Source of the DNA: Pseudomonadota bacterium
GTDB lineage: Bacteria; Pseudomonadota; Alphaproteobacteria; Acetobacterales; Acetobacteraceae
Assembly: GCA_021798575.1 (NCBI GenBank)
Contig: JAJZGI010000001.1
Coordinates: 1 to 64,000, forward strand
Reading direction: 5' to 3'
DNA: 64,000 bases
Under the pieces are notes generated by a model, which was not told the origin of the DNA, did no database searches, and saw nothing but the letters and a program-made list of their open reading frames with translations. Below are positions 1-64,000 of this stretch, one piece after another. Made by a program: the position numbers and the translations under genes. Position 1 is the stretch's first letter, and every line of letters begins with the position of its first letter.

Positions 1-163
1 TGACCTGCTGCGCTCACGGCTCGATCAGATTATCGACACCGGCCATCCGCTGGCCAAGCTGGCGCGCACGATTGACTGGGATTTCCTCAGCCAACGGTTA
101 GGCGCGGTTTATACACTCTTCTTTGGGCCGTCATCCAAACCGTCATTCAGCGCAATACGATGA
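1..163 (+). pseudogene. Truncated IS5/IS1182-like transposase N-terminal remnant
   Basis: Frame 2 reads DLLRSRLDQIIDTGHPLAKLARTIDWDFLSQRLGAVY, typical of transposase N-termini, then diverges and stops at 161-163. The 5' end is outside the window. Confidence 0.65.
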
Positions 164-259
164 TGCAATCTGTCTGAAATCAGTATTCTTCACGGTCGAC
201 GGATGAATGTTGGAGCGCAAACCGATCCGTTCGAATGGCAGCGCATAAGCGCCGCCTGG

Positions 260-1552
260 CTAAGCCGGATGGCTCTTTCGTCTAAGTAGACTTTCTTGGG
301 GCGTGAGCGCACATTGCTCCGCTCGTTCCTTCGCCATCGCAGCACATCGCGAGAGCGCGGACTCATCAAGGCCCGGGCGCATCACCTCGCCAGCAACGTC
401 CTGAACTCGTGCAATAACTGCTTGGCTGATCTCGGAAACGCGTCGTCGGATCAGCGGCAAGCCCACGCCGGCGTCGGCCGCGAACGCCGACCACCCCTTG
501 GCGTCCATTTCGCCAAGGGTCGCCCGTTTTCCGATCCGCATGGCGAGCTTCGGGGAGAGTTCGGGATAGGCGACCGTCGCCAGGAGATCATAGAGCGGCG
601 CCAGACGCGGGCCATCGCGGTCGTACAGGATCGAGAAGTTTTTGCCGTGCGCATCGGCGTTTCCGACGATCAGATTGAAGATCACCGCATCGAGCAGCTT
701 CAGCACATCAACAGCAGGCCTGGCTGCGACCCGGCGGAGAAGTGCGAAGCAATCCTTGAACGTCGGGCCGCCCTCGCTTGCGTATTTGGTCTCTGTCGGC
801 ACGCCGAGCGCCTGACAGAAGTCCTCCTGATGAATCCGGCGGACCAGGCCATCTTCGCCGCGGAAGCGGTCATAGCGTTCAACGAGCAGAAAGGTTCGGT
901 CCCACACAACCCGCGGCTCCACCGCGGCCACGTCGAGACCGACGACAGCGGCAAGGCGCATCACCAAGGCCTCGTTCTCGGTCGTATTGGAGAACCTGGC
1001 AATCGGCGGCTTGAGGATGTGTGTCGTCGGCTGGCCGGGCGCTGGCAAGGCCACCGCGCCGTCGACCAGAACCACCGGCACTTTGGATTGTGCGCCCGCG
1101 AGGGACAGTCGCAGCCCCTCCTCGCCGGCGAGCAGGGGCCGGACGGGCAACGCGTCAAGCACGCGAATGAGGCCCGGTTCGTCGAGCGGGACCGGGCTCT
1201 GATTTGGGTCGGGCGTGGCTGGCAGTTCGCCGGGCGGCAAAAGTTGAAGCGCGCCCGCCACATCCCCGCCAAGACGATCGAGAAGCGCGAAATCATTGCC
1301 TCGCGAAACGCCGAGCGCCTGAGCGGCGGCATCGCGCTGGCTCTCCTCCGGCAGAAGGCCGCCAAAGAACGGGCGGCACTCCCGGCGGCTGAATGGCTCC
1401 GCCCGCTTCGGCAACGAGGCCGAAAGGGACGGAGCGTCATCATTCCCGAGCCATTCTGGCGAATAGACGAAGCCGAGTTCGCCATGCTGGTTTTGCGTGA
1501 GTTGGCCGACAAGCCGCCCATCCCACCAGACATCGAGGAAGCGCATCGTCAT
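260..1552 (-). CDS. hipA: HipA-family type II toxin kinase
   Basis: 430 aa; HipA-like N-terminus, LSLAGAQSKVPV, NLIVGNADAHGKNFSI and LAPLYDLL motifs; overlaps hipB by 4 nt. Confidence 0.92.
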   Translation of the reverse strand: MTMRFLDVWWDGRLVGQLTQNQHGELGFVYSPEWLGNDDAPSLSASLPKRAEPFSRRECRPFFGGLLPEESQRDAAAQALGVSRGNDFALLDRLGGDVAGALQLLPPGELPATPDPNQSPVPLDEPGLIRVLDALPVRPLLAGEEGLRLSLAGAQSKVPVVLVDGAVALPAPGQPTTHILKPPIARFSNTTENEALVMRLAAVVGLDVAAVEPRVVWDRTFLLVERYDRFRGEDGLVRRIHQEDFCQALGVPTETKYASEGGPTFKDCFALLRRVAARPAVDVLKLLDAVIFNLIVGNADAHGKNFSILYDRDGPRLAPLYDLLATVAYPELSPKLAMRIGKRATLGEMDAKGWSAFAADAGVGLPLIRRRVSEISQAVIARVQDVAGEVMRPGLDESALSRCAAMAKERAEQCALTPQESLLRRKSHPA

Positions 1553-1791
1553 GGCTTGCGCCCATCTTTCGGTTCGGGCGGCGGAGTGATATCGAACGAA
1601 CAGCCAAGGGCGGTCAAAACCTGGAGCGTCTTGCCCAATTGAGCGGTCGGCTTGCCCGCCTCCAGATCGACAATGAAGCGCAACCCCACGCCAGCCGCGC
1701 CCGCGAGCTCGTCCTGCCGCAGGCCTGCGGCCTTGCGGGCCTTTCGGACGATGTCGCCGATCTCGGCGGGTGTCAGGGTTCGCTTTGCCAT
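1549..1791 (-). CDS. hipB: HipB-like XRE antitoxin
   Basis: 80 aa HTH (IGDIVRKARKAAGLRQDELAGAAGVGLRFIVDLEAGK), immediately upstream of hipA. Confidence 0.88.
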   Translation of the reverse strand: MAKRTLTPAEIGDIVRKARKAAGLRQDELAGAAGVGLRFIVDLEAGKPTAQLGKTLQVLTALGCSFDITPPPEPKDGRKP

Positions 1792-1795
1792 GATA

Positions 1796-1910
1796 TTTAC
1801 CGAGCGGGAAAGTAACCTGGATTTCTGAAGATTGTCTATCTAAATTTCCCGCTCGGGAAACTTCGCTTTGGAACCCCTCCGCTTGAGACCTAATTTTCCC
1901 GATCGGGAAT
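1796..1910. promoter_or_regulatory. Three candidate HipB operators
   Basis: TTTACCGAGCGGGAAA (1796-1811), TTTCCCGCTCGGGAAA (1845-1860) and TTTCCCGATCGGGAAT (1895-1910), start-to-start spacing 49 and 50 bp. Confidence 0.75.
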
Positions 1911-2068
1911 ATTCGTAAAGCCGGCGCGGCCTCGTCGGCCCGCAGCTCGAACGGGCGAGGCCTTTGGAATTGGCGTGCCGTCGACGGGAATTTGAAGTAT
2001 ATTTCGCCTGCGCCGTGGTGGTGGTGGAAGGCGCAACCGTTTGACCATTTGTCACGGAGCCCGCCACA

Positions 2069-2503
2069 ATGATCATCATCGGCATCATCCTCGGCGTAGC
2101 CGCCATCGGCTTACTCTGCTGGATTCTTTTCTCGCTCGCAGTCTACGCCCTCCCCTTCTTTGCAGCTCTTTCGGCCGGCATGTGGGCCTACCACAGTAAC
2201 GCCGGCCCCATCGGCGCCATCCTTGTCGGAATTGTCGCTGGCGCCGCGACACTTGTGACCGGACAGGTCGCCTTTGCATGCGTCCGCTCGACGTGGATCC
2301 GAATTGCGATCGCGCTCCTGTTCGCGGCGCCCGCTGCGCTCGCCGGCTACTACGCGACATTCGGGCTGGCCAAGCTGACCATTCCATCTGGCGCTTGGCA
2401 GGTCGCATTCTCGATCCTCGGCGCGATTGTCGTCGGCATCACGGCCTGGACGCGGATGGCGCTTCTCCCCAGTCAGCCTGAGCGGAGCATCGCCCGAGTG
2501 TAA
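2069..2503 (+). CDS. Small integral membrane protein of unknown function
   Basis: 144 aa with several hydrophobic segments; ATG start. Confidence 0.6.
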   Translation: MIIIGIILGVAAIGLLCWILFSLAVYALPFFAALSAGMWAYHSNAGPIGAILVGIVAGAATLVTGQVAFACVRSTWIRIAIALLFAAPAALAGYYATFGLAKLTIPSGAWQVAFSILGAIVVGITAWTRMALLPSQPERSIARV

Positions 2504-3128
2504 TCTCGCCTCAAAGTCCTGCGCCGTGGGACTGTGAACGCTTGGGGCGGGGGCCGTCACCTCGTTGCAGAAGGCGGTCCTGAGCAAAGCGCTGTTGACG
2601 GTCCGTCCAGAGTCGAATCGAGCAACGGCCGGCGGCAAAGCGCGAACAGGTAGCGCCAGCGGCTCCTCGCCATCGAGCTTCGACTGCTTGCTGGTTTTCT
2701 CCCGGCCCGAGTGCGCCAAGCGGAGACGAGCGGCGTGCCCTGCGCATGGGAGCCAATGCGCCGATCGGAGCCGGAAATCCTCCGGCGAGCGACGGGGACC
2801 ATGACCTCCTTGATTGGCGGCTGTGAGATCACCCGCTCCCGCGCGGCCTCTTCAATGGCTTGATCTGACCGAAGGTCGGCTGCGCCTCGACCGCCTATGC
2901 CGCAACGCGGCCCGCCGACTTTCTTCCCCTGGGGGACCACCCCACGCGACAGGTCGCACGGGGACCCCAGTCCGCCCATTCCTCGCGAGCCAAGAAAGTC
3001 GTCCGACCGTCATCCTCCGCTGCGCTTCGGCCTGCGAGCAGGTGCGGCGTCGATCGCCTTCGGCCTGTCGATCGCCATCGAGGCCGCGATGGGCGCGGGC
3101 TCGAATACAGCGATCAAGGAGAACTACC

Positions 3129-3452
3129 ATGGCGACCATCGGCACCTTCAAGAAGTCCGGCACCGAGCTGCAAGGCGAAATCGTCACCCTCAGCGTTCAG
3201 ACCAAGAACGTCCGCATCGTCCCCGAGCCCAACCGGGCCAGCGAGAACGCCCCCAGCCACCGCATCTTCGTCGGCCGAGCCGAGATCGGCGCGGCCTGGT
3301 CCAAGCGCTCCGCCGAGGACCGCGACTACCTCTCGGTCAAGCTGGACGACCCGAGCTTCAACGCTCCCATCTACGCCAACCTCTTCGATGACGAGGACGG
3401 TGACGGCTTCACCCTCATCTGGTCCCGCGGCCGCAAGGCCAACGGCGAGTAG
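3129..3452 (+). CDS. DUF736 family protein
   Basis: MATIGTFKKSGTELQGEIVTL...AWSKRSAEDRDYLSVKLDDPSFNAPIYANLF; aaggaga RBS before ATG at 3129. Confidence 0.88.
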   Translation: MATIGTFKKSGTELQGEIVTLSVQTKNVRIVPEPNRASENAPSHRIFVGRAEIGAAWSKRSAEDRDYLSVKLDDPSFNAPIYANLFDDEDGDGFTLIWSRGRKANGE

Positions 3453-3468
3453 AGCCCTCACTTTCGAC

Positions 3469-3495
3469 GCCCCGCCTGGAACCACCAGGCGGGGC
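3469..3495 (+). terminator. Hairpin terminator after the DUF736 gene
   Basis: GCCCCGCCTGG-AACCA-CCAGGCGGGGC, 11-bp perfect stem; no strong T-tract. Confidence 0.6.
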
Positions 3496-3534
3496 CTTCG
3501 ATTGTCCAGATGACCTTGAGACGCCGATGGAACC

Positions 3535-3774
3535 TTAAGGATCCGAAATGTCGACCTCGGCTGAAAAGTCTTCGTTGAGGAGATCAGCGGGTTTTATGCC
3601 AAGCGCCTGCGATAAGTGCCAGATCGTGAACAGCGTGACGTTCTGTTGGCCGCGCTCCATACTGCTGACATGCGCACGATCGACGCCCATGCGCTCGGCA
3701 ACAGCTTCCTGGCTGAGGCCTGCCTTCACCCGAAATCGGCGAAGATTTTTCCCAAAAACCTGTCGAATATCCAT
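3535..3774 (-). CDS. XRE-family repressor, QseC-like
   Basis: MDIRQVFGKNLRRFRVKAGLSQEAVAERMGVDRAHVSSMERGQQNVTLFTIWHLSQALGIKPADLL; divergent from a small DUF2285-like gene, as in qseC/qseM. Confidence 0.78.
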   Translation of the reverse strand: MDIRQVFGKNLRRFRVKAGLSQEAVAERMGVDRAHVSSMERGQQNVTLFTIWHLSQALGIKPADLLNEDFSAEVDISDP

Positions 3775-3804
3775 CCACAGGAGGGACACCAATCGCGTAT
3801 TTTG

Positions 3805-3830
3805 GCGCTACGTATTATAATACGCGGCGC
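3805..3830. promoter_or_regulatory. Palindromic operator/promoter between qseC-like and qseM-like genes
   Basis: GCGC-TA-CGTATTATAATACG-CG-GCGC; the 14-bp core (3811-3824) is a perfect palindrome containing TATAAT. Confidence 0.72.
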
Positions 3831-3923
3831 TACTGCCTGGCTGCCTCGCCAACCAAGAGGTCTAGGATCGACCTCGCAGTTTGGAACGCGTTATTCGTCA
3901 ACACGGGAAACCACGAGACGATC

Positions 3924-4193
3924 ATGCCATCCCCGTCAGACCCGCCAATCGCTGAGACCGCGCCTACCGCTGCGCAGATCACCGACTACGATCGGGCGCA
4001 CCTGCCGACCTATCTGCGGCTGCTCGACGCCGAGTCGGACGGCGCGCCCTGGGACGAGGTCGCCCGGATCGTGCTCGACCTCGACCCTGAACGAGAGCCA
4101 GACCGCGCACGGCGCGCTCACGAAACCCATCTTGCGCGCGCCCATTGGCTCACCGCGCATGGCTATCGGGACCTGCTTCGCCCGCCGCACTGA
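3924..4193 (+). CDS. Small DUF2285-like protein, QseM-type antiactivator candidate
   Basis: 89 aa ending HWLTAHGYRDLLRPPH, resembling the end of the downstream DUF2285 ORF (YALMRGDYRHLLGPRRPD). Confidence 0.65.
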   Translation: MPSPSDPPIAETAPTAAQITDYDRAHLPTYLRLLDAESDGAPWDEVARIVLDLDPEREPDRARRAHETHLARAHWLTAHGYRDLLRPPH

Positions 4194-4389
4194 CGGCGGC
4201 TTTCGGAGTCGGCCGCGTCCGTTTCCGGTCAAAGCCGCGTTTACGGAGTTCCGTAGTTCCGGATCTCCGCCGATCCGGATTGGGCATAACCAAATGCCGA
4301 CTCGCGCCCTCCCAACAGCCCAATGAACGCCACAGATCAACCCATGATAGCCCGAGGCCAGAGGTAGCCCTTCAGAAGGAGACCTGATC

Positions 4390-4578
4390 GTGTCGAAGGA
4401 GGATTGGCGGTCTCGCTCCGCCTACACATACGCCGACAATCTGGACGCCCCCGGCCTCGCCTGGGAGTTCCTCCGCCGCAATTCTGAGTATCGGGCAGCC
4501 TTTGAAGCCGCGCCAGCTCAAGCCGATCACGGGATCGACGGTCCCGCGCGGCGCTGGGGGTTGCGATTTCCTGGCTGA
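4390..4578 (+). CDS. DUF6499-like N-terminal part of an FseA-type excision activator
   Basis: GTG start; SKEDWRSRSAYTYADNLDAPGLAWEFLRRNSEYRAAF...ARRWGLRFPG*, followed by a DUF2285 ORF in the +1 frame. Confidence 0.75.
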   Translation: MSKEDWRSRSAYTYADNLDAPGLAWEFLRRNSEYRAAFEAAPAQADHGIDGPARRWGLRFPG

Positions 4579-5146
4579 TCCTCGCCAGCGCGCCGACCAA
4601 TCTCCAGTGTTCTGGCGTGTCGACGAATTGGCGTCGATCATCATCCTGACAGCGGCGACGGCTGAAGCCGCAACCCCCGCCATTTCAATTTCGGATCTGC
4701 CAGATGACATCATCCGCCGCGACGCCGAAGATGGCGCTCACGTGATGGTCCGCGGCGACGCCACCAATCACCAACTCCTCCTGGTCGGCCACCCGAGCCG
4801 TTCGACGCCCATGGCCGCGCTCATTCCTCTCGACATGACCGCGCCTCAACGCACCGACGCGGCGATGCGGTTTTGGCGTTTCGTCGTAAGTGGGCGACCT
4901 CGAAAGCCGCCTTGCCCGTTGAGGCGACGCGATCGTTTGATCGACGCCTTGCGGGCATTGGACGGTCGTCAATCGGGCGCAACCTATCGCATGATCGCTG
5001 AAGGTCTCTTTGATCCGAACCGGACTTCGTCTGAACCCTGGAAGACCGCTTCTCTTCGCGACACCGTCATCCGCCTGGTGCGCACGGGCTACGCCCTGAT
5101 GCGCGGCGACTATCGCCACCTCCTCGGTCCCCGCCGGCCAGATTGA
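4502..5146 (+). CDS. DUF2285 protein, C-terminal part of an FseA-type activator (+1 frame)
   Basis: 214-aa ORF; conserved part starts FLADPRQRADQSPVFWRVDE and ends RLVRTGYALMRGDYRHLLG; probably expressed by frameshift from 4390. Confidence 0.75.
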   Translation: MKPRQLKPITGSTVPRGAGGCDFLADPRQRADQSPVFWRVDELASIIILTAATAEAATPAISISDLPDDIIRRDAEDGAHVMVRGDATNHQLLLVGHPSRSTPMAALIPLDMTAPQRTDAAMRFWRFVVSGRPRKPPCPLRRRDRLIDALRALDGRQSGATYRMIAEGLFDPNRTSSEPWKTASLRDTVIRLVRTGYALMRGDYRHLLGPRRPD

Positions 5147-5296
5147 TCCGGCAACGCCAATGATCGCACCCCCAAGGGGGTGGCGAATGTGCGGACCATC
5201 ATCTTCACCATCCCCCTACGCTACTCCCCTTCGCCACCGTGATCGCCAACCGCCGCCGACACCCGGCGGCCATCATCGGCATCACGGAGGTCATTC

Positions 5297-5581
5297 ATGT
5301 CCGCCGCAATCGCGCAGCTCCCGCCGCGCTACCTACGCACGCCGGAGGCCGCCCGCTTTCTTGGCCTGTCAGGCCGCACCCTGGAAAAGCACCGCACCTA
5401 TGGCACCGGCCCTCGGTATTCCAAGCTCGGCGGGCGCGTCATCTATGGCCTCGATGATTTGCAGGCCTGGGTCGAACGGGGCGCGCGCGCTTCGACCTCC
5501 GATCCCGGCGCCGGCCAGGTGCTTCCGGCCAAGCGGCATCCCAACCTCTTGTCGGCCTTCGCCGACCAGACGCGCCGCTAA
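5297..5581 (+). CDS. AlpA/excisionase-like helix-turn-helix protein
   Basis: YLRTPEAARFLGLSGRTLEKHRTYGTGPRYSKLGGRVIYGLDDLQAWVE. Confidence 0.82.
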   Translation: MSAAIAQLPPRYLRTPEAARFLGLSGRTLEKHRTYGTGPRYSKLGGRVIYGLDDLQAWVERGARASTSDPGAGQVLPAKRHPNLLSAFADQTRR

Positions 5582-5602
5582 AGCCGCACGGCAGCCCCTC
5601 CC

Positions 5603-6691
5603 ATGCCCGCGCGCCACCGCCCCGGATCCGAACGCGAGCAGCTTGAGCTGTTCCGCGCGCTCCCCGGCTATCTCGCGCCCCGCGACGCGCAGGACCTCAT
5701 GGCCTATCCGTTTTTCAGCCTCGCCAAATCCCACCGCACGACGCCCATCGACTTTCGCGCTGGCGATGTCGCCATCCGCGTAGAGGCCGTCCCCGAACAT
5801 GGCATGGCCACCATCTGGGACGCCGATGTCCTGATCTGGGCGGCCTCTCAGATCGTCGAGGCGCGTGACGCGGGCCTGCGCACATCACGCCTGATGGCCG
5901 CCACGCCCTATGAGATTCTCACCTTCACGGGCCGCGGCACGTCGCTACGCGACTATCAGCGGCTCAAGGCGGCGCTCGATCGTCTCCAATCCACCACGGT
6001 CGCCACGTCCTTGCGCCAACCCACCGAGCGGCGAATGCATCGCTTCTCGTGGATCAACGAATGGACCGAGCGCGCTGACGAGCATGGTCATCCCGGCGGC
6101 ATCGAACTGATCGTCCCCGATTGGTTCTACCGCGCCGTCCTTGACGACGCGCTCGTGCTGACCATCGACCGGTCGTATTTCGATCTGACGGGCGGCATGG
6201 AGCGCTGGCTCTACCGCCTCGTGCGCAAGCACGGCGGCCGCCAGCGAAACGGCTGGCGGTTCGACTTTCGCCACCTGCATCTGAAGTCCGGCAGCCTATC
6301 GCCGTTCAAGCGCTTCGCGTTCGAACTGCGCGACATCATCCGCCGCCAGCCGTTGCCCGGCTACAGCCTGTTCGTCGAGGTCGAGATCACCGGCCGCGTG
6401 CTGCTAGCCTTCGAGCCTGTCCCCTGTGGACAACCTGTGGACGGCGTCGTGCTATCGGGAACCGGCTCTATCGTGCCATCAGGAACCCGTGCCTCGTGCT
6501 ATCAGGAACCGAAACCGGCCTTAACCCGCTGGCACGAAAGCGAAAATCGCTCCCCTAACTTAGAGTCTAACCGAGAATCTAACCTTACTGAGGTTGGGGC
6601 TGCGAAAACCGCACGCAATTCAGCATTTGCCGGAAAGAGAAAGAGCCGAGATCAGGGTCAGGGCCTCCCCAGGCGTGGAGGCCGGCCGTGA
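5603..6691 (+). CDS. repA: Replication initiator protein A (RPA family)
   Basis: DLMAYPFFSLAKSHRTTPIDF...PYEILTFTGRGTSLRDYQRLKAALDRLQSTTV...WINEWTE...MERWLYRLVRKHGG. Confidence 0.88.
   Translation: MPARHRPGSEREQLELFRALPGYLAPRDAQDLMAYPFFSLAKSHRTTPIDFRAGDVAIRVEAVPEHGMATIWDADVLIWAASQIVEARDAGLRTSRLMAATPYEILTFTGRGTSLRDYQRLKAALDRLQSTTVATSLRQPTERRMHRFSWINEWTERADEHGHPGGIELIVPDWFYRAVLDDALVLTIDRSYFDLTGGMERWLYRLVRKHGGRQRNGWRFDFRHLHLKSGSLSPFKRFAFELRDIIRRQPLPGYSLFVEVEITGRVLLAFEPVPCGQPVDGVVLSGTGSIVPSGTRASCYQEPKPALTRWHESENRSPNLESNRESNLTEVGAAKTARNSAFAGKRKSRDQGQGLPRRGGRP
6425..6584. repeat. Candidate oriV: DnaA-like boxes, three iterons and TCTAACC repeats
   Basis: TGTGGACAA (6425-6433) and TGTGGACGG (6436-6444); TCGTGCTATCGGGAACCGG (6447-6465), TCGTGCCATCAGGAACCCG (6471-6489), TCGTGCTATCAGGAACCGA (6494-6512); GAGTCTAACC (6563-6572) and GAATCTAACC (6575-6584). 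Confidence 0.6.
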
Positions 6692-7326
6692 TCGTCGCGC
6701 TCCTGAACCAGAAAGGCGGCGTCGGGAAAACGACGCTTGCGCTGCATCTCGCCGGTCAATGGGCTGGACAAGGCCGGCGCGTCGTCCTCATCGATGCCGA
6801 CCCACAAGGCTCTGCACTCGATTGGTCCGAGCAGCGCGCCAAGGAAGGCTTGCCGCGACTGTTCGGCGTCGTCGGCTTGGCGCGCGATACGCTCCATCGG
6901 GAGGCGCCCGAGCTCGCCCGCGACACTGATCACGTCATCATCGATGGGCCACCCCGCGTCGCCGGGCTGATGCGCTCGGCGCTCCTCGCCGCCGACCTCG
7001 TTCTCATTCCGGCCCAACCATCGCCGTTCGATGGCTGGGCGTCGGGCGAGATGCTGAAGCTGATCGCCGAAGCGCGGATCTTCCGGCCCGAGCTTGCCGC
7101 GCGCTTCGTGCTCAATCGATGCGCGGCGCGCACCATCATCGCCCGCGAGACCGCCGAGGCCCTGGCCGATCACGATCCGCCGGTCCTTTCCGCCATGATC
7201 GGACAGCGCGTCGCCTTCGCTGACACCGCGCGCACGGGCCGACTGGTCTTCGACCTCGAGCCGAACGGCGCCGCCGCGCGCGAAATCACCGCGCTGGCCA
7301 TCGAGATCGAAGGGATCGCGCGATGA
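6688..7326 (+). CDS. parA: ParA-family partition ATPase
   Basis: LLNQKGGVGKTTLALHLA Walker A; VVLIDADPQGSALDW; overlaps repA by 4 nt. Confidence 0.93.
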   Translation: MIVALLNQKGGVGKTTLALHLAGQWAGQGRRVVLIDADPQGSALDWSEQRAKEGLPRLFGVVGLARDTLHREAPELARDTDHVIIDGPPRVAGLMRSALLAADLVLIPAQPSPFDGWASGEMLKLIAEARIFRPELAARFVLNRCAARTIIARETAEALADHDPPVLSAMIGQRVAFADTARTGRLVFDLEPNGAAAREITALAIEIEGIAR

Positions 7327-7577
7327 CCGCCCCGGAACCCAAGCGCAGCTTCGCGTCCCGTCCAGGCGACGCCGAAAGCTGGATCAAGACGCCGGAAACG
7401 CCGCTCGCCGCGCCGACAAGGACGGACGCCTTTACGGCCCGCCTCACTATCGACGTCACACCCGAACTTCGCGGTCGCATCAAGGTCGCTGCATTCCGCC
7501 GCGGCGTCACCGTCGCCGACATGCTCCGCGAGATGCTGGCCCGCGAATTTCCGCACATCGACGGAGAGCCGACATGA
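7323..7577 (+). CDS. Ribbon-helix-helix partition-associated protein
   Basis: 84 aa; ARLTIDVTPELRGRIKVAAFRRGVTVADMLREMLAREF; 4-nt overlap with parA. Confidence 0.65.
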   Translation: MTAPEPKRSFASRPGDAESWIKTPETPLAAPTRTDAFTARLTIDVTPELRGRIKVAAFRRGVTVADMLREMLAREFPHIDGEPT

Positions 7578-8095
7578 TCACCACCGCGCCGACAATCCTG
7601 CAGAACGGCGGCAGCCGTGCGCATGTTCGCTCCGACGCACTCACCCATGTCGAGTTGACCTGGTACGAGAAGAAGATCGAGCACTGGATACGCTTCGGCG
7701 ACTACGTCGAAGAGAAAATCCTGGATCGTCGCCGGCGAATTGTCAGCTTCGATCCCGGCAGCATCTTCGCCTTCGTGCGTTGGGCGTCCAACGATTACGG
7801 CACCGTCGTCTCGCGCATCGACATCGTGCGCGCTGTCGTTGCTCGCGAGCCGTTTCAAACACTCCCCTTCGTGCGCCCCGGCGGCGACATCCTGTTGCGC
7901 GCCGATGGTTGGCCGAAGGTGGAGCGCGTGCTCCAGGCGATCGATGCTGTGGAGGCGATAGGCGTCGATGCCGACAAAGCCGCCCCAGATCATTGGCGCC
8001 ACGTCCATAACCGGCTGAGCGTCGGGCAGGAGCCGCGTGCCTACACACGCGCGCAGCACAGGGCCTGGCTTCTGCGTCGGAGGGCGCAGCCATGA
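7574..8095 (+). CDS. DUF2840 family protein
   Basis: THVELTWYEKKIEHWIRFGDYVEEKILDRRRRIVSFDPGSIFAFVRWASNDYGTVVSRIDIVRA; characteristic position between parA and traF. Confidence 0.8.
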   Translation: MITTAPTILQNGGSRAHVRSDALTHVELTWYEKKIEHWIRFGDYVEEKILDRRRRIVSFDPGSIFAFVRWASNDYGTVVSRIDIVRAVVAREPFQTLPFVRPGGDILLRADGWPKVERVLQAIDAVEAIGVDADKAAPDHWRHVHNRLSVGQEPRAYTRAQHRAWLLRRRAQP

Positions 8096-8637
8096 CGCGC
8101 TTCGGCTGGGTCATGGCGACCTATTTTTCTGCGATGGCGACCACGGGCGCCGCCTTCATGCACCCACCGCCGAAGCTGATCTGGAACGCCAGCGCGAGCG
8201 TGCCTGTGGGGCTTTATGCCCTGCGGCCGATTGGCGCCCTCTACGACACCGAACTCGTGGCCATGGCGCCGCCGGAGCCGATCGCGAGCTTCCTAAGCCG
8301 GGGCGGTTACTTGCCGCGCGGCGTGCCCCTGATGAAGCGGATTCTTGGCCGGCCAGGACAGACAGTCTGCCGCGCCGGGCTGCACATCACCATCGACGCT
8401 GTCGAGGTCGGCGATGCGCAAGCGCATGACCGCAGGGGACGCGATCTGCCTGTTTGGGCCGGCTGCCGAACCCTCGCGCCCAGCGAGGTCTTTCTGATGA
8501 ACCCGGGCGTCCAAGACAGCCTCGACGGGCGGTATTTCGGCGTGTTGCCCGCGAGCTCGATCATCGGTCGCGCCGCACCCGTTTGGACCGATGAGGCCGG
8601 CGATGGCCGGTTCGTCTGGCGCGCCGCCACACACTGA
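8092..8637 (+). CDS. traF: TraF-like S26 family signal peptidase
   Basis: IWNASASVPVGLYALRP...PLMKRILGRPGQTVCR...LNPGVQDSLDGRYFGVLPASSIIGRAAPVW (read as MNPGVQDSLDGRYFG in the ORF). Confidence 0.88.
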   Translation: MTRFGWVMATYFSAMATTGAAFMHPPPKLIWNASASVPVGLYALRPIGALYDTELVAMAPPEPIASFLSRGGYLPRGVPLMKRILGRPGQTVCRAGLHITIDAVEVGDAQAHDRRGRDLPVWAGCRTLAPSEVFLMNPGVQDSLDGRYFGVLPASSIIGRAAPVWTDEAGDGRFVWRAATH

Positions 8638-8671
8638 AACCAAGACCCAACCTGAAGGAAAGGAGATGACT

Positions 8672-9010
8672 ATGGCTCGCATCGGCGCCTTCACCACGAC
8701 CGCCAACGGCTATTGCGGCAGGCTCAAAACCCTCACGCTCGATGTCGAACTTACCCTCGTTCTGGCCGATGCTGGCGACGGCAAGACGGCGCCCGATTAT
8801 CGGATCTACCGCGGCACGGAGCCCGATGGCCCAGAGGTCGGCGCGGGCTGGAAGCGCACCGGCAAGAATGCCGGAGACTTCATCTCGCTACTGATCGACG
8901 ACCCGGTGTTCAGCCATCCGATCCGCGCCAACCTGTTTCAAGCGGACGAGAGCGGATCGGTCTTCGATCTGATCTGGCTCCGTCCAGCCAAGCGCGCTGA
9001 ACGGGCTTGA
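8672..9010 (+). CDS. DUF736 family protein (second copy)
   Basis: MARIGAFTTTANGYCGRLKTLTLDVELTLV...GAGWKRTGKNAGDFISLLIDDPVFSHPIRANLFQ; aaggagatgact before ATG. Confidence 0.87.
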   Translation: MARIGAFTTTANGYCGRLKTLTLDVELTLVLADAGDGKTAPDYRIYRGTEPDGPEVGAGWKRTGKNAGDFISLLIDDPVFSHPIRANLFQADESGSVFDLIWLRPAKRAERA

Positions 9011-9068
9011 TCGGATGCAAACCTGTCCATCACCCAGAACCCATCGGTGTTTGCGCGGCTTGCCGCCG

Positions 9069-9800
9069 ATGCGCCGAACCATCGCAGTCGTTGTCCTGGC
9101 GACGACATCGTTCCTCGGCCCAACGGCGACCCCCTTTGCATCAACTGCATACGCGCAGACCCGTCCTCCGATGGTCGCGGAGGTGGCCGATCCCTTCGCG
9201 GGCTTTGTCGCCGAAGCAGCAGGGCGTTTCGGCATTCCGGCGGCCTGGATACGCGCAATCATGCACGCTGAGAGCCGGGAGGATCCTCGCGCCGTCTCAC
9301 CAAAGGGCGCGATGGGGCTGATGCAAATCATGCCGTCGACCTGGGCGATCCTGCGCGTCCGACACCGTCTGGGCGCAAATCCCTTCGATCCGCGCGACAA
9401 CATCTTGGCGGGAGCGGCGTTCCTGCGAGAGCTGCACGACCGCTACGGATCGCCCGGCTTCTTGGCGGCCTACAATGCGGGGCCGGGTCGCTACGAAGGC
9501 CATCTCGCGACCGGCCGCTCGCTCCCGGCAGAGACGAAAGCCTATGTGGCCACGATCGCGCCACTGATCGGCGATGGGCCAGTTGATGATGCGGTCAAGG
9601 TCGCCTCGATCGCGCGTTCCTGGACCGAGGCGCCCCTCTTTATCGGGCAAGAAAACAGCGCTCCGACCGTCGATCAATTGACGCACCCCCTGCAACCAAA
9701 CCCGCCCGCGAAGGATCGACGCGTGGTCGATGTCTCGGCCCTCGTGCCGCAGCCCGACAGCCTCTTTGTGCGGGTTTCAGCGCGGAATCCCGAACGATGA
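9069..9800 (+). CDS. Lytic transglycosylase (SLT domain)
   Basis: Signal-peptide-like start, then IPAAWIRAIMHAESREDPRAVSPKGAMGLMQIMPSTWAILR and FLAAYNAGPGRYEGHL. Confidence 0.92.
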   Translation: MRRTIAVVVLATTSFLGPTATPFASTAYAQTRPPMVAEVADPFAGFVAEAAGRFGIPAAWIRAIMHAESREDPRAVSPKGAMGLMQIMPSTWAILRVRHRLGANPFDPRDNILAGAAFLRELHDRYGSPGFLAAYNAGPGRYEGHLATGRSLPAETKAYVATIAPLIGDGPVDDAVKVASIARSWTEAPLFIGQENSAPTVDQLTHPLQPNPPAKDRRVVDVSALVPQPDSLFVRVSARNPER

Positions 9801-10054
9801 GCCAGGTCGTAGTCTGTGCGGCAGTAGCGAGCGCTCGGATGGCCTTGGGTTTGGAGGGGCGTTGTCTGGTCAAGACGACCGAACGACGGCGAGATAAAAG
9901 CGGCTCTCCGGTCGCCATCCAAGTCCCTGACAGGACTTGTCTTTCTCCGTGCCGGTCGGTCGGGTCGCGTGCCGCTCCTGCTGATAGTGTCAATGTTTTC
10001 AATGGGTTTTTCGGCACCGTCCCGAAGCATCCTCGCTCCGGCACCGATCGATGA
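9797..10054 (+). CDS. Hypothetical small ORF between the transglycosylase and relaxase genes
   Basis: 85 aa with 4-nt ATGA overlaps at both ends; composition not clearly coding. Confidence 0.3.
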   Translation: MSQVVVCAAVASARMALGLEGRCLVKTTERRRDKSGSPVAIQVPDRTCLSPCRSVGSRAAPADSVNVFNGFFGTVPKHPRSGTDR

Positions 10055-11811
10055 ACCGGAATGGCGAGGATTTCCGGATTCGACCTGGGCGCATCCGGAG
10101 CACTCGCGCCGGCAAGTCCAAGAGCTTCGTCAATCAGGTGTTGCGCGCCGCGAAGAAGGCCGGCCATCAGGCCGCGCAGATCGGCGCCGGCAAGCGCACC
10201 GGGCTGGGGCGATCGACATTCGGCCGAGGCCGCATTGCCTTCAGTCGCAATCGCCTGTTCTCGACCAGCCGTCGCGTCGTGGTGAAGGCGCGGATCGCGC
10301 GCCACCAGGGCCGCGCCTTCCGCTCCGCCCCGATGTCGGCGCATGTCGCTTACCTCAAGCGCGAGGGCGTGACGCGGGACGGCGAGAAGGCGCGAATGTT
10401 CGATGCAGACACCGACCGGGCCGATGACGCTGGCTTCGCGGAGCGTTCAAAGGACGATCGCCATCATTTCCGCTTCATCGTCTCGCCCGAAGACGCCGCC
10501 GAAATGACCGACCTCAAGGCCTTCACCCGCGACCTCGCCCGCCAGATGGAAACCGATCTCGGCACCAGGCTCGATTGGATCGCCATCGACCATTGGAATA
10601 CCGACAATCCGCATGTCCACCTGCTGGTCCGGGGCGTCGACCAGGCCGGCCAGGACCTCGTGATCTCCCGCGACTACATCAGCCGTGGCCTGCGCTCGCG
10701 CGCCGAGGAGCTCGTCTCCATCGAGCTGGGGCCGAAGCCTGAAAACGAGATCCGATCGGCGCTTCAACGCGAAGTCGGCGCGGAGCGCTGGACCCGGCTC
10801 GACGCCGAAATCCGCATGGCCGCCGACGAGACCGGCGCCATCGATCTGCGTCCCGAGCAACCCGGCGTCACCGATCCTGAGGCCCGCCGGTTCATGATTG
10901 GCCGCCTCCAACATCTGGAGACCATGGGGCTCGCCGCGCCCGCCGGTCCCGGCGAGTGGATCGTCGGACTTGAAGCGGAGAAGAGCCTGCGCGATCTCGG
11001 CATGCGAGGTGACATCATCAAGACGATGCACCGCGCCTTCACCGAGAATGGGTTGGAACGTGGGGTCAGCGACTACGTCATCGAGACCGGCGCGGCCACG
11101 TCTCCCATCATTGGCCGGCTGGTGGACAAGGGGCTCCATGACGAGCTGACCGGTGAGGCCTATGCCGTCATCGATGGCACGGACGGCCGCGCTCACCATG
11201 TTCGATTTCGCGGCGTTGAAGCCTTCGAGCATGCGCCGCCGCCCGGCGGCATCGTGGAGGTGCGCCACTTTGGCGGCGACAACGATCCGCGACCGACACT
11301 GGCTCTGGCCAACCGTTCGGACATCGATCTTGCCAGGCAGGTGACCGCGCCGGGCGCGACCTGGCTCGATCACCGTCTGGTCGAGCGCGAGCCCATGCCG
11401 CTTTCCATGGGCGGGTTCGGACGTGAGGTCCGGGAGGCCATGACGGCCCGAGCCGATCATCTTGCAGTCGCCGGCTTCGCCCGTCGGCAGGGACAGCGCA
11501 TCATCCTTCAGCGCGATCTCCTCGACACCCTGCGTCGGCGAGAGTTGGACGGCGTCGGCGCCGCACTGTCGGCGCAAACCGGACTCCCACACCTGAAGAC
11601 GGCGGCTGGAGAACACGTCGCTGGAACATACCGCCAGAGTTTGACGCTCACCTCCGGCCGGTTCGCCATGATCGACAACGGCCTGGGCTTCCAGTTGGTG
11701 CCGTGGTCGTCGTCACTGGAGAAGCAGCTTGGCCGCCATGTTGCCGGCGTCATGAAGGATAGCGGCGGAATTGAATGGACGCTTGGCCGCAACCGCGGCC
11801 TCGGCTTGTGA
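10051..11811 (+). CDS. VirD2-like relaxase with DUF3363 C-terminus
   Basis: HHFRFIVSPEDAAEMTDLKAFTRDLARQMETDLGTRLDWIAIDHWNTDNPHVHLLVRGVD; HVHLLVRG histidine motif. Confidence 0.92.
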   Translation: MNRNGEDFRIRPGRIRSTRAGKSKSFVNQVLRAAKKAGHQAAQIGAGKRTGLGRSTFGRGRIAFSRNRLFSTSRRVVVKARIARHQGRAFRSAPMSAHVAYLKREGVTRDGEKARMFDADTDRADDAGFAERSKDDRHHFRFIVSPEDAAEMTDLKAFTRDLARQMETDLGTRLDWIAIDHWNTDNPHVHLLVRGVDQAGQDLVISRDYISRGLRSRAEELVSIELGPKPENEIRSALQREVGAERWTRLDAEIRMAADETGAIDLRPEQPGVTDPEARRFMIGRLQHLETMGLAAPAGPGEWIVGLEAEKSLRDLGMRGDIIKTMHRAFTENGLERGVSDYVIETGAATSPIIGRLVDKGLHDELTGEAYAVIDGTDGRAHHVRFRGVEAFEHAPPPGGIVEVRHFGGDNDPRPTLALANRSDIDLARQVTAPGATWLDHRLVEREPMPLSMGGFGREVREAMTARADHLAVAGFARRQGQRIILQRDLLDTLRRRELDGVGAALSAQTGLPHLKTAAGEHVAGTYRQSLTLTSGRFAMIDNGLGFQLVPWSSSLEKQLGRHVAGVMKDSGGIEWTLGRNRGLGL

Positions 11812-11888
11812 ACGGGACGGCCTGTGCCAGGTCGGGCTTGCGCCAGCTCTCACGAGCGATCCGCCGACCACGCCTAATCGCCGCATAA

Positions 11889-11921
11889 TTTGCGAAGAAT
11901 ATTGCGCCTATTCTCCGCAAA
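11889..11921. promoter_or_regulatory. Imperfect inverted repeat upstream of traG
   Basis: TTTGCGAAGAATA-TTGCGCC-TATTCTCCGCAAA, 13-bp arms with one mismatch. Confidence 0.5.
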
Positions 11922-12068
11922 CCCGTCACGATCATCACCAGCGTCCAGGCGCGAAATTGGGGTTTCAGCCCCGTCTGCCCTATCGCCTGTATTTGCGCGC
12001 CACCGCCGCCGAGACCACGATCAAGGACCGGCGAGCCTTGAATTTCCTGATCCCACGCAACCACCCTG

Positions 12069-14084
12069 ATGGCATTTGCTGTCGAGGAACTGCGCTTGTC
12101 CGCCACCAAGATCCTGTGGGGTCAGATCACCGTCGTCTTTCTCATCGTGCTCGTCGCGATCTGGGCGGCGACGCAATGGACGGCTTGGCGCCTCGGCTTC
12201 CAACCCGAGCTTGGTCAGCCGTGGTTCGAGCTGGCGCGCTGCGTGCCCGTCTATCTGCCCCCCGCCTTTTTCTGGTGGTGGTACGCCTATGACGCATATG
12301 CGCCGCCCATCTTCGTCGAAGGCGCCTACATCGCATCATCCGGCGGTTTCATTTCCATCGCGGTCGCCATCGGCATGTCCGTCTGGCGCGCCCGCGAAGC
12401 CAAGAATGTCGAAACCTATGGATCGGCGCGGTGGGCTACGCCGGTGGAGATCCGACACGCAGGCCTCCTCGGGCCGGATGGCGTCGTGCTGGGACGGATG
12501 GAGCGCGATTATCTGCGCCACGACGGACCGGAGCATGTTCTCTGTTTCGCGCCCACCCGATCGGGCAAAGGCGTCGGCCTTGTAGTCCCCTCGCTTCTGA
12601 CCTGGCCGGGCTCGGCCATCGTTCATGACATCAAGGGCGAGAACTGGACGCTGACCGCGGGCTTCCGCGCACTTCATGGCCGCGTGCTGCTATTCGACCC
12701 GACCAATCCCGCATCGGCCGCCTATAATCCGCTGCTCGAAGTGCGTCGCGGCGAATGGGAGGTCCGTGATGTGCAAAACGTCGCAGACGTCCTAGTTGAC
12801 CCCGAAGGTTCGCTGGAGCGCCGCAACCACTGGGAAAAGACCAGCCACTCGCTGCTGGTCGGCGCCATCCTGCATGTCCTCTACGCCGAGGCGGATAAGA
12901 CCCTCGCAGGCGTCGCCGCCTTCCTCTCCGATCCCAAGCGTCCGATCGAGACGACGCTGCAGGCGATGATGACCACGCCGCATCTGGCCGAGGCGGGACC
13001 GCATCCCGTCGTCGCATCAACCGCGCGCGAGCTTCTCAACAAATCCGACAACGAGCGATCGGGCGTGCTCTCGACCGCCATGTCGTTTCTTGGCCTCTAC
13101 CGCGATCCTGTGGTGGCGCAGGTCACACGGCGCTGCGACTGGCGCATCACCGACCTGATCACCCAGGACCGACCAGCGACGCTCTATCTCGTGGTGCCGC
13201 CTTCTGACATCAGCCGCACCAAGCCGCTGATCCGCCTGGTGCTGAACCAGATCGGCCGACGGCTGACCGAAGACCTGCACGCCAAGAACCGGCGCCATCG
13301 GGTCCTGCTCATGCTCGACGAATTCCCGGCGCTTGGACGGCTCGATTTCTTCGAGAGCGCGCTAGCGTTCATGGCCGGCTACGGGCTCAAGGCGTTCCTG
13401 ATCGCGCAGTCGCTGAACCAGATCGAAAAGGCCTACGGCGCAAACAACTCCATCCTCGACAACTGCCATGTGCGGGTCAGCTTCGCGACCAACGACGAGC
13501 GCACAGCCAAGCGTGTGTCGGACGCGCTCGGCACCGCCACCGAGATGAAGGCGATGAAGAACTATGCCGGGCACCGGCTCTCGCCCTGGCTCGGCCACCT
13601 GATGGTCTCCAGATCCGAGACGGCGCGCCCGTTGATGACGCCGGGCGAGGTGATGCAGCTTCCGCCCGCAGATGAGATCGTCATGGTCGCGGGTACACCG
13701 CCCATACGCGCCAAGAAGGCGCGGTACTACGAGGACAAGCGGCTGGCGGAGCGGATACTGCCGCCGCCCCGGCTTGCGACGAAAACCCGGCGGCCGACAT
13801 CGGACACGTGGTCTACGCTCGCGCCCCAAAAGCCATCCGAAGCGCTGCTCGACGAAAACGAAAAGGCCGAAGACGCCGCCAATGGCGGCCTGCGGCGGGA
13901 GCCCGAACTTCCCGACCATGTGGCGATCGCCAAGGAAACGGCGCCGGCGCCCGCGCACGAGGAATTCGCGATCATCGACGATGAGCCTGAAGACGCCGCG
14001 CGCCAGTCCCGCGTCCTTCGCCAACAGTTGGGAGGTCTTGCGCGTCAGGCGTCGCTCGATCCCGCCGATGGTCTCGAACTGTAG
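12069..14084 (+). CDS. traG: VirD4/TraG-type conjugal coupling protein
   Basis: YGSARWATPVEI; FAPTRSGKGVGLVVPSLLTW Walker A; LLMLDEFPALGRLDFFESALAFMAGYGLKAFLIAQSLNQI. Confidence 0.95.
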   Translation: MAFAVEELRLSATKILWGQITVVFLIVLVAIWAATQWTAWRLGFQPELGQPWFELARCVPVYLPPAFFWWWYAYDAYAPPIFVEGAYIASSGGFISIAVAIGMSVWRAREAKNVETYGSARWATPVEIRHAGLLGPDGVVLGRMERDYLRHDGPEHVLCFAPTRSGKGVGLVVPSLLTWPGSAIVHDIKGENWTLTAGFRALHGRVLLFDPTNPASAAYNPLLEVRRGEWEVRDVQNVADVLVDPEGSLERRNHWEKTSHSLLVGAILHVLYAEADKTLAGVAAFLSDPKRPIETTLQAMMTTPHLAEAGPHPVVASTARELLNKSDNERSGVLSTAMSFLGLYRDPVVAQVTRRCDWRITDLITQDRPATLYLVVPPSDISRTKPLIRLVLNQIGRRLTEDLHAKNRRHRVLLMLDEFPALGRLDFFESALAFMAGYGLKAFLIAQSLNQIEKAYGANNSILDNCHVRVSFATNDERTAKRVSDALGTATEMKAMKNYAGHRLSPWLGHLMVSRSETARPLMTPGEVMQLPPADEIVMVAGTPPIRAKKARYYEDKRLAERILPPPRLATKTRRPTSDTWSTLAPQKPSEALLDENEKAEDAANGGLRREPELPDHVAIAKETAPAPAHEEFAIIDDEPEDAARQSRVLRQQLGGLARQASLDPADGLEL

Positions 14085-14093
14085 GGGGCAACG

Positions 14094-14540
14094 ATGCGCG
14101 ACCGGATGAACGTCTATTTTCCGCCGGCGATGTTGAAGGAGATCGCCGATCTGGCGGACCGCAAAGGCCTGTCGCGCTCGGCCATCGTCGAAGCCGCCGT
14201 CGCGTCGTTCCTGTCGCCTGATGGCGCTGATCGACGTGAAGCTGCCTTCACCCGGCGTCTTGATCGACTGACGCGCCAGGTCCAGCGTCTTGAACGCAAC
14301 GTCGGGATCTCGACAGAGACGTTGGCCCTGTTCGTGAGGTTCTGGCTCACCATCACGCCGCCTCTGCCGAACGACGCGCAAGCAGCCGCCCAAATCAAGG
14401 GGCGGGAACGCTACGAAGGCTTCATCGAGGCGCTCGGGCGCAGACTGCAGAAGGGACAGAGCCTCTTTCAGGAAATCCCCGACGATGTCGCTGGAAGGTT
14501 CCAGTCGCCGGACCCCGACGACTCGCCCCACGAAAACTGA
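14094..14540 (+). CDS. CopG/RHH-type protein linked to the conjugation module
   Basis: RMNVYFPPAMLKEIADLADRKGLSRSAIVEAAVASFLSPD. Confidence 0.78.
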   Translation: MRDRMNVYFPPAMLKEIADLADRKGLSRSAIVEAAVASFLSPDGADRREAAFTRRLDRLTRQVQRLERNVGISTETLALFVRFWLTITPPLPNDAQAAAQIKGRERYEGFIEALGRRLQKGQSLFQEIPDDVAGRFQSPDPDDSPHEN

Positions 14541-14717
14541 CCCCAAAGATCGCAACCCGCGAGTCGATCAGCCAGTCGACGGATTCGCCGTCCGCCTGTC
14601 TTTCTACGCCAGAGCACTACTACGCCCAGACGCTTGTTGAACTGCCCCAATTGCTCCCCTTTCTAATCATCCCCGTTGCCGAGCGCCTTCTGCGATCGGC
14701 TCTGAACGGGGTCGATC

Positions 14718-15686
14718 GTGGCGGTTCATTCCTTCCAGTCCGAAGCGGTTTCGAGGGGCGCACGCATGCTGCGCACCGCGCTCGGGCCGGCGATCGCGGC
14801 CTTCCTCGAAGACCCAAGCATCGTCGAGGTGATGCTGAACCCCGACGGGCGGCTCTGGATCGACCGCTTGTCGAGCGGACTTGCCGATACGGGTGAGCGG
14901 CTATCGGCGGCCGATGGCGAACGGATCGTTCGCCTAGTCGCCCACCATGTCGGCGCCGAAGTCCATGCCGGCGCCCCGCGCGTCTCAGCCGAGCTGCCGG
15001 AAACGGGAGAGCGGTTCGAAGGACTTCTTCCGCCGGTCGTCGCGGCCCCGGCGTTCGCGATCCGCAAACCAGCAGTCGCGGTCTTCACCCTCGAAAACTA
15101 CGTCGCCGCCGGAATCATGTCGGCCGCACAGGCCGCGGCACTTCGCCAAGCCGTGTCCGAGCGCCGCAATATCCTGGTCGCCGGCGGCACTTCCACAGGC
15201 AAGACAACCCTCACGAACGCCTTGCTCGCCGAAGTCGCGAAGACCTCGGACCGGGTCGTTCTGATCGAAGACACCCGTGAACTTCAATGCCAAGCGCCCA
15301 ACCTTGTGGCGCTGCGCACCAAGGACGGCGTCGTTTCGCTCTCCGATCTCGTCAGGTCATCGCTGCGCTTGCGCCCCGATCGCATTCCGATCGGCGAGGT
15401 GCGCGGCGCGGAGGCGCTCGATCTCCTCAAGGCCTGGGGCACGGGCCATCCCGGCGGTGTCGGCACCATTCACGCCGGCACTGGCATCGGCGCGCTGCGC
15501 CGCCTTGAGCAACTCATCCAGGAGGCTGTCGTCACGGTCCCGCGCGCCCTGATCGCCGAGACCATCGACCTCGTCGCGGTTCTCGCCGGCCGGGGCTCCG
15601 AGCGGCGATTGGCCGAACTCGTCCGCGTCACCGGCCTTGGACCGGCCGGGGATTACGCCCTCTCACCAGCAGGAGATACCGAATGA
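14718..15686 (+). CDS. trbB: P-type conjugative transfer ATPase TrbB
   Basis: [23 protein letters not shown] Walker [36 protein letters not shown]. Confidence 0.95.
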
Positions 15687-16012
15687 TCCGTCGACTTCTT
15701 CCCATTCGTCGCCTTCTCGCGGCGGCCGCCGCCGTTGGCGTGGCCACCCTCGCGAGCGCGCCAGCCTGGGCCGCCGGCTCCAACATGCCGTGGGAGCAGC
15801 CGCTCAATCAGATCCTGCAATCGGTCGAAGGGCCGGTCGCCAAGATCATCGCGGTGATCATCATCATCGTCACCGGCCTCACCCTGGCGTTCGGGGATAC
15901 CTCGGGCGGATTTCGCCGGCTTATCCAGATCGTGTTCGGTCTGTCGATCGCGTTTGCCGCGTCGAGCTTCTTCCTGTCGTTCTTCTCCTTCGGCGGCGGG
16001 GCGCTGATCTGA
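15683..16012 (+). CDS. trbC: TrbC/VirB2-type pilin
   Basis: Signal peptide then MPWEQPLNQILQSVEGPVAKIIAVIIIIVTGLTLAFGDTSGGFRRLIQIVFG. Confidence 0.92.
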   Translation: MIRRLLPIRRLLAAAAAVGVATLASAPAWAAGSNMPWEQPLNQILQSVEGPVAKIIAVIIIIVTGLTLAFGDTSGGFRRLIQIVFGLSIAFAASSFFLSFFSFGGGALI

Positions 16013-16290
16013 TGGACGGCATCGCCGCAGATGAACCCGTCCACGGCTTCGTCGCACCCGTCCATCGGGCGCTGACAGAGCCGATCCTGCTCGGCGGCGC
16101 GCCCCGCGCCGTCGCAATCCTGAATGGCACCTTGGCTGCAGCGTTGGGGCTGGGCCTGCGCCTATGGATCGCCGGGCTGCTGCTTTGGGTGATCGGACAC
16201 GCCGCCGCCGTTTGGGCGGCGAAGCGCGATCCGATGTTCGTCGACGTGGTGCGCCGCCATCTGCGCATCCCTGGCCATCTTAGCGTCTGA
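16012..16290 (+). CDS. trbD: TrbD/VirB3-like protein
   Basis: GFVAPVHRALTEPILLGGAPRAVAILNGTLAAALGLGLRLW...DPMFVDVVRRHL. Confidence 0.9.
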   Translation: MDGIAADEPVHGFVAPVHRALTEPILLGGAPRAVAILNGTLAAALGLGLRLWIAGLLLWVIGHAAAVWAAKRDPMFVDVVRRHLRIPGHLSV

Positions 16291-16299
16291 GGCCGGGCA

Positions 16300-18735
16300 A
16301 TGATGAACCTGGCCGAATATCGCCGTTCGATGACGCACCTGGCGGACTTCCTCCCCTGGGCGGCGCTCGTCGATGAGGGCGTGGTCCTCAACAAGGATGG
16401 CAGCTTCCAACGGACGGCGCGCTTTCGCGGCCCCGATCTCGACAGCGCCGTGCCCGCCGAACTGGTCGCCGTCGCCGGACGCCTGAACAACGCGCTGCGG
16501 CGGCTGGGGTCAGGCTGGGCGGTCTTCGTCGAAGCGCAACGTCATCCGGCCTTCCACTATCCGGAGAGCCGTTTTCCCGATGCCGCGTCGGCCCTGGTCG
16601 ATGCCGAGCGCAAGGCCGAATTCGAGGAAGAAGGCGTCCACTTCGAGTCCAGCTACTTCCTGACGTTCCTCTATCTGCCGCCAGCCGAAGACGCCGCGCG
16701 CGCCGAGCGCTTTCTCTATGAGGGCCGCGAGCGCGCCGAAGGCGCCAATGCGCGCGAAGCCCTGCGCGGCTTTGTCGATCGCACCGATCGTGTGCTCCAG
16801 CTCGTCGAAGGCTTCATGCCGGAAAGCGCCTGGCTCGATGACGCCGAGACGCTGACGTACCTGCACGCCACGGTCTCGACCAAACGCCAGCGGGTCCGCG
16901 TGCCCGAAATTCCTATGCACCTCGACGCCGTGCTGGCCGACCAACCCCTAACGGCTGGCCTGGAGCCGATGCTCGGCGATGCGCATCTGCGCGTGCTGAC
17001 CCTCGTCGGCTTCCCCACGGCGACCACGCCCGGCCTTCTCGACGAGCTCAATCGGCTGGCCTACCCATACCGCTGGTCGACGCGCGCGATCATGCTCGAC
17101 AAGACCGACGCGACCAAACTCCTCACCAAGATCCGGCGGCAATGGTTCGCCAAGCGCAAATCCATCGCGGCCATCCTGAAGGAGGTGATGACCAACGAGG
17201 CCTCGGCGCTTCTCGACACCGACGCCCACAACAAGGCGATGGACGCCGACGCCGCTCTTCAGGAGCTCGGATCCGACATCATCGGACAGGCTTACGTCAC
17301 CGCGACCGTCACGGTCTGGGACAACGATCCGCGCATCGCCGACGAGAAACTGCGGCTGGTCGAAAAGGTCATCCAAGGCCGCGACTTCACCTGCATGGTG
17401 GAAACCGTCAACGTCGTCGAAGCCTGGCTCGGCTCGCTGCCGGGACATGCCTACGCAAATGTCCGTCAGCCGCCGGTCTCGACGCTGAACCTGGCCCACA
17501 TGATCCCGCTTTCGGCGGTCTGGGCCGGTCCGGCGCGCGATGAGCATTTTAAGGCGCCGGCGCTGTTCTTCGCGCGGACCGAGGGTTCGACGCCATTCCG
17601 CTTCAGCCTTCATGTGGGCGATGTCGGCCACACCCTGGTCGTCGGGCCGACGGGCGCGGGCAAGTCGGTTCTGCTGGCGCTGATGGCCTTGCAGTTCCGC
17701 CGCTACGCCAACTCCCAGATCTTCGCCTTCGATTTCGGCGGCTCGATCCGCGCGGCGGCGCTCGCCATGAACGGCGACTGGCATGATCTCGGCGGCGCGC
17801 TCTCGGAGGATGCCGCAGAGCCCGTCGCGCTGCAGCCGCTGGCCCTGATCGACAACGCCGCCGAACGCGGCTGGGCGGCGGAATGGATCGGCGCGATGCT
17901 GGCGCGCGAAAAGATCAGCGTGACGCCGGAGGTCAAAGACCTGCTTTGGTCAGCGCTTTCCTCACTCGCCAGCGCGCCCGTCACTGAACGCACCCTGACC
18001 GGACTATCGGTGCTGCTGCAATCGCAGTCCCTGAAGCGGGCCTTGCAATCCTATTGTCTTGGCGGCCCCTACGGGCGCCTGCTCGACGCAGAGGCCGAGC
18101 GTCTTGGCGGATCGAGCGTCCAAGCCTTTGAGACCGAGGGGTTGATCGGCACGGGCGCCGCGCCCGCGGTGCTGGCCTATCTCTTCCACCGTATCGAGGG
18201 CCGGCTCGACGGACGCCCAACTCTGCTGATCGTCGATGAAGGCTGGCTCGCCCTCGACGACGAAGGCTTTGCCTTACAGCTCCGCGAATGGCTGAAGACT
18301 CTTCGCAAGAAGAACGCCAGCGTCATCTTCGCCACCCAATCGCTATCGGACATCGACGGCAGCGCCATCGCGCCCGCCATCATCGAAAGCTGCCCGACGC
18401 GGCTCTTCCTGCCGAATGAGCGCGCGATCGAGCCACAGATCACCGCCATCTACCGGCGCTTCGGCCTCAATGATCGTCAGATCGAGATCCTGGCGCGCGC
18501 CACGCCCAAGCGCGACTATTACTGCCAGTCGCGACGCGGCAATCGCCTGTTCGAATTGGGCCTCGGCGACGTCGCCCTGGCCTTCACCGCCACGTCCTCG
18601 AAATCGGACCAAGCCGCCATCGAGCGCCTGCTCGTCGAGCATGGCCGTGACAGCTTCGTGCCCGCTTGGCTGCGCCTGCGCGACGCCGGCTGGGCGGCCG
18701 ACCTCATCCCCACTCTTCGCAACCTGGAGACCTGA
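16300..18735 (+). CDS. trbE: TrbE/VirB4 conjugal transfer ATPase
   Basis: 811 aa; LVVGPTGAGKSVLLALMALQFRRY; LLIVDEGWLALDDEGFALQLREWLKTLRKKNASVIFATQSLSDI. Confidence 0.95.
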   Translation: MMNLAEYRRSMTHLADFLPWAALVDEGVVLNKDGSFQRTARFRGPDLDSAVPAELVAVAGRLNNALRRLGSGWAVFVEAQRHPAFHYPESRFPDAASALVDAERKAEFEEEGVHFESSYFLTFLYLPPAEDAARAERFLYEGRERAEGANAREALRGFVDRTDRVLQLVEGFMPESAWLDDAETLTYLHATVSTKRQRVRVPEIPMHLDAVLADQPLTAGLEPMLGDAHLRVLTLVGFPTATTPGLLDELNRLAYPYRWSTRAIMLDKTDATKLLTKIRRQWFAKRKSIAAILKEVMTNEASALLDTDAHNKAMDADAALQELGSDIIGQAYVTATVTVWDNDPRIADEKLRLVEKVIQGRDFTCMVETVNVVEAWLGSLPGHAYANVRQPPVSTLNLAHMIPLSAVWAGPARDEHFKAPALFFARTEGSTPFRFSLHVGDVGHTLVVGPTGAGKSVLLALMALQFRRYANSQIFAFDFGGSIRAAALAMNGDWHDLGGALSEDAAEPVALQPLALIDNAAERGWAAEWIGAMLAREKISVTPEVKDLLWSALSSLASAPVTERTLTGLSVLLQSQSLKRALQSYCLGGPYGRLLDAEAERLGGSSVQAFETEGLIGTGAAPAVLAYLFHRIEGRLDGRPTLLIVDEGWLALDDEGFALQLREWLKTLRKKNASVIFATQSLSDIDGSAIAPAIIESCPTRLFLPNERAIEPQITAIYRRFGLNDRQIEILARATPKRDYYCQSRRGNRLFELGLGDVALAFTATSSKSDQAAIERLLVEHGRDSFVPAWLRLRDAGWAADLIPTLRNLET

Positions 18736-18738
18736 GCC

Positions 18739-19482
18739 ATGACGCGACTCCGTTTTCGCCATTTCGCGGCGTCGACCGCGCTCGCACTGTCGCTGCTCGT
18801 GGCGGTGCCGCCAGCGTCGGCGCAATGGATCGTCTTCGACCCGAACAACTTCTCGCAGAATGTGCTGACCGCCGCGCGCGAGCTTCAGCAGATCACCAAC
18901 CAAATCACATCGCTTCAGAACGAAGCGCAGATGCTGATCAACCAGGCGCGCAATCTCGCGAGCCTGCCGTATTCCTCGCTGCAGCAGCTTCAGTCGTCGA
19001 TCCAGCGCACCCAGCAGCTCCTCTCCCAGGCGCAGAACATCGCCTACAATGTTCAGCAGATCGACAGCGCGTTCCAGACGACCTACGGCAGCGCGAACGC
19101 CAGCCAGTCCAATCAGGCGCTGATCGCCAACGCACAAGCGCGGTGGCAGAACTCGGTCGGCGCTCTGCAGGACGCCATGCGGGTGCAGGCTGGCGTCGTC
19201 GGCAATCTCGACACCAACCGCACGCAGATGTCGGCGCTCGTGTCGTCCAGCCAATCGGCCACCGGCGCGCTCCAGGCAGCCCAGGCCGGCAATCAGATCC
19301 TTGCGCTTCAGGCCCAGCAGCTTGCCGATCTCACCGCGGCCGTCGCCGCCCAAGGACGGGCGCAGAGTCTTCAGGCCGCCCAGCAAGCCGCCGCCCAGGA
19401 TCAGGGGAAGGAGCAGCTTCGGCGGTTCCTGACGCCCGGCGCGGGCTATCAGCCCACGACCATCACGATGTTCCATCAATGA
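18739..19482 (+). CDS. trbJ: P-type conjugative transfer protein TrbJ
   Basis: QWIVFDPNNFSQNVLTAARELQQITNQITSLQNEAQMLINQARNLASLPYSSL. Confidence 0.92.
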   Translation: MTRLRFRHFAASTALALSLLVAVPPASAQWIVFDPNNFSQNVLTAARELQQITNQITSLQNEAQMLINQARNLASLPYSSLQQLQSSIQRTQQLLSQAQNIAYNVQQIDSAFQTTYGSANASQSNQALIANAQARWQNSVGALQDAMRVQAGVVGNLDTNRTQMSALVSSSQSATGALQAAQAGNQILALQAQQLADLTAAVAAQGRAQSLQAAQQAAAQDQGKEQLRRFLTPGAGYQPTTITMFHQ

Positions 19483-19850
19483 TACCGCGCATCACGCCAG
19501 AAACGGCGGCGCGGGTGGCGGCAATGGCCCTCGTCGTCCTCGCGATCGCGGCGACCGCGGTTCAGATCAGACACGGCGATCCGAAACCGGCTGCCTCTTC
19601 CGCTTCGTCCACCGCTGCTGTTGAGGATGATCCCCTGCGCGCAGAGCTGAAACGGTGCCAGCTTCTCGGTGAGGCTGGCGCTCACGACGACGACTGCTTG
19701 CGCGCCTGGGCAGAGAACCGTCGCCGGTTCCTGCATCTCTCGGCGCCGGCGCAGCGATCCCAGCCTGTTGCGATGTTCCCAAGCGCGCCGAGCCGCGATG
19801 GCGCGACCGGTGACGCATCACCGCACCAGCCAACCCCAAAAGGCGAGTGA
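19479..19850 (+). CDS. TrbK-alt putative entry exclusion protein
   Basis: MIPRITPETAARVAAMALVVLAIAATAVQ...ELKRCQLLGEAGAHDDDCLRAWAENRRRFL between trbJ and trbL; 4-nt overlap with trbJ. Confidence 0.8.
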   Translation: MIPRITPETAARVAAMALVVLAIAATAVQIRHGDPKPAASSASSTAAVEDDPLRAELKRCQLLGEAGAHDDDCLRAWAENRRRFLHLSAPAQRSQPVAMFPSAPSRDGATGDASPHQPTPKGE

Positions 19851-19854
19851 CCCT

Positions 19855-21150
19855 ATGGGCGGCACCGGCGTCATTGATCGTTTCCTCGCGGTCTTCACCC
19901 AATACATCGACTCAGGCTTCGGCCTGCTCGGCGGCGAAGTCGCCTTCATCGCCACCACGCTGATCGTGATCGACGTGACGCTGGCCGCCCTCTTCTGGTC
20001 GTGGGGCGCCGACGACGACATCATCGCCCGCCTCGTCAAGAAGACGCTGTTCGTCGGCGTCTTCGCCTATCTGATCGGCAACTGGAACAACCTCGCCCGC
20101 ATTATCTTCGAGAGCTTCGCGGGTCTTGGCCTGAAGGCCTCAGGCACCGGGCTCGCCGAGGCGGACTTTCTGCGGCCCGGCCGGATCGCCCAGATCGGCC
20201 TCGATGCAGGCCGCCCTATTCTCGATTCGATCTCAGGCCTGATGGGCTATGTCTCGTTCTTCGAGAACTTCATCCAGATCATCGTCCTGCTCTTTGCCTG
20301 GGTGTTGGTGCTGCTCGCCTTCTTCATCCTGGCGATCCAGCTTTTCGTCACCCTGATCGAATTCAAGCTGACGACCCTTGCGGGCTTCGTCCTCATCCCC
20401 TTTGGCCTGTTCGGCAAGACCGCCTTCGCCGCTGAACGCGTGCTCGGAAACGTCGTCTCCTCGGGGATCAAGGTGCTGGTCCTGGCCGTCATAGTCGGGA
20501 TCGGCTCGACGCTGTTTTCGCAGTTCACCGCGGGCTTTGGCGGCGCCCAGCCATCGATCGACGACGCCATGGCGATCGTGCTCGCGGCCTTGTCGCTGCT
20601 TGGGCTTGGAATCTTTGGCCCAGGCATCGCCAACGGCATCGTTTCGGGCGGACCACAGCTCGGCGCCGGTGCGGCTGTTGGCACGGGACTCGCAGCGGGC
20701 GGCGTCGTCGCCGCGGGTGCCGGTCTCGCAGCGGGAGGCGCGGGCCTTCTTGGCGGCGCTGTCGCCGGAACCGCACGCGGTGGGGCAGCGCTCGCTGGTG
20801 GCGCCACGGCCGCCTATCGCGCCGGCGGCGCATCCGGTGTCGCCAGCGCTGGCCTCTACAAAGGCGCCGAAGCGATCGCCAGTCCGCTGCGCCGCGCCGC
20901 CGCCAGTCTGAAGTCCAGCTTCGAAGCGGGCGGCAGCGCCGTAAGCGGAGAAACGGCGGCCGGGGGCGCTGAAGGCGCAAGCGGCGCGTCTTCATCGGGT
21001 TCCGCCGCGACGAGCGGGCCTCCCGAATGGGCCAAGCGCATGAAGCGCTCCCAGACCATCAGCCACGGCGCATCCACAGCCACTCACGCGGTCAAATCCG
21101 GTGACGGCGGCGGTGGCGGCGCGTCCGTCGATCTCTCGGAAGGGGAATGA
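19855..21150 (+). CDS. trbL: P-type conjugative transfer protein TrbL
   Basis: GVIDRFLAVFTQYIDSGFGLLGGEVAFIATTLIVIDVTLAALFWSWG; VTLIEFKLTTLAGFVLIPFGLFGKTAFAAERVLGNVVSSGIKVLVLAVIVGIG. Confidence 0.94.
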   Translation: MGGTGVIDRFLAVFTQYIDSGFGLLGGEVAFIATTLIVIDVTLAALFWSWGADDDIIARLVKKTLFVGVFAYLIGNWNNLARIIFESFAGLGLKASGTGLAEADFLRPGRIAQIGLDAGRPILDSISGLMGYVSFFENFIQIIVLLFAWVLVLLAFFILAIQLFVTLIEFKLTTLAGFVLIPFGLFGKTAFAAERVLGNVVSSGIKVLVLAVIVGIGSTLFSQFTAGFGGAQPSIDDAMAIVLAALSLLGLGIFGPGIANGIVSGGPQLGAGAAVGTGLAAGGVVAAGAGLAAGGAGLLGGAVAGTARGGAALAGGATAAYRAGGASGVASAGLYKGAEAIASPLRRAAASLKSSFEAGGSAVSGETAAGGAEGASGASSSGSAATSGPPEWAKRMKRSQTISHGASTATHAVKSGDGGGGGASVDLSEGE

Positions 21151-21836
21151 GCATGTTCCGAAGACCATCGGTGCGCTACGGGCGCACCCCAGAGCCGGAG
21201 ACGCCCTACCAGAAGGCGGCCCAGGTCTGGGACGAGCGGATCGGTTCAGCCCGCGTCCAGGCGAAGAATTGGCGGTTCATGGCTTTCGGGTCACTGGTTC
21301 TAGCGGGCCTGCTCGCCGGCGGCCTGGTGTGGCAATCGGCGCGCGGCACCATCACGCCTTGGGTGGTGCAGGTCGACAAGCTCGGCCAAGCCCAGGCGAT
21401 CGCGCCGGCCAACGCCGATTATCAGCCGACCGATCCGCAGATCGCCTACCATCTGGCGCGCTTCATCGAGGATGTGCGCGGCCTGCCGGCCGACCCGATC
21501 ATCCTGAGGCAGCAGTGGCTGCGCGCCTACGATTTCACGACCGACCGCGGCGCGGTCGCGCTCAACGAATACGCGCGCACCAACGATCCCTTCGCCAATC
21601 TCGGCAAGATTCAAATCTCTGTCGAAGTCTCCAGTGTCATTCGCGCCTCGCCGGACTCGTTCCGTGTCGCCTGGATCCAGCGCCGATACGAAAACGGCAG
21701 TCTGAGCTCGACTGAACGCTGGACCGCGATCCTCTCCGTCGTGCTCCAGACCCCGCACGACGCCGACAAGCTGCGGAAGAACCCGCTCGGGGTCTACGTC
21801 AACGCCATCAACTGGTCGAAGGAGCTGGGGCAATGA
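21147..21836 (+). CDS. trbF: Conjugal transfer protein TrbF (VirB8-like)
   Basis: FRRPSVRYGRTPEPETPYQKAAQVWDERIGSARVQAKNWR. Confidence 0.94.
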   Translation: MSMFRRPSVRYGRTPEPETPYQKAAQVWDERIGSARVQAKNWRFMAFGSLVLAGLLAGGLVWQSARGTITPWVVQVDKLGQAQAIAPANADYQPTDPQIAYHLARFIEDVRGLPADPIILRQQWLRAYDFTTDRGAVALNEYARTNDPFANLGKIQISVEVSSVIRASPDSFRVAWIQRRYENGSLSSTERWTAILSVVLQTPHDADKLRKNPLGVYVNAINWSKELGQ

Positions 21837-22855
21837 AGCCACCAACCGTTCGCAATCCCGCTCTTACGGCTTTCCGCAGAACCGCAATTCCAGCTTTGCT
21901 GCTTTCCGCCTCTGCGCTCGCCGGCTGCTCTCATCTCCAAAAGCCGCCCGAAATCGCGCTTGACGATGTCGCGGCTCCTGCGGTGCTCCAGGTCGATCCG
22001 CCTGCGCCAGTGCAGGTCGTGGAGCTGCCCAAGCCCCTTCCACTTCCTGGTCAATTGAAGCCCATCCCTTCGGGCAAGGCGCCGCCCGAGCCGGGCGATC
22101 CAACGACGCGCGTCAATCAGGCCAATGCCGCCGCGCGCGTGCAGCCCGTGCGCGATGGCTTCATCAACGCCGTGCAGGTCTACCCTTTCTCCGGCGGCGC
22201 GCTCTACCAGGTCTACACGGCGCCCGGGCAGGTGACCGATGTCACCCTTCAGGAGGGCGAACAGCTCGTCGGATCGGGGCCGGTCGCCGCGGGTGATACC
22301 GTGCGCTGGATCATCGGTGACACAGAGAGCGGCGCGGGCGCCGCCAAACGTATCCACATCCTTGTGAAGCCGACGCGGCCCGATCTTCTGACCAACCTCG
22401 TCATCAACACCGATCGCCGGACCTACCTGCTGGAGCTCCGCTCGACGGCGGCGACCTACATGGCGTCGGTATCCTGGCAGTATCCGCAGGATCAGCTGAT
22501 CGCGCTTCGGCGCCAGAACACCACAGCGGCGACCGCAGCACCGATCGACGTTGGCGTAGACGTCTCGAAGCTCCGATTCCGATACCAGATCACCGGGGAC
22601 AATCCGTCGTGGCGACCGCTATCGGCTTTCGATGACGGCTCGAAGGTCTATATCGAAATGCCGCGCGGTCTCGCCCAGGGCGAGGCGCCGCCGCTCTTCG
22701 TGATCGGCCCCGAGGGCGACGGCCAGCTCGTCAATTATCGCGTCCGCCAGAACTACTACATCGTCGATCGTCTGTTCGCCGCCGCCGAGCTTCGGTTGGG
22801 CGGCGACCACCAGCAGACCGTCCGCATCTCCCGAACTGACGGGAGGCAGCGGTGA
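21833..22855 (+). CDS. trbG: Conjugal transfer protein TrbG (VirB9-like)
   Basis: Lipoprotein-like LAGCSH; NLVINTDRRTYLLELRSTAATYMASVSWQYP. Confidence 0.94.
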   Translation: MKPPTVRNPALTAFRRTAIPALLLSASALAGCSHLQKPPEIALDDVAAPAVLQVDPPAPVQVVELPKPLPLPGQLKPIPSGKAPPEPGDPTTRVNQANAAARVQPVRDGFINAVQVYPFSGGALYQVYTAPGQVTDVTLQEGEQLVGSGPVAAGDTVRWIIGDTESGAGAAKRIHILVKPTRPDLLTNLVINTDRRTYLLELRSTAATYMASVSWQYPQDQLIALRRQNTTAATAAPIDVGVDVSKLRFRYQITGDNPSWRPLSAFDDGSKVYIEMPRGLAQGEAPPLFVIGPEGDGQLVNYRVRQNYYIVDRLFAAAELRLGGDHQQTVRISRTDGRQR

Positions 22856-24066
22856 GCGAGAACGGGCAAGAGGAAGCCCCTCCCGAACCGGAACGCCTGC
22901 GAGAACCAACCGCGGCCTCTCTGCGGCTCCGGTCCGAGCGACCGCGCGTGACGCGTTTGTCCCGCAAGGTGCTGGCCGGCGGCGCGGCCGTGGCGCTCAT
23001 CGCGGTCTCCGGCGCGGTGTTCTGGGCGCTGCAGAACAATCGCACCAAGACGGCGCCCGAGGAGCTCTACAGCACCGATCATCGCACCACGGCCGAGGGC
23101 CTTACCGGTCTGCCGCGCGACTATGCCGGTATTCCGCGGGCGGCGCCGCAACTCGGGCCGCCGCTACCCGGCGATCTCGGTCGGCCCATGCTCAACGCCG
23201 GCGGCGCGCCAAACACCGTGGTTCCCACGGCGCCCGCCGTGGATCCCGAGGTGCAACGGCGCGCGCAGGAGATCGAGGCCGCGCGGCTTAGCCGCCTATT
23301 CGCCTCGACCAATATCCGCGAATTACCAGCCCTGACTCCTGCGCCCGCCGTTTCGCCAGATGCAAACGGTACGACCGGTCAGGCTTCCCAGCCGTCGACC
23401 GACGCGGCGTTCGCGCAGAACGGCCAGGACCGCAAACTCGCCTTCGTCAACGGCTCCGTCGATCGACGCACCACCAGCCCCGATCGCCTGGCGGCGCCAG
23501 CCTCAGCTTTCGTCGTGCAGGCCGGGACAGTCATTCCCGGCGCACTGATCACCGGTATCCGGTCCGACCTCCCAGGTCAGATCACGGCTCAGGTCACGGA
23601 GAACGTCTATGACAGCCCGACCGGCAAGTCCCTGCTCATTCCGCAAGGGGCGCGGTTGATCGGAAACTACGACAGCCAGGTCTCCTTCGGTCAGTCGCGT
23701 GTCTTGCTTGTCTGGACGCGGCTCATCCTGCCCAGCGGGAAATCGATCGTCCTCGAACGCCAGCCCGGCGCGGACGCCGCTGGCTATTCAGGCCTTGAAG
23801 ACGAGGTCGACAACCATTGGGGCATGCTCTTCAAGGCGGCGATGCTCTCGACACTTCTGAGCGTGGGGTCAGAGGCGGGCACAGGCAGCAACGAAAACTC
23901 GCTCGTGCAGGCCTTGCGCCAGGGCGCGTCCCAGAGCTTCAACCAGACCGGCCAGCAAGTCGTCGGCCGCTATCTCAACATCCAGCCGACCCTTACGATC
24001 CGACCGGGATTTCCGGTGCGCGTGATCGTCAACCGAGACCTCGTGCTCGAACCCTATCAAGGCTGA
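22852..24066 (+). CDS. trbI: Conjugal transfer protein TrbI (VirB10-like)
   Basis: GTG start; VQAGTVIPGALITGIRSDLPGQITAQVTENVYDSPTGKSLLIPQGARLIGNYDSQVSFGQSRVLLVWTRLILP. Confidence 0.95.
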   Translation: MSENGQEEAPPEPERLREPTAASLRLRSERPRVTRLSRKVLAGGAAVALIAVSGAVFWALQNNRTKTAPEELYSTDHRTTAEGLTGLPRDYAGIPRAAPQLGPPLPGDLGRPMLNAGGAPNTVVPTAPAVDPEVQRRAQEIEAARLSRLFASTNIRELPALTPAPAVSPDANGTTGQASQPSTDAAFAQNGQDRKLAFVNGSVDRRTTSPDRLAAPASAFVVQAGTVIPGALITGIRSDLPGQITAQVTENVYDSPTGKSLLIPQGARLIGNYDSQVSFGQSRVLLVWTRLILPSGKSIVLERQPGADAAGYSGLEDEVDNHWGMLFKAAMLSTLLSVGSEAGTGSNENSLVQALRQGASQSFNQTGQQVVGRYLNIQPTLTIRPGFPVRVIVNRDLVLEPYQG

Positions 24067-24077
24067 GGAGACGACCG

Positions 24078-24353
24078 ATGGCCAAGCTGAAACTCGGCGC
24101 GATCGCCGATGACAGACCGATCAAGCTGACCGTGGAACTGCCCGCGGCCGTCCACCGGGATCTGACCGCCTATGCCGAGGCTTTGGGCCGCGAGACCGGG
24201 CAGCCAGCCATCGAACCGACGAAGCTGATCGCGCCCATGCTGGCGCGCTTCATCGCCGGTGATCGGGCATTCGCCAAGGCCCGCAAAATTAGGACGCCAG
24301 CTCAATCGCCTTCGACCGCGGCGAGCTCGATGCCATCGACCGAGCAAGGCTGA
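24078..24353 (+). CDS. DUF2274 family protein
   Basis: MAKLKLGAIADDRPIKLTVELPAAVHRDLTAYAEALGRETGQPAIEPTKLIAPMLARFIAGDRAFAKA directly after trbI. Confidence 0.87.
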   Translation: MAKLKLGAIADDRPIKLTVELPAAVHRDLTAYAEALGRETGQPAIEPTKLIAPMLARFIAGDRAFAKARKIRTPAQSPSTAASSMPSTEQG

Positions 24354-25224
24354 GAAAACGCCGAAAAGCGGGGTTGTCGTTGCCCGGTAGCCAGACGGCG
24401 CTGTAGGACAAAATATCATCGGTGGAGGCGAGCGGCAGGAAGACGACGTCGGGATAGCGGGTTCCGATGCCGGCCTCACTGGCGAGCGTGATGCCAAGGC
24501 CAATGGCGACCAGATGCATCAACGTCTCCCGGCCGACACCATGGCGCTCGACCGAGGGACTACCCCCGAGTTCAACCACCCGTCGGACGATATAGTCGTG
24601 GACCTCGGGGCCTGGCGCGTCCCGGCTAACGATAAAGCGCTCCTCCTTCAAAGATGCCCAGTCAACCGCTTCGCCCCGGGCAAGGGCATGCCATGTCGGC
24701 AAGGCCGCATAGACCCGGGCCTTCCAAAGGACTGCCGTATCGCAATGCGACGCGGTCGGCGCGCCGGTGACGAATGCGACGTCGAGCTGCCGCTCAGTGA
24801 TCCGGGCGAGATGCTCGCTCGCCGAGCCTTCGACCAGCTCGATCGCAATGGCGGGGTTGTAGCAATGATAGTGGCCAAGGACGTCGCGCATGAACCCGCC
24901 GGAGACGGAAGACAGAATGCCGATCCGAAGCACGCCTTCCGCACCTCGCCCGGCGCTGGCAGCCGCTTTCACGGCATGGTCGATCTCGGAAAGCGCTGGC
25001 CTGGCCCGCTCAAGAAATCGCCGACCCGCCTCGGTTAGCCGCACGCCGGTGGACTCTCGCTCAAACAGGGACACGCCGAGCGCGTCTTCTAGCGCCCTGA
25101 CGCGTCGGCTGACCGCAGATTGCCGAACACCGAGCACCTGCGCCGCCCGGCTGAAACTGAGATGCTCAGCGACCAGCAGGGCCTGAGAAACAGAAACAAG
25201 ATTGATCACGCACCTGGCCTCCAC
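24289..25224 (-). CDS. LysR-family transcriptional regulator
   Basis: ALLVAEHLSFSRAAQVLGVRQSAVSRRVRALEDALGVSLFERESTGVRLTEAGRRFLERAR; 3' end overlaps DUF2274 convergently. Confidence 0.93.
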   Translation of the reverse strand: MEARCVINLVSVSQALLVAEHLSFSRAAQVLGVRQSAVSRRVRALEDALGVSLFERESTGVRLTEAGRRFLERARPALSEIDHAVKAAASAGRGAEGVLRIGILSSVSGGFMRDVLGHYHCYNPAIAIELVEGSASEHLARITERQLDVAFVTGAPTASHCDTAVLWKARVYAALPTWHALARGEAVDWASLKEERFIVSRDAPGPEVHDYIVRRVVELGGSPSVERHGVGRETLMHLVAIGLGITLASEAGIGTRYPDVVFLPLASTDDILSYSAVWLPGNDNPAFRRFLSLARSMASSSPRSKAIELAS

Positions 25225-25395
25225 TCCTACGCGTGGGAACCCCGCCTCGGGAGATAGAATGGCACAGGTATTTGGGCAAAACGGGGGCGATGTTGGCTCA
25301 CGCGAAAGACCGCCGCTCTCGTCTTGCCCTATGTATTACCGAACATTAATCCTTATTACGCCAGCTCGGCCGAGTGAACTTGCGGAGACCGTCGA

Positions 25396-28300
25396 TCAAG
25401 TGTGTCCCATCAGGTCATCGACCTTGGTCGCCTTGATGTATCGGGCCGGATTCTTGTCCACCGCCAGCGCCTTGAAGTGCGCTTCACCGCAGGCAATCTT
25501 CGCCGCTTCCTGGTCGCGCAGGTCATCGACAAACAGGCTGCCCTTGGTCTCCACGACGAAATACAACCGTTCTTCGCCGCTGACCTCAACCAGCACCGCC
25601 CAGTCAGGATTATAGGTGCCCAGCGGAGTCGGCACTTTGAACCAACCTGGCAGCTTGGCGTAGATCTTCACCGCCTCGTTTTTCTCAAGCTGTTCGGCGA
25701 AGGTGCGCTCGACGCCGCCAGAGTCATAAATCACGTGCTCGAACACGGACTTCTGCGCGTCCTTCAGCATGTTGCGCAGATATCCCGTCAGCTCTTCCTG
25801 CTGGAAAAGCTCCTGCGCGTAATACTGGTCTTCACCGATCCGCTGGTATTTGATGCCGTCAACAACAGCCAGCCGCTTGGTCCGATTGATCACCTCGCCC
25901 GCGATCTCGATGAACGCCTGCGGGTTACGCTTAAAGTCCGTCAAACGGCCGCACTCGGTCAAAATGCGGACCAGGCTTTTGCGCGTGAGCTGCGTCCGGT
26001 CCTGAAGATCGGTGAGCACGTCCGGGAGGACGATGTCGCCTTCCTCGATCGTCACGATCGTTCCGCTATCCTTGTCGTGCTCCTTGGCCAGAACGCCGCC
26101 CTGACCAATGGAAAGATCGGCCTTTCTGATCCGCACGCGCGCCTTCGACACGGGCGGGCCGTTGGCGATGGCCTTCGCGCAATCCACTAGCAGCTTCTCG
26201 TTATCGAAGTGAACGCGATAGGTCGTCTTGTGCTTGATCCGATCCCACAGCGCCTGGAACTCGGCGCTTTCCAGAATGGCCTGCCGCGTTTTGACGACCA
26301 CACGCTCATCGGCATTCTTGATATCCAGCTTGCCAGCCACCTTCTTCAGGACGTCGCGCACCGATGCCAGATGCGGCGCCAGCGCCGGCGGCAGAGCGAA
26401 AGAGCCATCCTTCAGCGCGGTGCGAAGGGTGTCCTGCACCTTGCCTTTCGCGTCCACGAACCCCTGCGACTTCAGATGGTCGAAGATCGCCGCTGACTCC
26501 TCGAAGCCGAGCATGCCGGTCGAACCGTCGGCCTTGACGACCGGGATGGCCGCGAACTGATGCTTCTCGACGATGCCGAACTTGATCCCGGTATCCTTCT
26601 CGATTTCCTTCTGCAGGTTTTCGGCGAACTCCTCGTAGCTCTCGGTGGCGATCACGGTCAGCGTGTTGATGTCGAAGCCGCGCAGGCGCTCGCCCTTCTG
26701 ATTGACGCAAAGCCGCAGCCCGCGGCCAATCGTCTGGCGACGCTCGCGTTCAGTTCCGATTTCGCGCAGAGCGCAAATCTGGAAGACGTTGGGATTGTCC
26801 CAGCCTTCCTTCAGCGCCGAGTGGGAGAAGATGAACTTCAGCTTGGTCTCGAAGCCGAGGAGCTTCTCCTTGTCCTTCATGATCAGGTTGTAGGCGCGCT
26901 CCGCGTTGTCGCGGGAGACCTGATTGTTGTCGGCCGTGTCGGTCCAGCGCCTGGCCTTGTCGATCGAGAAATAGCCGTCGTGGACCTCTTCGGCCTCGGA
27001 CGTCAGATCGACCTCCTTGAACAGGCTGACAAACTCGGGAAGTTTCGCCGCGCGCCGGTACTCTTCCTCGAAAATCCGGGCGTATTTGCCCTTTACGGGA
27101 TTCCCGTCGGCGTCATAGGACCGGTAGTGCTCGACCGCGTCGATGAAGAACAGGCTGAGCACCTTAACGCCAAGCGGCGCGAGGCGCTTTTCCTTTTCGA
27201 GATGCTCGTGGATTGTCCGGCGCAGCATCAGCCGCTTCAGCGCATCCGCGTCCACGTCGCCCACGGCCTGGCCGGGCTGGAGAAACGTCTCGCTGCCAGG
27301 CAGCTTCACTTCCAAAAGTTGGTTGTCACGCCCAGCGCGGATCTCGCCGATCCGGCAGTCGGCGTAGATAGCCCGCTTGGTCAGTTCCTCCAGGTCATCG
27401 CCATCTTGAACGACAACTTCCTTGCGGCGAACCTGCTTGCCCTCAAGGACGTCGATTTCAACGCGCGCCGTCACCGGCCCCTTGCCGTTGCTCGCCGAGA
27501 CGAAACGGACATAGGCCTTGTTGTGACCGCCCTCGACTTCGAGCGAGGCGACCTCGATCTGCTTGACCAGCTTGCGCTCATAGGCGTCGACGGCGTCCAG
27601 GCGGAACACCATGTGGTGCTTGTCGACATGGGTCGCCGAGTAGCGCAGCGTGCAGAGCGGGTTCATCTCTCCCAGCGCGTTCTTGCCGGCGCCCGACAGA
27701 CCGCCATCGACGCTTTGAGGTTCATCGACGATCAGGATCGGCCGGGTCGCGCGGATCAGATCGATCGGCCGCTCGCCGCCCGTCTTCTCGCTGTCCTTGT
27801 AAAGGTTGTTGACGTCCTTCTTGTTGATGGCGCCGACGGTCACGACCATGACCTGGATGTTCGGGCTGGTGGCGAAATTGCGCACCTGTCCGAGCTTCGC
27901 GGAATCATAGAGGAAATAGTCGAAGGGCTGGCCGGAGTAGAGGCCCTTGAAATGCTCCTCGGTGATCTGGAGAGTCTTGTAGACGCCTTCCTTGATCGCG
28001 ACCGAAGGCACGACGATGACGAACTTGGTGAACCCATACAGTTTGTTCAGCTCGAAGACCGTCCTTAGGTAGACGTAGGTTTTGCCCGTGCCCGTCTCCA
28101 TCTCGACCGTGAAATCACCGGAGGTCAGCGCCGTTGACGGAGCGAGGCCGTTCCGGAGCTGAATGTCCTTCAGGTTGGCGATGATCTCGTCGTCTAGCAG
28201 GGTCAGCCGGTTGCCGATGCCGAGTTCGCTCTCGACGAGGCCCAGCTCCCCTTGCACACCAAGGAAGCCGCCGAGATCGAGGCTCGGCTGTCCCGCCCGG

Positions 28301-28425
28301 TCCACCATCGGACGGCGCGTCACGGTGAATTCGGTGCGGTTGATCTCCTGGCCGCGAAACAGGTCGGCGACGGATTCAACGGCGAGCTTCTGGTAATCGA
28401 GATCCGGCTCGAAGTGCAGTTTCAT
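25396..28425 (-). CDS. Type III restriction enzyme Res-like helicase/nuclease
   Basis: 1009 aa; EMETGTGKTYVYLRTVFELN; RPILIVDEPQSVDGG; KEGWDNPNVFQICAL; C-terminal NPDWAVLVEVSGEERLYFVVETKGS (PD-(D/E)xK-like). Confidence 0.92.
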   Translation of the reverse strand: MKLHFEPDLDYQKLAVESVADLFRGQEINRTEFTVTRRPMVDRAGQPSLDLGGFLGVQGELGLVESELGIGNRLTLLDDEIIANLKDIQLRNGLAPSTALTSGDFTVEMETGTGKTYVYLRTVFELNKLYGFTKFVIVVPSVAIKEGVYKTLQITEEHFKGLYSGQPFDYFLYDSAKLGQVRNFATSPNIQVMVVTVGAINKKDVNNLYKDSEKTGGERPIDLIRATRPILIVDEPQSVDGGLSGAGKNALGEMNPLCTLRYSATHVDKHHMVFRLDAVDAYERKLVKQIEVASLEVEGGHNKAYVRFVSASNGKGPVTARVEIDVLEGKQVRRKEVVVQDGDDLEELTKRAIYADCRIGEIRAGRDNQLLEVKLPGSETFLQPGQAVGDVDADALKRLMLRRTIHEHLEKEKRLAPLGVKVLSLFFIDAVEHYRSYDADGNPVKGKYARIFEEEYRRAAKLPEFVSLFKEVDLTSEAEEVHDGYFSIDKARRWTDTADNNQVSRDNAERAYNLIMKDKEKLLGFETKLKFIFSHSALKEGWDNPNVFQICALREIGTERERRQTIGRGLRLCVNQKGERLRGFDINTLTVIATESYEEFAENLQKEIEKDTGIKFGIVEKHQFAAIPVVKADGSTGMLGFEESAAIFDHLKSQGFVDAKGKVQDTLRTALKDGSFALPPALAPHLASVRDVLKKVAGKLDIKNADERVVVKTRQAILESAEFQALWDRIKHKTTYRVHFDNEKLLVDCAKAIANGPPVSKARVRIRKADLSIGQGGVLAKEHDKDSGTIVTIEEGDIVLPDVLTDLQDRTQLTRKSLVRILTECGRLTDFKRNPQAFIEIAGEVINRTKRLAVVDGIKYQRIGEDQYYAQELFQQEELTGYLRNMLKDAQKSVFEHVIYDSGGVERTFAEQLEKNEAVKIYAKLPGWFKVPTPLGTYNPDWAVLVEVSGEERLYFVVETKGSLFVDDLRDQEAAKIACGEAHFKALAVDKNPARYIKATKVDDLMGHT

Positions 28426-28435
28426 CGAACCCTCC

Positions 28436-30490
28436 TCACAGGCTGCGAACGTCTGAAATGCCGTTCTGACTCAGGATCGCCGCCATGTTGGTTTTGGCGA
28501 TGTCGTCGGCGAATCCGGAATCCTTGAACACCACGCGGGTATCGACGGCGGGCGCCATCTCCTTGATCCACGAGACGATGCCGGCGCTCAAGGGCTCGAT
28601 GATGTCCTTGGTCAATTCGTCGGCAAGACATGCGATTAGTGCGCCGCCGCCAATAGAATGGACGGTCTTGTTGGCAATCAACTTTGTCTCGATGGGCACG
28701 CAAAGATCGAGACCCAATTTGAGCAGCAGCTCATAGAGGACGTCCTGCTCCTTGCGCCCTCGTACGAGATGCTCGGCGTTCTTCAGAAGGCTATTTTCCA
28801 GGTCGCCCCCGTCAGGCTCCCAAGCTCGTATATTAGACGACGCAAGCCTGAACACGCGGAAGCCGGTATCGCCAGAAAACCCCGGGTTGTCCGATCGGAC
28901 TTTCAGAGCGCTGCGTCGGAGACGCTCTTTGGTAATCTCGGCGATATTCGCCGGCTTGCCAATATCAGCACAGAACTGGGCTGCGACCTTTTGATCGGCT
29001 TGCTCCACATCCAGGGGCTCCGGCAACTGGACAAGAATATACCTTCGAGATGCAGACTTGCTTGCGTTCTCGGCCATAACCGCATGACCAGTGGTTCCGC
29101 TCCCAGCAAAGAAATCTAAGACAAGATCATCGGGCTCACACAAATAAGAAATTAGACGCGAGATATCATTTACCGGTTTTGGATTGTCAAAAACTCTCTG
29201 ACCATCAAAGAGCGCATTAAACTGATTGGCAGCTGTCTGCGCATAACTGTAGTGAACACTGATCATCACTTGATCAGAATTCTCAAACAAATTTGTTCTT
29301 ACGCGCGGGACCGTGGTTTCGTCTGGACCGAATACAACACGGCCTTTCTCGACCTCCTCCCAAAATCGTTCAGAGGTAGGGTAGCGCCATCCGCTGATAG
29401 GCAATTTACAAGCGCGCTTCGTCTCGGGATGAAGAACCTCGTATCTTGGTCCGTTTCCGCCGGGCCAGTTGATGTTTCCGTCGTCTCGATACGGACCCCT
29501 CTCATCGAACTTGCGAAATCTGGCAAGTGGTTGCCTTGGATCATCCTCATCGAACGTCGCATAAAATGCGAAAATTCCTTCTCTTATCTTCTCCCAATCC
29601 GAACCGTATAAATTCTTTAGACGCTCGAACTCTTCTTTTAATTCTTCAACGCCCTCCTTTTCACCTCGAAAAATGATCTTTTGATCAGAAAGTTTTTGTT
29701 CATTACGTACGTAAATGCACATATATTCGTGACCGACAGAAAAATACTTTGCGTCGTTCTTTCTATTTCTATCGAAAACGAGAGTAGCCAAAAAGTTTTC
29801 CTCTCCGAAGACATCATCTAGAAGCCGCCGAACATTTGGAAATTCCACGTCATCGACGCTCACGATAATAATTCCATCTTCGCGAAGCAGGTTCCGGGCT
29901 AACTTGAATCGTGGATAGGCCATATTGAGCCAATCCGTATGAAAACGGCCCGACGCCTCTGTATTTGATGATATTTTGCGGCCACCCTCAAGTTGACCTG
30001 TCAGTTCCAGATAGTTTTTAATATTGTCTCGAAAATCGTCACGATAGACGAAGTCTTTTCCGGTGTTGTAAGGTGGATCGATATATATAAGCTTCACCTT
30101 GCCCGAATAACTCTTCTGCAGTAACTTTAGAACCTCGAGATTGTCACCTTCGATCATTAGGTTGTGAGTCGTTTCCCAATCGACGCTTTCGTCGGGGCAC
30201 GGCAGTAGCGTACCGGTCGAAGGTGTCAGGGCGATCTGCCGCGCGCGCCGTTTGCCGTGCCAGTTGAGCCCGTACTTCTCATCGCGCTCGTCCACGGCGC
30301 CGCCGAGGAGACCCTTCAGCACTTCGAAGTCGATCTTGCCTTCTGCAAACGCGTCCGGAAACAGCGCCTTCAGCGCATCGATGTTGCCCGCCACAATGTC
30401 GGCGCTCTTCGTCTCGGGGCTTTCGGCGTCAAGCTTCTTCATGATCGGTTCCAACTCAAGCTGGGGCAAATCCGTGGCCGCGGCGATCAC
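28436..30490 (-). CDS. Type III (beta-class) DNA methyltransferase Mod
   Basis: LIYIDPPYNTGKDFVY precedes DLVLDFFAGSGTTGHAVMAEN. Confidence 0.92.
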   Translation of the reverse strand: MIAAATDLPQLELEPIMKKLDAESPETKSADIVAGNIDALKALFPDAFAEGKIDFEVLKGLLGGAVDERDEKYGLNWHGKRRARQIALTPSTGTLLPCPDESVDWETTHNLMIEGDNLEVLKLLQKSYSGKVKLIYIDPPYNTGKDFVYRDDFRDNIKNYLELTGQLEGGRKISSNTEASGRFHTDWLNMAYPRFKLARNLLREDGIIIVSVDDVEFPNVRRLLDDVFGEENFLATLVFDRNRKNDAKYFSVGHEYMCIYVRNEQKLSDQKIIFRGEKEGVEELKEEFERLKNLYGSDWEKIREGIFAFYATFDEDDPRQPLARFRKFDERGPYRDDGNINWPGGNGPRYEVLHPETKRACKLPISGWRYPTSERFWEEVEKGRVVFGPDETTVPRVRTNLFENSDQVMISVHYSYAQTAANQFNALFDGQRVFDNPKPVNDISRLISYLCEPDDLVLDFFAGSGTTGHAVMAENASKSASRRYILVQLPEPLDVEQADQKVAAQFCADIGKPANIAEITKERLRRSALKVRSDNPGFSGDTGFRVFRLASSNIRAWEPDGGDLENSLLKNAEHLVRGRKEQDVLYELLLKLGLDLCVPIETKLIANKTVHSIGGGALIACLADELTKDIIEPLSAGIVSWIKEMAPAVDTRVVFKDSGFADDIAKTNMAAILSQNGISDVRSL

Positions 30491-32436
30491 GCCGCTTCCA
30501 GGTGCAGAATTTCAGTTTCGACGTAGGTGCGGAAATCCGCCGAGGAGGTGAAGCAGCGGAAGCCCGCTCCACTCGCCAGGGCGAGGATATCCGCGCTCTC
30601 ATTCAGCAACACGGCAACCGGAGCGCTGAGCCCCGCCTGAAGGCCCTCGGGCCAGGCGAGATCAAACAGAGCCTTCTGCGCGCCGGTAGCGGGGTCCGCG
30701 TAGTCAAACCCAATCTGTCCGCGTGGCAGGCCCTGGCCTTCAACCCAATCATTGAGCGATTCCAGCTCGGCTTCTTCAACCTCGCTGGTGATGCCGCCTA
30801 TCATCGGCGCTTCCGCTTCGATCACTGGAGCGGCCTTGCCCATCCAGCGCGTGTCGCCGTGGAGCAATTCTTCGAAGCGACGGTTCGCCTCCGCCGCGAG
30901 CAAGGCCTTCCGAGCTTCGAGAAAATCGAGGTAGCGATCGATTTTCCAGAGCGCCGGATCGGTGGGGATCCACTGAGACGCCAGCGCGCCCGGATGCTTC
31001 GCCTCGATCTCCGGGAAATAGGCCTCCGGCAGCCGATCGCTGATGTTGAGGTTGGTGTCCTTGGTCAGGAAGCAGAAATTCGCCAGAGCGTTCACGTCGG
31101 GGCGACGGTGCTTCAGCTTGTAGAGCTGCGCCTTGGGGAAGATGTGATGCACCTCCAGGCGGCTCATCTTCCCGAGCAGACTGGCCCTGAGCGGCAGCCC
31201 GGTCCCCCAGTCCCGCGCCTCACCCATACGCGTCAGCATATAGAGCACCGGATAAAACCGGGCACCGAGACTCCACCCAGTGAAATGACCGGCTTCGACG
31301 CGCAGTCCGCCGTGCCAAAGCCGCAGTTGCTCCAGCAGCGTATCTAGGCCGCCTTTCGGCCCTTCGAGCGCCGCCAGATCCTGATCGATAAAGCTCTCCG
31401 TCGAACCGGAAAACCGTCCCCACATGCCGGCCTGGGCGAACCAGAAGAGCAGCTTGTCCCGCTCTTTCGCGTCCAGCGAGCCCTTGTTCTTGTCCAAGTA
31501 GCGGACCATCACCGGCACGCCGAAGCGGCCGAAGAACACCTGGTCATGATCGAGCCCGAGGCGTCCGGCGATCAGGTTCAAAGACGCATCGATGTGCTTG
31601 TTGGCGCGCTTCAGCCCATCCTGGATATCGAGCGCGCCCTTGTCGTGCAGGTAGCTGAACTTGGCCTCGCCAGTGAGCACGGTGTTCACCGAACGCAGAA
31701 GCCAATCGAGGTTGAACTGATACCCGGCGGCGGTCCATTCCTTCAGCTTGGCCTTCATGGAGTCGCGGGCTTCCGGCCACTCGGCGCAGATTTTCGCAAG
31801 CGCCAGATCGCCCTTCGACAGTTTGGTGCCGCCGCTGTTCACGCGGTTGAAGATGTCGACCACGACGTCCAGGGTCTTGTCCTGTCCGGTCACCTCTTCG
31901 ATATGCAAATCGATCTCCGTCACGCCGAGCAGCGCGCCGAGCCGGCCGACATAGGCGCCGACATTCGCCACATGAGCGGGGTCAGCCGAGAGCTGCGCGA
32001 TCAGCGCACCCAGGCCTGCGTTCCCAGCCTTCATCAAGCTGGTGACGTCGATCCACAGCGGATCGTCTTGCATTTTCACCGGCTGGTAGAACGCGAAGGT
32101 CTCGGTCCCGAGGTGAAACCGGAGCCCACTAAAGGCCTGCGCATTGCCGTCGAAGAACTTCGGGGGATGGCCCCGCACGACACCATAGAGCGAGGTCATG
32201 CGTTGCTGCCCGTCGAGCAACAGCTTGACGATCCCCGCGGCAAGCGGCCCGTCGCCTCGATGCGCCGCTGTCTTCGCTTCGGTCGCCCACACCAACAGGC
32301 CGCCTACGGGATGGCGGCGATAAAGGGAGTCGAACAGGCCGCGGACCTGGTCGCGGTTCCAGACATAGCCCCGCTGAAATTCGGGCAGCGCCATATGTCC
32401 GCTGTCTATGTGATCCAGGATCGTCGAAATCTTCAT
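30487..32436 (-). CDS. DUF262 protein with HNH/DUF1524-like C-terminus (GmrSD-like)
   Basis: LPEFQRGYVWNRDQVRGLFDSLYRRHPVGGLLVW; KLLLDGQQRMTSLYGV (DGQQR); C-terminal EVHHIFPKAQL...NALANFCFLTKDTNLNISD. Confidence 0.88.
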   Translation of the reverse strand: MKISTILDHIDSGHMALPEFQRGYVWNRDQVRGLFDSLYRRHPVGGLLVWATEAKTAAHRGDGPLAAGIVKLLLDGQQRMTSLYGVVRGHPPKFFDGNAQAFSGLRFHLGTETFAFYQPVKMQDDPLWIDVTSLMKAGNAGLGALIAQLSADPAHVANVGAYVGRLGALLGVTEIDLHIEEVTGQDKTLDVVVDIFNRVNSGGTKLSKGDLALAKICAEWPEARDSMKAKLKEWTAAGYQFNLDWLLRSVNTVLTGEAKFSYLHDKGALDIQDGLKRANKHIDASLNLIAGRLGLDHDQVFFGRFGVPVMVRYLDKNKGSLDAKERDKLLFWFAQAGMWGRFSGSTESFIDQDLAALEGPKGGLDTLLEQLRLWHGGLRVEAGHFTGWSLGARFYPVLYMLTRMGEARDWGTGLPLRASLLGKMSRLEVHHIFPKAQLYKLKHRRPDVNALANFCFLTKDTNLNISDRLPEAYFPEIEAKHPGALASQWIPTDPALWKIDRYLDFLEARKALLAAEANRRFEELLHGDTRWMGKAAPVIEAEAPMIGGITSEVEEAELESLNDWVEGQGLPRGQIGFDYADPATGAQKALFDLAWPEGLQAGLSAPVAVLLNESADILALASGAGFRCFTSSADFRTYVETEILHLEAA

Positions 32437-33218
32437 GCGCTATCCCCCAGCATCATCTTCTTGTTCCGATCCATTGCGGTCTCTAGCGCTTTGATCTTCT
32501 GATTCAGATCTACTCGCTGGCTAATCTGTTTTGCTTTTGAAGCCTGCGTTCGCAGTTGTGCCGCTTCCCGCGCAAGCCGCGTATGTTCTCCAAGGGCCGT
32601 GCGACGGCGGTCAATAAGCGCGCCCTCGTCTTTTACCTCGTAGACGCCTGAAAGCCGTGCAGCCACCAACGCCTCGATCCGCGCGAGCCAGCCGTCGTAC
32701 ACGGCCGACAGATCGCGCGCTGGCTGACTCTTCAGCGCGATACTTTCCATGAAAGCGCGCTCGGCTACCGGCGGCGTGGCGGGGTCGATCTCGCTGGCGA
32801 CGACAACGCGCTCAACGACAATCTTGTCGCCCTCGTTCTGCGCCGCACGTTTGGGAGCGACCGAGACGGCGACGCCGCCAGGGCCGGTTGTGATCAGCAG
32901 CACCGGATACGGAATTGCGCGGTGGATCAGCTCGGTCAGGCGTGTAGCGCGGGCGTCCGGGCGGAACGTCGCGGCGATGACAGCAATTTCCGAATAGTCG
33001 TGAATTTCGTCTGTGAAGGCGGGAATGGCGATGGTGTTCGGCTTGAGCGCCGCGAGCCAATGGATCTCATCGACGCCGTCCTGAATTGCGCGCTTGTCGG
33101 CGGTCGTTGGCGCGCCTTGCTCGACCAGCATCTTCTTGGGCACGCGCGTATCAACCCGCGCTCGCGGGGGGAGATCGAGAGCGGCGACAATCGCGGCGAT
33201 CGCCGCCATCCCCGTCAT
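32433..33218 (-). CDS. DUF4391 family protein
   Basis: RVPKKMLVEQGAPTTADKRAIQDGVDEIHWLAALKPNTIAIPAFTDEIHDYSEIAVI...LTELIHRAIPYPVLLIT; sits between the helicase and DUF262 genes. Confidence 0.78.
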   Translation of the reverse strand: MTGMAAIAAIVAALDLPPRARVDTRVPKKMLVEQGAPTTADKRAIQDGVDEIHWLAALKPNTIAIPAFTDEIHDYSEIAVIAATFRPDARATRLTELIHRAIPYPVLLITTGPGGVAVSVAPKRAAQNEGDKIVVERVVVASEIDPATPPVAERAFMESIALKSQPARDLSAVYDGWLARIEALVAARLSGVYEVKDEGALIDRRRTALGEHTRLAREAAQLRTQASKAKQISQRVDLNQKIKALETAMDRNKKMMLGDSA

Positions 33219-36200
33219 GAAGCAGCACTCGTCGAGGGGGCAAAAGCGACCAGGAAGGCGACCACCTCGAAGTCGTTGATTCCGGCGAATTCGCCCTTCA
33301 TGGCGTGCGTGCCGCCCATCTGAAACAGGCTGGCGACTGCGCGCTCTTCGCGCTTGCCCACGAGGGTCCCGATGGCCCGGGCGAGCAACTTGCGATAGGG
33401 CTCCATGTCGCGGCCCGATCGGGTCGCTTTGTCGAAGCGCTTGTAGGCCTCCTGGTCAGGCTGATCGTGACCAAGGCTGAGCTTTTTCAAGCGGTCGAGC
33501 ACCTGCTTCGCCTGCGTATAGGGAAGCAGGACCTCTCCGTCATCGCCGACATGGACGACGTAGTGCGGCGCCAGCGGATAGCCGGGCTCCGCGACCGCGA
33601 GCGCCGCCTCCCCAACGGCCCTCAGACAGAAGATGACGCCAGGCGGAATCGGGTTCTCCCTGTCGCCCAGAGCCTCGGTAACTGCATACGTCCCGAGCGG
33701 TAACGCATCGAGGCGGCTTCGATTGGTTCGCAGAAACCCTGCAAGATCGATGCGAAAATCGTTGAGGGTGAGGTCCGCGATGGAGACGCCACTCGACAGA
33801 TCTTCAAGATCGATCACGGCGTCCTGTAGCTTCTGAAGCTGAGCGCGCCGGTACTCCAGGTCGTTCATCTCGTTGCCGGCCTGGAACTCGATGACGTTTT
33901 CCTCGCCCGTCGCCGACACGTCGAGAAGCATCATGCGTCCGCTGACACGGGATTCGAGGTCGAGATATTCGTCCAGCTCCATATTCGGCCAGAAGTTGAC
34001 CAACTGTATTTTCGAGTTCTGCGAGCCGATCCGGTCCACGCGCCCGAAGCGCTGGATGATGCGGACCGGGTTCCAGTGAATGTCGTAGTTGATGAGAAAG
34101 TCGCAGTCCTGGAGGTTCTGCCCCTCCGAGATGCAGTCGGTCGCGATCAGAAGATCGATTTCGCCTTCCGATGCGAGTTCGGCAGGACGTTCCTTGGAAC
34201 GTGGCGAGAAGGCGCTCAGGATGCCGCTCATGTCACCGCGGACGCCGGGCATCGTGGTTCGGTTGGAACCGGTGCCGCTGACGACGGCGCAGTGAACGCC
34301 AAGCGAGCCACGCGCCCATGTGGCAATGTCGCGATACAGGTAGTCTGCAGTGTCGGCGAAGGCCGTGAACAGCAGGATCTTCCGGTTGCCCGCATTTATC
34401 GGCGCACGCACCTTGTCGGCAATTATCCGCTTGAGCGCCGCCAGCTTCGCGTCACGGTCTGGCGTGACAAGGCGAGCGGCTGCCAGGAGTGCGCGAAGAC
34501 GGTCTCGATCTTCGACGAGGTCCTGGCGCCAGCGCACCCGGTCAACATCTTGCAGAAGCACTTTGACCTTCCGGCCCACCAGCAGCGCCTCGAAAGCCGG
34601 GTCATCCACATCTATATCGTCGATCGGCACCTCGTCGACGGAGTCGTCATGTGCATCGATCTTGGCGAGTAGGGCTTCGACGTCCCTGAGTTGACGTTCA
34701 ATGGTGAGCGCGAACGACGCGACCGAGCTCTCCATGCGCTTCAAGATGTTCACCCGCAGCAGGTGAATGAGGCTTTCTTCTCGATCGACCTGGCGGAAGA
34801 ACCGCTCGCCTCCACGAATTTTTGTGCTGTACTTCTCGTCGTAGGACGCCTGCTTATGGGGCAGCACGTAACGAAGCGGGGCGTATGCGCCGAGGGTCAG
34901 ACGACGAATTTCGTTGTTTATCTCGCGGATCGGACGGAATGCGCCGTCGAGGTCGACGTCAGCCTTGATATTCACTGGCGGAAGCCGATCGGGGAACTGG
35001 CCGGTCTCCGCTGTACCGTAATAACGCTGAACATGCTTTCGCGAACGGGCAATGGTGAGCATGTCGAGCAGCTTGAAATAGTCGAAGCCGAGCATATCCA
35101 TAAGGCGCGCGGGCCGCCGGTCGGCCTCAGCCAGATCAAGCCACCGGTTGAACTGACCTTGGGCCTTACGGATCGTGGCTTCGATGCTGGGGATGCCATA
35201 ACCGGCAAGAGCCACATCGTTCCCTTCCGTCACAAAGGCGATTTGATTCTTCAGGTCAGCGAGCCGGTTGTTGACAGGCGTCGCCGACAGCATCAACACC
35301 TTGGTCTTCACCCCGGACTGGATGATCCGCTTCATCAAATGGTCGTAGCGGGTATCCCGATCCTTATGAGTGGGCTTGTTCCGGAAGTTATGAGACTCGT
35401 CGATGACGACGAGATCGTAATTGCCCCAATTGACGTGTGAGAGATCGATATCGCCGGACAGACCACCATCCCGCGAAAGATCCGTGTGATTCAAAACATC
35501 GTAGTTCAGCCTGTCGGGCGCTAAGACGTTCCGACGGTCGTTGGCCTTATAAAGGGTCCAGTTGTCGCGAAGCCGTTTGGGACAGAGCACGAGGACGCGA
35601 TCATTGCGGAGCTCGTAATACTTGATGACGGCAAGAGCTTCGAAGGTTTTTCCGAGGCCGACACTGTCGGCGATTATGCAACCGCCGATGCGTTCAAGCT
35701 TGTCGATGGCGCCGGTCACGCCATCGCGTTGAAAGCGAAAAAGCTTCTTCCAAACTACCGTATCCCGAATACCAGTCGCGGACTTGATGATCCGCTCTTC
35801 ATCCAGCTCGTCGCCCAAATCCTTGAACATCTGATAGAGGATCTGGAAGTAGACGACCGATGGCGAACGCGGGGACGCCATATCTTCCAGAGCAGCAAGG
35901 AATGATGCCTTGGCCTCCGGTTCCGCGCGCAGATCATTCCAGTTCGACTCGAACCATTCAGCGTAGCTCGCAGCCTCGGAATCGACATCCGTCGCTTGCA
36001 CGAGGCCAAGCAGCCCGCCCGGAGTCAGCCCAAGACCTTCCGTTGTAAACGAGCAAGTGCCCATCATGGCCTTGCCTGGGGACGGGTTGCCACGAACGAA
36101 GATTAGCGATTGGGGCGGCGCCTTTCGCGCATTCCGGATTTCGGCCTTCTTGGCGATCCAGTCGGCGGCGGCACGAGCGAGCCACCGTCCTTGAAGTTGC

Positions 36201-36427
36201 CCCCTGAAGGTGATGTCACCGTCCCCACCGAGCAGCGACGTGGCGATTGAATTCGGCTCACCGAGCAGCAGCCGGCAACGATCGACGCGCTCAAGGGTGT
36301 CCTTGAGCTCGGCAAAAGCCCAAAGAGAAAACGAGGACGACACAAGATCAACACGCGCCCCTGGCGTCAGCCAACCGCGCAGAAGATCAACAGCTCGATC
36401 CGTTCCACTATTTCGAAGAAGCCTCAT
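33215..36427 (-). CDS. SNF2-type helicase with PLD-like N-terminus
   Basis: 1070 aa; [94 protein letters not shown]; N-terminal [14 protein letters not shown] lacks an obvious HxK. Confidence 0.92.
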   Translation of the reverse strand: [1070 protein letters not shown]

Positions 36428-36630
36428 CGACCATCACCGGGCAGACTGCTGGGCGGCGGGGATGGCTGATCTATTGGCCGTGGGTTTGCCTCGATGAACT
36501 GCCTGATGGCTTGGCGGATAACCCACGAGATGGAAGCATCTCTGGCCAGTGCAATTTCATTGAGCGTCCGATAGTCCTGCTCTTCCAGGCTCACGGTCAA
36601 CCGCGTTGCCTTCCGTGGACGCTCGTTCAT
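36424..36630 (-). CDS. Ribbon-helix-helix protein, first gene of the defence-like operon
   Basis: MNERPRKATRLTVSLEEQDYRTLNEIALARDASISWVIRQAIRQFIEANPRP; ATG at 36630 with GGGGAG RBS; 4-nt overlap with the helicase gene. Confidence 0.78.
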   Translation of the reverse strand: MNERPRKATRLTVSLEEQDYRTLNEIALARDASISWVIRQAIRQFIEANPRPIDQPSPPPSSLPGDGR

Positions 36631-36984
36631 GCCACTCCCCACGATTCCATGCCCAATCTTAGCCCCATGCTCATCAGACTTCAACGAAGTGATGCACTTT
36701 TCACCAGTTCGATTGTCCACGATGAACGCCTTGAGCGCCGGGCAATTCGAGATTGATATGGGTTTGGCGTCCAGGCGCTGTTGACGGCGCCGCCGCGCGT
36801 TCTCGCCCTGGATTGAGTGCCGAGACAACATTTTCGTCGGGAACCTACGGTTACTCAGCGCGGGCAACCCTTCCGATTCCTACGCCAGAACGCCCCACGG
36901 CCCTACGCTCCCAACTCAGCCCTTCCCATGGCCAGAGACTATCGGTTTCCATCGGCATCAGACGCCAAGCAAGGAGACCCCGTC

Positions 36985-37293
36985 ATGGCCACCATGTCCG
37001 AGCAATCCATCAAACGGACCATCCGCCGCAGCGAGCTGCGCCAGATCGTGCCGCTTGCCGACTCGACCATTTACGAGATGGAGCAACGCGGCGAATTCCC
37101 CCGCCGCTTTGCCCTCACGACCCGGTGCGTGGTGTGGGATCTCAGCGAAGTGGAAGCCTGGCTAACCGAGCGCCGACGGGCCACGGAAAGCGCCTCGACG
37201 CGGCGCGCGCCTCACCCGGACGTCCGCAAGCGGCGAAGCCGCCCCGTCAAAGCGCCGGGTCAGGCACCAGCATCGGCATCGACGGCGGAATGA
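36985..37293 (+). CDS. AlpA-family regulator / candidate excisionase
   Basis: TIRRSELRQIVPLADSTIYEMEQRGEFPRRFALTTRCVVWDLSEVEAWL; aaggag upstream; adjacent to the integrase. Confidence 0.88.
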   Translation: MATMSEQSIKRTIRRSELRQIVPLADSTIYEMEQRGEFPRRFALTTRCVVWDLSEVEAWLTERRRATESASTRRAPHPDVRKRRSRPVKAPGQAPASASTAE

Positions 37294-38515
37294 GAACCGG
37301 GAGATATTTTCGTCCCGCCACCCAGGCGTCGATGATATCCGCCCACTCCTGCATCATGTGCCGCCGCTGAGGTTCGTATTCCGCCTTGTTGTAGACGCCG
37401 CGAGACGACCGCCCGTCCTCATGCGCTAGGCACTTTTCGATCCAGTCACTGTTGAAGCCGATCTCGTTCAAAAGCGTGGAGCCGGTCCTGCGCAGGTCGT
37501 GAACGGTAAATGGCTCCAAGGGTAACCCCTCGGCTTTCGCGCGCTCCACAACGGCATACGTGATCCGATTGAACGTCGCCCGCGACATCGGGGCATCGGC
37601 GTCATAGCGGGACGGCAGCAAGTAGCGTGAATTCCCGGCACAGGTTTTCAGCGCGATCATGATGTCGAGGGTTTGCCGAGACAGATAGACGTTGTGGGCC
37701 TTGGACCTCTTCATCCGTTCTTTGGGGATGCTCCAGACGGCATTTTCGAAATCCACTTCGTCCCAGGTTGCGTCCTGCAGCTCGCTCTTGCGCACCATGG
37801 TGAGCAGGAACAGGCGCATCCCAAGTCGGATCGTCGGAAGCGTGGCCACATGTTCAAGCTGCTTGAGCATGATGCGTATCTCAGTCGGAGACAGCGATCG
37901 GTCCTTCGCCACAAAGGTGGCGATCGACGCCGGCCCGACTTCGTCGGCCGGATTGTCGACCTTCTCCCCGTGCAAAATCGCAAAGCCGTAAATCTGTTTG
38001 ACGATGTCGCGGACGTGGATGGCCGTCGCCGGCGCGCCCCGCTCGACGATCTTCGCGCAAATCGCACGCAGATCATCAGGCGTGATCTCGTGCAGAAGGC
38101 GATTTTTGCAGGTCGGGACCAACTCCCGTTCGAAAATGGCTCGGCGCATCGCACGAGTGCTGTCGGCCATCGTCGCCGTGGAAAGCCACCTTTCCCCAAA
38201 TTCGCCGAAGCTCTTCGCCTCTTTGATCCGCCGCTTGGCACGCTGCTTTTCGTGGGCGGGGGAATTGCCCTCCATGATCGAGCGGCGGGCATCGATCGTC
38301 ATCTCACGGGCGCGAGCGAGGGATAACTCGGCCGGACCGTACTGACCGAAAGTGACAGTCTCGCGCCTACCATTCAGCCGATAGTCGAGCCTGAAAGTGA
38401 CCGTTCCTGATGGGGCGACGACGACATACATGCCGTCGCGATCCGCCACCTTGTACGGTTTTTCCTTAGGTTTCAGGTTCTTAAGGGCCACGTCCGTCAG
38501 CATCGCTCTCACCAC
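37247..38515 (-). CDS. int: P4-type tyrosine recombinase (integrase)
   Basis: DUF4102-like N-terminus (LTDVALKNLKPKEKPYKVADRDGMYVVV); LTMVRKSEL, HDLRRTGSTLL and SRGVYNKAEY catalytic context. Confidence 0.93.
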   Translation of the reverse strand: MVRAMLTDVALKNLKPKEKPYKVADRDGMYVVVAPSGTVTFRLDYRLNGRRETVTFGQYGPAELSLARAREMTIDARRSIMEGNSPAHEKQRAKRRIKEAKSFGEFGERWLSTATMADSTRAMRRAIFERELVPTCKNRLLHEITPDDLRAICAKIVERGAPATAIHVRDIVKQIYGFAILHGEKVDNPADEVGPASIATFVAKDRSLSPTEIRIMLKQLEHVATLPTIRLGMRLFLLTMVRKSELQDATWDEVDFENAVWSIPKERMKRSKAHNVYLSRQTLDIMIALKTCAGNSRYLLPSRYDADAPMSRATFNRITYAVVERAKAEGLPLEPFTVHDLRRTGSTLLNEIGFNSDWIEKCLAHEDGRSSRGVYNKAEYEPQRRHMMQEWADIIDAWVAGRKYLPVLIPPSMPMLVPDPAL

Positions 38516-38523
38516 TGAGAAAA

Positions 38524-38709
38524 ATACCGTCAGGCCTTTTTTGACCGCACTATTTGATTTTTCCTCATTTTCATCAATGACTTATGAGGAAAAAAATACC
38601 GTCAAACGACCTCAACAGGTTGACGGTATCGCGAGTTTCGGACGTGAGCAAGAGGTGATGATACCGTCAGAGATGCCGTCAAATCGGAGCACTGCCTCCA
38701 AAATGACGG
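38524..38709. repeat. ATACCGTCA repeat cluster (candidate integrase/excisionase arm sites)
   Basis: ATACCGTCA at 38524-38532, 38596-38604, 38661-38669; inverted TGACGGTAT 38621-38629; variants ATGCCGTCA 38673-38681 and TGACGG 38704-38709. Confidence 0.7.
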
Positions 38710-38796
38710 CGATTGATCCTGACAGATATAATTATTTATTTCAGTGGGTTAGTGTGATTTTTCGATTGTTAGCGGAGGCCCCCGAAAGGCCCTAAA

Positions 38797-40347
38797 TCAT
38801 TCCCACTCGATCGTGCCGGGGGGTTTGCTTGTCAGGTCGTAGGTGACGCGGTTGATGCCGCGCACCTCGTTGACGATGCGGTTGGCGACGCGGGATAAGA
38901 ACGCCATCTCGAACGGGTAGATGTCGGCGGTCATGCCATCCGTGCTGGTGACGGCGCGCAGGGCGCAGACCTGGTCGTAGGTGCGGCCATCACCCATCAC
39001 GCCGACGGATTTGACCGGCAGCAGCACGGCGAAGGCCTGCCAGATGGAATCATACAGGCCGGCGGCGCGGATCTCCTCCAGGTAGATCGCATCGGCCTTT
39101 TGCAGGATGGCGACGGACTCCGCCGTGACGGCGCCCAGGATACGGATGGCGAGACCCGGGCCGGGGAATGGATGGCGGCCCACCATGTGCGCGGGCAGGC
39201 CGAGCTCCCGGCCCAGGGCGCGGACCTCGTCCTTAAACAGCTCCCGCAGGGGCTCGACCAGCCTGAGCTTCATGAAGTCCGGCAGGCCGCCGACATTATG
39301 GTGGGATTTGATGGTGACGCTGGGACCGCCGAGTGCGCTGACCGACTCGATGACGTCCGGGTAGAGCGTGCCCTGGGCCAGGAAATCCGCGCCGCCGAGT
39401 TTTTTGGCCTCCTCGTCGAAGACCTCGATGAACAGCCGGCCGATGGTTTTGCGCTTGGCCTCGGGGTCTGTGACGCCAGATAGCGCGCCCAGGAAGAGCG
39501 CCGATGCGTCCCGGTGGATGAGCTGGATGTTGAACTGGTCCCGGAAGATTTGCACGACCTCATCTGCCTCCCCCGCGCGGAGCAGGCCGTGGTCCACGAA
39601 GATGCAGACGAGCTGCTCGCCCACGGCCTCATGGATGAGGGCCGCGGCGACGGAGGAGTCGACGCCGCCGGAGAGGCCACAGATGACGCGCCCATTACCG
39701 ACCTGGGCGCGGATTTTGGCGATCTCAGAGGTGCGGAAGCCAGCCATCGTCCAGCCGCCGGACAGGCCGCAGACGCCATGGGTGAAGTTGCGGAGCAGTT
39801 GCGCGCCGTGCGGCGTGTGGACGACCTCCGGGTGGAACATGAGGCCGTAGAAGTGGCGGGAGTCGTCCGCGATGATGGCAAACGGCGCGCCGGGCGAGAC
39901 GGCGACGGTGCGAAAGCCGGGCGGTGGGGCGGAGATGTGGTCGCCGTGGCTCATCCAGACCTGCTCGCGCGCGCCCAGGTGCCAAAGGCCCTCGAACAAC
40001 GCGCAATCGGCCATGATCTCGACCTCGGCGCGGCCAAACTCCCGGATTTCAGCCCCCTTAACGTCGCCGCCCAACTGCGCGCACATGACCATCTGGCCGT
40101 AGCAGATGCCCAGCACGGGCACGCCCATGGAAAACGCGGATTCCGGGGCGCGGGGCGAGCCCGCATCCGCCACGCTGGCCGGGCCGCCCGAGAGGATGAT
40201 GCCGCGCGGCGCGAATTCGGCGATGCGCGTGGGCGCGGCGTTGAAGGGCAGGATCTCGCAGTAGACGCCCGATTCCCGCACGCGGCGGGCGATGAGCTGG
40301 GTGAGCTGGCTGCCGAAATCGAGGATCAGGATTTTTTCATCAAACAT
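38797..40347 (-). CDS. guaA: GMP synthase (glutamine-hydrolysing)
   Basis: [49 protein letters not shown]-terminal KPPGTIEWE. Confidence 0.98.
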
Positions 40348-40361
40348 GGAGCGGGACTAGA

Positions 40362-40894
40362 CTAACTCGCGTTGACATCCAACAGGGTTTCGATCGGCTC
40401 CCACGCATAAGCGACCTGCGGGATCATCTGGCCCGCCACGCAGGTGGTGCCGCTGGCGACCTGGCGGCCACCGAGGCGGGCGTAGAAAAACACCGAGGGG
40501 TTGGCGCGCAGCACCCAGGCGAAGGCCGAGCGGCAGCCGAGCCCGGCCAGGTGCTTCGCCGAGGCGCGCAGCAGCAGGCCGCCCAGGCCGCGATTCTGCC
40601 AGTCGTCCAGGACGTAGAGTGTTTCCACCTCGCCATCCCCCAAGCTGGAGCCCCGGCTGAAGCGCGCGGTGCTGAAGCCGACGATGAGGGCGGCGTGGGT
40701 GGGGGCGACCTCCACCGCGACCTGGACGCAGGCGCCCATGCGGATGCTACGCTCATACTGCGCGGTGAGGCGGGTGGTGGAGAGCCGGGCCAGGAAATGG
40801 TCCGGCAGGACCGCGGCGTAGGCGTTGCGCCAGGTTGCGACATGCACGGCGGCGATGCCCGGTGCATCGCCCATCCGCGCCGGGCGCAGGATGA

Positions 40895-40898
<4 letters not shown>
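40362..40898 (-). CDS. GNAT-family N-acetyltransferase
   Basis: ILRPARMGDAPGIAAVHVATWRNAYAAVLPD; LYVLDDWQNRGLGGLLLRASAKHL. Confidence 0.9.
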
Positions 40899-43743
<2,845 letters not shown>

Positions 43744-43810
43744 TTAGCGTCATGGGCTTTGTGGTGGGTCGATGCGGCTTATGTGGATGGGGTTGTGAGG
43801 AGTTTTCGAC

Positions 43811-44104
43811 ATGCGTGTGATTTTGGCGCTCATTTTCATGGTTTTGGGTTCCGGTGTCGCGTTTGCGGGGATACAGGGGTGTTATGACGGCAAGGTGCGC
43901 ACCGCGAACGGGGCCGATGTCTCGACCGCCGCCGGGCAGGAGTTCAAGATATATCCAGGACAAGGGCCGCACACGGCGACCTGGATGCCGCTGGACCGGC
44001 TGAGCATCTGCCGCGACAAGGCGAACGCCTACAGACTGACCGACCTCAACCGGAAGCATGAGCAGGTGCTGGGGCTGTATCTGGGGGCCGTGCCACCGTC
44101 ATAG
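43811..44104 (+). CDS. Small secreted hypothetical protein
   Basis: 97 aa with signal-peptide-like MRVILALIFMVLGSGVAFA. Confidence 0.55.
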   Translation: MRVILALIFMVLGSGVAFAGIQGCYDGKVRTANGADVSTAAGQEFKIYPGQGPHTATWMPLDRLSICRDKANAYRLTDLNRKHEQVLGLYLGAVPPS

Positions 44105-45370
44105 GGATTTCGGCGGCCAGATGAAATAGTCGGGCAGGCCTGGCGGGCGGTCGGGCCGCATGTTGAGGCGCAGCATTTCCGCTTGCGCGATGAGATAGCC
44201 GATGGCGCGCCCGGGAGGGTGGGCGGCGCTGAATTTTTGTGCGACCTGCGCGCCGAGTTCCACATGGTGGGCAGGGTGCGCCAGCACGCGGGCCGCGACC
44301 TCGCGGATGGATTCGGGCTGGAAATTGAAGCTCACCTCGCGCGCGTCGGGCACGCTGCTGGTGAGAAATGCCTGCGCGTTGGTGATGCAGAGCGTGTGGC
44401 TGGCGAAGGCGCGGGCCACACGGTCGTGCGGGGCGAGGCTCGTGTTGGGCGACATATCGAGCAGGCCCAGGCATTCGCGCATCATTTCGCGCGAATGCGC
44501 ATAGTCGCAGACCGGAATCCATTGCGCGCGCCTGCCCGTGAAATCCACATGCTCCCAGCCGGTGCCGTGGATTTCCACCGGGAGATCGAGCAGGGCGCGG
44601 GTGATCAGGGTGGATTTCAGCCGCCGTGTGTAGTCGTCCAACTGGGCGATGAAGAACAGCCGGAGCTTTGGCAGGCGGGCGATGTCCAGCCCGGTATCGG
44701 CGGCATAACGCAGCACGAGATCGTCGATCTGGTGCAGAGCCGGGCTGTCGAGGTCGGCGGTGAGAACTGACGCCAGCTCCTCCAGCACGCGCAGCGGGGC
44801 CGGGCGCAGTTCCGTGTGCCAGGTGCGGCGCAGCGCCTCCGGATCGTTGCCATTTTTGAGGAACAGGAGTTTGCCCGTGGATTTGCGGGTGAAATCCACC
44901 GATTCGGGCGATATGGTATCGAGCAGCAGCGGCGAAATGGTGCCGATGGGGCCATGGATTTCGGGCAGGCGCTGGCGCAGCGCCGCGTGCTCGGGAAAGC
45001 CGTAGATTGTCGCGCAATGGGCGCCGGGCGTGACGTGGCGATCGAAATAATAGGCCGGGGAATCGCCGTAGATGCCGATGTGGGGCACGCCGGCGCGGGC
45101 CCAGAGGTTGGCGCGCGCGCCTGTATCATCGGAGAACTCCAGCGGCATGGCGACGCCCATGAAGCTGAAGGAGAAGGCAATGTTGCCGCCCGCGAGCAAC
45201 TCGCCCAGTGCGGGCCCTGCGGCCTGCGGGATGGCGAGACTGACCTCTGCGAAATGATACCCTGCGGCCTCGAATTCCGGTTTGAAGGCGCGGGCGATGT
45301 TGGCCAACGCGTCCCCCTGGCTGACGCCGGTGAGCAGCAGGACCACGGGTTTGGAGGGGGTGTTAGGCAA
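44099..45370 (-). CDS. CgeB/YkvP-like glycosyltransferase family protein
   Basis: Continuous frame KPVVLLLTGVSQGDALANIARAFKPEFEAAGYHFAEVSLAIP ... SLAPHDRVARAFASHTLCITNAQAFL; possible TTG start overlapping the valS end. Confidence 0.68.
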   Translation of the reverse strand: MPNTPSKPVVLLLTGVSQGDALANIARAFKPEFEAAGYHFAEVSLAIPQAAGPALGELLAGGNIAFSFSFMGVAMPLEFSDDTGARANLWARAGVPHIGIYGDSPAYYFDRHVTPGAHCATIYGFPEHAALRQRLPEIHGPIGTISPLLLDTISPESVDFTRKSTGKLLFLKNGNDPEALRRTWHTELRPAPLRVLEELASVLTADLDSPALHQIDDLVLRYAADTGLDIARLPKLRLFFIAQLDDYTRRLKSTLITRALLDLPVEIHGTGWEHVDFTGRRAQWIPVCDYAHSREMMRECLGLLDMSPNTSLAPHDRVARAFASHTLCITNAQAFLTSSVPDAREVSFNFQPESIREVAARVLAHPAHHVELGAQVAQKFSAAHPPGRAIGYLIAQAEMLRLNMRPDRPPGLPDYFIWPPKSL

Positions 45371-48011
45371 TCCGGGCCAGTGCGGCGTCCAGCCGCTGCA
45401 TCTCGGCGGTGAAGCTCGTCTGCCGCGCCTCGTGCTCGGCCAGGATGGCAGCGGGCGCGCGGGCGACGAAATTCTGGTCCGCCAGTTTGGTTGTGACCCG
45501 GGCCAACTCCGCCGCGGCCTTGCCGTGGGCCGCGGCCAGGCGCGCGCGCTCGGCGGCGAGATCGATGATGCCAGCCAGCGGCAGCACCAGCGTGGCACCC
45601 TCCAGCACCGCCTGGGCGGCGCCTGGCGGGATATCGCCCGGCAGCGGCCCGATCTCGCTCGCGCGGGCCATGCGCGAGATCGGCTCAGACCAGTTTTTCG
45701 CGTGGGCGAGCGCGGCGGCGCTGGCGTCCCGCAGCCATAGGGGCGATTTGACCGAGGGCGGGATGTTCAGCTCCGAGCGGACGGTGCGAACCTCAGAAAT
45801 GAGGGAGATGACCCAGGCGACCTCATGCAAAGCGCTCGCGGCATCCACGACTTCAGACGGGTGCGGCCAGGCGGCGGTGATGAGCGAGCATGGCGGGCCG
45901 TAGCCGAAATGATCCCAGAGTTCCTCGGTGATGAAGGGCGTGAGCGGATGCAAGAGCCGCAGCAACACGCCCAGAACATAGGCGGCGGTGGCGCGGATTT
46001 CCGGCGCATCCGGCGTGGTGAAGCCGGGTTTGGCGAACTCGATGAACCAGTCGCAGAAATCCCCCCAGGCGAAGTGGTAGCAGGCCGCCGCATAGGCATC
46101 CGGGCGGAGTGCGTCCAGCGCCGTGGTGGCGTCCACGATGGCGGCGTTGGATTTGTCCAGTATCCAGCGGCACAGCGGCAGGCTGGCCGAGGCCGGATTG
46201 AAATCCGGATTGGGGCGAACGCCGTTCATCTCCAGGAAGCGCGCGGCGTTCCAGATTTTCGTGATAAAGCCGCGGTTGGTCTCGACGATTTTTGCGCCGA
46301 GCTTGACATCCCGCCCCTGGCCCGCCGCCGCCGCGACCGAGTAGCGCAGCGCGTCCGTCCCGTATTGGTCGATCAGGCTCAGCGGGTCGATGACGTTGCC
46401 CTTGGATTTGGACATCTTCTGGCCGCGCTCATCGCGCACCAGCCCGTGGATATAGACGGTGCGGAACGGCACGTCCCCCATGAAATGCAGCCCCATCATC
46501 AGCATCCGCGCGACCCAGAAGAAAATGATGTCAAAGCCCGTTACCAGCGTGTCAGTGGGATAGTATTTGGCGAGCTCGGGCGTTTGGGCGGGCCAGCCGA
46601 GCGTGGAGAACGGCCAGAGTGACGAGGAGAACCAGGTGTCCAGCACATCCTCATCCTGCGTGAGCGGGGCGGCGCTGCCATAATGCGCGCTGGCTTTTGC
46701 CTGTGCGGCGGCGGCGGTGCGGGCGACGAAGACCTGGCCATCCGGCCCGTACCAGGCGGGAATGCGATGACCCCACCAGAGCTGACGGGAGATGCACCAG
46801 GGTTGGATTTCGCGCATCCAGGCGAAGAAGGTATTCTCCCATTGCTGGGGGACGAATTGCACGGCGCCGGATTCCACCGCCGCGACGGCGGGTTTGGCTA
46901 GCGTGGCGGCGTCGCAGTACCATTGCACGGTGAGCAGCGGCTCGACCGGCACGCCGGAACGATCCCCGTGCGGGACAGCATGGGCGTGGGGGACGGTTTT
47001 ATCCAGGATTTCCAGCCGCTCCAGCTCGGCGATGATGAGCCGGCGGGCGGCGAAACGATCAACACCGGCGAGCGAGCGGGCAAATTCAGGCAGCTCTCCC
47101 AGCTCGTCGAGCGTGACGCGGCCCTGGCGGTCCAGCATCGAGGGCATGGGCAGGTGATGGCGACGGCCGACCTCGAAATCGTTGAAGTCATGCGCCGGGG
47201 TGATCTTGACAGCGCCGGTACCTTTTTCGGGGTCCGCGTAGTCGTCCGCGATGATGGGAATGCGCCGCCCGGTGAGCGGGAGGATGACGAATTTGCCGAT
47301 GCAGGCGGCGTATCTGGCGTTTTGCGGATGCACGGCGACGGCGGTGTCCGCCAGCATCGTCTCCGGCCGGGTGGTGGCGACGATGATCTCGCCGCCGCTC
47401 TCGATGGGATAACGAATATGCCAGAGATTTCCCCTGGTTTCCCGGGATTCAACCTCGAGGTCGGAGAGAGCGGTTTGCAGTGCCGGGTCCCAGTTCACCA
47501 GCCGCTTGTCCTGGTAGATCAGCCCTTGCTCATGCAGGGTGCAGAAGACCTCGGCGACGGCGGCGCACAAGCCGTCGTCCATGGTGAAGCGCTCGCGCGC
47601 CCAATCCGCCGAGGCGCCGAGGCGGCGCAACTGGGTGGTGATGGCGCCACCCGACTCCGTCTTCCAGCGCCAGACACGGGTGAGGAACATCTCGCGCCCC
47701 AGGGTTTTGCGACTGGTTTTCTCGCGCTCCAGCAGCCGCTCCACGACCATCTGGGTGGCGATGCCCGCATGGTCCGTGCCCGGCTGCCACAGCGTATCCC
47801 GCCCCTGCATCCGGCGGTAGCGAATGAGGATGTCCTGGAGCGTCATGGTGAGCGCGTGGCCGACGTGCAGGTTGCCGGTGACGTTGGGCGGCGGGATCAT
47901 GATGCTGTAGGGTTTTTTGGCGGAGGCGGGGTCGGCTTTGAACGCGCCCGACGCCTCCCAGCCTGCGTAGAGCCGAGCCTCGCAGGCAGGGTCGAAATGT
48001 TTTTCCAGCAT
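45363..48011 (-). CDS. valS: Valyl-tRNA synthetase
   Basis: PPPNVTGNLHVGHALTMTLQD; VRDERGQKMSKSKGNVIDPL. Confidence 0.98.
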   Translation of the reverse strand: MLEKHFDPACEARLYAGWEASGAFKADPASAKKPYSIMIPPPNVTGNLHVGHALTMTLQDILIRYRRMQGRDTLWQPGTDHAGIATQMVVERLLEREKTSRKTLGREMFLTRVWRWKTESGGAITTQLRRLGASADWARERFTMDDGLCAAVAEVFCTLHEQGLIYQDKRLVNWDPALQTALSDLEVESRETRGNLWHIRYPIESGGEIIVATTRPETMLADTAVAVHPQNARYAACIGKFVILPLTGRRIPIIADDYADPEKGTGAVKITPAHDFNDFEVGRRHHLPMPSMLDRQGRVTLDELGELPEFARSLAGVDRFAARRLIIAELERLEILDKTVPHAHAVPHGDRSGVPVEPLLTVQWYCDAATLAKPAVAAVESGAVQFVPQQWENTFFAWMREIQPWCISRQLWWGHRIPAWYGPDGQVFVARTAAAAQAKASAHYGSAAPLTQDEDVLDTWFSSSLWPFSTLGWPAQTPELAKYYPTDTLVTGFDIIFFWVARMLMMGLHFMGDVPFRTVYIHGLVRDERGQKMSKSKGNVIDPLSLIDQYGTDALRYSVAAAAGQGRDVKLGAKIVETNRGFITKIWNAARFLEMNGVRPNPDFNPASASLPLCRWILDKSNAAIVDATTALDALRPDAYAAACYHFAWGDFCDWFIEFAKPGFTTPDAPEIRATAAYVLGVLLRLLHPLTPFITEELWDHFGYGPPCSLITAAWPHPSEVVDAASALHEVAWVISLISEVRTVRSELNIPPSVKSPLWLRDASAAALAHAKNWSEPISRMARASEIGPLPGDIPPGAAQAVLEGATLVLPLAGIIDLAAERARLAAAHGKAAAELARVTTKLADQNFVARAPAAILAEHEARQTSFTAEMQRLDAALARIA

Positions 48012-48013
48012 GG

Positions 48014-48670
48014 TCAGAGTTGCGTGCGATCCACGATCCGACCGATCTCGGCGCGCACGATGCGCTCGACCAGGCTAGGCAGGTGGGTGTCGAACCAGGC
48101 TTTCAGGATCGGTTTGATCTCTTCCCTGACCAGATCCTCCAGCGTCGGCCCGCCACGGGCGACCGAGACCGCGCGCTCGGTACTGATGCTGCGGACCATC
48201 GAGCCGATGGTGCTGCTGATGCTGCCGCTTAGCGCGTCGCCGATCAGCCCCTCGGGTGATTGCAGATGTTCTTCCATGAATTCCTCCTGTTCTGGCGCTG
48301 CCAGTGTGATGCGCGGCTCCGGCTCGGCGTGGGCCGGCGATGGCGTGTGCTGTTCCGCGTCCAGGCTGGGCTCGGAGGTGAAATGCACCGGCTCGGGCGC
48401 TAGTGGTTCGGGCGCCCCGGGCGCCAGGGATCCGGATGCGCGGATGGAACCGGTCTCGGTGGGGAGCTCGGTCGCGGTGGAGATATCGGGCGGGTTGATG
48501 CGCATGGTTGCGTCCAGCACCAGCAGGTCATCGTCCTCGTCCGCGGCGTGGCCGTTCGAGCGCTCATCCTCACGCAGGATGCGGCGGATCGAGGCCAGGA
48601 TCTCCTCCATCGAGGGCTCGCCGGTGCTGGCCGGTCCGGCGTGGTTCGAGATATCGTCATCTGCGCTCAT
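48014..48670 (-). CDS. DUF2497/PopZ-like polar organizing protein
   Basis: STGEPSMEEILASIRRILRED and C-terminal LVREEIKPILKAWFDTHLPSLVERIVRAEIGRI. Confidence 0.88.
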   Translation of the reverse strand: MSADDDISNHAGPASTGEPSMEEILASIRRILREDERSNGHAADEDDDLLVLDATMRINPPDISTATELPTETGSIRASGSLAPGAPEPLAPEPVHFTSEPSLDAEQHTPSPAHAEPEPRITLAAPEQEEFMEEHLQSPEGLIGDALSGSISSTIGSMVRSISTERAVSVARGGPTLEDLVREEIKPILKAWFDTHLPSLVERIVRAEIGRIVDRTQL

Positions 48671-48681
48671 ATGTTGCTCTT

Positions 48682-50175
48682 TCAGGGTGCTGGCCGGGCC
48701 GGGCCGTCGGCGATCACCGGGGGCTGCCGGGCAGCGAGCAGGCTGCCGTCCGGCGCGATACCGGCCCGCGCGTCCGCCGCCGAACCCGTACCGAAACCGG
48801 CATATTCCACGTCGTCATAGTATTTCTCGTCGTCATAGTGGGTCACGGGCAGCTCCAGGTCGGTCGCGGTGAGGCGGCCGATGGCGGCCGCCACCTGGTA
48901 GGAGTTGTTTACCAGTGTTGCGATATTCTGGACCTGTTGGACCTGGGAATTCAACAGTAATTGTTGCTGGTAGAGGACATCGAAGGTGGTGCTGGTGCCG
49001 ACCAGCTCCTGACGCTCGGTCCCGTCCAGCGCGATGGCGTTGGCCTTGATCTCGGCGTTGGTGCTGATGATTGCCGCGCGGGTGGAGATGAGCGCCGCCC
49101 ACGACTGGGTGGCGTTGGCGTAGGCGCTGCGCTGCTGGTTCAGCACGCCGGCGAAGCTCTGCTGCTCGGTGGCGCGGGCCTGCCGGATGGCGGCGTATTC
49201 GGAGCCGCCCTGGTAGAGCGGGACGGTGAGCACGCCCAGCACCTGGCCGCCGGTGATCCTGCTGTTGGGGCCAGCCGAGCCGTATTGGTCGTACGCGGAG
49301 GCCTGCACGCTGAGTTGGGGCAGCAGGACCGAGAAGGCGACGTCCACCGCGTCCTTGTTGGCGGCGTTGGTGAACTGGGCGGCGATGACGTTGGGGTTGT
49401 TGGCGAGCGCCGCGCGACCCGCCGCCGACGCGCTGGCCACCGGCAGGCTGAGCGGCTGCGGCGGCGCCAGATGCGCGGCTGGATAAAGGCCGACCAGATT
49501 ATGAAAATTCTCACGCGCGACCTGAAGATTGCCGATGGCGATCTCCTGCTGCTCCTTCGCCTGGGCCAGCGAGGCCTGGGCCTGGGCGACCGAGGTGAGC
49601 GTGATCTCGCCGGCCTTGAACTGGTCCTGCGTCGCCTGGAGCTGCTGCACGGAGACGCGCACGTTGCTCTGGTCCAGCGCCACGATCTGGGCATCCGTGA
49701 TGATGCTGACATAGGCGCTGACGACGTTGAGGAAGACGCTCTGCTCGGCGGCGAGCAGCTGCGCGCGGGCGGCGTAGACGCTGTTCTTCGCCTCCCGCGT
49801 CTGCGCGATGGTCTTGCCGCCCGCATAGATCGGCTGGGTGAGCTGGATCTGGCTGACCGCCTCATCGCGCGACTGCGGAAGGTGCTGGGTGACCGGCAGG
49901 CCGTTGAAGCCGACGGACTGGAAGGTCTCGTTGCCTGTGATTCTGCCGACCTGGCCGGTGAGGTCCACCGTGGGGCGCCAGCCCGACAGGGCAGTGGGCA
50001 CCTGCTCATCGGTGGCGCGCAGGGTGGCGCGCTGTTGCTGGAGCGTGGCGTTGTAGTTGTAGGCATCCGCCAGCGCCTGGGCGAGCGTTGCGGGCGCGTC
50101 CGCCCGGGCCTGTGGGACGGCGAGGACCACGAAGCAGGCGGCGATGCAGGTGAGCCAGGCAGCCGGTGCAGGCAT
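48682..50175 (-). CDS. TolC-family outer membrane protein
   Basis: TLAQALADAYNYNATLQQQRATLRATDEQVPTALSGWRPTVDLTG; second half with parallel outer-membrane-factor motifs. Confidence 0.93.
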   Translation of the reverse strand: MPAPAAWLTCIAACFVVLAVPQARADAPATLAQALADAYNYNATLQQQRATLRATDEQVPTALSGWRPTVDLTGQVGRITGNETFQSVGFNGLPVTQHLPQSRDEAVSQIQLTQPIYAGGKTIAQTREAKNSVYAARAQLLAAEQSVFLNVVSAYVSIITDAQIVALDQSNVRVSVQQLQATQDQFKAGEITLTSVAQAQASLAQAKEQQEIAIGNLQVARENFHNLVGLYPAAHLAPPQPLSLPVASASAAGRAALANNPNVIAAQFTNAANKDAVDVAFSVLLPQLSVQASAYDQYGSAGPNSRITGGQVLGVLTVPLYQGGSEYAAIRQARATEQQSFAGVLNQQRSAYANATQSWAALISTRAAIISTNAEIKANAIALDGTERQELVGTSTTFDVLYQQQLLLNSQVQQVQNIATLVNNSYQVAAAIGRLTATDLELPVTHYDDEKYYDDVEYAGFGTGSAADARAGIAPDGSLLAARQPPVIADGPARPAP

Positions 50176-50828
50176 TAGAAGGTAAAAGCCGGGGCCGGGC
50201 TGAAGGCTGGCAGCAGACGGGCTGAGCAGTCCTGCGTGCGGACCAGGCTGAACGCGCCGCCCGATGGCTGGGCGACCACCATGCGGCCGAGCCCGGCCGA
50301 GTTTGCGCCCGCGAGGATGGTGATGAGGCGACCCTCCGGCGCCAGTTGGCCCTGAAAGAGCTCGGGGATGGCGGGTACCGCGCCCTCGATCAGGATCGCG
50401 TCATACGGGGCATTGGCGGGCCAGCCCGCGTGCAGCGGGCCGCTGACGCGCGTGACCTCTGGGGCATGGGTGGCCAGCGCGCCGGTATCCAGCCGGGCAT
50501 CCGCCTCCAGCGCCGTGACATCCGCGCCCGAGGCGGCGAGCACGGCGGCGACGTAGCCACTGCCGGCGGCAACGACGAGCACGCGGGACGGGTCGCGCTC
50601 CAGCACCAGCTGCGCCAGCTGCGCGGCCAGCATGGGGGCGAGCAGAAACCGACCCTCGCCCAGCGGCAGGTCGGCATCGGCGTAGGCGATGGCGCCTGGC
50701 GGCGCGAAATCCTCCCGCGGCAGGGCGCGCATGGCGGCGATGACCCGAGGGTCCCGCACATGATTGGGGCGCACCTGGCTCTCGACCATATGCTTGCGCG
50801 CGATGCCAGGGGCGGTGTGCTCGGCCAT
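50175..50828 (-). CDS. Protein-L-isoaspartate O-methyltransferase family protein
   Basis: RKHMVESQVRPNHVRDPRVIAAMRALPREDFAP; VLVVAAGSGYVAAVLA. Confidence 0.9.
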   Translation of the reverse strand: MAEHTAPGIARKHMVESQVRPNHVRDPRVIAAMRALPREDFAPPGAIAYADADLPLGEGRFLLAPMLAAQLAQLVLERDPSRVLVVAAGSGYVAAVLAASGADVTALEADARLDTGALATHAPEVTRVSGPLHAGWPANAPYDAILIEGAVPAIPELFQGQLAPEGRLITILAGANSAGLGRMVVAQPSGGAFSLVRTQDCSARLLPAFSPAPAFTF

Positions 50829-50937
50829 GAAATTTTTCCAGCGAAGAGGTTATGCCGACTTTATAGCGGGTGGGCGGTGGATAACTCAACCATGCTGCTT
50901 GACCGATAGCGGTCAGGCCAGGATATAGGCGCTCTGG

Positions 50938-51011
50938 GGTCCGGTGGCAGAGTGGTGATGTAGCGGACTGCAAATCCGCGTATGCCGGTTCGATTCCGGC
51001 CCGGACCTCCA
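50938..51011 (+). tRNA. tRNA-Cys (GCA)
   Basis: GGTCCGG/CCGGACC acceptor stem, CTGCAAA anticodon loop (GCA), GGTTCGATTCC T-arm and encoded CCA. Confidence 0.96.
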
Positions 51012-51107
51012 GATTTGGTAATGCTGGCGTTAGACGGTGCATCCGTGCTATAATTCGCGAATCGAAATGCGGCATTGGTTGGTGCCCCTGTTTGTTCGCG
51101 AGATTTC

Positions 51108-51626
51108 ATGACAAGAAAACAAAAATTCTGGGCTGATCGTAGGGCGGTTACCGCCGTTGAGTATTCGATCATCGTGGCGCTGATTTGTCTCAGTATCGTC
51201 GTCGCGCTCGCTTCGCTGGGCGGCAGTTTGAAGTCCACCTATGACAGTGTGGGGAACGAACCCGCGATCAATACGACGGTATCGACGCCGCCATCACCAC
51301 CGGGTGGTTCCGGCGTGTCGGCGGGTGGCTCAGGCAGCCAGAGTGGCAATGGCAGCCAGAATGGCAATGGCAACCAGGGTGGCAGCAATGCCAATCAGGG
51401 CGGCGGGGGCAACCAAGGTGGTGGCAATAATGGCCGGAACGGCGGCAACCAGGGTGGCGGCAATAATGGCCGGAACGGCGGCAACCAGGGTGGCGGGAAC
51501 AGGAATCAGGGCGGTGGCGGCAACCAGGGTGGCGGGAATAACGGCCGGGACGGCGGCAACCAGGGTGGTGGTGGGAATGGCGGCCCAGGCGGGAGTGGCA
51601 ACGGTGGCGGCTTCGGCGGGAATTAG
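51108..51626 (+). CDS. Flp-type pilin-like protein with Gly/Asn/Gln-rich repeat tail
   Basis: DRRAVTAVEYSIIVALICLSIVVALASLGGSLKSTYDSV followed by repeated GGNQGGGNNGRN units. Confidence 0.75.
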   Translation: MTRKQKFWADRRAVTAVEYSIIVALICLSIVVALASLGGSLKSTYDSVGNEPAINTTVSTPPSPPGGSGVSAGGSGSQSGNGSQNGNGNQGGSNANQGGGGNQGGGNNGRNGGNQGGGNNGRNGGNQGGGNRNQGGGGNQGGGNNGRDGGNQGGGGNGGPGGSGNGGGFGGN

Positions 51627-51772
51627 CGCCAGCGTGGGCGCGATGGCGTCGGCGTAACGGGCTGAATCAACTATTCCTGTCGATGTTTTAACGGATTCAT
51701 CATTCAAATACGCTATAAACCTTCGGATGTATGCGCTAGTGAAGGCGCGTCGATTTATGGGGGTTTGATGCA

Positions 51773-51979
51773 ATGGCCGATAACCGATCCGCTCCCGCGA
51801 TTCAGAACATCTTTGACCAGCGCTACGGGTTTGTGCTCTGGGCGACGCCGCGTTTTCGTCGGCAGTCGCCGCTGAGGTCGGGTGAGGCACAGCCTTCGGT
51901 TGTACAGACCGAAATTACTGCGCCCACCCCTACGGAGACGTTCGCGCAGGGTACGGCGGAGGGGCAGCGCGCGGTTTAG
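51773..51979 (+). CDS. Hypothetical small protein
   Basis: 68-aa ORF with ATG; no recognised motif. Confidence 0.35.
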   Translation: MADNRSAPAIQNIFDQRYGFVLWATPRFRRQSPLRSGEAQPSVVQTEITAPTPTETFAQGTAEGQRAV

Positions 51980-52058
51980 TGTGTTTTTCATCAAATAAAA
52001 AACACTCTAAACATATTTTTGCGAGCAATATTGGTTCGTATCGGCTCACGGAAAATGC

Positions 52059-52304
52059 TCTAATACCAACGGTCATAAAGAATGACCGTTGGTATTAGAT
52101 TTATGTTTGGCGCGCGGCCCCCTCCGGGGCATTTCCATCGGTGCTGCGCACCGTTGGAACCTTGTGCCCCTTCGCCCCACCAACCCCGCGCGCGATACCA
52201 ACCGCCTACGATGACGAGTCATCATCTACGGCGGTTGGTATAAATTATTGTTTTGGCGAGCAACTTTATCCGATCAGATGGTTTTATCTGATCGGATGTT
52301 GCTC
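52059..52304. repeat. Cluster of extragenic palindromes
   Basis: Stem-loops at 52059-52099 (18-bp arms), 52133-52159, 52195-52241 and 52258-52304; GCGCGCGG/CCGCGCGC (52110-52117/52186-52193) encloses the second. Confidence 0.75.
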
Positions 52305-52343
52305 TCGGCTTACGATGACAGAAGCAACGACGGTTTTGCGACT

Positions 52344-52886
52344 TTAGCGGTTCGTCAGCAGCGCCTCGAGGCGCAGATAGGCGGACTCTGCCGCTTCAGC
52401 CGCGTCACGCAGCGCCGCATTGTCGAAGAACTGTACGCCACGGAGCGTACCCGCCGCCGCGCAGACACCCTGGTGCTTGAGCTGCACGGCGATTTTCGTC
52501 ATCTGGACCCAGACATCCTCCGAGACCATCGGCTCGCCCAGAAATTCCAGCCCGGCCTTGGTGCCCACGGCCCAGCGCTTGCGCGCCAGATAGGTGCCGC
52601 CGTTGCCGACTTGAAGGCGCAGCTCCTCCGGCAGGTCCAGCAGCATGCCGAGGTCCACCAGAACGCCCGATTCGGATTCGTCCAGTACCAGGCAGTTGAA
52701 GATACCCTGGGACATGCTGTTGCCGATGATGATCTTGCCGCTCTTGATGACCGGCAAGCGGGCCGAGTGGCGGCGCTCAACGGACTCGGCCTCGGGCGCG
52801 TTCCTGGCTGCTGGCTGCGCCGGCTCGTCCTGCGGCTTCTGATGTTCATTTTTCAACATGCGATGATACTCTCTGTATCTATCCAA
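52344..52886 (-). CDS. PilZ-domain protein
   Basis: ESVERRHSARLPVIKSGKIII ... VLDESESGVLVDL. Confidence 0.8.
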   Translation of the reverse strand: MDRYREYHRMLKNEHQKPQDEPAQPAARNAPEAESVERRHSARLPVIKSGKIIIGNSMSQGIFNCLVLDESESGVLVDLGMLLDLPEELRLQVGNGGTYLARKRWAVGTKAGLEFLGEPMVSEDVWVQMTKIAVQLKHQGVCAAAGTLRGVQFFDNAALRDAAEAAESAYLRLEALLTNR

Positions 52887-53071
52887 CTGTATCTATCTAG
52901 ACTTCTCTTCTCTGTGTTGGAACATTTCCGTTCGCTCTGGGGAATGCTCCGGGACGCGGATGAGGCGGTTTTGCCCCAAAAAACTTAACAATTACTTAAT
53001 TGAAAAGACAGGACATCCCCCCTTTAATGCCCCCTATACTGATGAAAGTCCAATAAATTTTGAATGCGCTC

Positions 53072-55882
53072 TCAGGCCGCGCCGATGCGCGGATTGGCCG
53101 AGGGTGCATCCTCTGCCGCCGGGGTGAGGGCGTTGAGCAAAGCGGTGCGCAACTGCACCAGCTTGCGCTCGTTCTCGACCTTCATGCCAAATACGTCCTT
53201 GACATAAAAAACGTCCACCGCGCGCACGCCGTAGGTGGTGACGTGCGCCGAGGCGATCTGCAGACCCTCCTCCGAGATGGCCGACGTGACATCGTGCAGC
53301 AGGCCGGGCCGGTCCCGGCCGTTCACCTCGATGACCGTGTGGCGGTTGGAGGCGCGGTTATCCACGACCACGCGGGGCGGCACATGGATAGCGCGCATCC
53401 GCCCGGGAAGTACGCTGCGGGTGGCCTTGCGGATCTCGCTTTGCAGCTTCAGCCGGCCGGAGAGCGCCTGCTCGACCAGAGCGGCGAGGCGCGCCAGCCG
53501 GTGGGATTCATGGAATGGGCCGCCCGCGGCGTCCTGAATCCAGAAGGTGTCCAGCGCCATGCCGTCTGTCAGGGTGTGAATCCGTGCGTCCACGATGGAG
53601 GCGCCGGCGATGGCGAGCGCGCCCGCGATGCGGCTGAACAAACCGGCGTGGTCCGCCGTGTAGACGATGACCTCCGTCACGGCGCGGGCGGGCAGCGCCT
53701 CGGTATGCACGGTAAGCGGGGCGGCGCGCGATTTGGCGTCGCGGATCATGCGGGCGTGGCGCTCGATGCTCTCAGGGTCGAAGCCGAGCCAGTAGCTGGG
53801 ATAGCCCAGGGACAGGAACTCCTCCCGCGCGGCGGCCGGCCAATCCGCCAGCAGGGCTCCCACCACCTCCTTCACGCGGCTGATGCGCGCATCGCGCTCC
53901 GTCGTGGAGAGCCCGCCCTCCAATACTTCCGCCACCCTGGCGTAGAGCTCGCGCAGCAGGGTCGCCTTCCAGCCGTTCCAGACCTTCGGGCTCACCGCCC
54001 GGATGTCCGAGACCGTGAGGATGAGCAGCAGGCGCAGACGCTCCGGCGACTGAATGGTGTCGGCCAGGTCCAGGATGGTCTTCGGGTCGTCGATGTCGCG
54101 CGAGAAGGCGGTCTGGCTGAAGATGAGGTGATGCAGGACCAGCCAGGAGACCATCTCTGTCTCCTCGGCGGTGAGGCCGAGCGCCGGGCCGACAGAGAGC
54201 GCGATCTCGGCGCCGAGCACGGAATGATCGCCGCCGCGGCCCTTGGCGATGTCGTGCAGGATCAACGCGACATAGAGCGCGCGGCGGGACTGCACCTGCT
54301 CGACCAGGCCGCTCGCTACCGGGGCGATCTCTTTCAGATCGCCTGCCTCGATATTGTTCAGCACGCGGATGGCCTGCACGGTGTGAACATCGACGGTGTA
54401 GACGTGGTAGGTATCGAACTGCATCTGGCCGACGATGCGCCGCCAGTCCGGCAGGTAGCGGCCCAGCACCCCGGTCTCGTTCAGCAAGGTCAGCCAGCGG
54501 GCGGAATCGCAAGCGGGCTCGGCGCTCTCATCGCCACCGCACAGCAGGTTCATGAACAATGCGGCGGCCTTTTTGTTGCCGCGCAACTGCGCGCCCTGTG
54601 GGGCGGAGCGGATGAGCTGGCGCATGGCCAGCGGGTGGAGGTCCAGCCCACGGTCCCGCGCGATGAGCAGGATTTTGAAGATGCTGGCGGGGTCATCCGC
54701 CAGGTCGTGCCCCGGTGCGAACAGGATCTTACCGTCCGCCAGGACAAACCCCGCCTCGACCAACGCGGAATCGGTCTCCGCCGCGATGGCCGGTGGGCCG
54801 AGGGCGGCGCGCACCAGGGCCGGCTCCAGCACGCCGGTGACGCGCGCGACCTCGCGCACCACCAGGAAATAGTGGCGCATGAAGCGCTCCACGCCGTCCT
54901 GCCGACCATGCCGCGTGTAGCCCATGCGCGCGCCGACGACAGGCTGGAAGTCGAACGTCAGCCGCTCCTCGGCCCGGCCCGCGACGTAATGCAGGTGGAA
55001 GCGTACGGTCCACAGATATTCCCAGGCGCGTTTGCAGGCCCGGGCCTCGGTTTGCGTGAGAATGCCGCCGCCCGGCGCATCCTCCCCCACCAGCTCGTGC
55101 ATCGCGAAGGTGTTGAACACATAGCGCGCCAGCCAGTACAGAGTTTGCAGGTCACGCAGGCCGCCGCGACCCTCCTTCACGTTCGGCTCCACCATGAAGG
55201 GTGTCTCACCGAAGCGGCGGTGCCGCGCCGCGCGCTCCGCCTGCTTGGCCTGGATATAGTCCCCCGGGCCGTCCGCCACGCAGTTGGCGCGGAACGCCTT
55301 TTGAAAATGCACGAACAGCGCGCGGTCCCCCACCAGGCAGCGCGCATCGAGCAGGGAGGTGCGGATGGTCACATCCGCCTGGGCCTCGGCCAGACAGTCC
55401 GGGATGGAGCGGGAGGCATGGCCGACCTTGAGCCCCAGATCCCACAGGAAATACAGGATGAATTCAACCGCCCGCTCGACACCCGGCGTGGCTTTGACGT
55501 CGGTTAAGAACAGCAGGTCGATATCCGAGAATGGCGCCAGCGTGGCGCGCCCATAGCCGCCGGTGGCGCAGACGGCGAGGCGAGCGGTGGGTTCCAGCGG
55601 CAGCATGGCCAGCGCGTAGGAGAACATCGCGCCGATCAGCTCGTCCATCAAAGCCGCGTGCAGCCGGGCGGCGAGCAGGCCGTTCAGCCCCTCCTTCTCG
55701 AAACAATGCTGGACATGGCCCTGGATACGCCCCAACTGCCGCCGGAAGACGACCAGCGCCGCATCACGCGGGGGCGGGCTGCTGGGCGAGAGAATCTGCG
55801 CCAGAGCAGCCGCGATCTCAGGCTGTTTTGGCGTTGCCAGCATATTCCCGATCGGTGAGTTCGTCATCGTTGAAACCGGCAC
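53072..55882 (-). CDS. glnD: [Protein-PII] uridylyltransferase
   Basis: ATGGYGRATLAPFSDIDLLFL; GRGGLRDLQTLYWLARY; LILHDIAKGRGGDHSVLGAEIA; C-terminal ACT-like repeats. Confidence 0.97.
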   Translation of the reverse strand: MPVSTMTNSPIGNMLATPKQPEIAAALAQILSPSSPPPRDAALVVFRRQLGRIQGHVQHCFEKEGLNGLLAARLHAALMDELIGAMFSYALAMLPLEPTARLAVCATGGYGRATLAPFSDIDLLFLTDVKATPGVERAVEFILYFLWDLGLKVGHASRSIPDCLAEAQADVTIRTSLLDARCLVGDRALFVHFQKAFRANCVADGPGDYIQAKQAERAARHRRFGETPFMVEPNVKEGRGGLRDLQTLYWLARYVFNTFAMHELVGEDAPGGGILTQTEARACKRAWEYLWTVRFHLHYVAGRAEERLTFDFQPVVGARMGYTRHGRQDGVERFMRHYFLVVREVARVTGVLEPALVRAALGPPAIAAETDSALVEAGFVLADGKILFAPGHDLADDPASIFKILLIARDRGLDLHPLAMRQLIRSAPQGAQLRGNKKAAALFMNLLCGGDESAEPACDSARWLTLLNETGVLGRYLPDWRRIVGQMQFDTYHVYTVDVHTVQAIRVLNNIEAGDLKEIAPVASGLVEQVQSRRALYVALILHDIAKGRGGDHSVLGAEIALSVGPALGLTAEETEMVSWLVLHHLIFSQTAFSRDIDDPKTILDLADTIQSPERLRLLLILTVSDIRAVSPKVWNGWKATLLRELYARVAEVLEGGLSTTERDARISRVKEVVGALLADWPAAAREEFLSLGYPSYWLGFDPESIERHARMIRDAKSRAAPLTVHTEALPARAVTEVIVYTADHAGLFSRIAGALAIAGASIVDARIHTLTDGMALDTFWIQDAAGGPFHESHRLARLAALVEQALSGRLKLQSEIRKATRSVLPGRMRAIHVPPRVVVDNRASNRHTVIEVNGRDRPGLLHDVTSAISEEGLQIASAHVTTYGVRAVDVFYVKDVFGMKVENERKLVQLRTALLNALTPAAEDAPSANPRIGAA

Positions 55883-55928
55883 AGTAGGTCAATCCATGGG
55901 TTGGGGAAACGCAAGCTGGTATATTTAG

Positions 55929-58541
55929 TCATGCGTCCGCCCCCGGCACCAGGGGAATTTGCAGCCGGCTGCGTAGCGCATAGAGCGCATCGAGCGCCTC
56001 GCGCGGGGTCATCTGGTCCGGGTTCAGCGCCGCGAGATCGGCGGCGAGATCGTCCAGCGCCGCATCCCGCGGGGGCTCGGTTTGGGCGAATAATGGCATC
56101 TCGGCCATGCTGGGCGTCTGGCGCTCCGCCGCTTTGAGCAGGACTTCCGCGCGTTTGGCGATATTCTCCGGCACGCCCGCCAGCCTGGCGACATGCACGC
56201 CCCAGCTACGCAGCGCCGCACCCGGCACCACCTCATGCATGAAGACGACCTCGCCCCGGAACTCTTTCACCCGCATGGTATAGGGCCGCAGGCATGGCAA
56301 AGCCTGGGTGAGATGCAACAATTCGTGAAAATGTGTGGCAAATATGGCGCGGCAACGGTTGCCGTGGTGCAGGCTCTCCAGCACCGCCTGGGCGATCGCC
56401 AGGCCATCCCGCGTGCCGGTGCCGCGGCCGATCTCATCCACGATCACGAAGCTCTTTGGCCCGGCCTGATGCAGAATCGCCGCGGTCTCGATCATCTCGA
56501 CCATGAAGGTGGAGCGGCCATTGGCGAGGTCATCCGCCCCGCCGACGCGGGAGAACAGCCGGTCTACGAGGCCCAGGCGCATGGATTGGGCGGGCACCGG
56601 CAGCCCGGCCTGGGCGAGAATGACGAGCAGCGCGTTCTGCCGCAAATAGGTGGATTTCCCCGCCATGTTCGGGCCCGTGAGCAGCATCAGCCGTTGCGCG
56701 GTCGAGAGGTCCGCATGGTTGGGGATGAACCCCGCGCCGGGCGGCAATGCCGCCTCCACCACCGGGTGGCGAGCGGACTGCACCGCATATTCCTCACCGT
56801 TTGTTAAATGTGGGCAGCACCATTGCCCGCTGGCCAGGCGCGCGGCGCATTGCAGCGCATCGAGCAGGGCCAGCGCGTCTGCGCAGGCGCCAAGCGGCTC
56901 GGCCACCGCGAGGATTTGCTTGACCAGCCAGGCGAATACGAGCTTTTCCCGCGCGGTGGCGCGGGCGGCGGCCTCGGTGATGCGCTGGTCCAGCGTCGAG
57001 AGCTCAGGGTGCGTGAATCGCGCGCCGTTGGCCATGCCCTGGCGCAGTTGCAGCTCGGGTGATTCGCGCAGTTTGTCGACCGCGCTGGCCGGTGCCTCCA
57101 GAATATAGCCGAGCTGCGCGTGATGACGGATTTTTAAGGCGGCGACGCCGTAGTGCTGCGCTAGACGCAGTTGCAGCGCGGCGATGACCTGGCGCGTGTC
57201 ATCGCGCAGGGCGCGCTCTGCGTCCAATTCGGGGTCGAACCCCGGCGCGACGGCGTTGCCATCCTCCAGGCGCAGCGGTGCGGGCTCGGCGAGGGCGGCG
57301 TCCAGCGTGGCGCCAAGGCCGGGTGCGGGATGCAGCGCCTGCGCGGCCTGGGTGAGCATCGGCCCCGACGGGACCAAGGGTACGAGGCTTTCAGCGATGC
57401 GCAGGGCGGCGGCGATGGCGGCGAGATCACGCGGGCCAGCCCGCCCCAGCGCGATACGGCCCAGGGCGCGAGCCATATCCGGCGCGCCGTGCAGGAGTTT
57501 GCGGATCGGCACCGCCTGCCCGGTATCCCGCAGGGCCAGCCAGCCGGCCTGGCGCTCCAGCAGCGGGGCCAGCGTGTTCAGCGGTGCTGCCAGCCAGGCG
57601 CTGAGATGCCGCGCCCCGGCCGCGCTGACCGTATGGCGGATGGCGCCCAGCAAGCTGCCAGCCTCCGCGCCGGAGCGGCTGGACAATATCTCCAGGCTCG
57701 CGCGGGTCGCGGCGTCCATGGCGAGCTGGCCGCTGGCGGCGTTGGAGACCGGGCGCGCCAGCCGGGGCTGGGCTGCCATCTGGGTGGCGGCGATATAGGC
57801 GAGCAGATGCGCCGCGGCCAGCGCCTCGGCATCCTCGAAACTGCCGAATGCCTCCAGGCTGGCGGCGTTGAATTTTTCAGCCACACTCCGGCGCGCCTCC
57901 TGCACGTTGGCTGGCAGGCGCAGGGCGAGCCGGTCGGTGGGTGCGAGGCGCGCGACATAGGCCCCAAGCTCGATATCCGTGGGCGCGGTGATCTCGGCTG
58001 GGTCCAGCCTGCCCAGGATGGCGGGCAACTCAGCCGGGCTCGCGGCCTGCGTCTCGAACAGGCCGGTTGAAATATCCGCCCAGGCGAGGCCGATGTGTGC
58101 ACCGCAGCGCACCAGTGCGGCGCAGAAATTCGACCGGCCGGCCTCCAGCACGGAATCCTCGGTCAAAGTACCGGGCGTGACCAGCCGGACCACGGCACGC
58201 GCCAGCGGGCCCCGGGCGCCACGCGCTTTGGCCGCCGCCGGGTCCTCCATCTGCTCCACGATCGCGACACGGAAACCCCGGCGGATGAGCCGGGCGAGAT
58301 ACAACTCCGCCTGGGTGACCGGCACGCCGCACATCGGCACCGGCTGGCCCTGGTGCTGGCCGCGCGCGGTTAGCGCGATGTCCAGCGCCGCCGAGGCGGC
58401 CTGCGCATCAGCAAAAAACAGCTCGTAGAAGTCCCCCATGCGGAAGAACAGCAGCGCGTCCTCATGCTCCGCCTTGATGGCGAACCACTGCGCCATGGCG
58501 GGTGAAGCGCCATTTGCATCCGATGGATTCATGCGAGGCAT
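55929..58541 (-). CDS. mutS: DNA mismatch repair protein MutS
   Basis: DALLFFRMGDFYELFFADA; LLTGPNMAGKSTYLRQNALLVILAQAG; FVIVDEIGRGTGTRDGLAIAQAVLE. Confidence 0.98.
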   Translation of the reverse strand: MPRMNPSDANGASPAMAQWFAIKAEHEDALLFFRMGDFYELFFADAQAASAALDIALTARGQHQGQPVPMCGVPVTQAELYLARLIRRGFRVAIVEQMEDPAAAKARGARGPLARAVVRLVTPGTLTEDSVLEAGRSNFCAALVRCGAHIGLAWADISTGLFETQAASPAELPAILGRLDPAEITAPTDIELGAYVARLAPTDRLALRLPANVQEARRSVAEKFNAASLEAFGSFEDAEALAAAHLLAYIAATQMAAQPRLARPVSNAASGQLAMDAATRASLEILSSRSGAEAGSLLGAIRHTVSAAGARHLSAWLAAPLNTLAPLLERQAGWLALRDTGQAVPIRKLLHGAPDMARALGRIALGRAGPRDLAAIAAALRIAESLVPLVPSGPMLTQAAQALHPAPGLGATLDAALAEPAPLRLEDGNAVAPGFDPELDAERALRDDTRQVIAALQLRLAQHYGVAALKIRHHAQLGYILEAPASAVDKLRESPELQLRQGMANGARFTHPELSTLDQRITEAAARATAREKLVFAWLVKQILAVAEPLGACADALALLDALQCAARLASGQWCCPHLTNGEEYAVQSARHPVVEAALPPGAGFIPNHADLSTAQRLMLLTGPNMAGKSTYLRQNALLVILAQAGLPVPAQSMRLGLVDRLFSRVGGADDLANGRSTFMVEMIETAAILHQAGPKSFVIVDEIGRGTGTRDGLAIAQAVLESLHHGNRCRAIFATHFHELLHLTQALPCLRPYTMRVKEFRGEVVFMHEVVPGAALRSWGVHVARLAGVPENIAKRAEVLLKAAERQTPSMAEMPLFAQTEPPRDAALDDLAADLAALNPDQMTPREALDALYALRSRLQIPLVPGADA

Positions 58542-58579
58542 TTAAGCCTTGAATGGCGCCACTTGCCAAATACGCATTG

Positions 58580-61033
58580 CTAAACCGGGAAAATCTGCCC
58601 CTGTGATGTCTCAAGCCGCGCGTCATCGGCGAGGATTTCAGCAAAATGCTCAAGTGACATGGGCTGGTAGAAATAATAGCCCTGCGCCTGGGTGCAGCCA
58701 TAGCTGCTCAATAAATTGGCCTGCTCGGCGGTCTCCACCCCTTCAGCCGTCACGCCCATATTCATGCGCTGGGCGAGGCCGATAATGGCGATGACAATGG
58801 AGCTGTTCTCGGTCTCGACGCTGAGGTCGTGGATGAAGGAGCGATCCACCTTGATCTTGTCGAACGGAAAACGCCGCAGATAGCTGAGCGAGGAGTAGCC
58901 GGTGCCGAAATCGTCCAGCGCGATGCGCACGCCCAGCGCGTGCAGCCGCCACAGCGCCTCCAGCGTCTGGGGGGTTGTCTCCAGCATCGCGGTCTCGGTG
59001 ATCTCCAGCTCCAGGCGCCGGGCCGACAGGCCGGAGACGCTGAGCGCCTCGGTGATGGTCTCCACCAGCCCGGAATCGCGGAATTGCAGCGCCGAGAGGT
59101 TGACGGCGACGGCGATATTATCGGGCCAGTCGACCGCGGCGGCGCAGGCCTGGCGCAGAACCCATTCGCCGATCTGGCCGATCAGGCCGCATTCCTCAGC
59201 CAGGGTAATGAAATCTCCCGGCAGGAGCAGGCCGAGCTCGGGATGTTGCCAGCGCGCGAGTGCCTCAGCACCCGTGATGCGGCGCTGGGCGAGGCTCACG
59301 ATCGGCTGATAGTCCACCCGCATCTCGCCCTGCACGATCGCCTTGCGCAGCGCGTTCTGCAGGGTGCGGCGGCTTTGCAGGCGTTCGTCCATCTCCGCGT
59401 CGTACAACCGCCAGGTGCCGCGCCCGTCCAGCTTTGCGCGGTAGAGGGCGAGATCGGCGTTTTTCAGCAGTGCCGCGGCGCCGCTCGCGTCCGCCGGGGC
59501 CATGGAGATGCCGACGCTGGCGCCGATCTGGACCAGCTGGCCGTCGAAATAATAGGACCGACTGACGCGATCGATGATGCGCGCGGCGATGGCGGTGGCC
59601 TCGGTGACATCGCCCGTGACCAGGATGACCGCGAATTCATCACCGCCCAGGCGGGCCGCGGAATCGAACTCCCGAATGCAGCCGCGCATGCGCTCGCTCA
59701 CCGCGACCAGCAGGGCGTCCCCTGTGGCGTGGCCCAGCGTGTCGTTCACGACCTTGAAGTGGTCTAGATCGACGCACAGCAAAGCGATGCTGTGGGTCGC
59801 GCAGTTCTCACACGCCTGATGGAGCATCTCCCCGAAGAGCACGCGGTTGGGCAGCTTGGTCAGGCTATCGTGCCGGGCCAGGAAGATGATCTGCTCCTGC
59901 TGGCGCTGCGGGCCGGTGACATCCGAGCCGACGCCATGGTAGCCGGCGAAGCGGCCCTGCTTGTCGAACACCGGCTTACCCGTGAGGGACCAGTAGCGCT
60001 CCTCCCCGCTCACGATCACCGGGATGATGACATCGCGGAAGGGCGAGCGATCCGCCATCATGCGCTGTAGTCTGTCGACCGCCGAGCCGGGCTTCTGGCT
60101 CTCCTGCGGCAGGTTGCTCAGCAGCGCCAGCGGAAATGGCCCCCGGATTTCATCCACCGGGCGCTGGACGACATCGGCCAGGCGCGGGCTGACCCGCCGG
60201 ATGTGCAGCGCGCTGTCCGTCTCCCACAGCCAGTCGCTCGCGCTCTCCTCGAAGTCTCGTAGGAGGAGCCCAACGAGCTCGCTGCTCTCCTCCAGCCGGA
60301 TGGCGCCGATCGCGCGCTCGTTCATGCGGCTGTTGAGGTACAGGATGCAGAAGCCGGTGAGGCCCATGAAGGCGACCAGATTGAGCATCACCACGCCCTC
60401 CAGCACATTCGCGGAGAAACCCGCGATGGAGATGCCGATGGAGATGGGCAGCCAGAAGGCGATGGCGCACGACACAGGTGCCACCATGACGGGGGTGGCC
60501 AGGCAGCCGACGAACACGCCGTAGAGCAGGCAGAGCTGATTCAGGTTCCGATGCTGCATGAGGACGAACAGCAATGCCGACCAGATGACGCCCAGCAGCA
60601 CCAGCAGGCGCACCATGGTGTCGATATAGGCTTTGGCCTGCTGGCCGGTAGGGGATGCGAGCCGCAGCCAGAAGAGCCCCTGGGTCATCAGGGCGACGTA
60701 GCACAGCGAGGTGGCGAGGAGCAGGATCTCCCGCAGGACCGCTCCCGAGGAGCCCCAGAAGTCCAGCAAGATGAGCGAGAGCGTGCTGAGGCCGATCATC
60801 GCGATGGCGATGATCGTGTAGCTGAAATCCGACGCCTGATCGAGATAGAGCCGCTCCGACATTTCAGGCGGAACCCGCAGGCCATGGATCATCCGGCGCA
60901 CGAAAGACACGGTTTGCTGGAACGCACCGCTCGGCCGCGCCGACGCCGGAGGCGGGGCAGAGATATCGCTGTTTTCAGTGTGTAAAATAGCCAACCCCTG
61001 TCGTCTGAAGACCATCCGGCGCGTGGAAAACAC
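58580..61033 (-). CDS. Membrane-anchored PAS-GGDEF-EAL protein
   Basis: N-terminal hydrophobic segments; ARLGGDEFAVIL; GAEALARWQHPELG; ALDDFGTGYSSLSYLRRFPFDKIKVDRSF. Confidence 0.94.
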   Translation of the reverse strand: MFSTRRMVFRRQGLAILHTENSDISAPPPASARPSGAFQQTVSFVRRMIHGLRVPPEMSERLYLDQASDFSYTIIAIAMIGLSTLSLILLDFWGSSGAVLREILLLATSLCYVALMTQGLFWLRLASPTGQQAKAYIDTMVRLLVLLGVIWSALLFVLMQHRNLNQLCLLYGVFVGCLATPVMVAPVSCAIAFWLPISIGISIAGFSANVLEGVVMLNLVAFMGLTGFCILYLNSRMNERAIGAIRLEESSELVGLLLRDFEESASDWLWETDSALHIRRVSPRLADVVQRPVDEIRGPFPLALLSNLPQESQKPGSAVDRLQRMMADRSPFRDVIIPVIVSGEERYWSLTGKPVFDKQGRFAGYHGVGSDVTGPQRQQEQIIFLARHDSLTKLPNRVLFGEMLHQACENCATHSIALLCVDLDHFKVVNDTLGHATGDALLVAVSERMRGCIREFDSAARLGGDEFAVILVTGDVTEATAIAARIIDRVSRSYYFDGQLVQIGASVGISMAPADASGAAALLKNADLALYRAKLDGRGTWRLYDAEMDERLQSRRTLQNALRKAIVQGEMRVDYQPIVSLAQRRITGAEALARWQHPELGLLLPGDFITLAEECGLIGQIGEWVLRQACAAAVDWPDNIAVAVNLSALQFRDSGLVETITEALSVSGLSARRLELEITETAMLETTPQTLEALWRLHALGVRIALDDFGTGYSSLSYLRRFPFDKIKVDRSFIHDLSVETENSSIVIAIIGLAQRMNMGVTAEGVETAEQANLLSSYGCTQAQGYYFYQPMSLEHFAEILADDARLETSQGQIFPV

Positions 61034-61363
61034 AACTTTACGTAACGTCTTTTGGCTTTGAGCGCCATCTTTAATTGCCGCAGGCGTGAGCCTTACGGAA
61101 AAAACACCTTTGCGGGCGCGATGGGCGGGATTTTGCAGGAAAATCGGGGGTTGAGCACGTTTGCGGCCGCGCAGGGAACTATTTCACAACTACAGTAAAT
61201 TAGCGCGTTTTGTTATCAAATTGCGGAATTTAGTGCTGCGTAACAGCATAAAAAAACGACGTTTACCGCCGGATTCTGCGGGTTTTCATCGTTTTTTCTC
61301 TACACTCTATAAGGGAAATGATTACTAATTCTTCTTGTCTGAGTTGCAGCAAGGAGATTATAA

Positions 61364-62098
61364 ATGAATTCTTTACAAACTGTCACCCCGAATATCCATC
61401 GCAGCGCGGCTCGTCCCGAACTTGTGAACGAGGGGCTTACGGCGCGCCTGGCGCTGGATGAGCAGACGAGGGCCGATGCGTTCTCGGTACGGCATGCGAG
61501 CTACCTCTCCGGCGGGTATATCGACCCGCAGGAGGAGGGGCTGTTCTCCGACGCCGATGACTTGAAGCCCAACAGCAAGTCGATCGTGATCTATCAGTGG
61601 GACCGGCCCGTGGCCTCGGTGCGGATGTGCACGCTGGACTTCACGCCCGGGCTGGCCGGCTGGGATGAGATTCCGGCTTCGCGCATTTTCGGCGAAGAGG
61701 TGCATGAGCTGGCGCGCGGTGTCCCGCACGATCGCCCCGCCAGATTGACCGAGATCAACCGGCTCGTGCGGCATCCGGATTTCGCGACCAACTATCAGCT
61801 GGTTTTTGTGCTGTTCCGGTTTGTGTCCTATATGCTGATCGATGAGCGTGCCGACCTGCTGCTCTCCTGCGTGCGGCGCAACCACACGCCGTTTTATAAG
61901 CGTATGCATTTTGAATATGTCGCCGGGCCACGGCGCTATGCGGGTGTGAAGTTCGAGACCAACCTGATGGCCTGCACGCCTGCCGGGGTTGATAGAATCC
62001 GCACCGACATGCCGATCGTGGGTTCGGATCATCGCACGATCCGCTCCTACGCCGGGCTGGCGCAAGGCGAGACCGTTAAAGTGTTCATGGAGGGTTAG
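61364..62098 (+). CDS. FeeM-like N-acyl amino acid synthase / GNAT-fold acyltransferase
   Basis: ADAFSVRHASYLSGGYIDPQEEGLFSDADDLKPNSKSIVIYQWDRPVASVRMCTLDF; EINRLVRHPDF. Confidence 0.72.
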   Translation: MNSLQTVTPNIHRSAARPELVNEGLTARLALDEQTRADAFSVRHASYLSGGYIDPQEEGLFSDADDLKPNSKSIVIYQWDRPVASVRMCTLDFTPGLAGWDEIPASRIFGEEVHELARGVPHDRPARLTEINRLVRHPDFATNYQLVFVLFRFVSYMLIDERADLLLSCVRRNHTPFYKRMHFEYVAGPRRYAGVKFETNLMACTPAGVDRIRTDMPIVGSDHRTIRSYAGLAQGETVKVFMEG

Positions 62099-62101
62099 GC
62101 C

Positions 62102-62662
62102 GTGCCTGGTATTCTCACGATCCTGACCGGGGTTTTCGGGTTTTGTTGTTTCGCCGCATTCTCCTGGGGGGTTACAGGGCACTTCCGACGAACCGGCGCG
62201 ATGCCCGCGGGGATGAAGCTGACCAGCGCGCTCAGCCTCGCGGGTTTTGCGTGGTTCCTCTGGCACCTTACCGGTGGGGTGAGCCGGGCCTGGCCGCTGG
62301 TGGTGGTGCTGTTTGGCGCCGCGCTGGGGTTGTTCATCTGGGCGGTGCAAACCACGAGGCGAACGCCGCCGACGCTCGCGTTTGATACGGACGCGCCGAG
62401 TTTTCTGCTGAACCATGGCCCCTACCGGCTGGTGCGCCACCCGTTCTATCTGGCCTATGTGATGTTCTGGGTGGCGACCGCGCTGGCGGCGCAGACCCTG
62501 CTGGCATGGGTGGCGCCGGTGGTGATGACCGCGCTGTATTACTTCGCGGCCAGGCGTGAGGAGCGGAAGTTCGGGAGTTCCGACTTCAGCGCCGCCTATG
62601 CCGCGTACCGGGCGCAGGCGGGGATGTTTCTGCCCCGCGCCTCCGCGTGGCGGGCCGGGTGA
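62102..62662 (+). CDS. Isoprenylcysteine carboxyl methyltransferase (ICMT/PEMT-like) family protein
   Basis: Hydrophobic; LNHGPYRLVRHPFYLAYVMFWVATALA; AARREERKFGSSDFSAAYAAYRAQAGMFLP. Confidence 0.82.
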   Translation: MPGILTILTGVFGFCCFAAFSWGVTGHFRRTGAMPAGMKLTSALSLAGFAWFLWHLTGGVSRAWPLVVVLFGAALGLFIWAVQTTRRTPPTLAFDTDAPSFLLNHGPYRLVRHPFYLAYVMFWVATALAAQTLLAWVAPVVMTALYYFAARREERKFGSSDFSAAYAAYRAQAGMFLPRASAWRAG

Positions 62663-62676
62663 TCTGGGCGCAGCAA

Positions 62677-62698
62677 AAACCCGGCTCCCGCCGGGTTT
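62677..62698. terminator. Bidirectional hairpin terminator
   Basis: AAACCCGGC-TCCC-GCCGGGTTT between convergent genes. Confidence 0.8.
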
Positions 62699-62723
62699 GA
62701 CCCTACGCGGCGGTTAAAAAACC

Positions 62724-62849
62724 TTAGCCCTGGCGCGCCTTCATACGCGGGTTTTTCTTGTTGATCACGTAAACGCGCCCATGACGGCGAACCACGCGGC
62801 AGTTTTTGTCGCGGATCTTCGCGGATTTCAGTGAGTTGCGGATCTTCAT
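62724..62849 (-). CDS. rpmJ: 50S ribosomal protein L36
   Basis: [41 protein letters not shown] (41 aa). Confidence 0.96.
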
Positions 62850-63021
62850 CACGGGCTCTCGGGTTGGAATTTGAACAGGTGGCGGGGTATGGCGGGTTGG
62901 GACGGGGGCTGTCAACCCGGGGATTTTCCGCTGTCATAAAAGAGTCACTCGCCCTAAGAGGAACCTCTCTGTTGTTCGGCCGTTTTACCCGTTATCGCCA
63001 ACCTGTCGCGTGGAGTGCCTC

Positions 63022-63771
63022 ATGAAGATCAGTTTTGTCGTGCCGGCTTATAATGAGCAGGTGTTGCTCACCCGCAGCCTGACCGCGATCCGCGATGAGA
63101 TTGCGCGCGCGGGCCAGGTGCTTGGCCGGGACGCCGAGATCATCGTGGTGAATAACGCCAGCACGGATGGCACGCGCGAGGTGGCGGAGGCGGTTGCCGG
63201 GGTGCGGGTGGTCGATGAGCCGCGCAAGGGGCTGGTGCAGGCGCGCTGGTGCGGGTTTCAGGCCTCAAGCGGGGAGCTGATCGCCAATATCGACGCCGAT
63301 ACGGTCATTCCGCCGGGCTGGCTGAACGAGGTGATGCGCCAGTTCGGCCGGTCGGGCGGGCTCGTCGCGATCTCTGGGCCGTATACCTATTATGGCGTGC
63401 CGCGGCGGGTGAATCTGGTGGTCGGCGCCTATTACCGGGTGGCCTATCTCGCCTACCTGATCAACCGCTTTGTGCTGAACGCCGGGTCCATGATGCAGGG
63501 CGGCAATTTTGTCGTCCGGCGCAGCGCGATGCTGCGGCTGGGCAGCCCGGATTTGCGATTTTCCTTCTATGGTGAGGATACCGACCTGGCGCGGCGGTTG
63601 CTGAAGGTGGGCGGCGTGAAGTTCACCTTCCGGCTACCTGCGCAATCCTCCGGCCGCCGGCTGGTGGGCGAGGGCGTCTTCACCATCGGGCTGCGCTATT
63701 CGATGAATTTCTACTGGGCGACGTTCCGCAAGAAACCCTTCACCGACGCATGGCAGGATATTCGCGAGTAG
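63022..63771 (+). CDS. Family 2 glycosyltransferase
   Basis: MKISFVVPAYNEQVLLTRSLTAI; AEIIVVNNASTDGTREVAEA; LIANIDADTVIPPGWL. Confidence 0.92.
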   Translation: MKISFVVPAYNEQVLLTRSLTAIRDEIARAGQVLGRDAEIIVVNNASTDGTREVAEAVAGVRVVDEPRKGLVQARWCGFQASSGELIANIDADTVIPPGWLNEVMRQFGRSGGLVAISGPYTYYGVPRRVNLVVGAYYRVAYLAYLINRFVLNAGSMMQGGNFVVRRSAMLRLGSPDLRFSFYGEDTDLARRLLKVGGVKFTFRLPAQSSGRRLVGEGVFTIGLRYSMNFYWATFRKKPFTDAWQDIRE

Positions 63772-63813
63772 ACGGAGTTTGACAAGAAATTCATTCCGCC
63801 CGATGCGACGCGC

Positions 63814-64000
63814 ATGGCAAGAATATCCCTCTCTCGCGTTGGTTTTATGCTCACCTGTTTTCTGCTGCCCGGGTTGATCGGCACGTTCGCCAGTTTTTCG
63901 ATCCCGGCGCCAGTGGTCGACGAGCAGCACCAGCGCGGTGCGCTGGATGCGGTGCTGGCGGCGCGCAGCCCGGCGGCGCAGCAGATCGCGATCAATAATC
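63814..64000 (+). CDS. Partial exported hypothetical protein
   Basis: ATG at 63814, MARISLSRVGFMLTCFLLPGLIGTFASFSIPAPVVDEQHQRG, runs off the window. Confidence 0.45.
   Translation, partial: MARISLSRVGFMLTCFLLPGLIGTFASFSIPAPVVDEQHQRGALDAVLAARSPAAQQIAINN

Follow-up and report, generated by a model that had tools for sequence, protein, structure and literature searches.

The operon analysed here is built on a core of four genes, in the order HKD/SNF2 helicase, DUF4391, Mod, and Res, and not on six equal partners; this four-gene form is a widespread, apparently undescribed variant of type III restriction-modification (R-M) and is neither DISARM nor BREX. Type III R-M systems are usually said to comprise two genes. 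The initial annotation of the window (the whole 64,000-nucleotide stretch of an Acetobacteraceae genome that was analysed) had proposed a six-gene defence system that is composite and not simply type III R-M. Its composite character stands for the helicase and DUF4391, which keep a fixed order with Mod-Res in distant taxa, but the six genes do not form a unit, as the DUF262 gene is an interchangeable insert and the ribbon-helix-helix (RHH) gene is swapped for other small regulators elsewhere. That the additional genes might be only incidentally adjacent to Mod-Res is refuted by neighbourhood analysis for the helicase and DUF4391 and is true of DUF262. The interpretation that we favour on balance is that of a distinct four-gene type III R-M system carried on an integrative conjugative element (ICE) in the window genome, with a swappable regulator and two cargo slots, in which the helicase-DUF4391 pair acts as an accessory motor helping restriction.

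The operon occupies positions 25396-36630, where an ORF check recovered six genes, all on the minus strand as originally described. From the upstream end, these encode a small RHH DNA-binding protein (36424..36630; RHH_1, 40 bits), the SNF2-type helicase with an N-terminal PLD(HKD)-derived domain that is core gene 1 (33215..36427; SNF2-rel_dom and Helicase_C), the DUF4391 protein that is core gene 2 (32433..33218; PF14335, 221 bits), a GmrSD/BrxU-like DUF262 protein in slot 1, between DUF4391 and mod (30487..32436; GmrSD_N, 86 bits), the type III methyltransferase Mod, core gene 3, which has a GTG start (28436..30490; N6_N4_Mtase, MTase_III 696 bits), and the type III helicase-endonuclease Res, core gene 4 (25396..28425; ResIII and RE_endonuc, REase_III 1258 bits), with domain calls taken from Pfam and defence-enzyme profiles from the PADLOC models. 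The 4-nt overlaps reported at 36424-36427, 33215-33218 (where the DUF4391 reading frame overlaps the helicase gene), 32433-32436, and 30487-30490 are exact, and the mod-res gap, put at about 10 nt, is exactly 10 nt. Although the open frame of the RHH gene begins further upstream with a TTG, translation likely starts from the ATG at 36630 (MNERPRK...); the protein itself is likely the operon regulator. Beyond it lie an AlpA-type regulator/excisionase of a mobile element (36817..37293, plus strand; Phage_AlpA, 48 bits) and, beside the 3' end of guaA (38797-40347), a tyrosine integrase (37247..38515, minus strand; Phage_integrase). A search of the window for a directly repeated guaA end, which would mark the element's left border, found none.

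Order and strand are identical in 38/38 loci with all four core genes, and core-bearing loci are spread over several phyla of bacteria, a phage, and a plasmid from an archaeon. Recurrence of the four-gene order in different bacterial phyla and in an archaeon puts the arrangement far beyond chance. Where loci are incomplete, a contig end cuts at least one missing side in 9 of 10, and L041 is only partly explained in this way. Annotated records with a matching arrangement include the archaeal plasmid, E. coli plasmids, and an Erysipelothrix phage, with further agreement from Enterococcus, Lactococcus, Vibrio, and Acinetobacter; the Desulforapulum record also agrees, but res is missing after mod in its annotation. 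When inserts of more than 300 nt are counted, the helicase-DUF4391 junction carries one in 2 of 44 loci and none in the other 42, against 19/43 loci with an insert at the DUF4391-Mod junction and 16/40 at the Mod-Res junction. The protein distance matrices are strongly correlated (r = 0.96 for Res-helicase, 0.93 for Res-DUF4391, and 0.84 for Mod-DUF4391, with a permutation maximum of 0.40), a correlation that partly reflects host or element history. Of 21 genomes that match the helicase strongly, 20 also have DUF4391, a gene carried by 23 of 399 sampled Pseudomonadota genomes (about 6%), in practice within the four-gene form. The pair almost never occurs without Mod-Res, and the only helicases without DUF4391 adjoin other R-M enzymes. 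Some Mod-Res systems of this clade lack the pair (L095, L098, L099, L101, L105, and L107), which makes the pair an add-on that depends on type III R-M and is not essential for cutting. The core is often carried by plasmids, phage, and ICEs, mobile elements that arrive in unmodified hosts.

The assignment of Mod and Res to type III R-M is borne out by profiles, matches to EcoP15I, and intact motifs. Mod has the DPPY (138) and FAGSG (461) motifs of a beta-class methyltransferase and matches EcoP15I Mod (4zcf) at E=3e-82, while Res combines SF2 helicase motifs (GTGKT at 112) with a C-terminal PD-(D/E)XK site (PD...ETK at 940-961) and matches EcoP15I Res (4zcf) at E=1e-67. From its FAGSG/DPPY motifs, the Mod product is probably m6A. 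The helicase carries GLGKT (257), DESH (343), SATPVN (381), and QRFGRVDR (792). Its PLD label, however, lacks Pfam support in the window protein, the domain being recognisable only via homologues, and the implied nuclease is degenerate: the HxK(x)4D motif of an active HKD/PLD nuclease is absent here, and the catalytic H and K are gone in 36/36 informative DUF4391-linked helicases, in which the ATPase motifs are kept. The PLD nuclease was therefore rejected as the effector, its motif being degenerate in every DUF4391-linked helicase with this region, and motif content suggests that Res is probably the nuclease and the helicase an ATP motor. Two outgroup helicases, one encoded next to an Eco57I-type MTase (L114) and the other next to a type ISP enzyme (L115), retain an intact HKD motif and score with PLDc_2; the window helicase is 40% identical to that of L114 over its full length. 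A 234-aa ORF following the L114 helicase was considered as a replacement for DUF4391 and proved to be an off-frame artefact, the true frame entering a type IIG gene. The structure model of the window helicase is poor (pLDDT 59, pTM 0.36), so that little weight attaches to its matches, which include RapA as the best, a Sulfolobus SWI2/SNF2 protein, and SauUSI. For DUF4391, the AF2 model (pLDDT 90.5) predicts an alpha/beta domain with a long helical hairpin; neither a PDB fold search with this good model (E<=0.001) nor a sequence profile search returned a solved relative.

The remaining two genes of the window operon are exchangeable: DUF262/GmrSD is one of many cargoes and RHH is one of several regulators. 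A small regulator often precedes the core, with RHH in L027, L029, L030, L032, and L033, and HTH_17/XRE in L116, L118, and L126-L128. DUF262 occupies slot 1 only in close alphaproteobacterial relatives, unrelated GmrSD proteins have been recruited in L044 and L061, and slot 1 is filled by other genes in other relatives. The contents of the slots, DUF262 included, vary between close relatives. DUF262 was rejected as a core gene because most loci lack it and some close relatives carry other genes in its place. The window copy is nonetheless the GmrSD-type protein it was first taken for, with GmrSD_N called, DGQQR at 75, and a visible HNH-type HHIFP...N motif at 430, although GmrSD_C was not called by Pfam. 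Its only solved relatives are 7p9k and 7p9m, the closest being 7p9k, which we take to be BrxU. Toxin-like genes, including Fic, Zeta-like kinase, and RhuM neighbours, are embedded in core operons, and the slot contents amount to a list of candidate defence genes.

In the proposed mechanism, Mod would methylate its own asymmetric motif, and Mod2Res, by homology and from its intact motifs, would recognise unmodified motifs, with Res cutting through its PD-(D/E)XK domain. Both recognition of unmodified motifs by Mod2Res and cutting by Res are known for EcoP15I. The helicase is predicted to translocate along double-stranded DNA, driven by ATP, and its PLD domain may now serve as a non-catalytic DNA- or protein-binding module; DUF4391 would either tether the helicase to the Mod-Res complex or control it on behalf of that complex. 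Together, the pair probably travels along invading DNA, clearing bound proteins or bringing Res complexes together, and may thereby raise restriction in cases that Mod2Res cannot handle by diffusion alone. DUF262 would be a separate, modification-dependent GmrSD-type nuclease acting against phages whose modified bases escape Mod-Res, and BrxU in BREX loci has been described in such a complementary role against modified phages. Only tentatively do we suggest that the pair alters the mode of type III restriction, for instance through a motor-driven rather than diffusive search or through single-site or blocked-DNA cutting, in which case the four-gene form would be an R-M subtype of its own, into whose slots back-up effectors can be plugged.

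The pair might instead be a device for control or self-protection, which stalls Res, dissolves Mod2Res stuck on host DNA in the manner of RapA or Mot1, or delays restriction during establishment, and we regard this as rather unlikely. Arrival of the core on mobile elements in unmodified hosts would suit such a device, as would the regulator often in front of it; SNF2/RapA-like ATPases are remodelers, RapA is the best structural neighbour of the helicase model, and the extra ATPase of Eco86II is dispensable for cutting (PMC8259958). However, other type III systems from this clade do without the pair, and an ancestral role in restriction is suggested by the outgroup helicases that retain HKD next to type IIG/ISP enzymes. 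An independent sensor or abortive module, triggered by Mod-Res or by its inhibition by phage, is improbable: the toxin-like neighbours within the same operons are consistent with it, but the pair has no recognisable effector, its PLD active site is dead, and it is almost never separated from Mod-Res, while the DUF4391-less helicases adjoin other R-M enzymes.

That the locus is a plain type III R-M system with unrelated defence genes brought alongside by defence-island chance is very unlikely as an account of the whole. Such an account fits DUF262 and the rest of the slot cargo, but for the helicase and DUF4391 it is already refuted by the order, strand, overlap, and correlated divergence that they share with Mod-Res in several bacterial phyla and an archaeon. 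Least credible is a DISARM- or BREX-related system, suggested by the combination of helicase, PLD, and methylase. The helicase motifs do score against DrmD and BrxH models, but far below curated cut-offs (144 versus 610 bits for DrmD), and both Mod and Res are true type III subunits. DrmB (DUF1998), DrmC, PglZ, BrxC, and a DUF499-type ATPase are all missing from the operon, in agreement with the initial annotation, which saw no PglZ, BrxC, or DUF1998 protein, and membership of either family was rejected.

Several known systems come close to the four-gene form. EcoP15I and EcoP1I have Mod and Res homologous to ours along most of each protein, with motifs preserved and mod before res, but consist of these two subunits only, whereas ours adds a fixed upstream helicase and DUF4391 and two cargo slots. 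The nearest precedent comes from Eco86II-type systems, published in 2021 (PMC8259958), which have an SNF2 gene different from ours. Eco86II and BspHIV are three-gene m4C type III systems with an extra, consistently associated SF2/SNF2 ATPase 5' of mod and res, and in Eco86II this ATPase is dispensable for methylation and missing from the active nuclease preparation (PMC8259958). Eco86II-related loci resemble ours in that DUF262 or Abi genes may lie between the ATPase and mod (L124 and L123). However, the Eco86II-type ATPase (963 aa in NCTC86, L125) shares only helicase motifs with ours, at about 30% over 170-180 residues, and no NCTC86-homologous SNF2 ATPase lies directly 5' of our mod; Eco86II-type loci have no DUF4391 between ATPase and mod, where ours has DUF4391 and DUF262, and their Mod is of the m4C type, whereas ours has the m6A-like FAGSG and is accompanied by a helicase with a PLD-derived N-terminus. 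The BREX-related type-2 BR systems likewise place an HKD-Swi2/Snf2 helicase fusion beside an N6-MTase (PMC12839542). They also possess a DUF499 ATPase and DUF3780, with the HKD nuclease as effector (PMC12839542), whereas here DUF499 and DUF3780 are missing and the HKD is dead. Type IV BrxU/GmrSD enzymes share with our DUF262 the DGQQR and HNH motifs and insertion inside another defence operon, but ours lies within a type III R-M operon as one of several alternative cargoes. DISARM also joins an SNF2 helicase and a DNA methylase in one operon, but our methylase is a type III Mod and our nuclease is probably Res.

No exact match to a named system was found, and no name for the four-gene form was found in the literature searched: PADLOC, which has no DUF4391 model, reports ordinary type III Mod/Res and, for the window helicase, only a generic 'C3a139 HKD+Snf2' match. 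Plasmids from archaea to Enterococcus carry DUF4391 as well, and the PADLOC models record the conserved four-gene form in which it occurs as ordinary type III R-M. It raises testable questions as to the role of a second ATP motor for Mod-Res, the purpose of DUF4391, and why R-M operons keep internal slots that exchange back-up nucleases and toxins, and as copies of the core exist on E. coli plasmids, such as the pRHB17-C02_4 locus (L062:3234-12562), simple tests in laboratory strains are feasible. In the open literature searched, DUF4391 appears in one paper only, as a domain enriched in non-permissive Actinomyces hosts of TM7x.

The six genes of the window operon (minus strand, 25396-36630; RHH, helicase, DUF4391, DUF262, mod, and res) have the strand, coordinates, and overlaps described in the initial annotation, as confirmed by the window ORFs, and the ATG at 36630 is the most probable RHH start. 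The domain calls agree with the earlier labels (RHH_1; SNF2-rel_dom and Helicase_C; DUF4391; GmrSD_N; N6_N4_Mtase; ResIII and RE_endonuc), and the operon falls outside both DISARM and BREX, as had been judged. Mod and Res are EcoP15I homologues with complete motifs, and the motifs of the helicase and DUF262 are also intact. By homology, there is a strong case that Res would act as the cutter and Mod as the self-marker.

The initial annotation had also raised whether all six genes co-occur in other genomes; this holds for helicase, DUF4391, Mod, and Res, whereas DUF262 and RHH are exchanged. DUF4391 loci were drawn from 23 of 399 genomes belonging to the window's phylum, a genome-contig collection, plasmids and phages, and viral contigs, and up to 20 kb around each was annotated by profiles from the window proteins and their matches. 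All four core genes were present in 38 of 48 loci, with identical order and strand in all 38. Of the 10 incomplete loci, nine run into a contig end at one or both of the sides where genes are missing; in locus L041, the contig edge lies inside DUF4391, and the 9.6 kb downstream are without mod or res. Core loci occur in more than one class of Pseudomonadota, Rhodococcus (L034), Persicobacter (L061, Bacteroidota), Desulforapulum, Enterococcus, and Lactococcus, as well as on an archaeal plasmid (L060) and Erysipelothrix phage phi1605; close copies in E. coli are rare (10/5,426 genomes) and mostly plasmid-borne. In the phage (L064, record 68326-88991), the core is flanked by two site-specific recombinase genes and adjoins the macrolide resistance genes mef(A)/msr(D), and the annotation of its DUF4391 as a chemotaxis protein looks wrong. 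On Lactococcus plasmid pUL021B (L127:9200-15764), a second methyltransferase fragment, possibly a split or duplicated mod, lies between mod and res of a four-gene operon.

The helicase and DUF4391 frames overlap or are almost adjacent in nearly every locus, and inserts of >300 nt occur at this junction in 2/44 loci, at DUF4391-Mod (slot 1) in 19/43, and at Mod-Res (slot 2) in 16/40, some of the last being insertion sequences (L040, L059, L130). Slot 1 holds DUF262/GmrSD (window, L029, L030, L033) or a fragment of it (L028), unrelated GmrSD_N+C proteins (L044, L061), HNH_2 proteins (L027, L030), Zeta-toxin-like kinases (L036, L039), DUF2130 (L046), the PADLOC candidate PDC-S46 (L055), a Schlafen AlbA_2 protein (L117), and Bro-N and DUF2971 proteins (L118). 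In slot 2 are GGACT/AIG2 proteins (L029, L032, L033), Fic (L036, L038, L057), RhuM (L037, L038, L047), PDC-M59A (L036), and Schlafen AlbA_2 (Pfam-tested in L050, with a gene of equal length in the same place in L052). In L035, GajA- and UvrD-type genes of the Gabija kind directly follow Res. The cores of the window, L027, and L028 are closely similar, but slot 1 differs: DUF262 is complete in the window, L027 has an HNH gene there, and L028 retains a mere remnant of DUF262. DUF262 is therefore cargo and not core. With moderate confidence, and by analogy with BrxU (which we take to be PDB 7p9k), DUF262 may attack modified phage DNA. The front regulator is exchanged as well: the window group carries an RHH, L116 an HTH_17 protein, and L126 an XRE-type one, with similar small regulators, judged by eye, in L118, L127, and L128.

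Among the four core proteins, distances correlate strongly (r 0.84-0.96, against at most 0.40 in permutations), with a contribution from shared element history. At E < 1e-200, the helicase family was found in 21 genomes, 20 of which also have DUF4391, while Res of the same clade occurs with Mod but without the pair of helicase and DUF4391 in L095, L098, L099, L101, L105, and L107, which argues that the pair depends on Mod-Res and not the reverse. The Res tree implies ~10 changes between presence and absence of the pair, some labels coming from short contigs. The exceptional helicase without DUF4391 (L114) has a type IIG (Eco57I-like) enzyme as its neighbour, and a more distant helicase (L115) adjoins a type ISP enzyme; these HKD-intact relatives (L114:6954-14237, L115:6914-13804) are helicase partners of other R-M classes.

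With moderate confidence, the pair is proposed to be an accessory motor for Mod-Res; the main rival is that it serves control or self-protection. Nearly all DUF4391-linked helicases retain Walker A, DESH, SATPVN, and QRxGRxDR. The AlphaFold2 model of DUF4391 is good (pLDDT 90.5, pTM 0.86) and predicts an alpha/beta domain to approximately residue 145 followed by a long helical hairpin; no solved structure searched matched at E<=0.001, and the gene coupling suggests a tether or controller. PLDc_2 (Pfam) was found in L114 and L115 (34 bits each), where the HKD motif is kept (HGKLIHID...GSSNFT and HAK...GSSNFT), but not in the helicases of the window, L060, L062, and L064. The L114 and window helicases share 40% identity over their full length, and their N-terminal domains are therefore homologous. 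Neither the H nor the K of HKD is kept in any of the 36 DUF4391-linked helicases covering this region, and in our reading, the nuclease became superfluous when the motor came to act together with Res.

The closest published idea to this four-gene form is that of the m4C type III systems Eco86II and BspHIV, in which mod is preceded on its 5' side by an additional helicase-like ATPase that is found in >500 genomes, is dispensable for methylation, and was missing from the cutting preparation (PMC8259958). The candidate locus of E. coli NCTC86 (L125), which from strain and gene order we infer to be Eco86II itself, is SNF2-Mod-Res without DUF4391, and its ATPase resembles the window helicase only across the helicase motifs. 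Loci of this type also have a gene between the ATPase and mod, DUF262 in L124 and Abi in L123, and the slot habit is therefore common to both system types. These loci (L124:5252-15405, E. coli STEC309 chromosome; L123:6232-16247, Salmonella plasmid) have the order HTH-SNF2-[DUF262/DUF1524 or Abi]-Mod-Res and lack DUF4391, a second type III architecture with an accessory helicase and a cargo slot before mod; DNA similar to their SNF2 gene occurs in ~250/5,426 E. coli genomes. BREX-related type-2 systems contain an HKD-Snf2 helicase together with DUF499 and DUF3780 (PMC12839542). The four-gene form appears to be new, being absent from the libraries and open-access papers searched.

The operon is carried on an integrative conjugative element inserted at guaA and resembling the Tn4371 group. 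It sits between an integrase/AlpA pair adjoining guaA and a trb-type conjugation cluster (window 10051-24066; TrbI, CagX, VirB8, TrbL, TrbE-like, TraG-like coupling protein, and DUF3363 relaxase), after which lies a LysR regulator (24289-25224). Between the integrase start and guaA (38516-38800), ATACCGTCA recurs several times in direct and inverted orientation, the copies being possible arm-binding sites of the integrase. At 260-1552, the window also encodes a HipA-like kinase with a HipA N-terminal domain.
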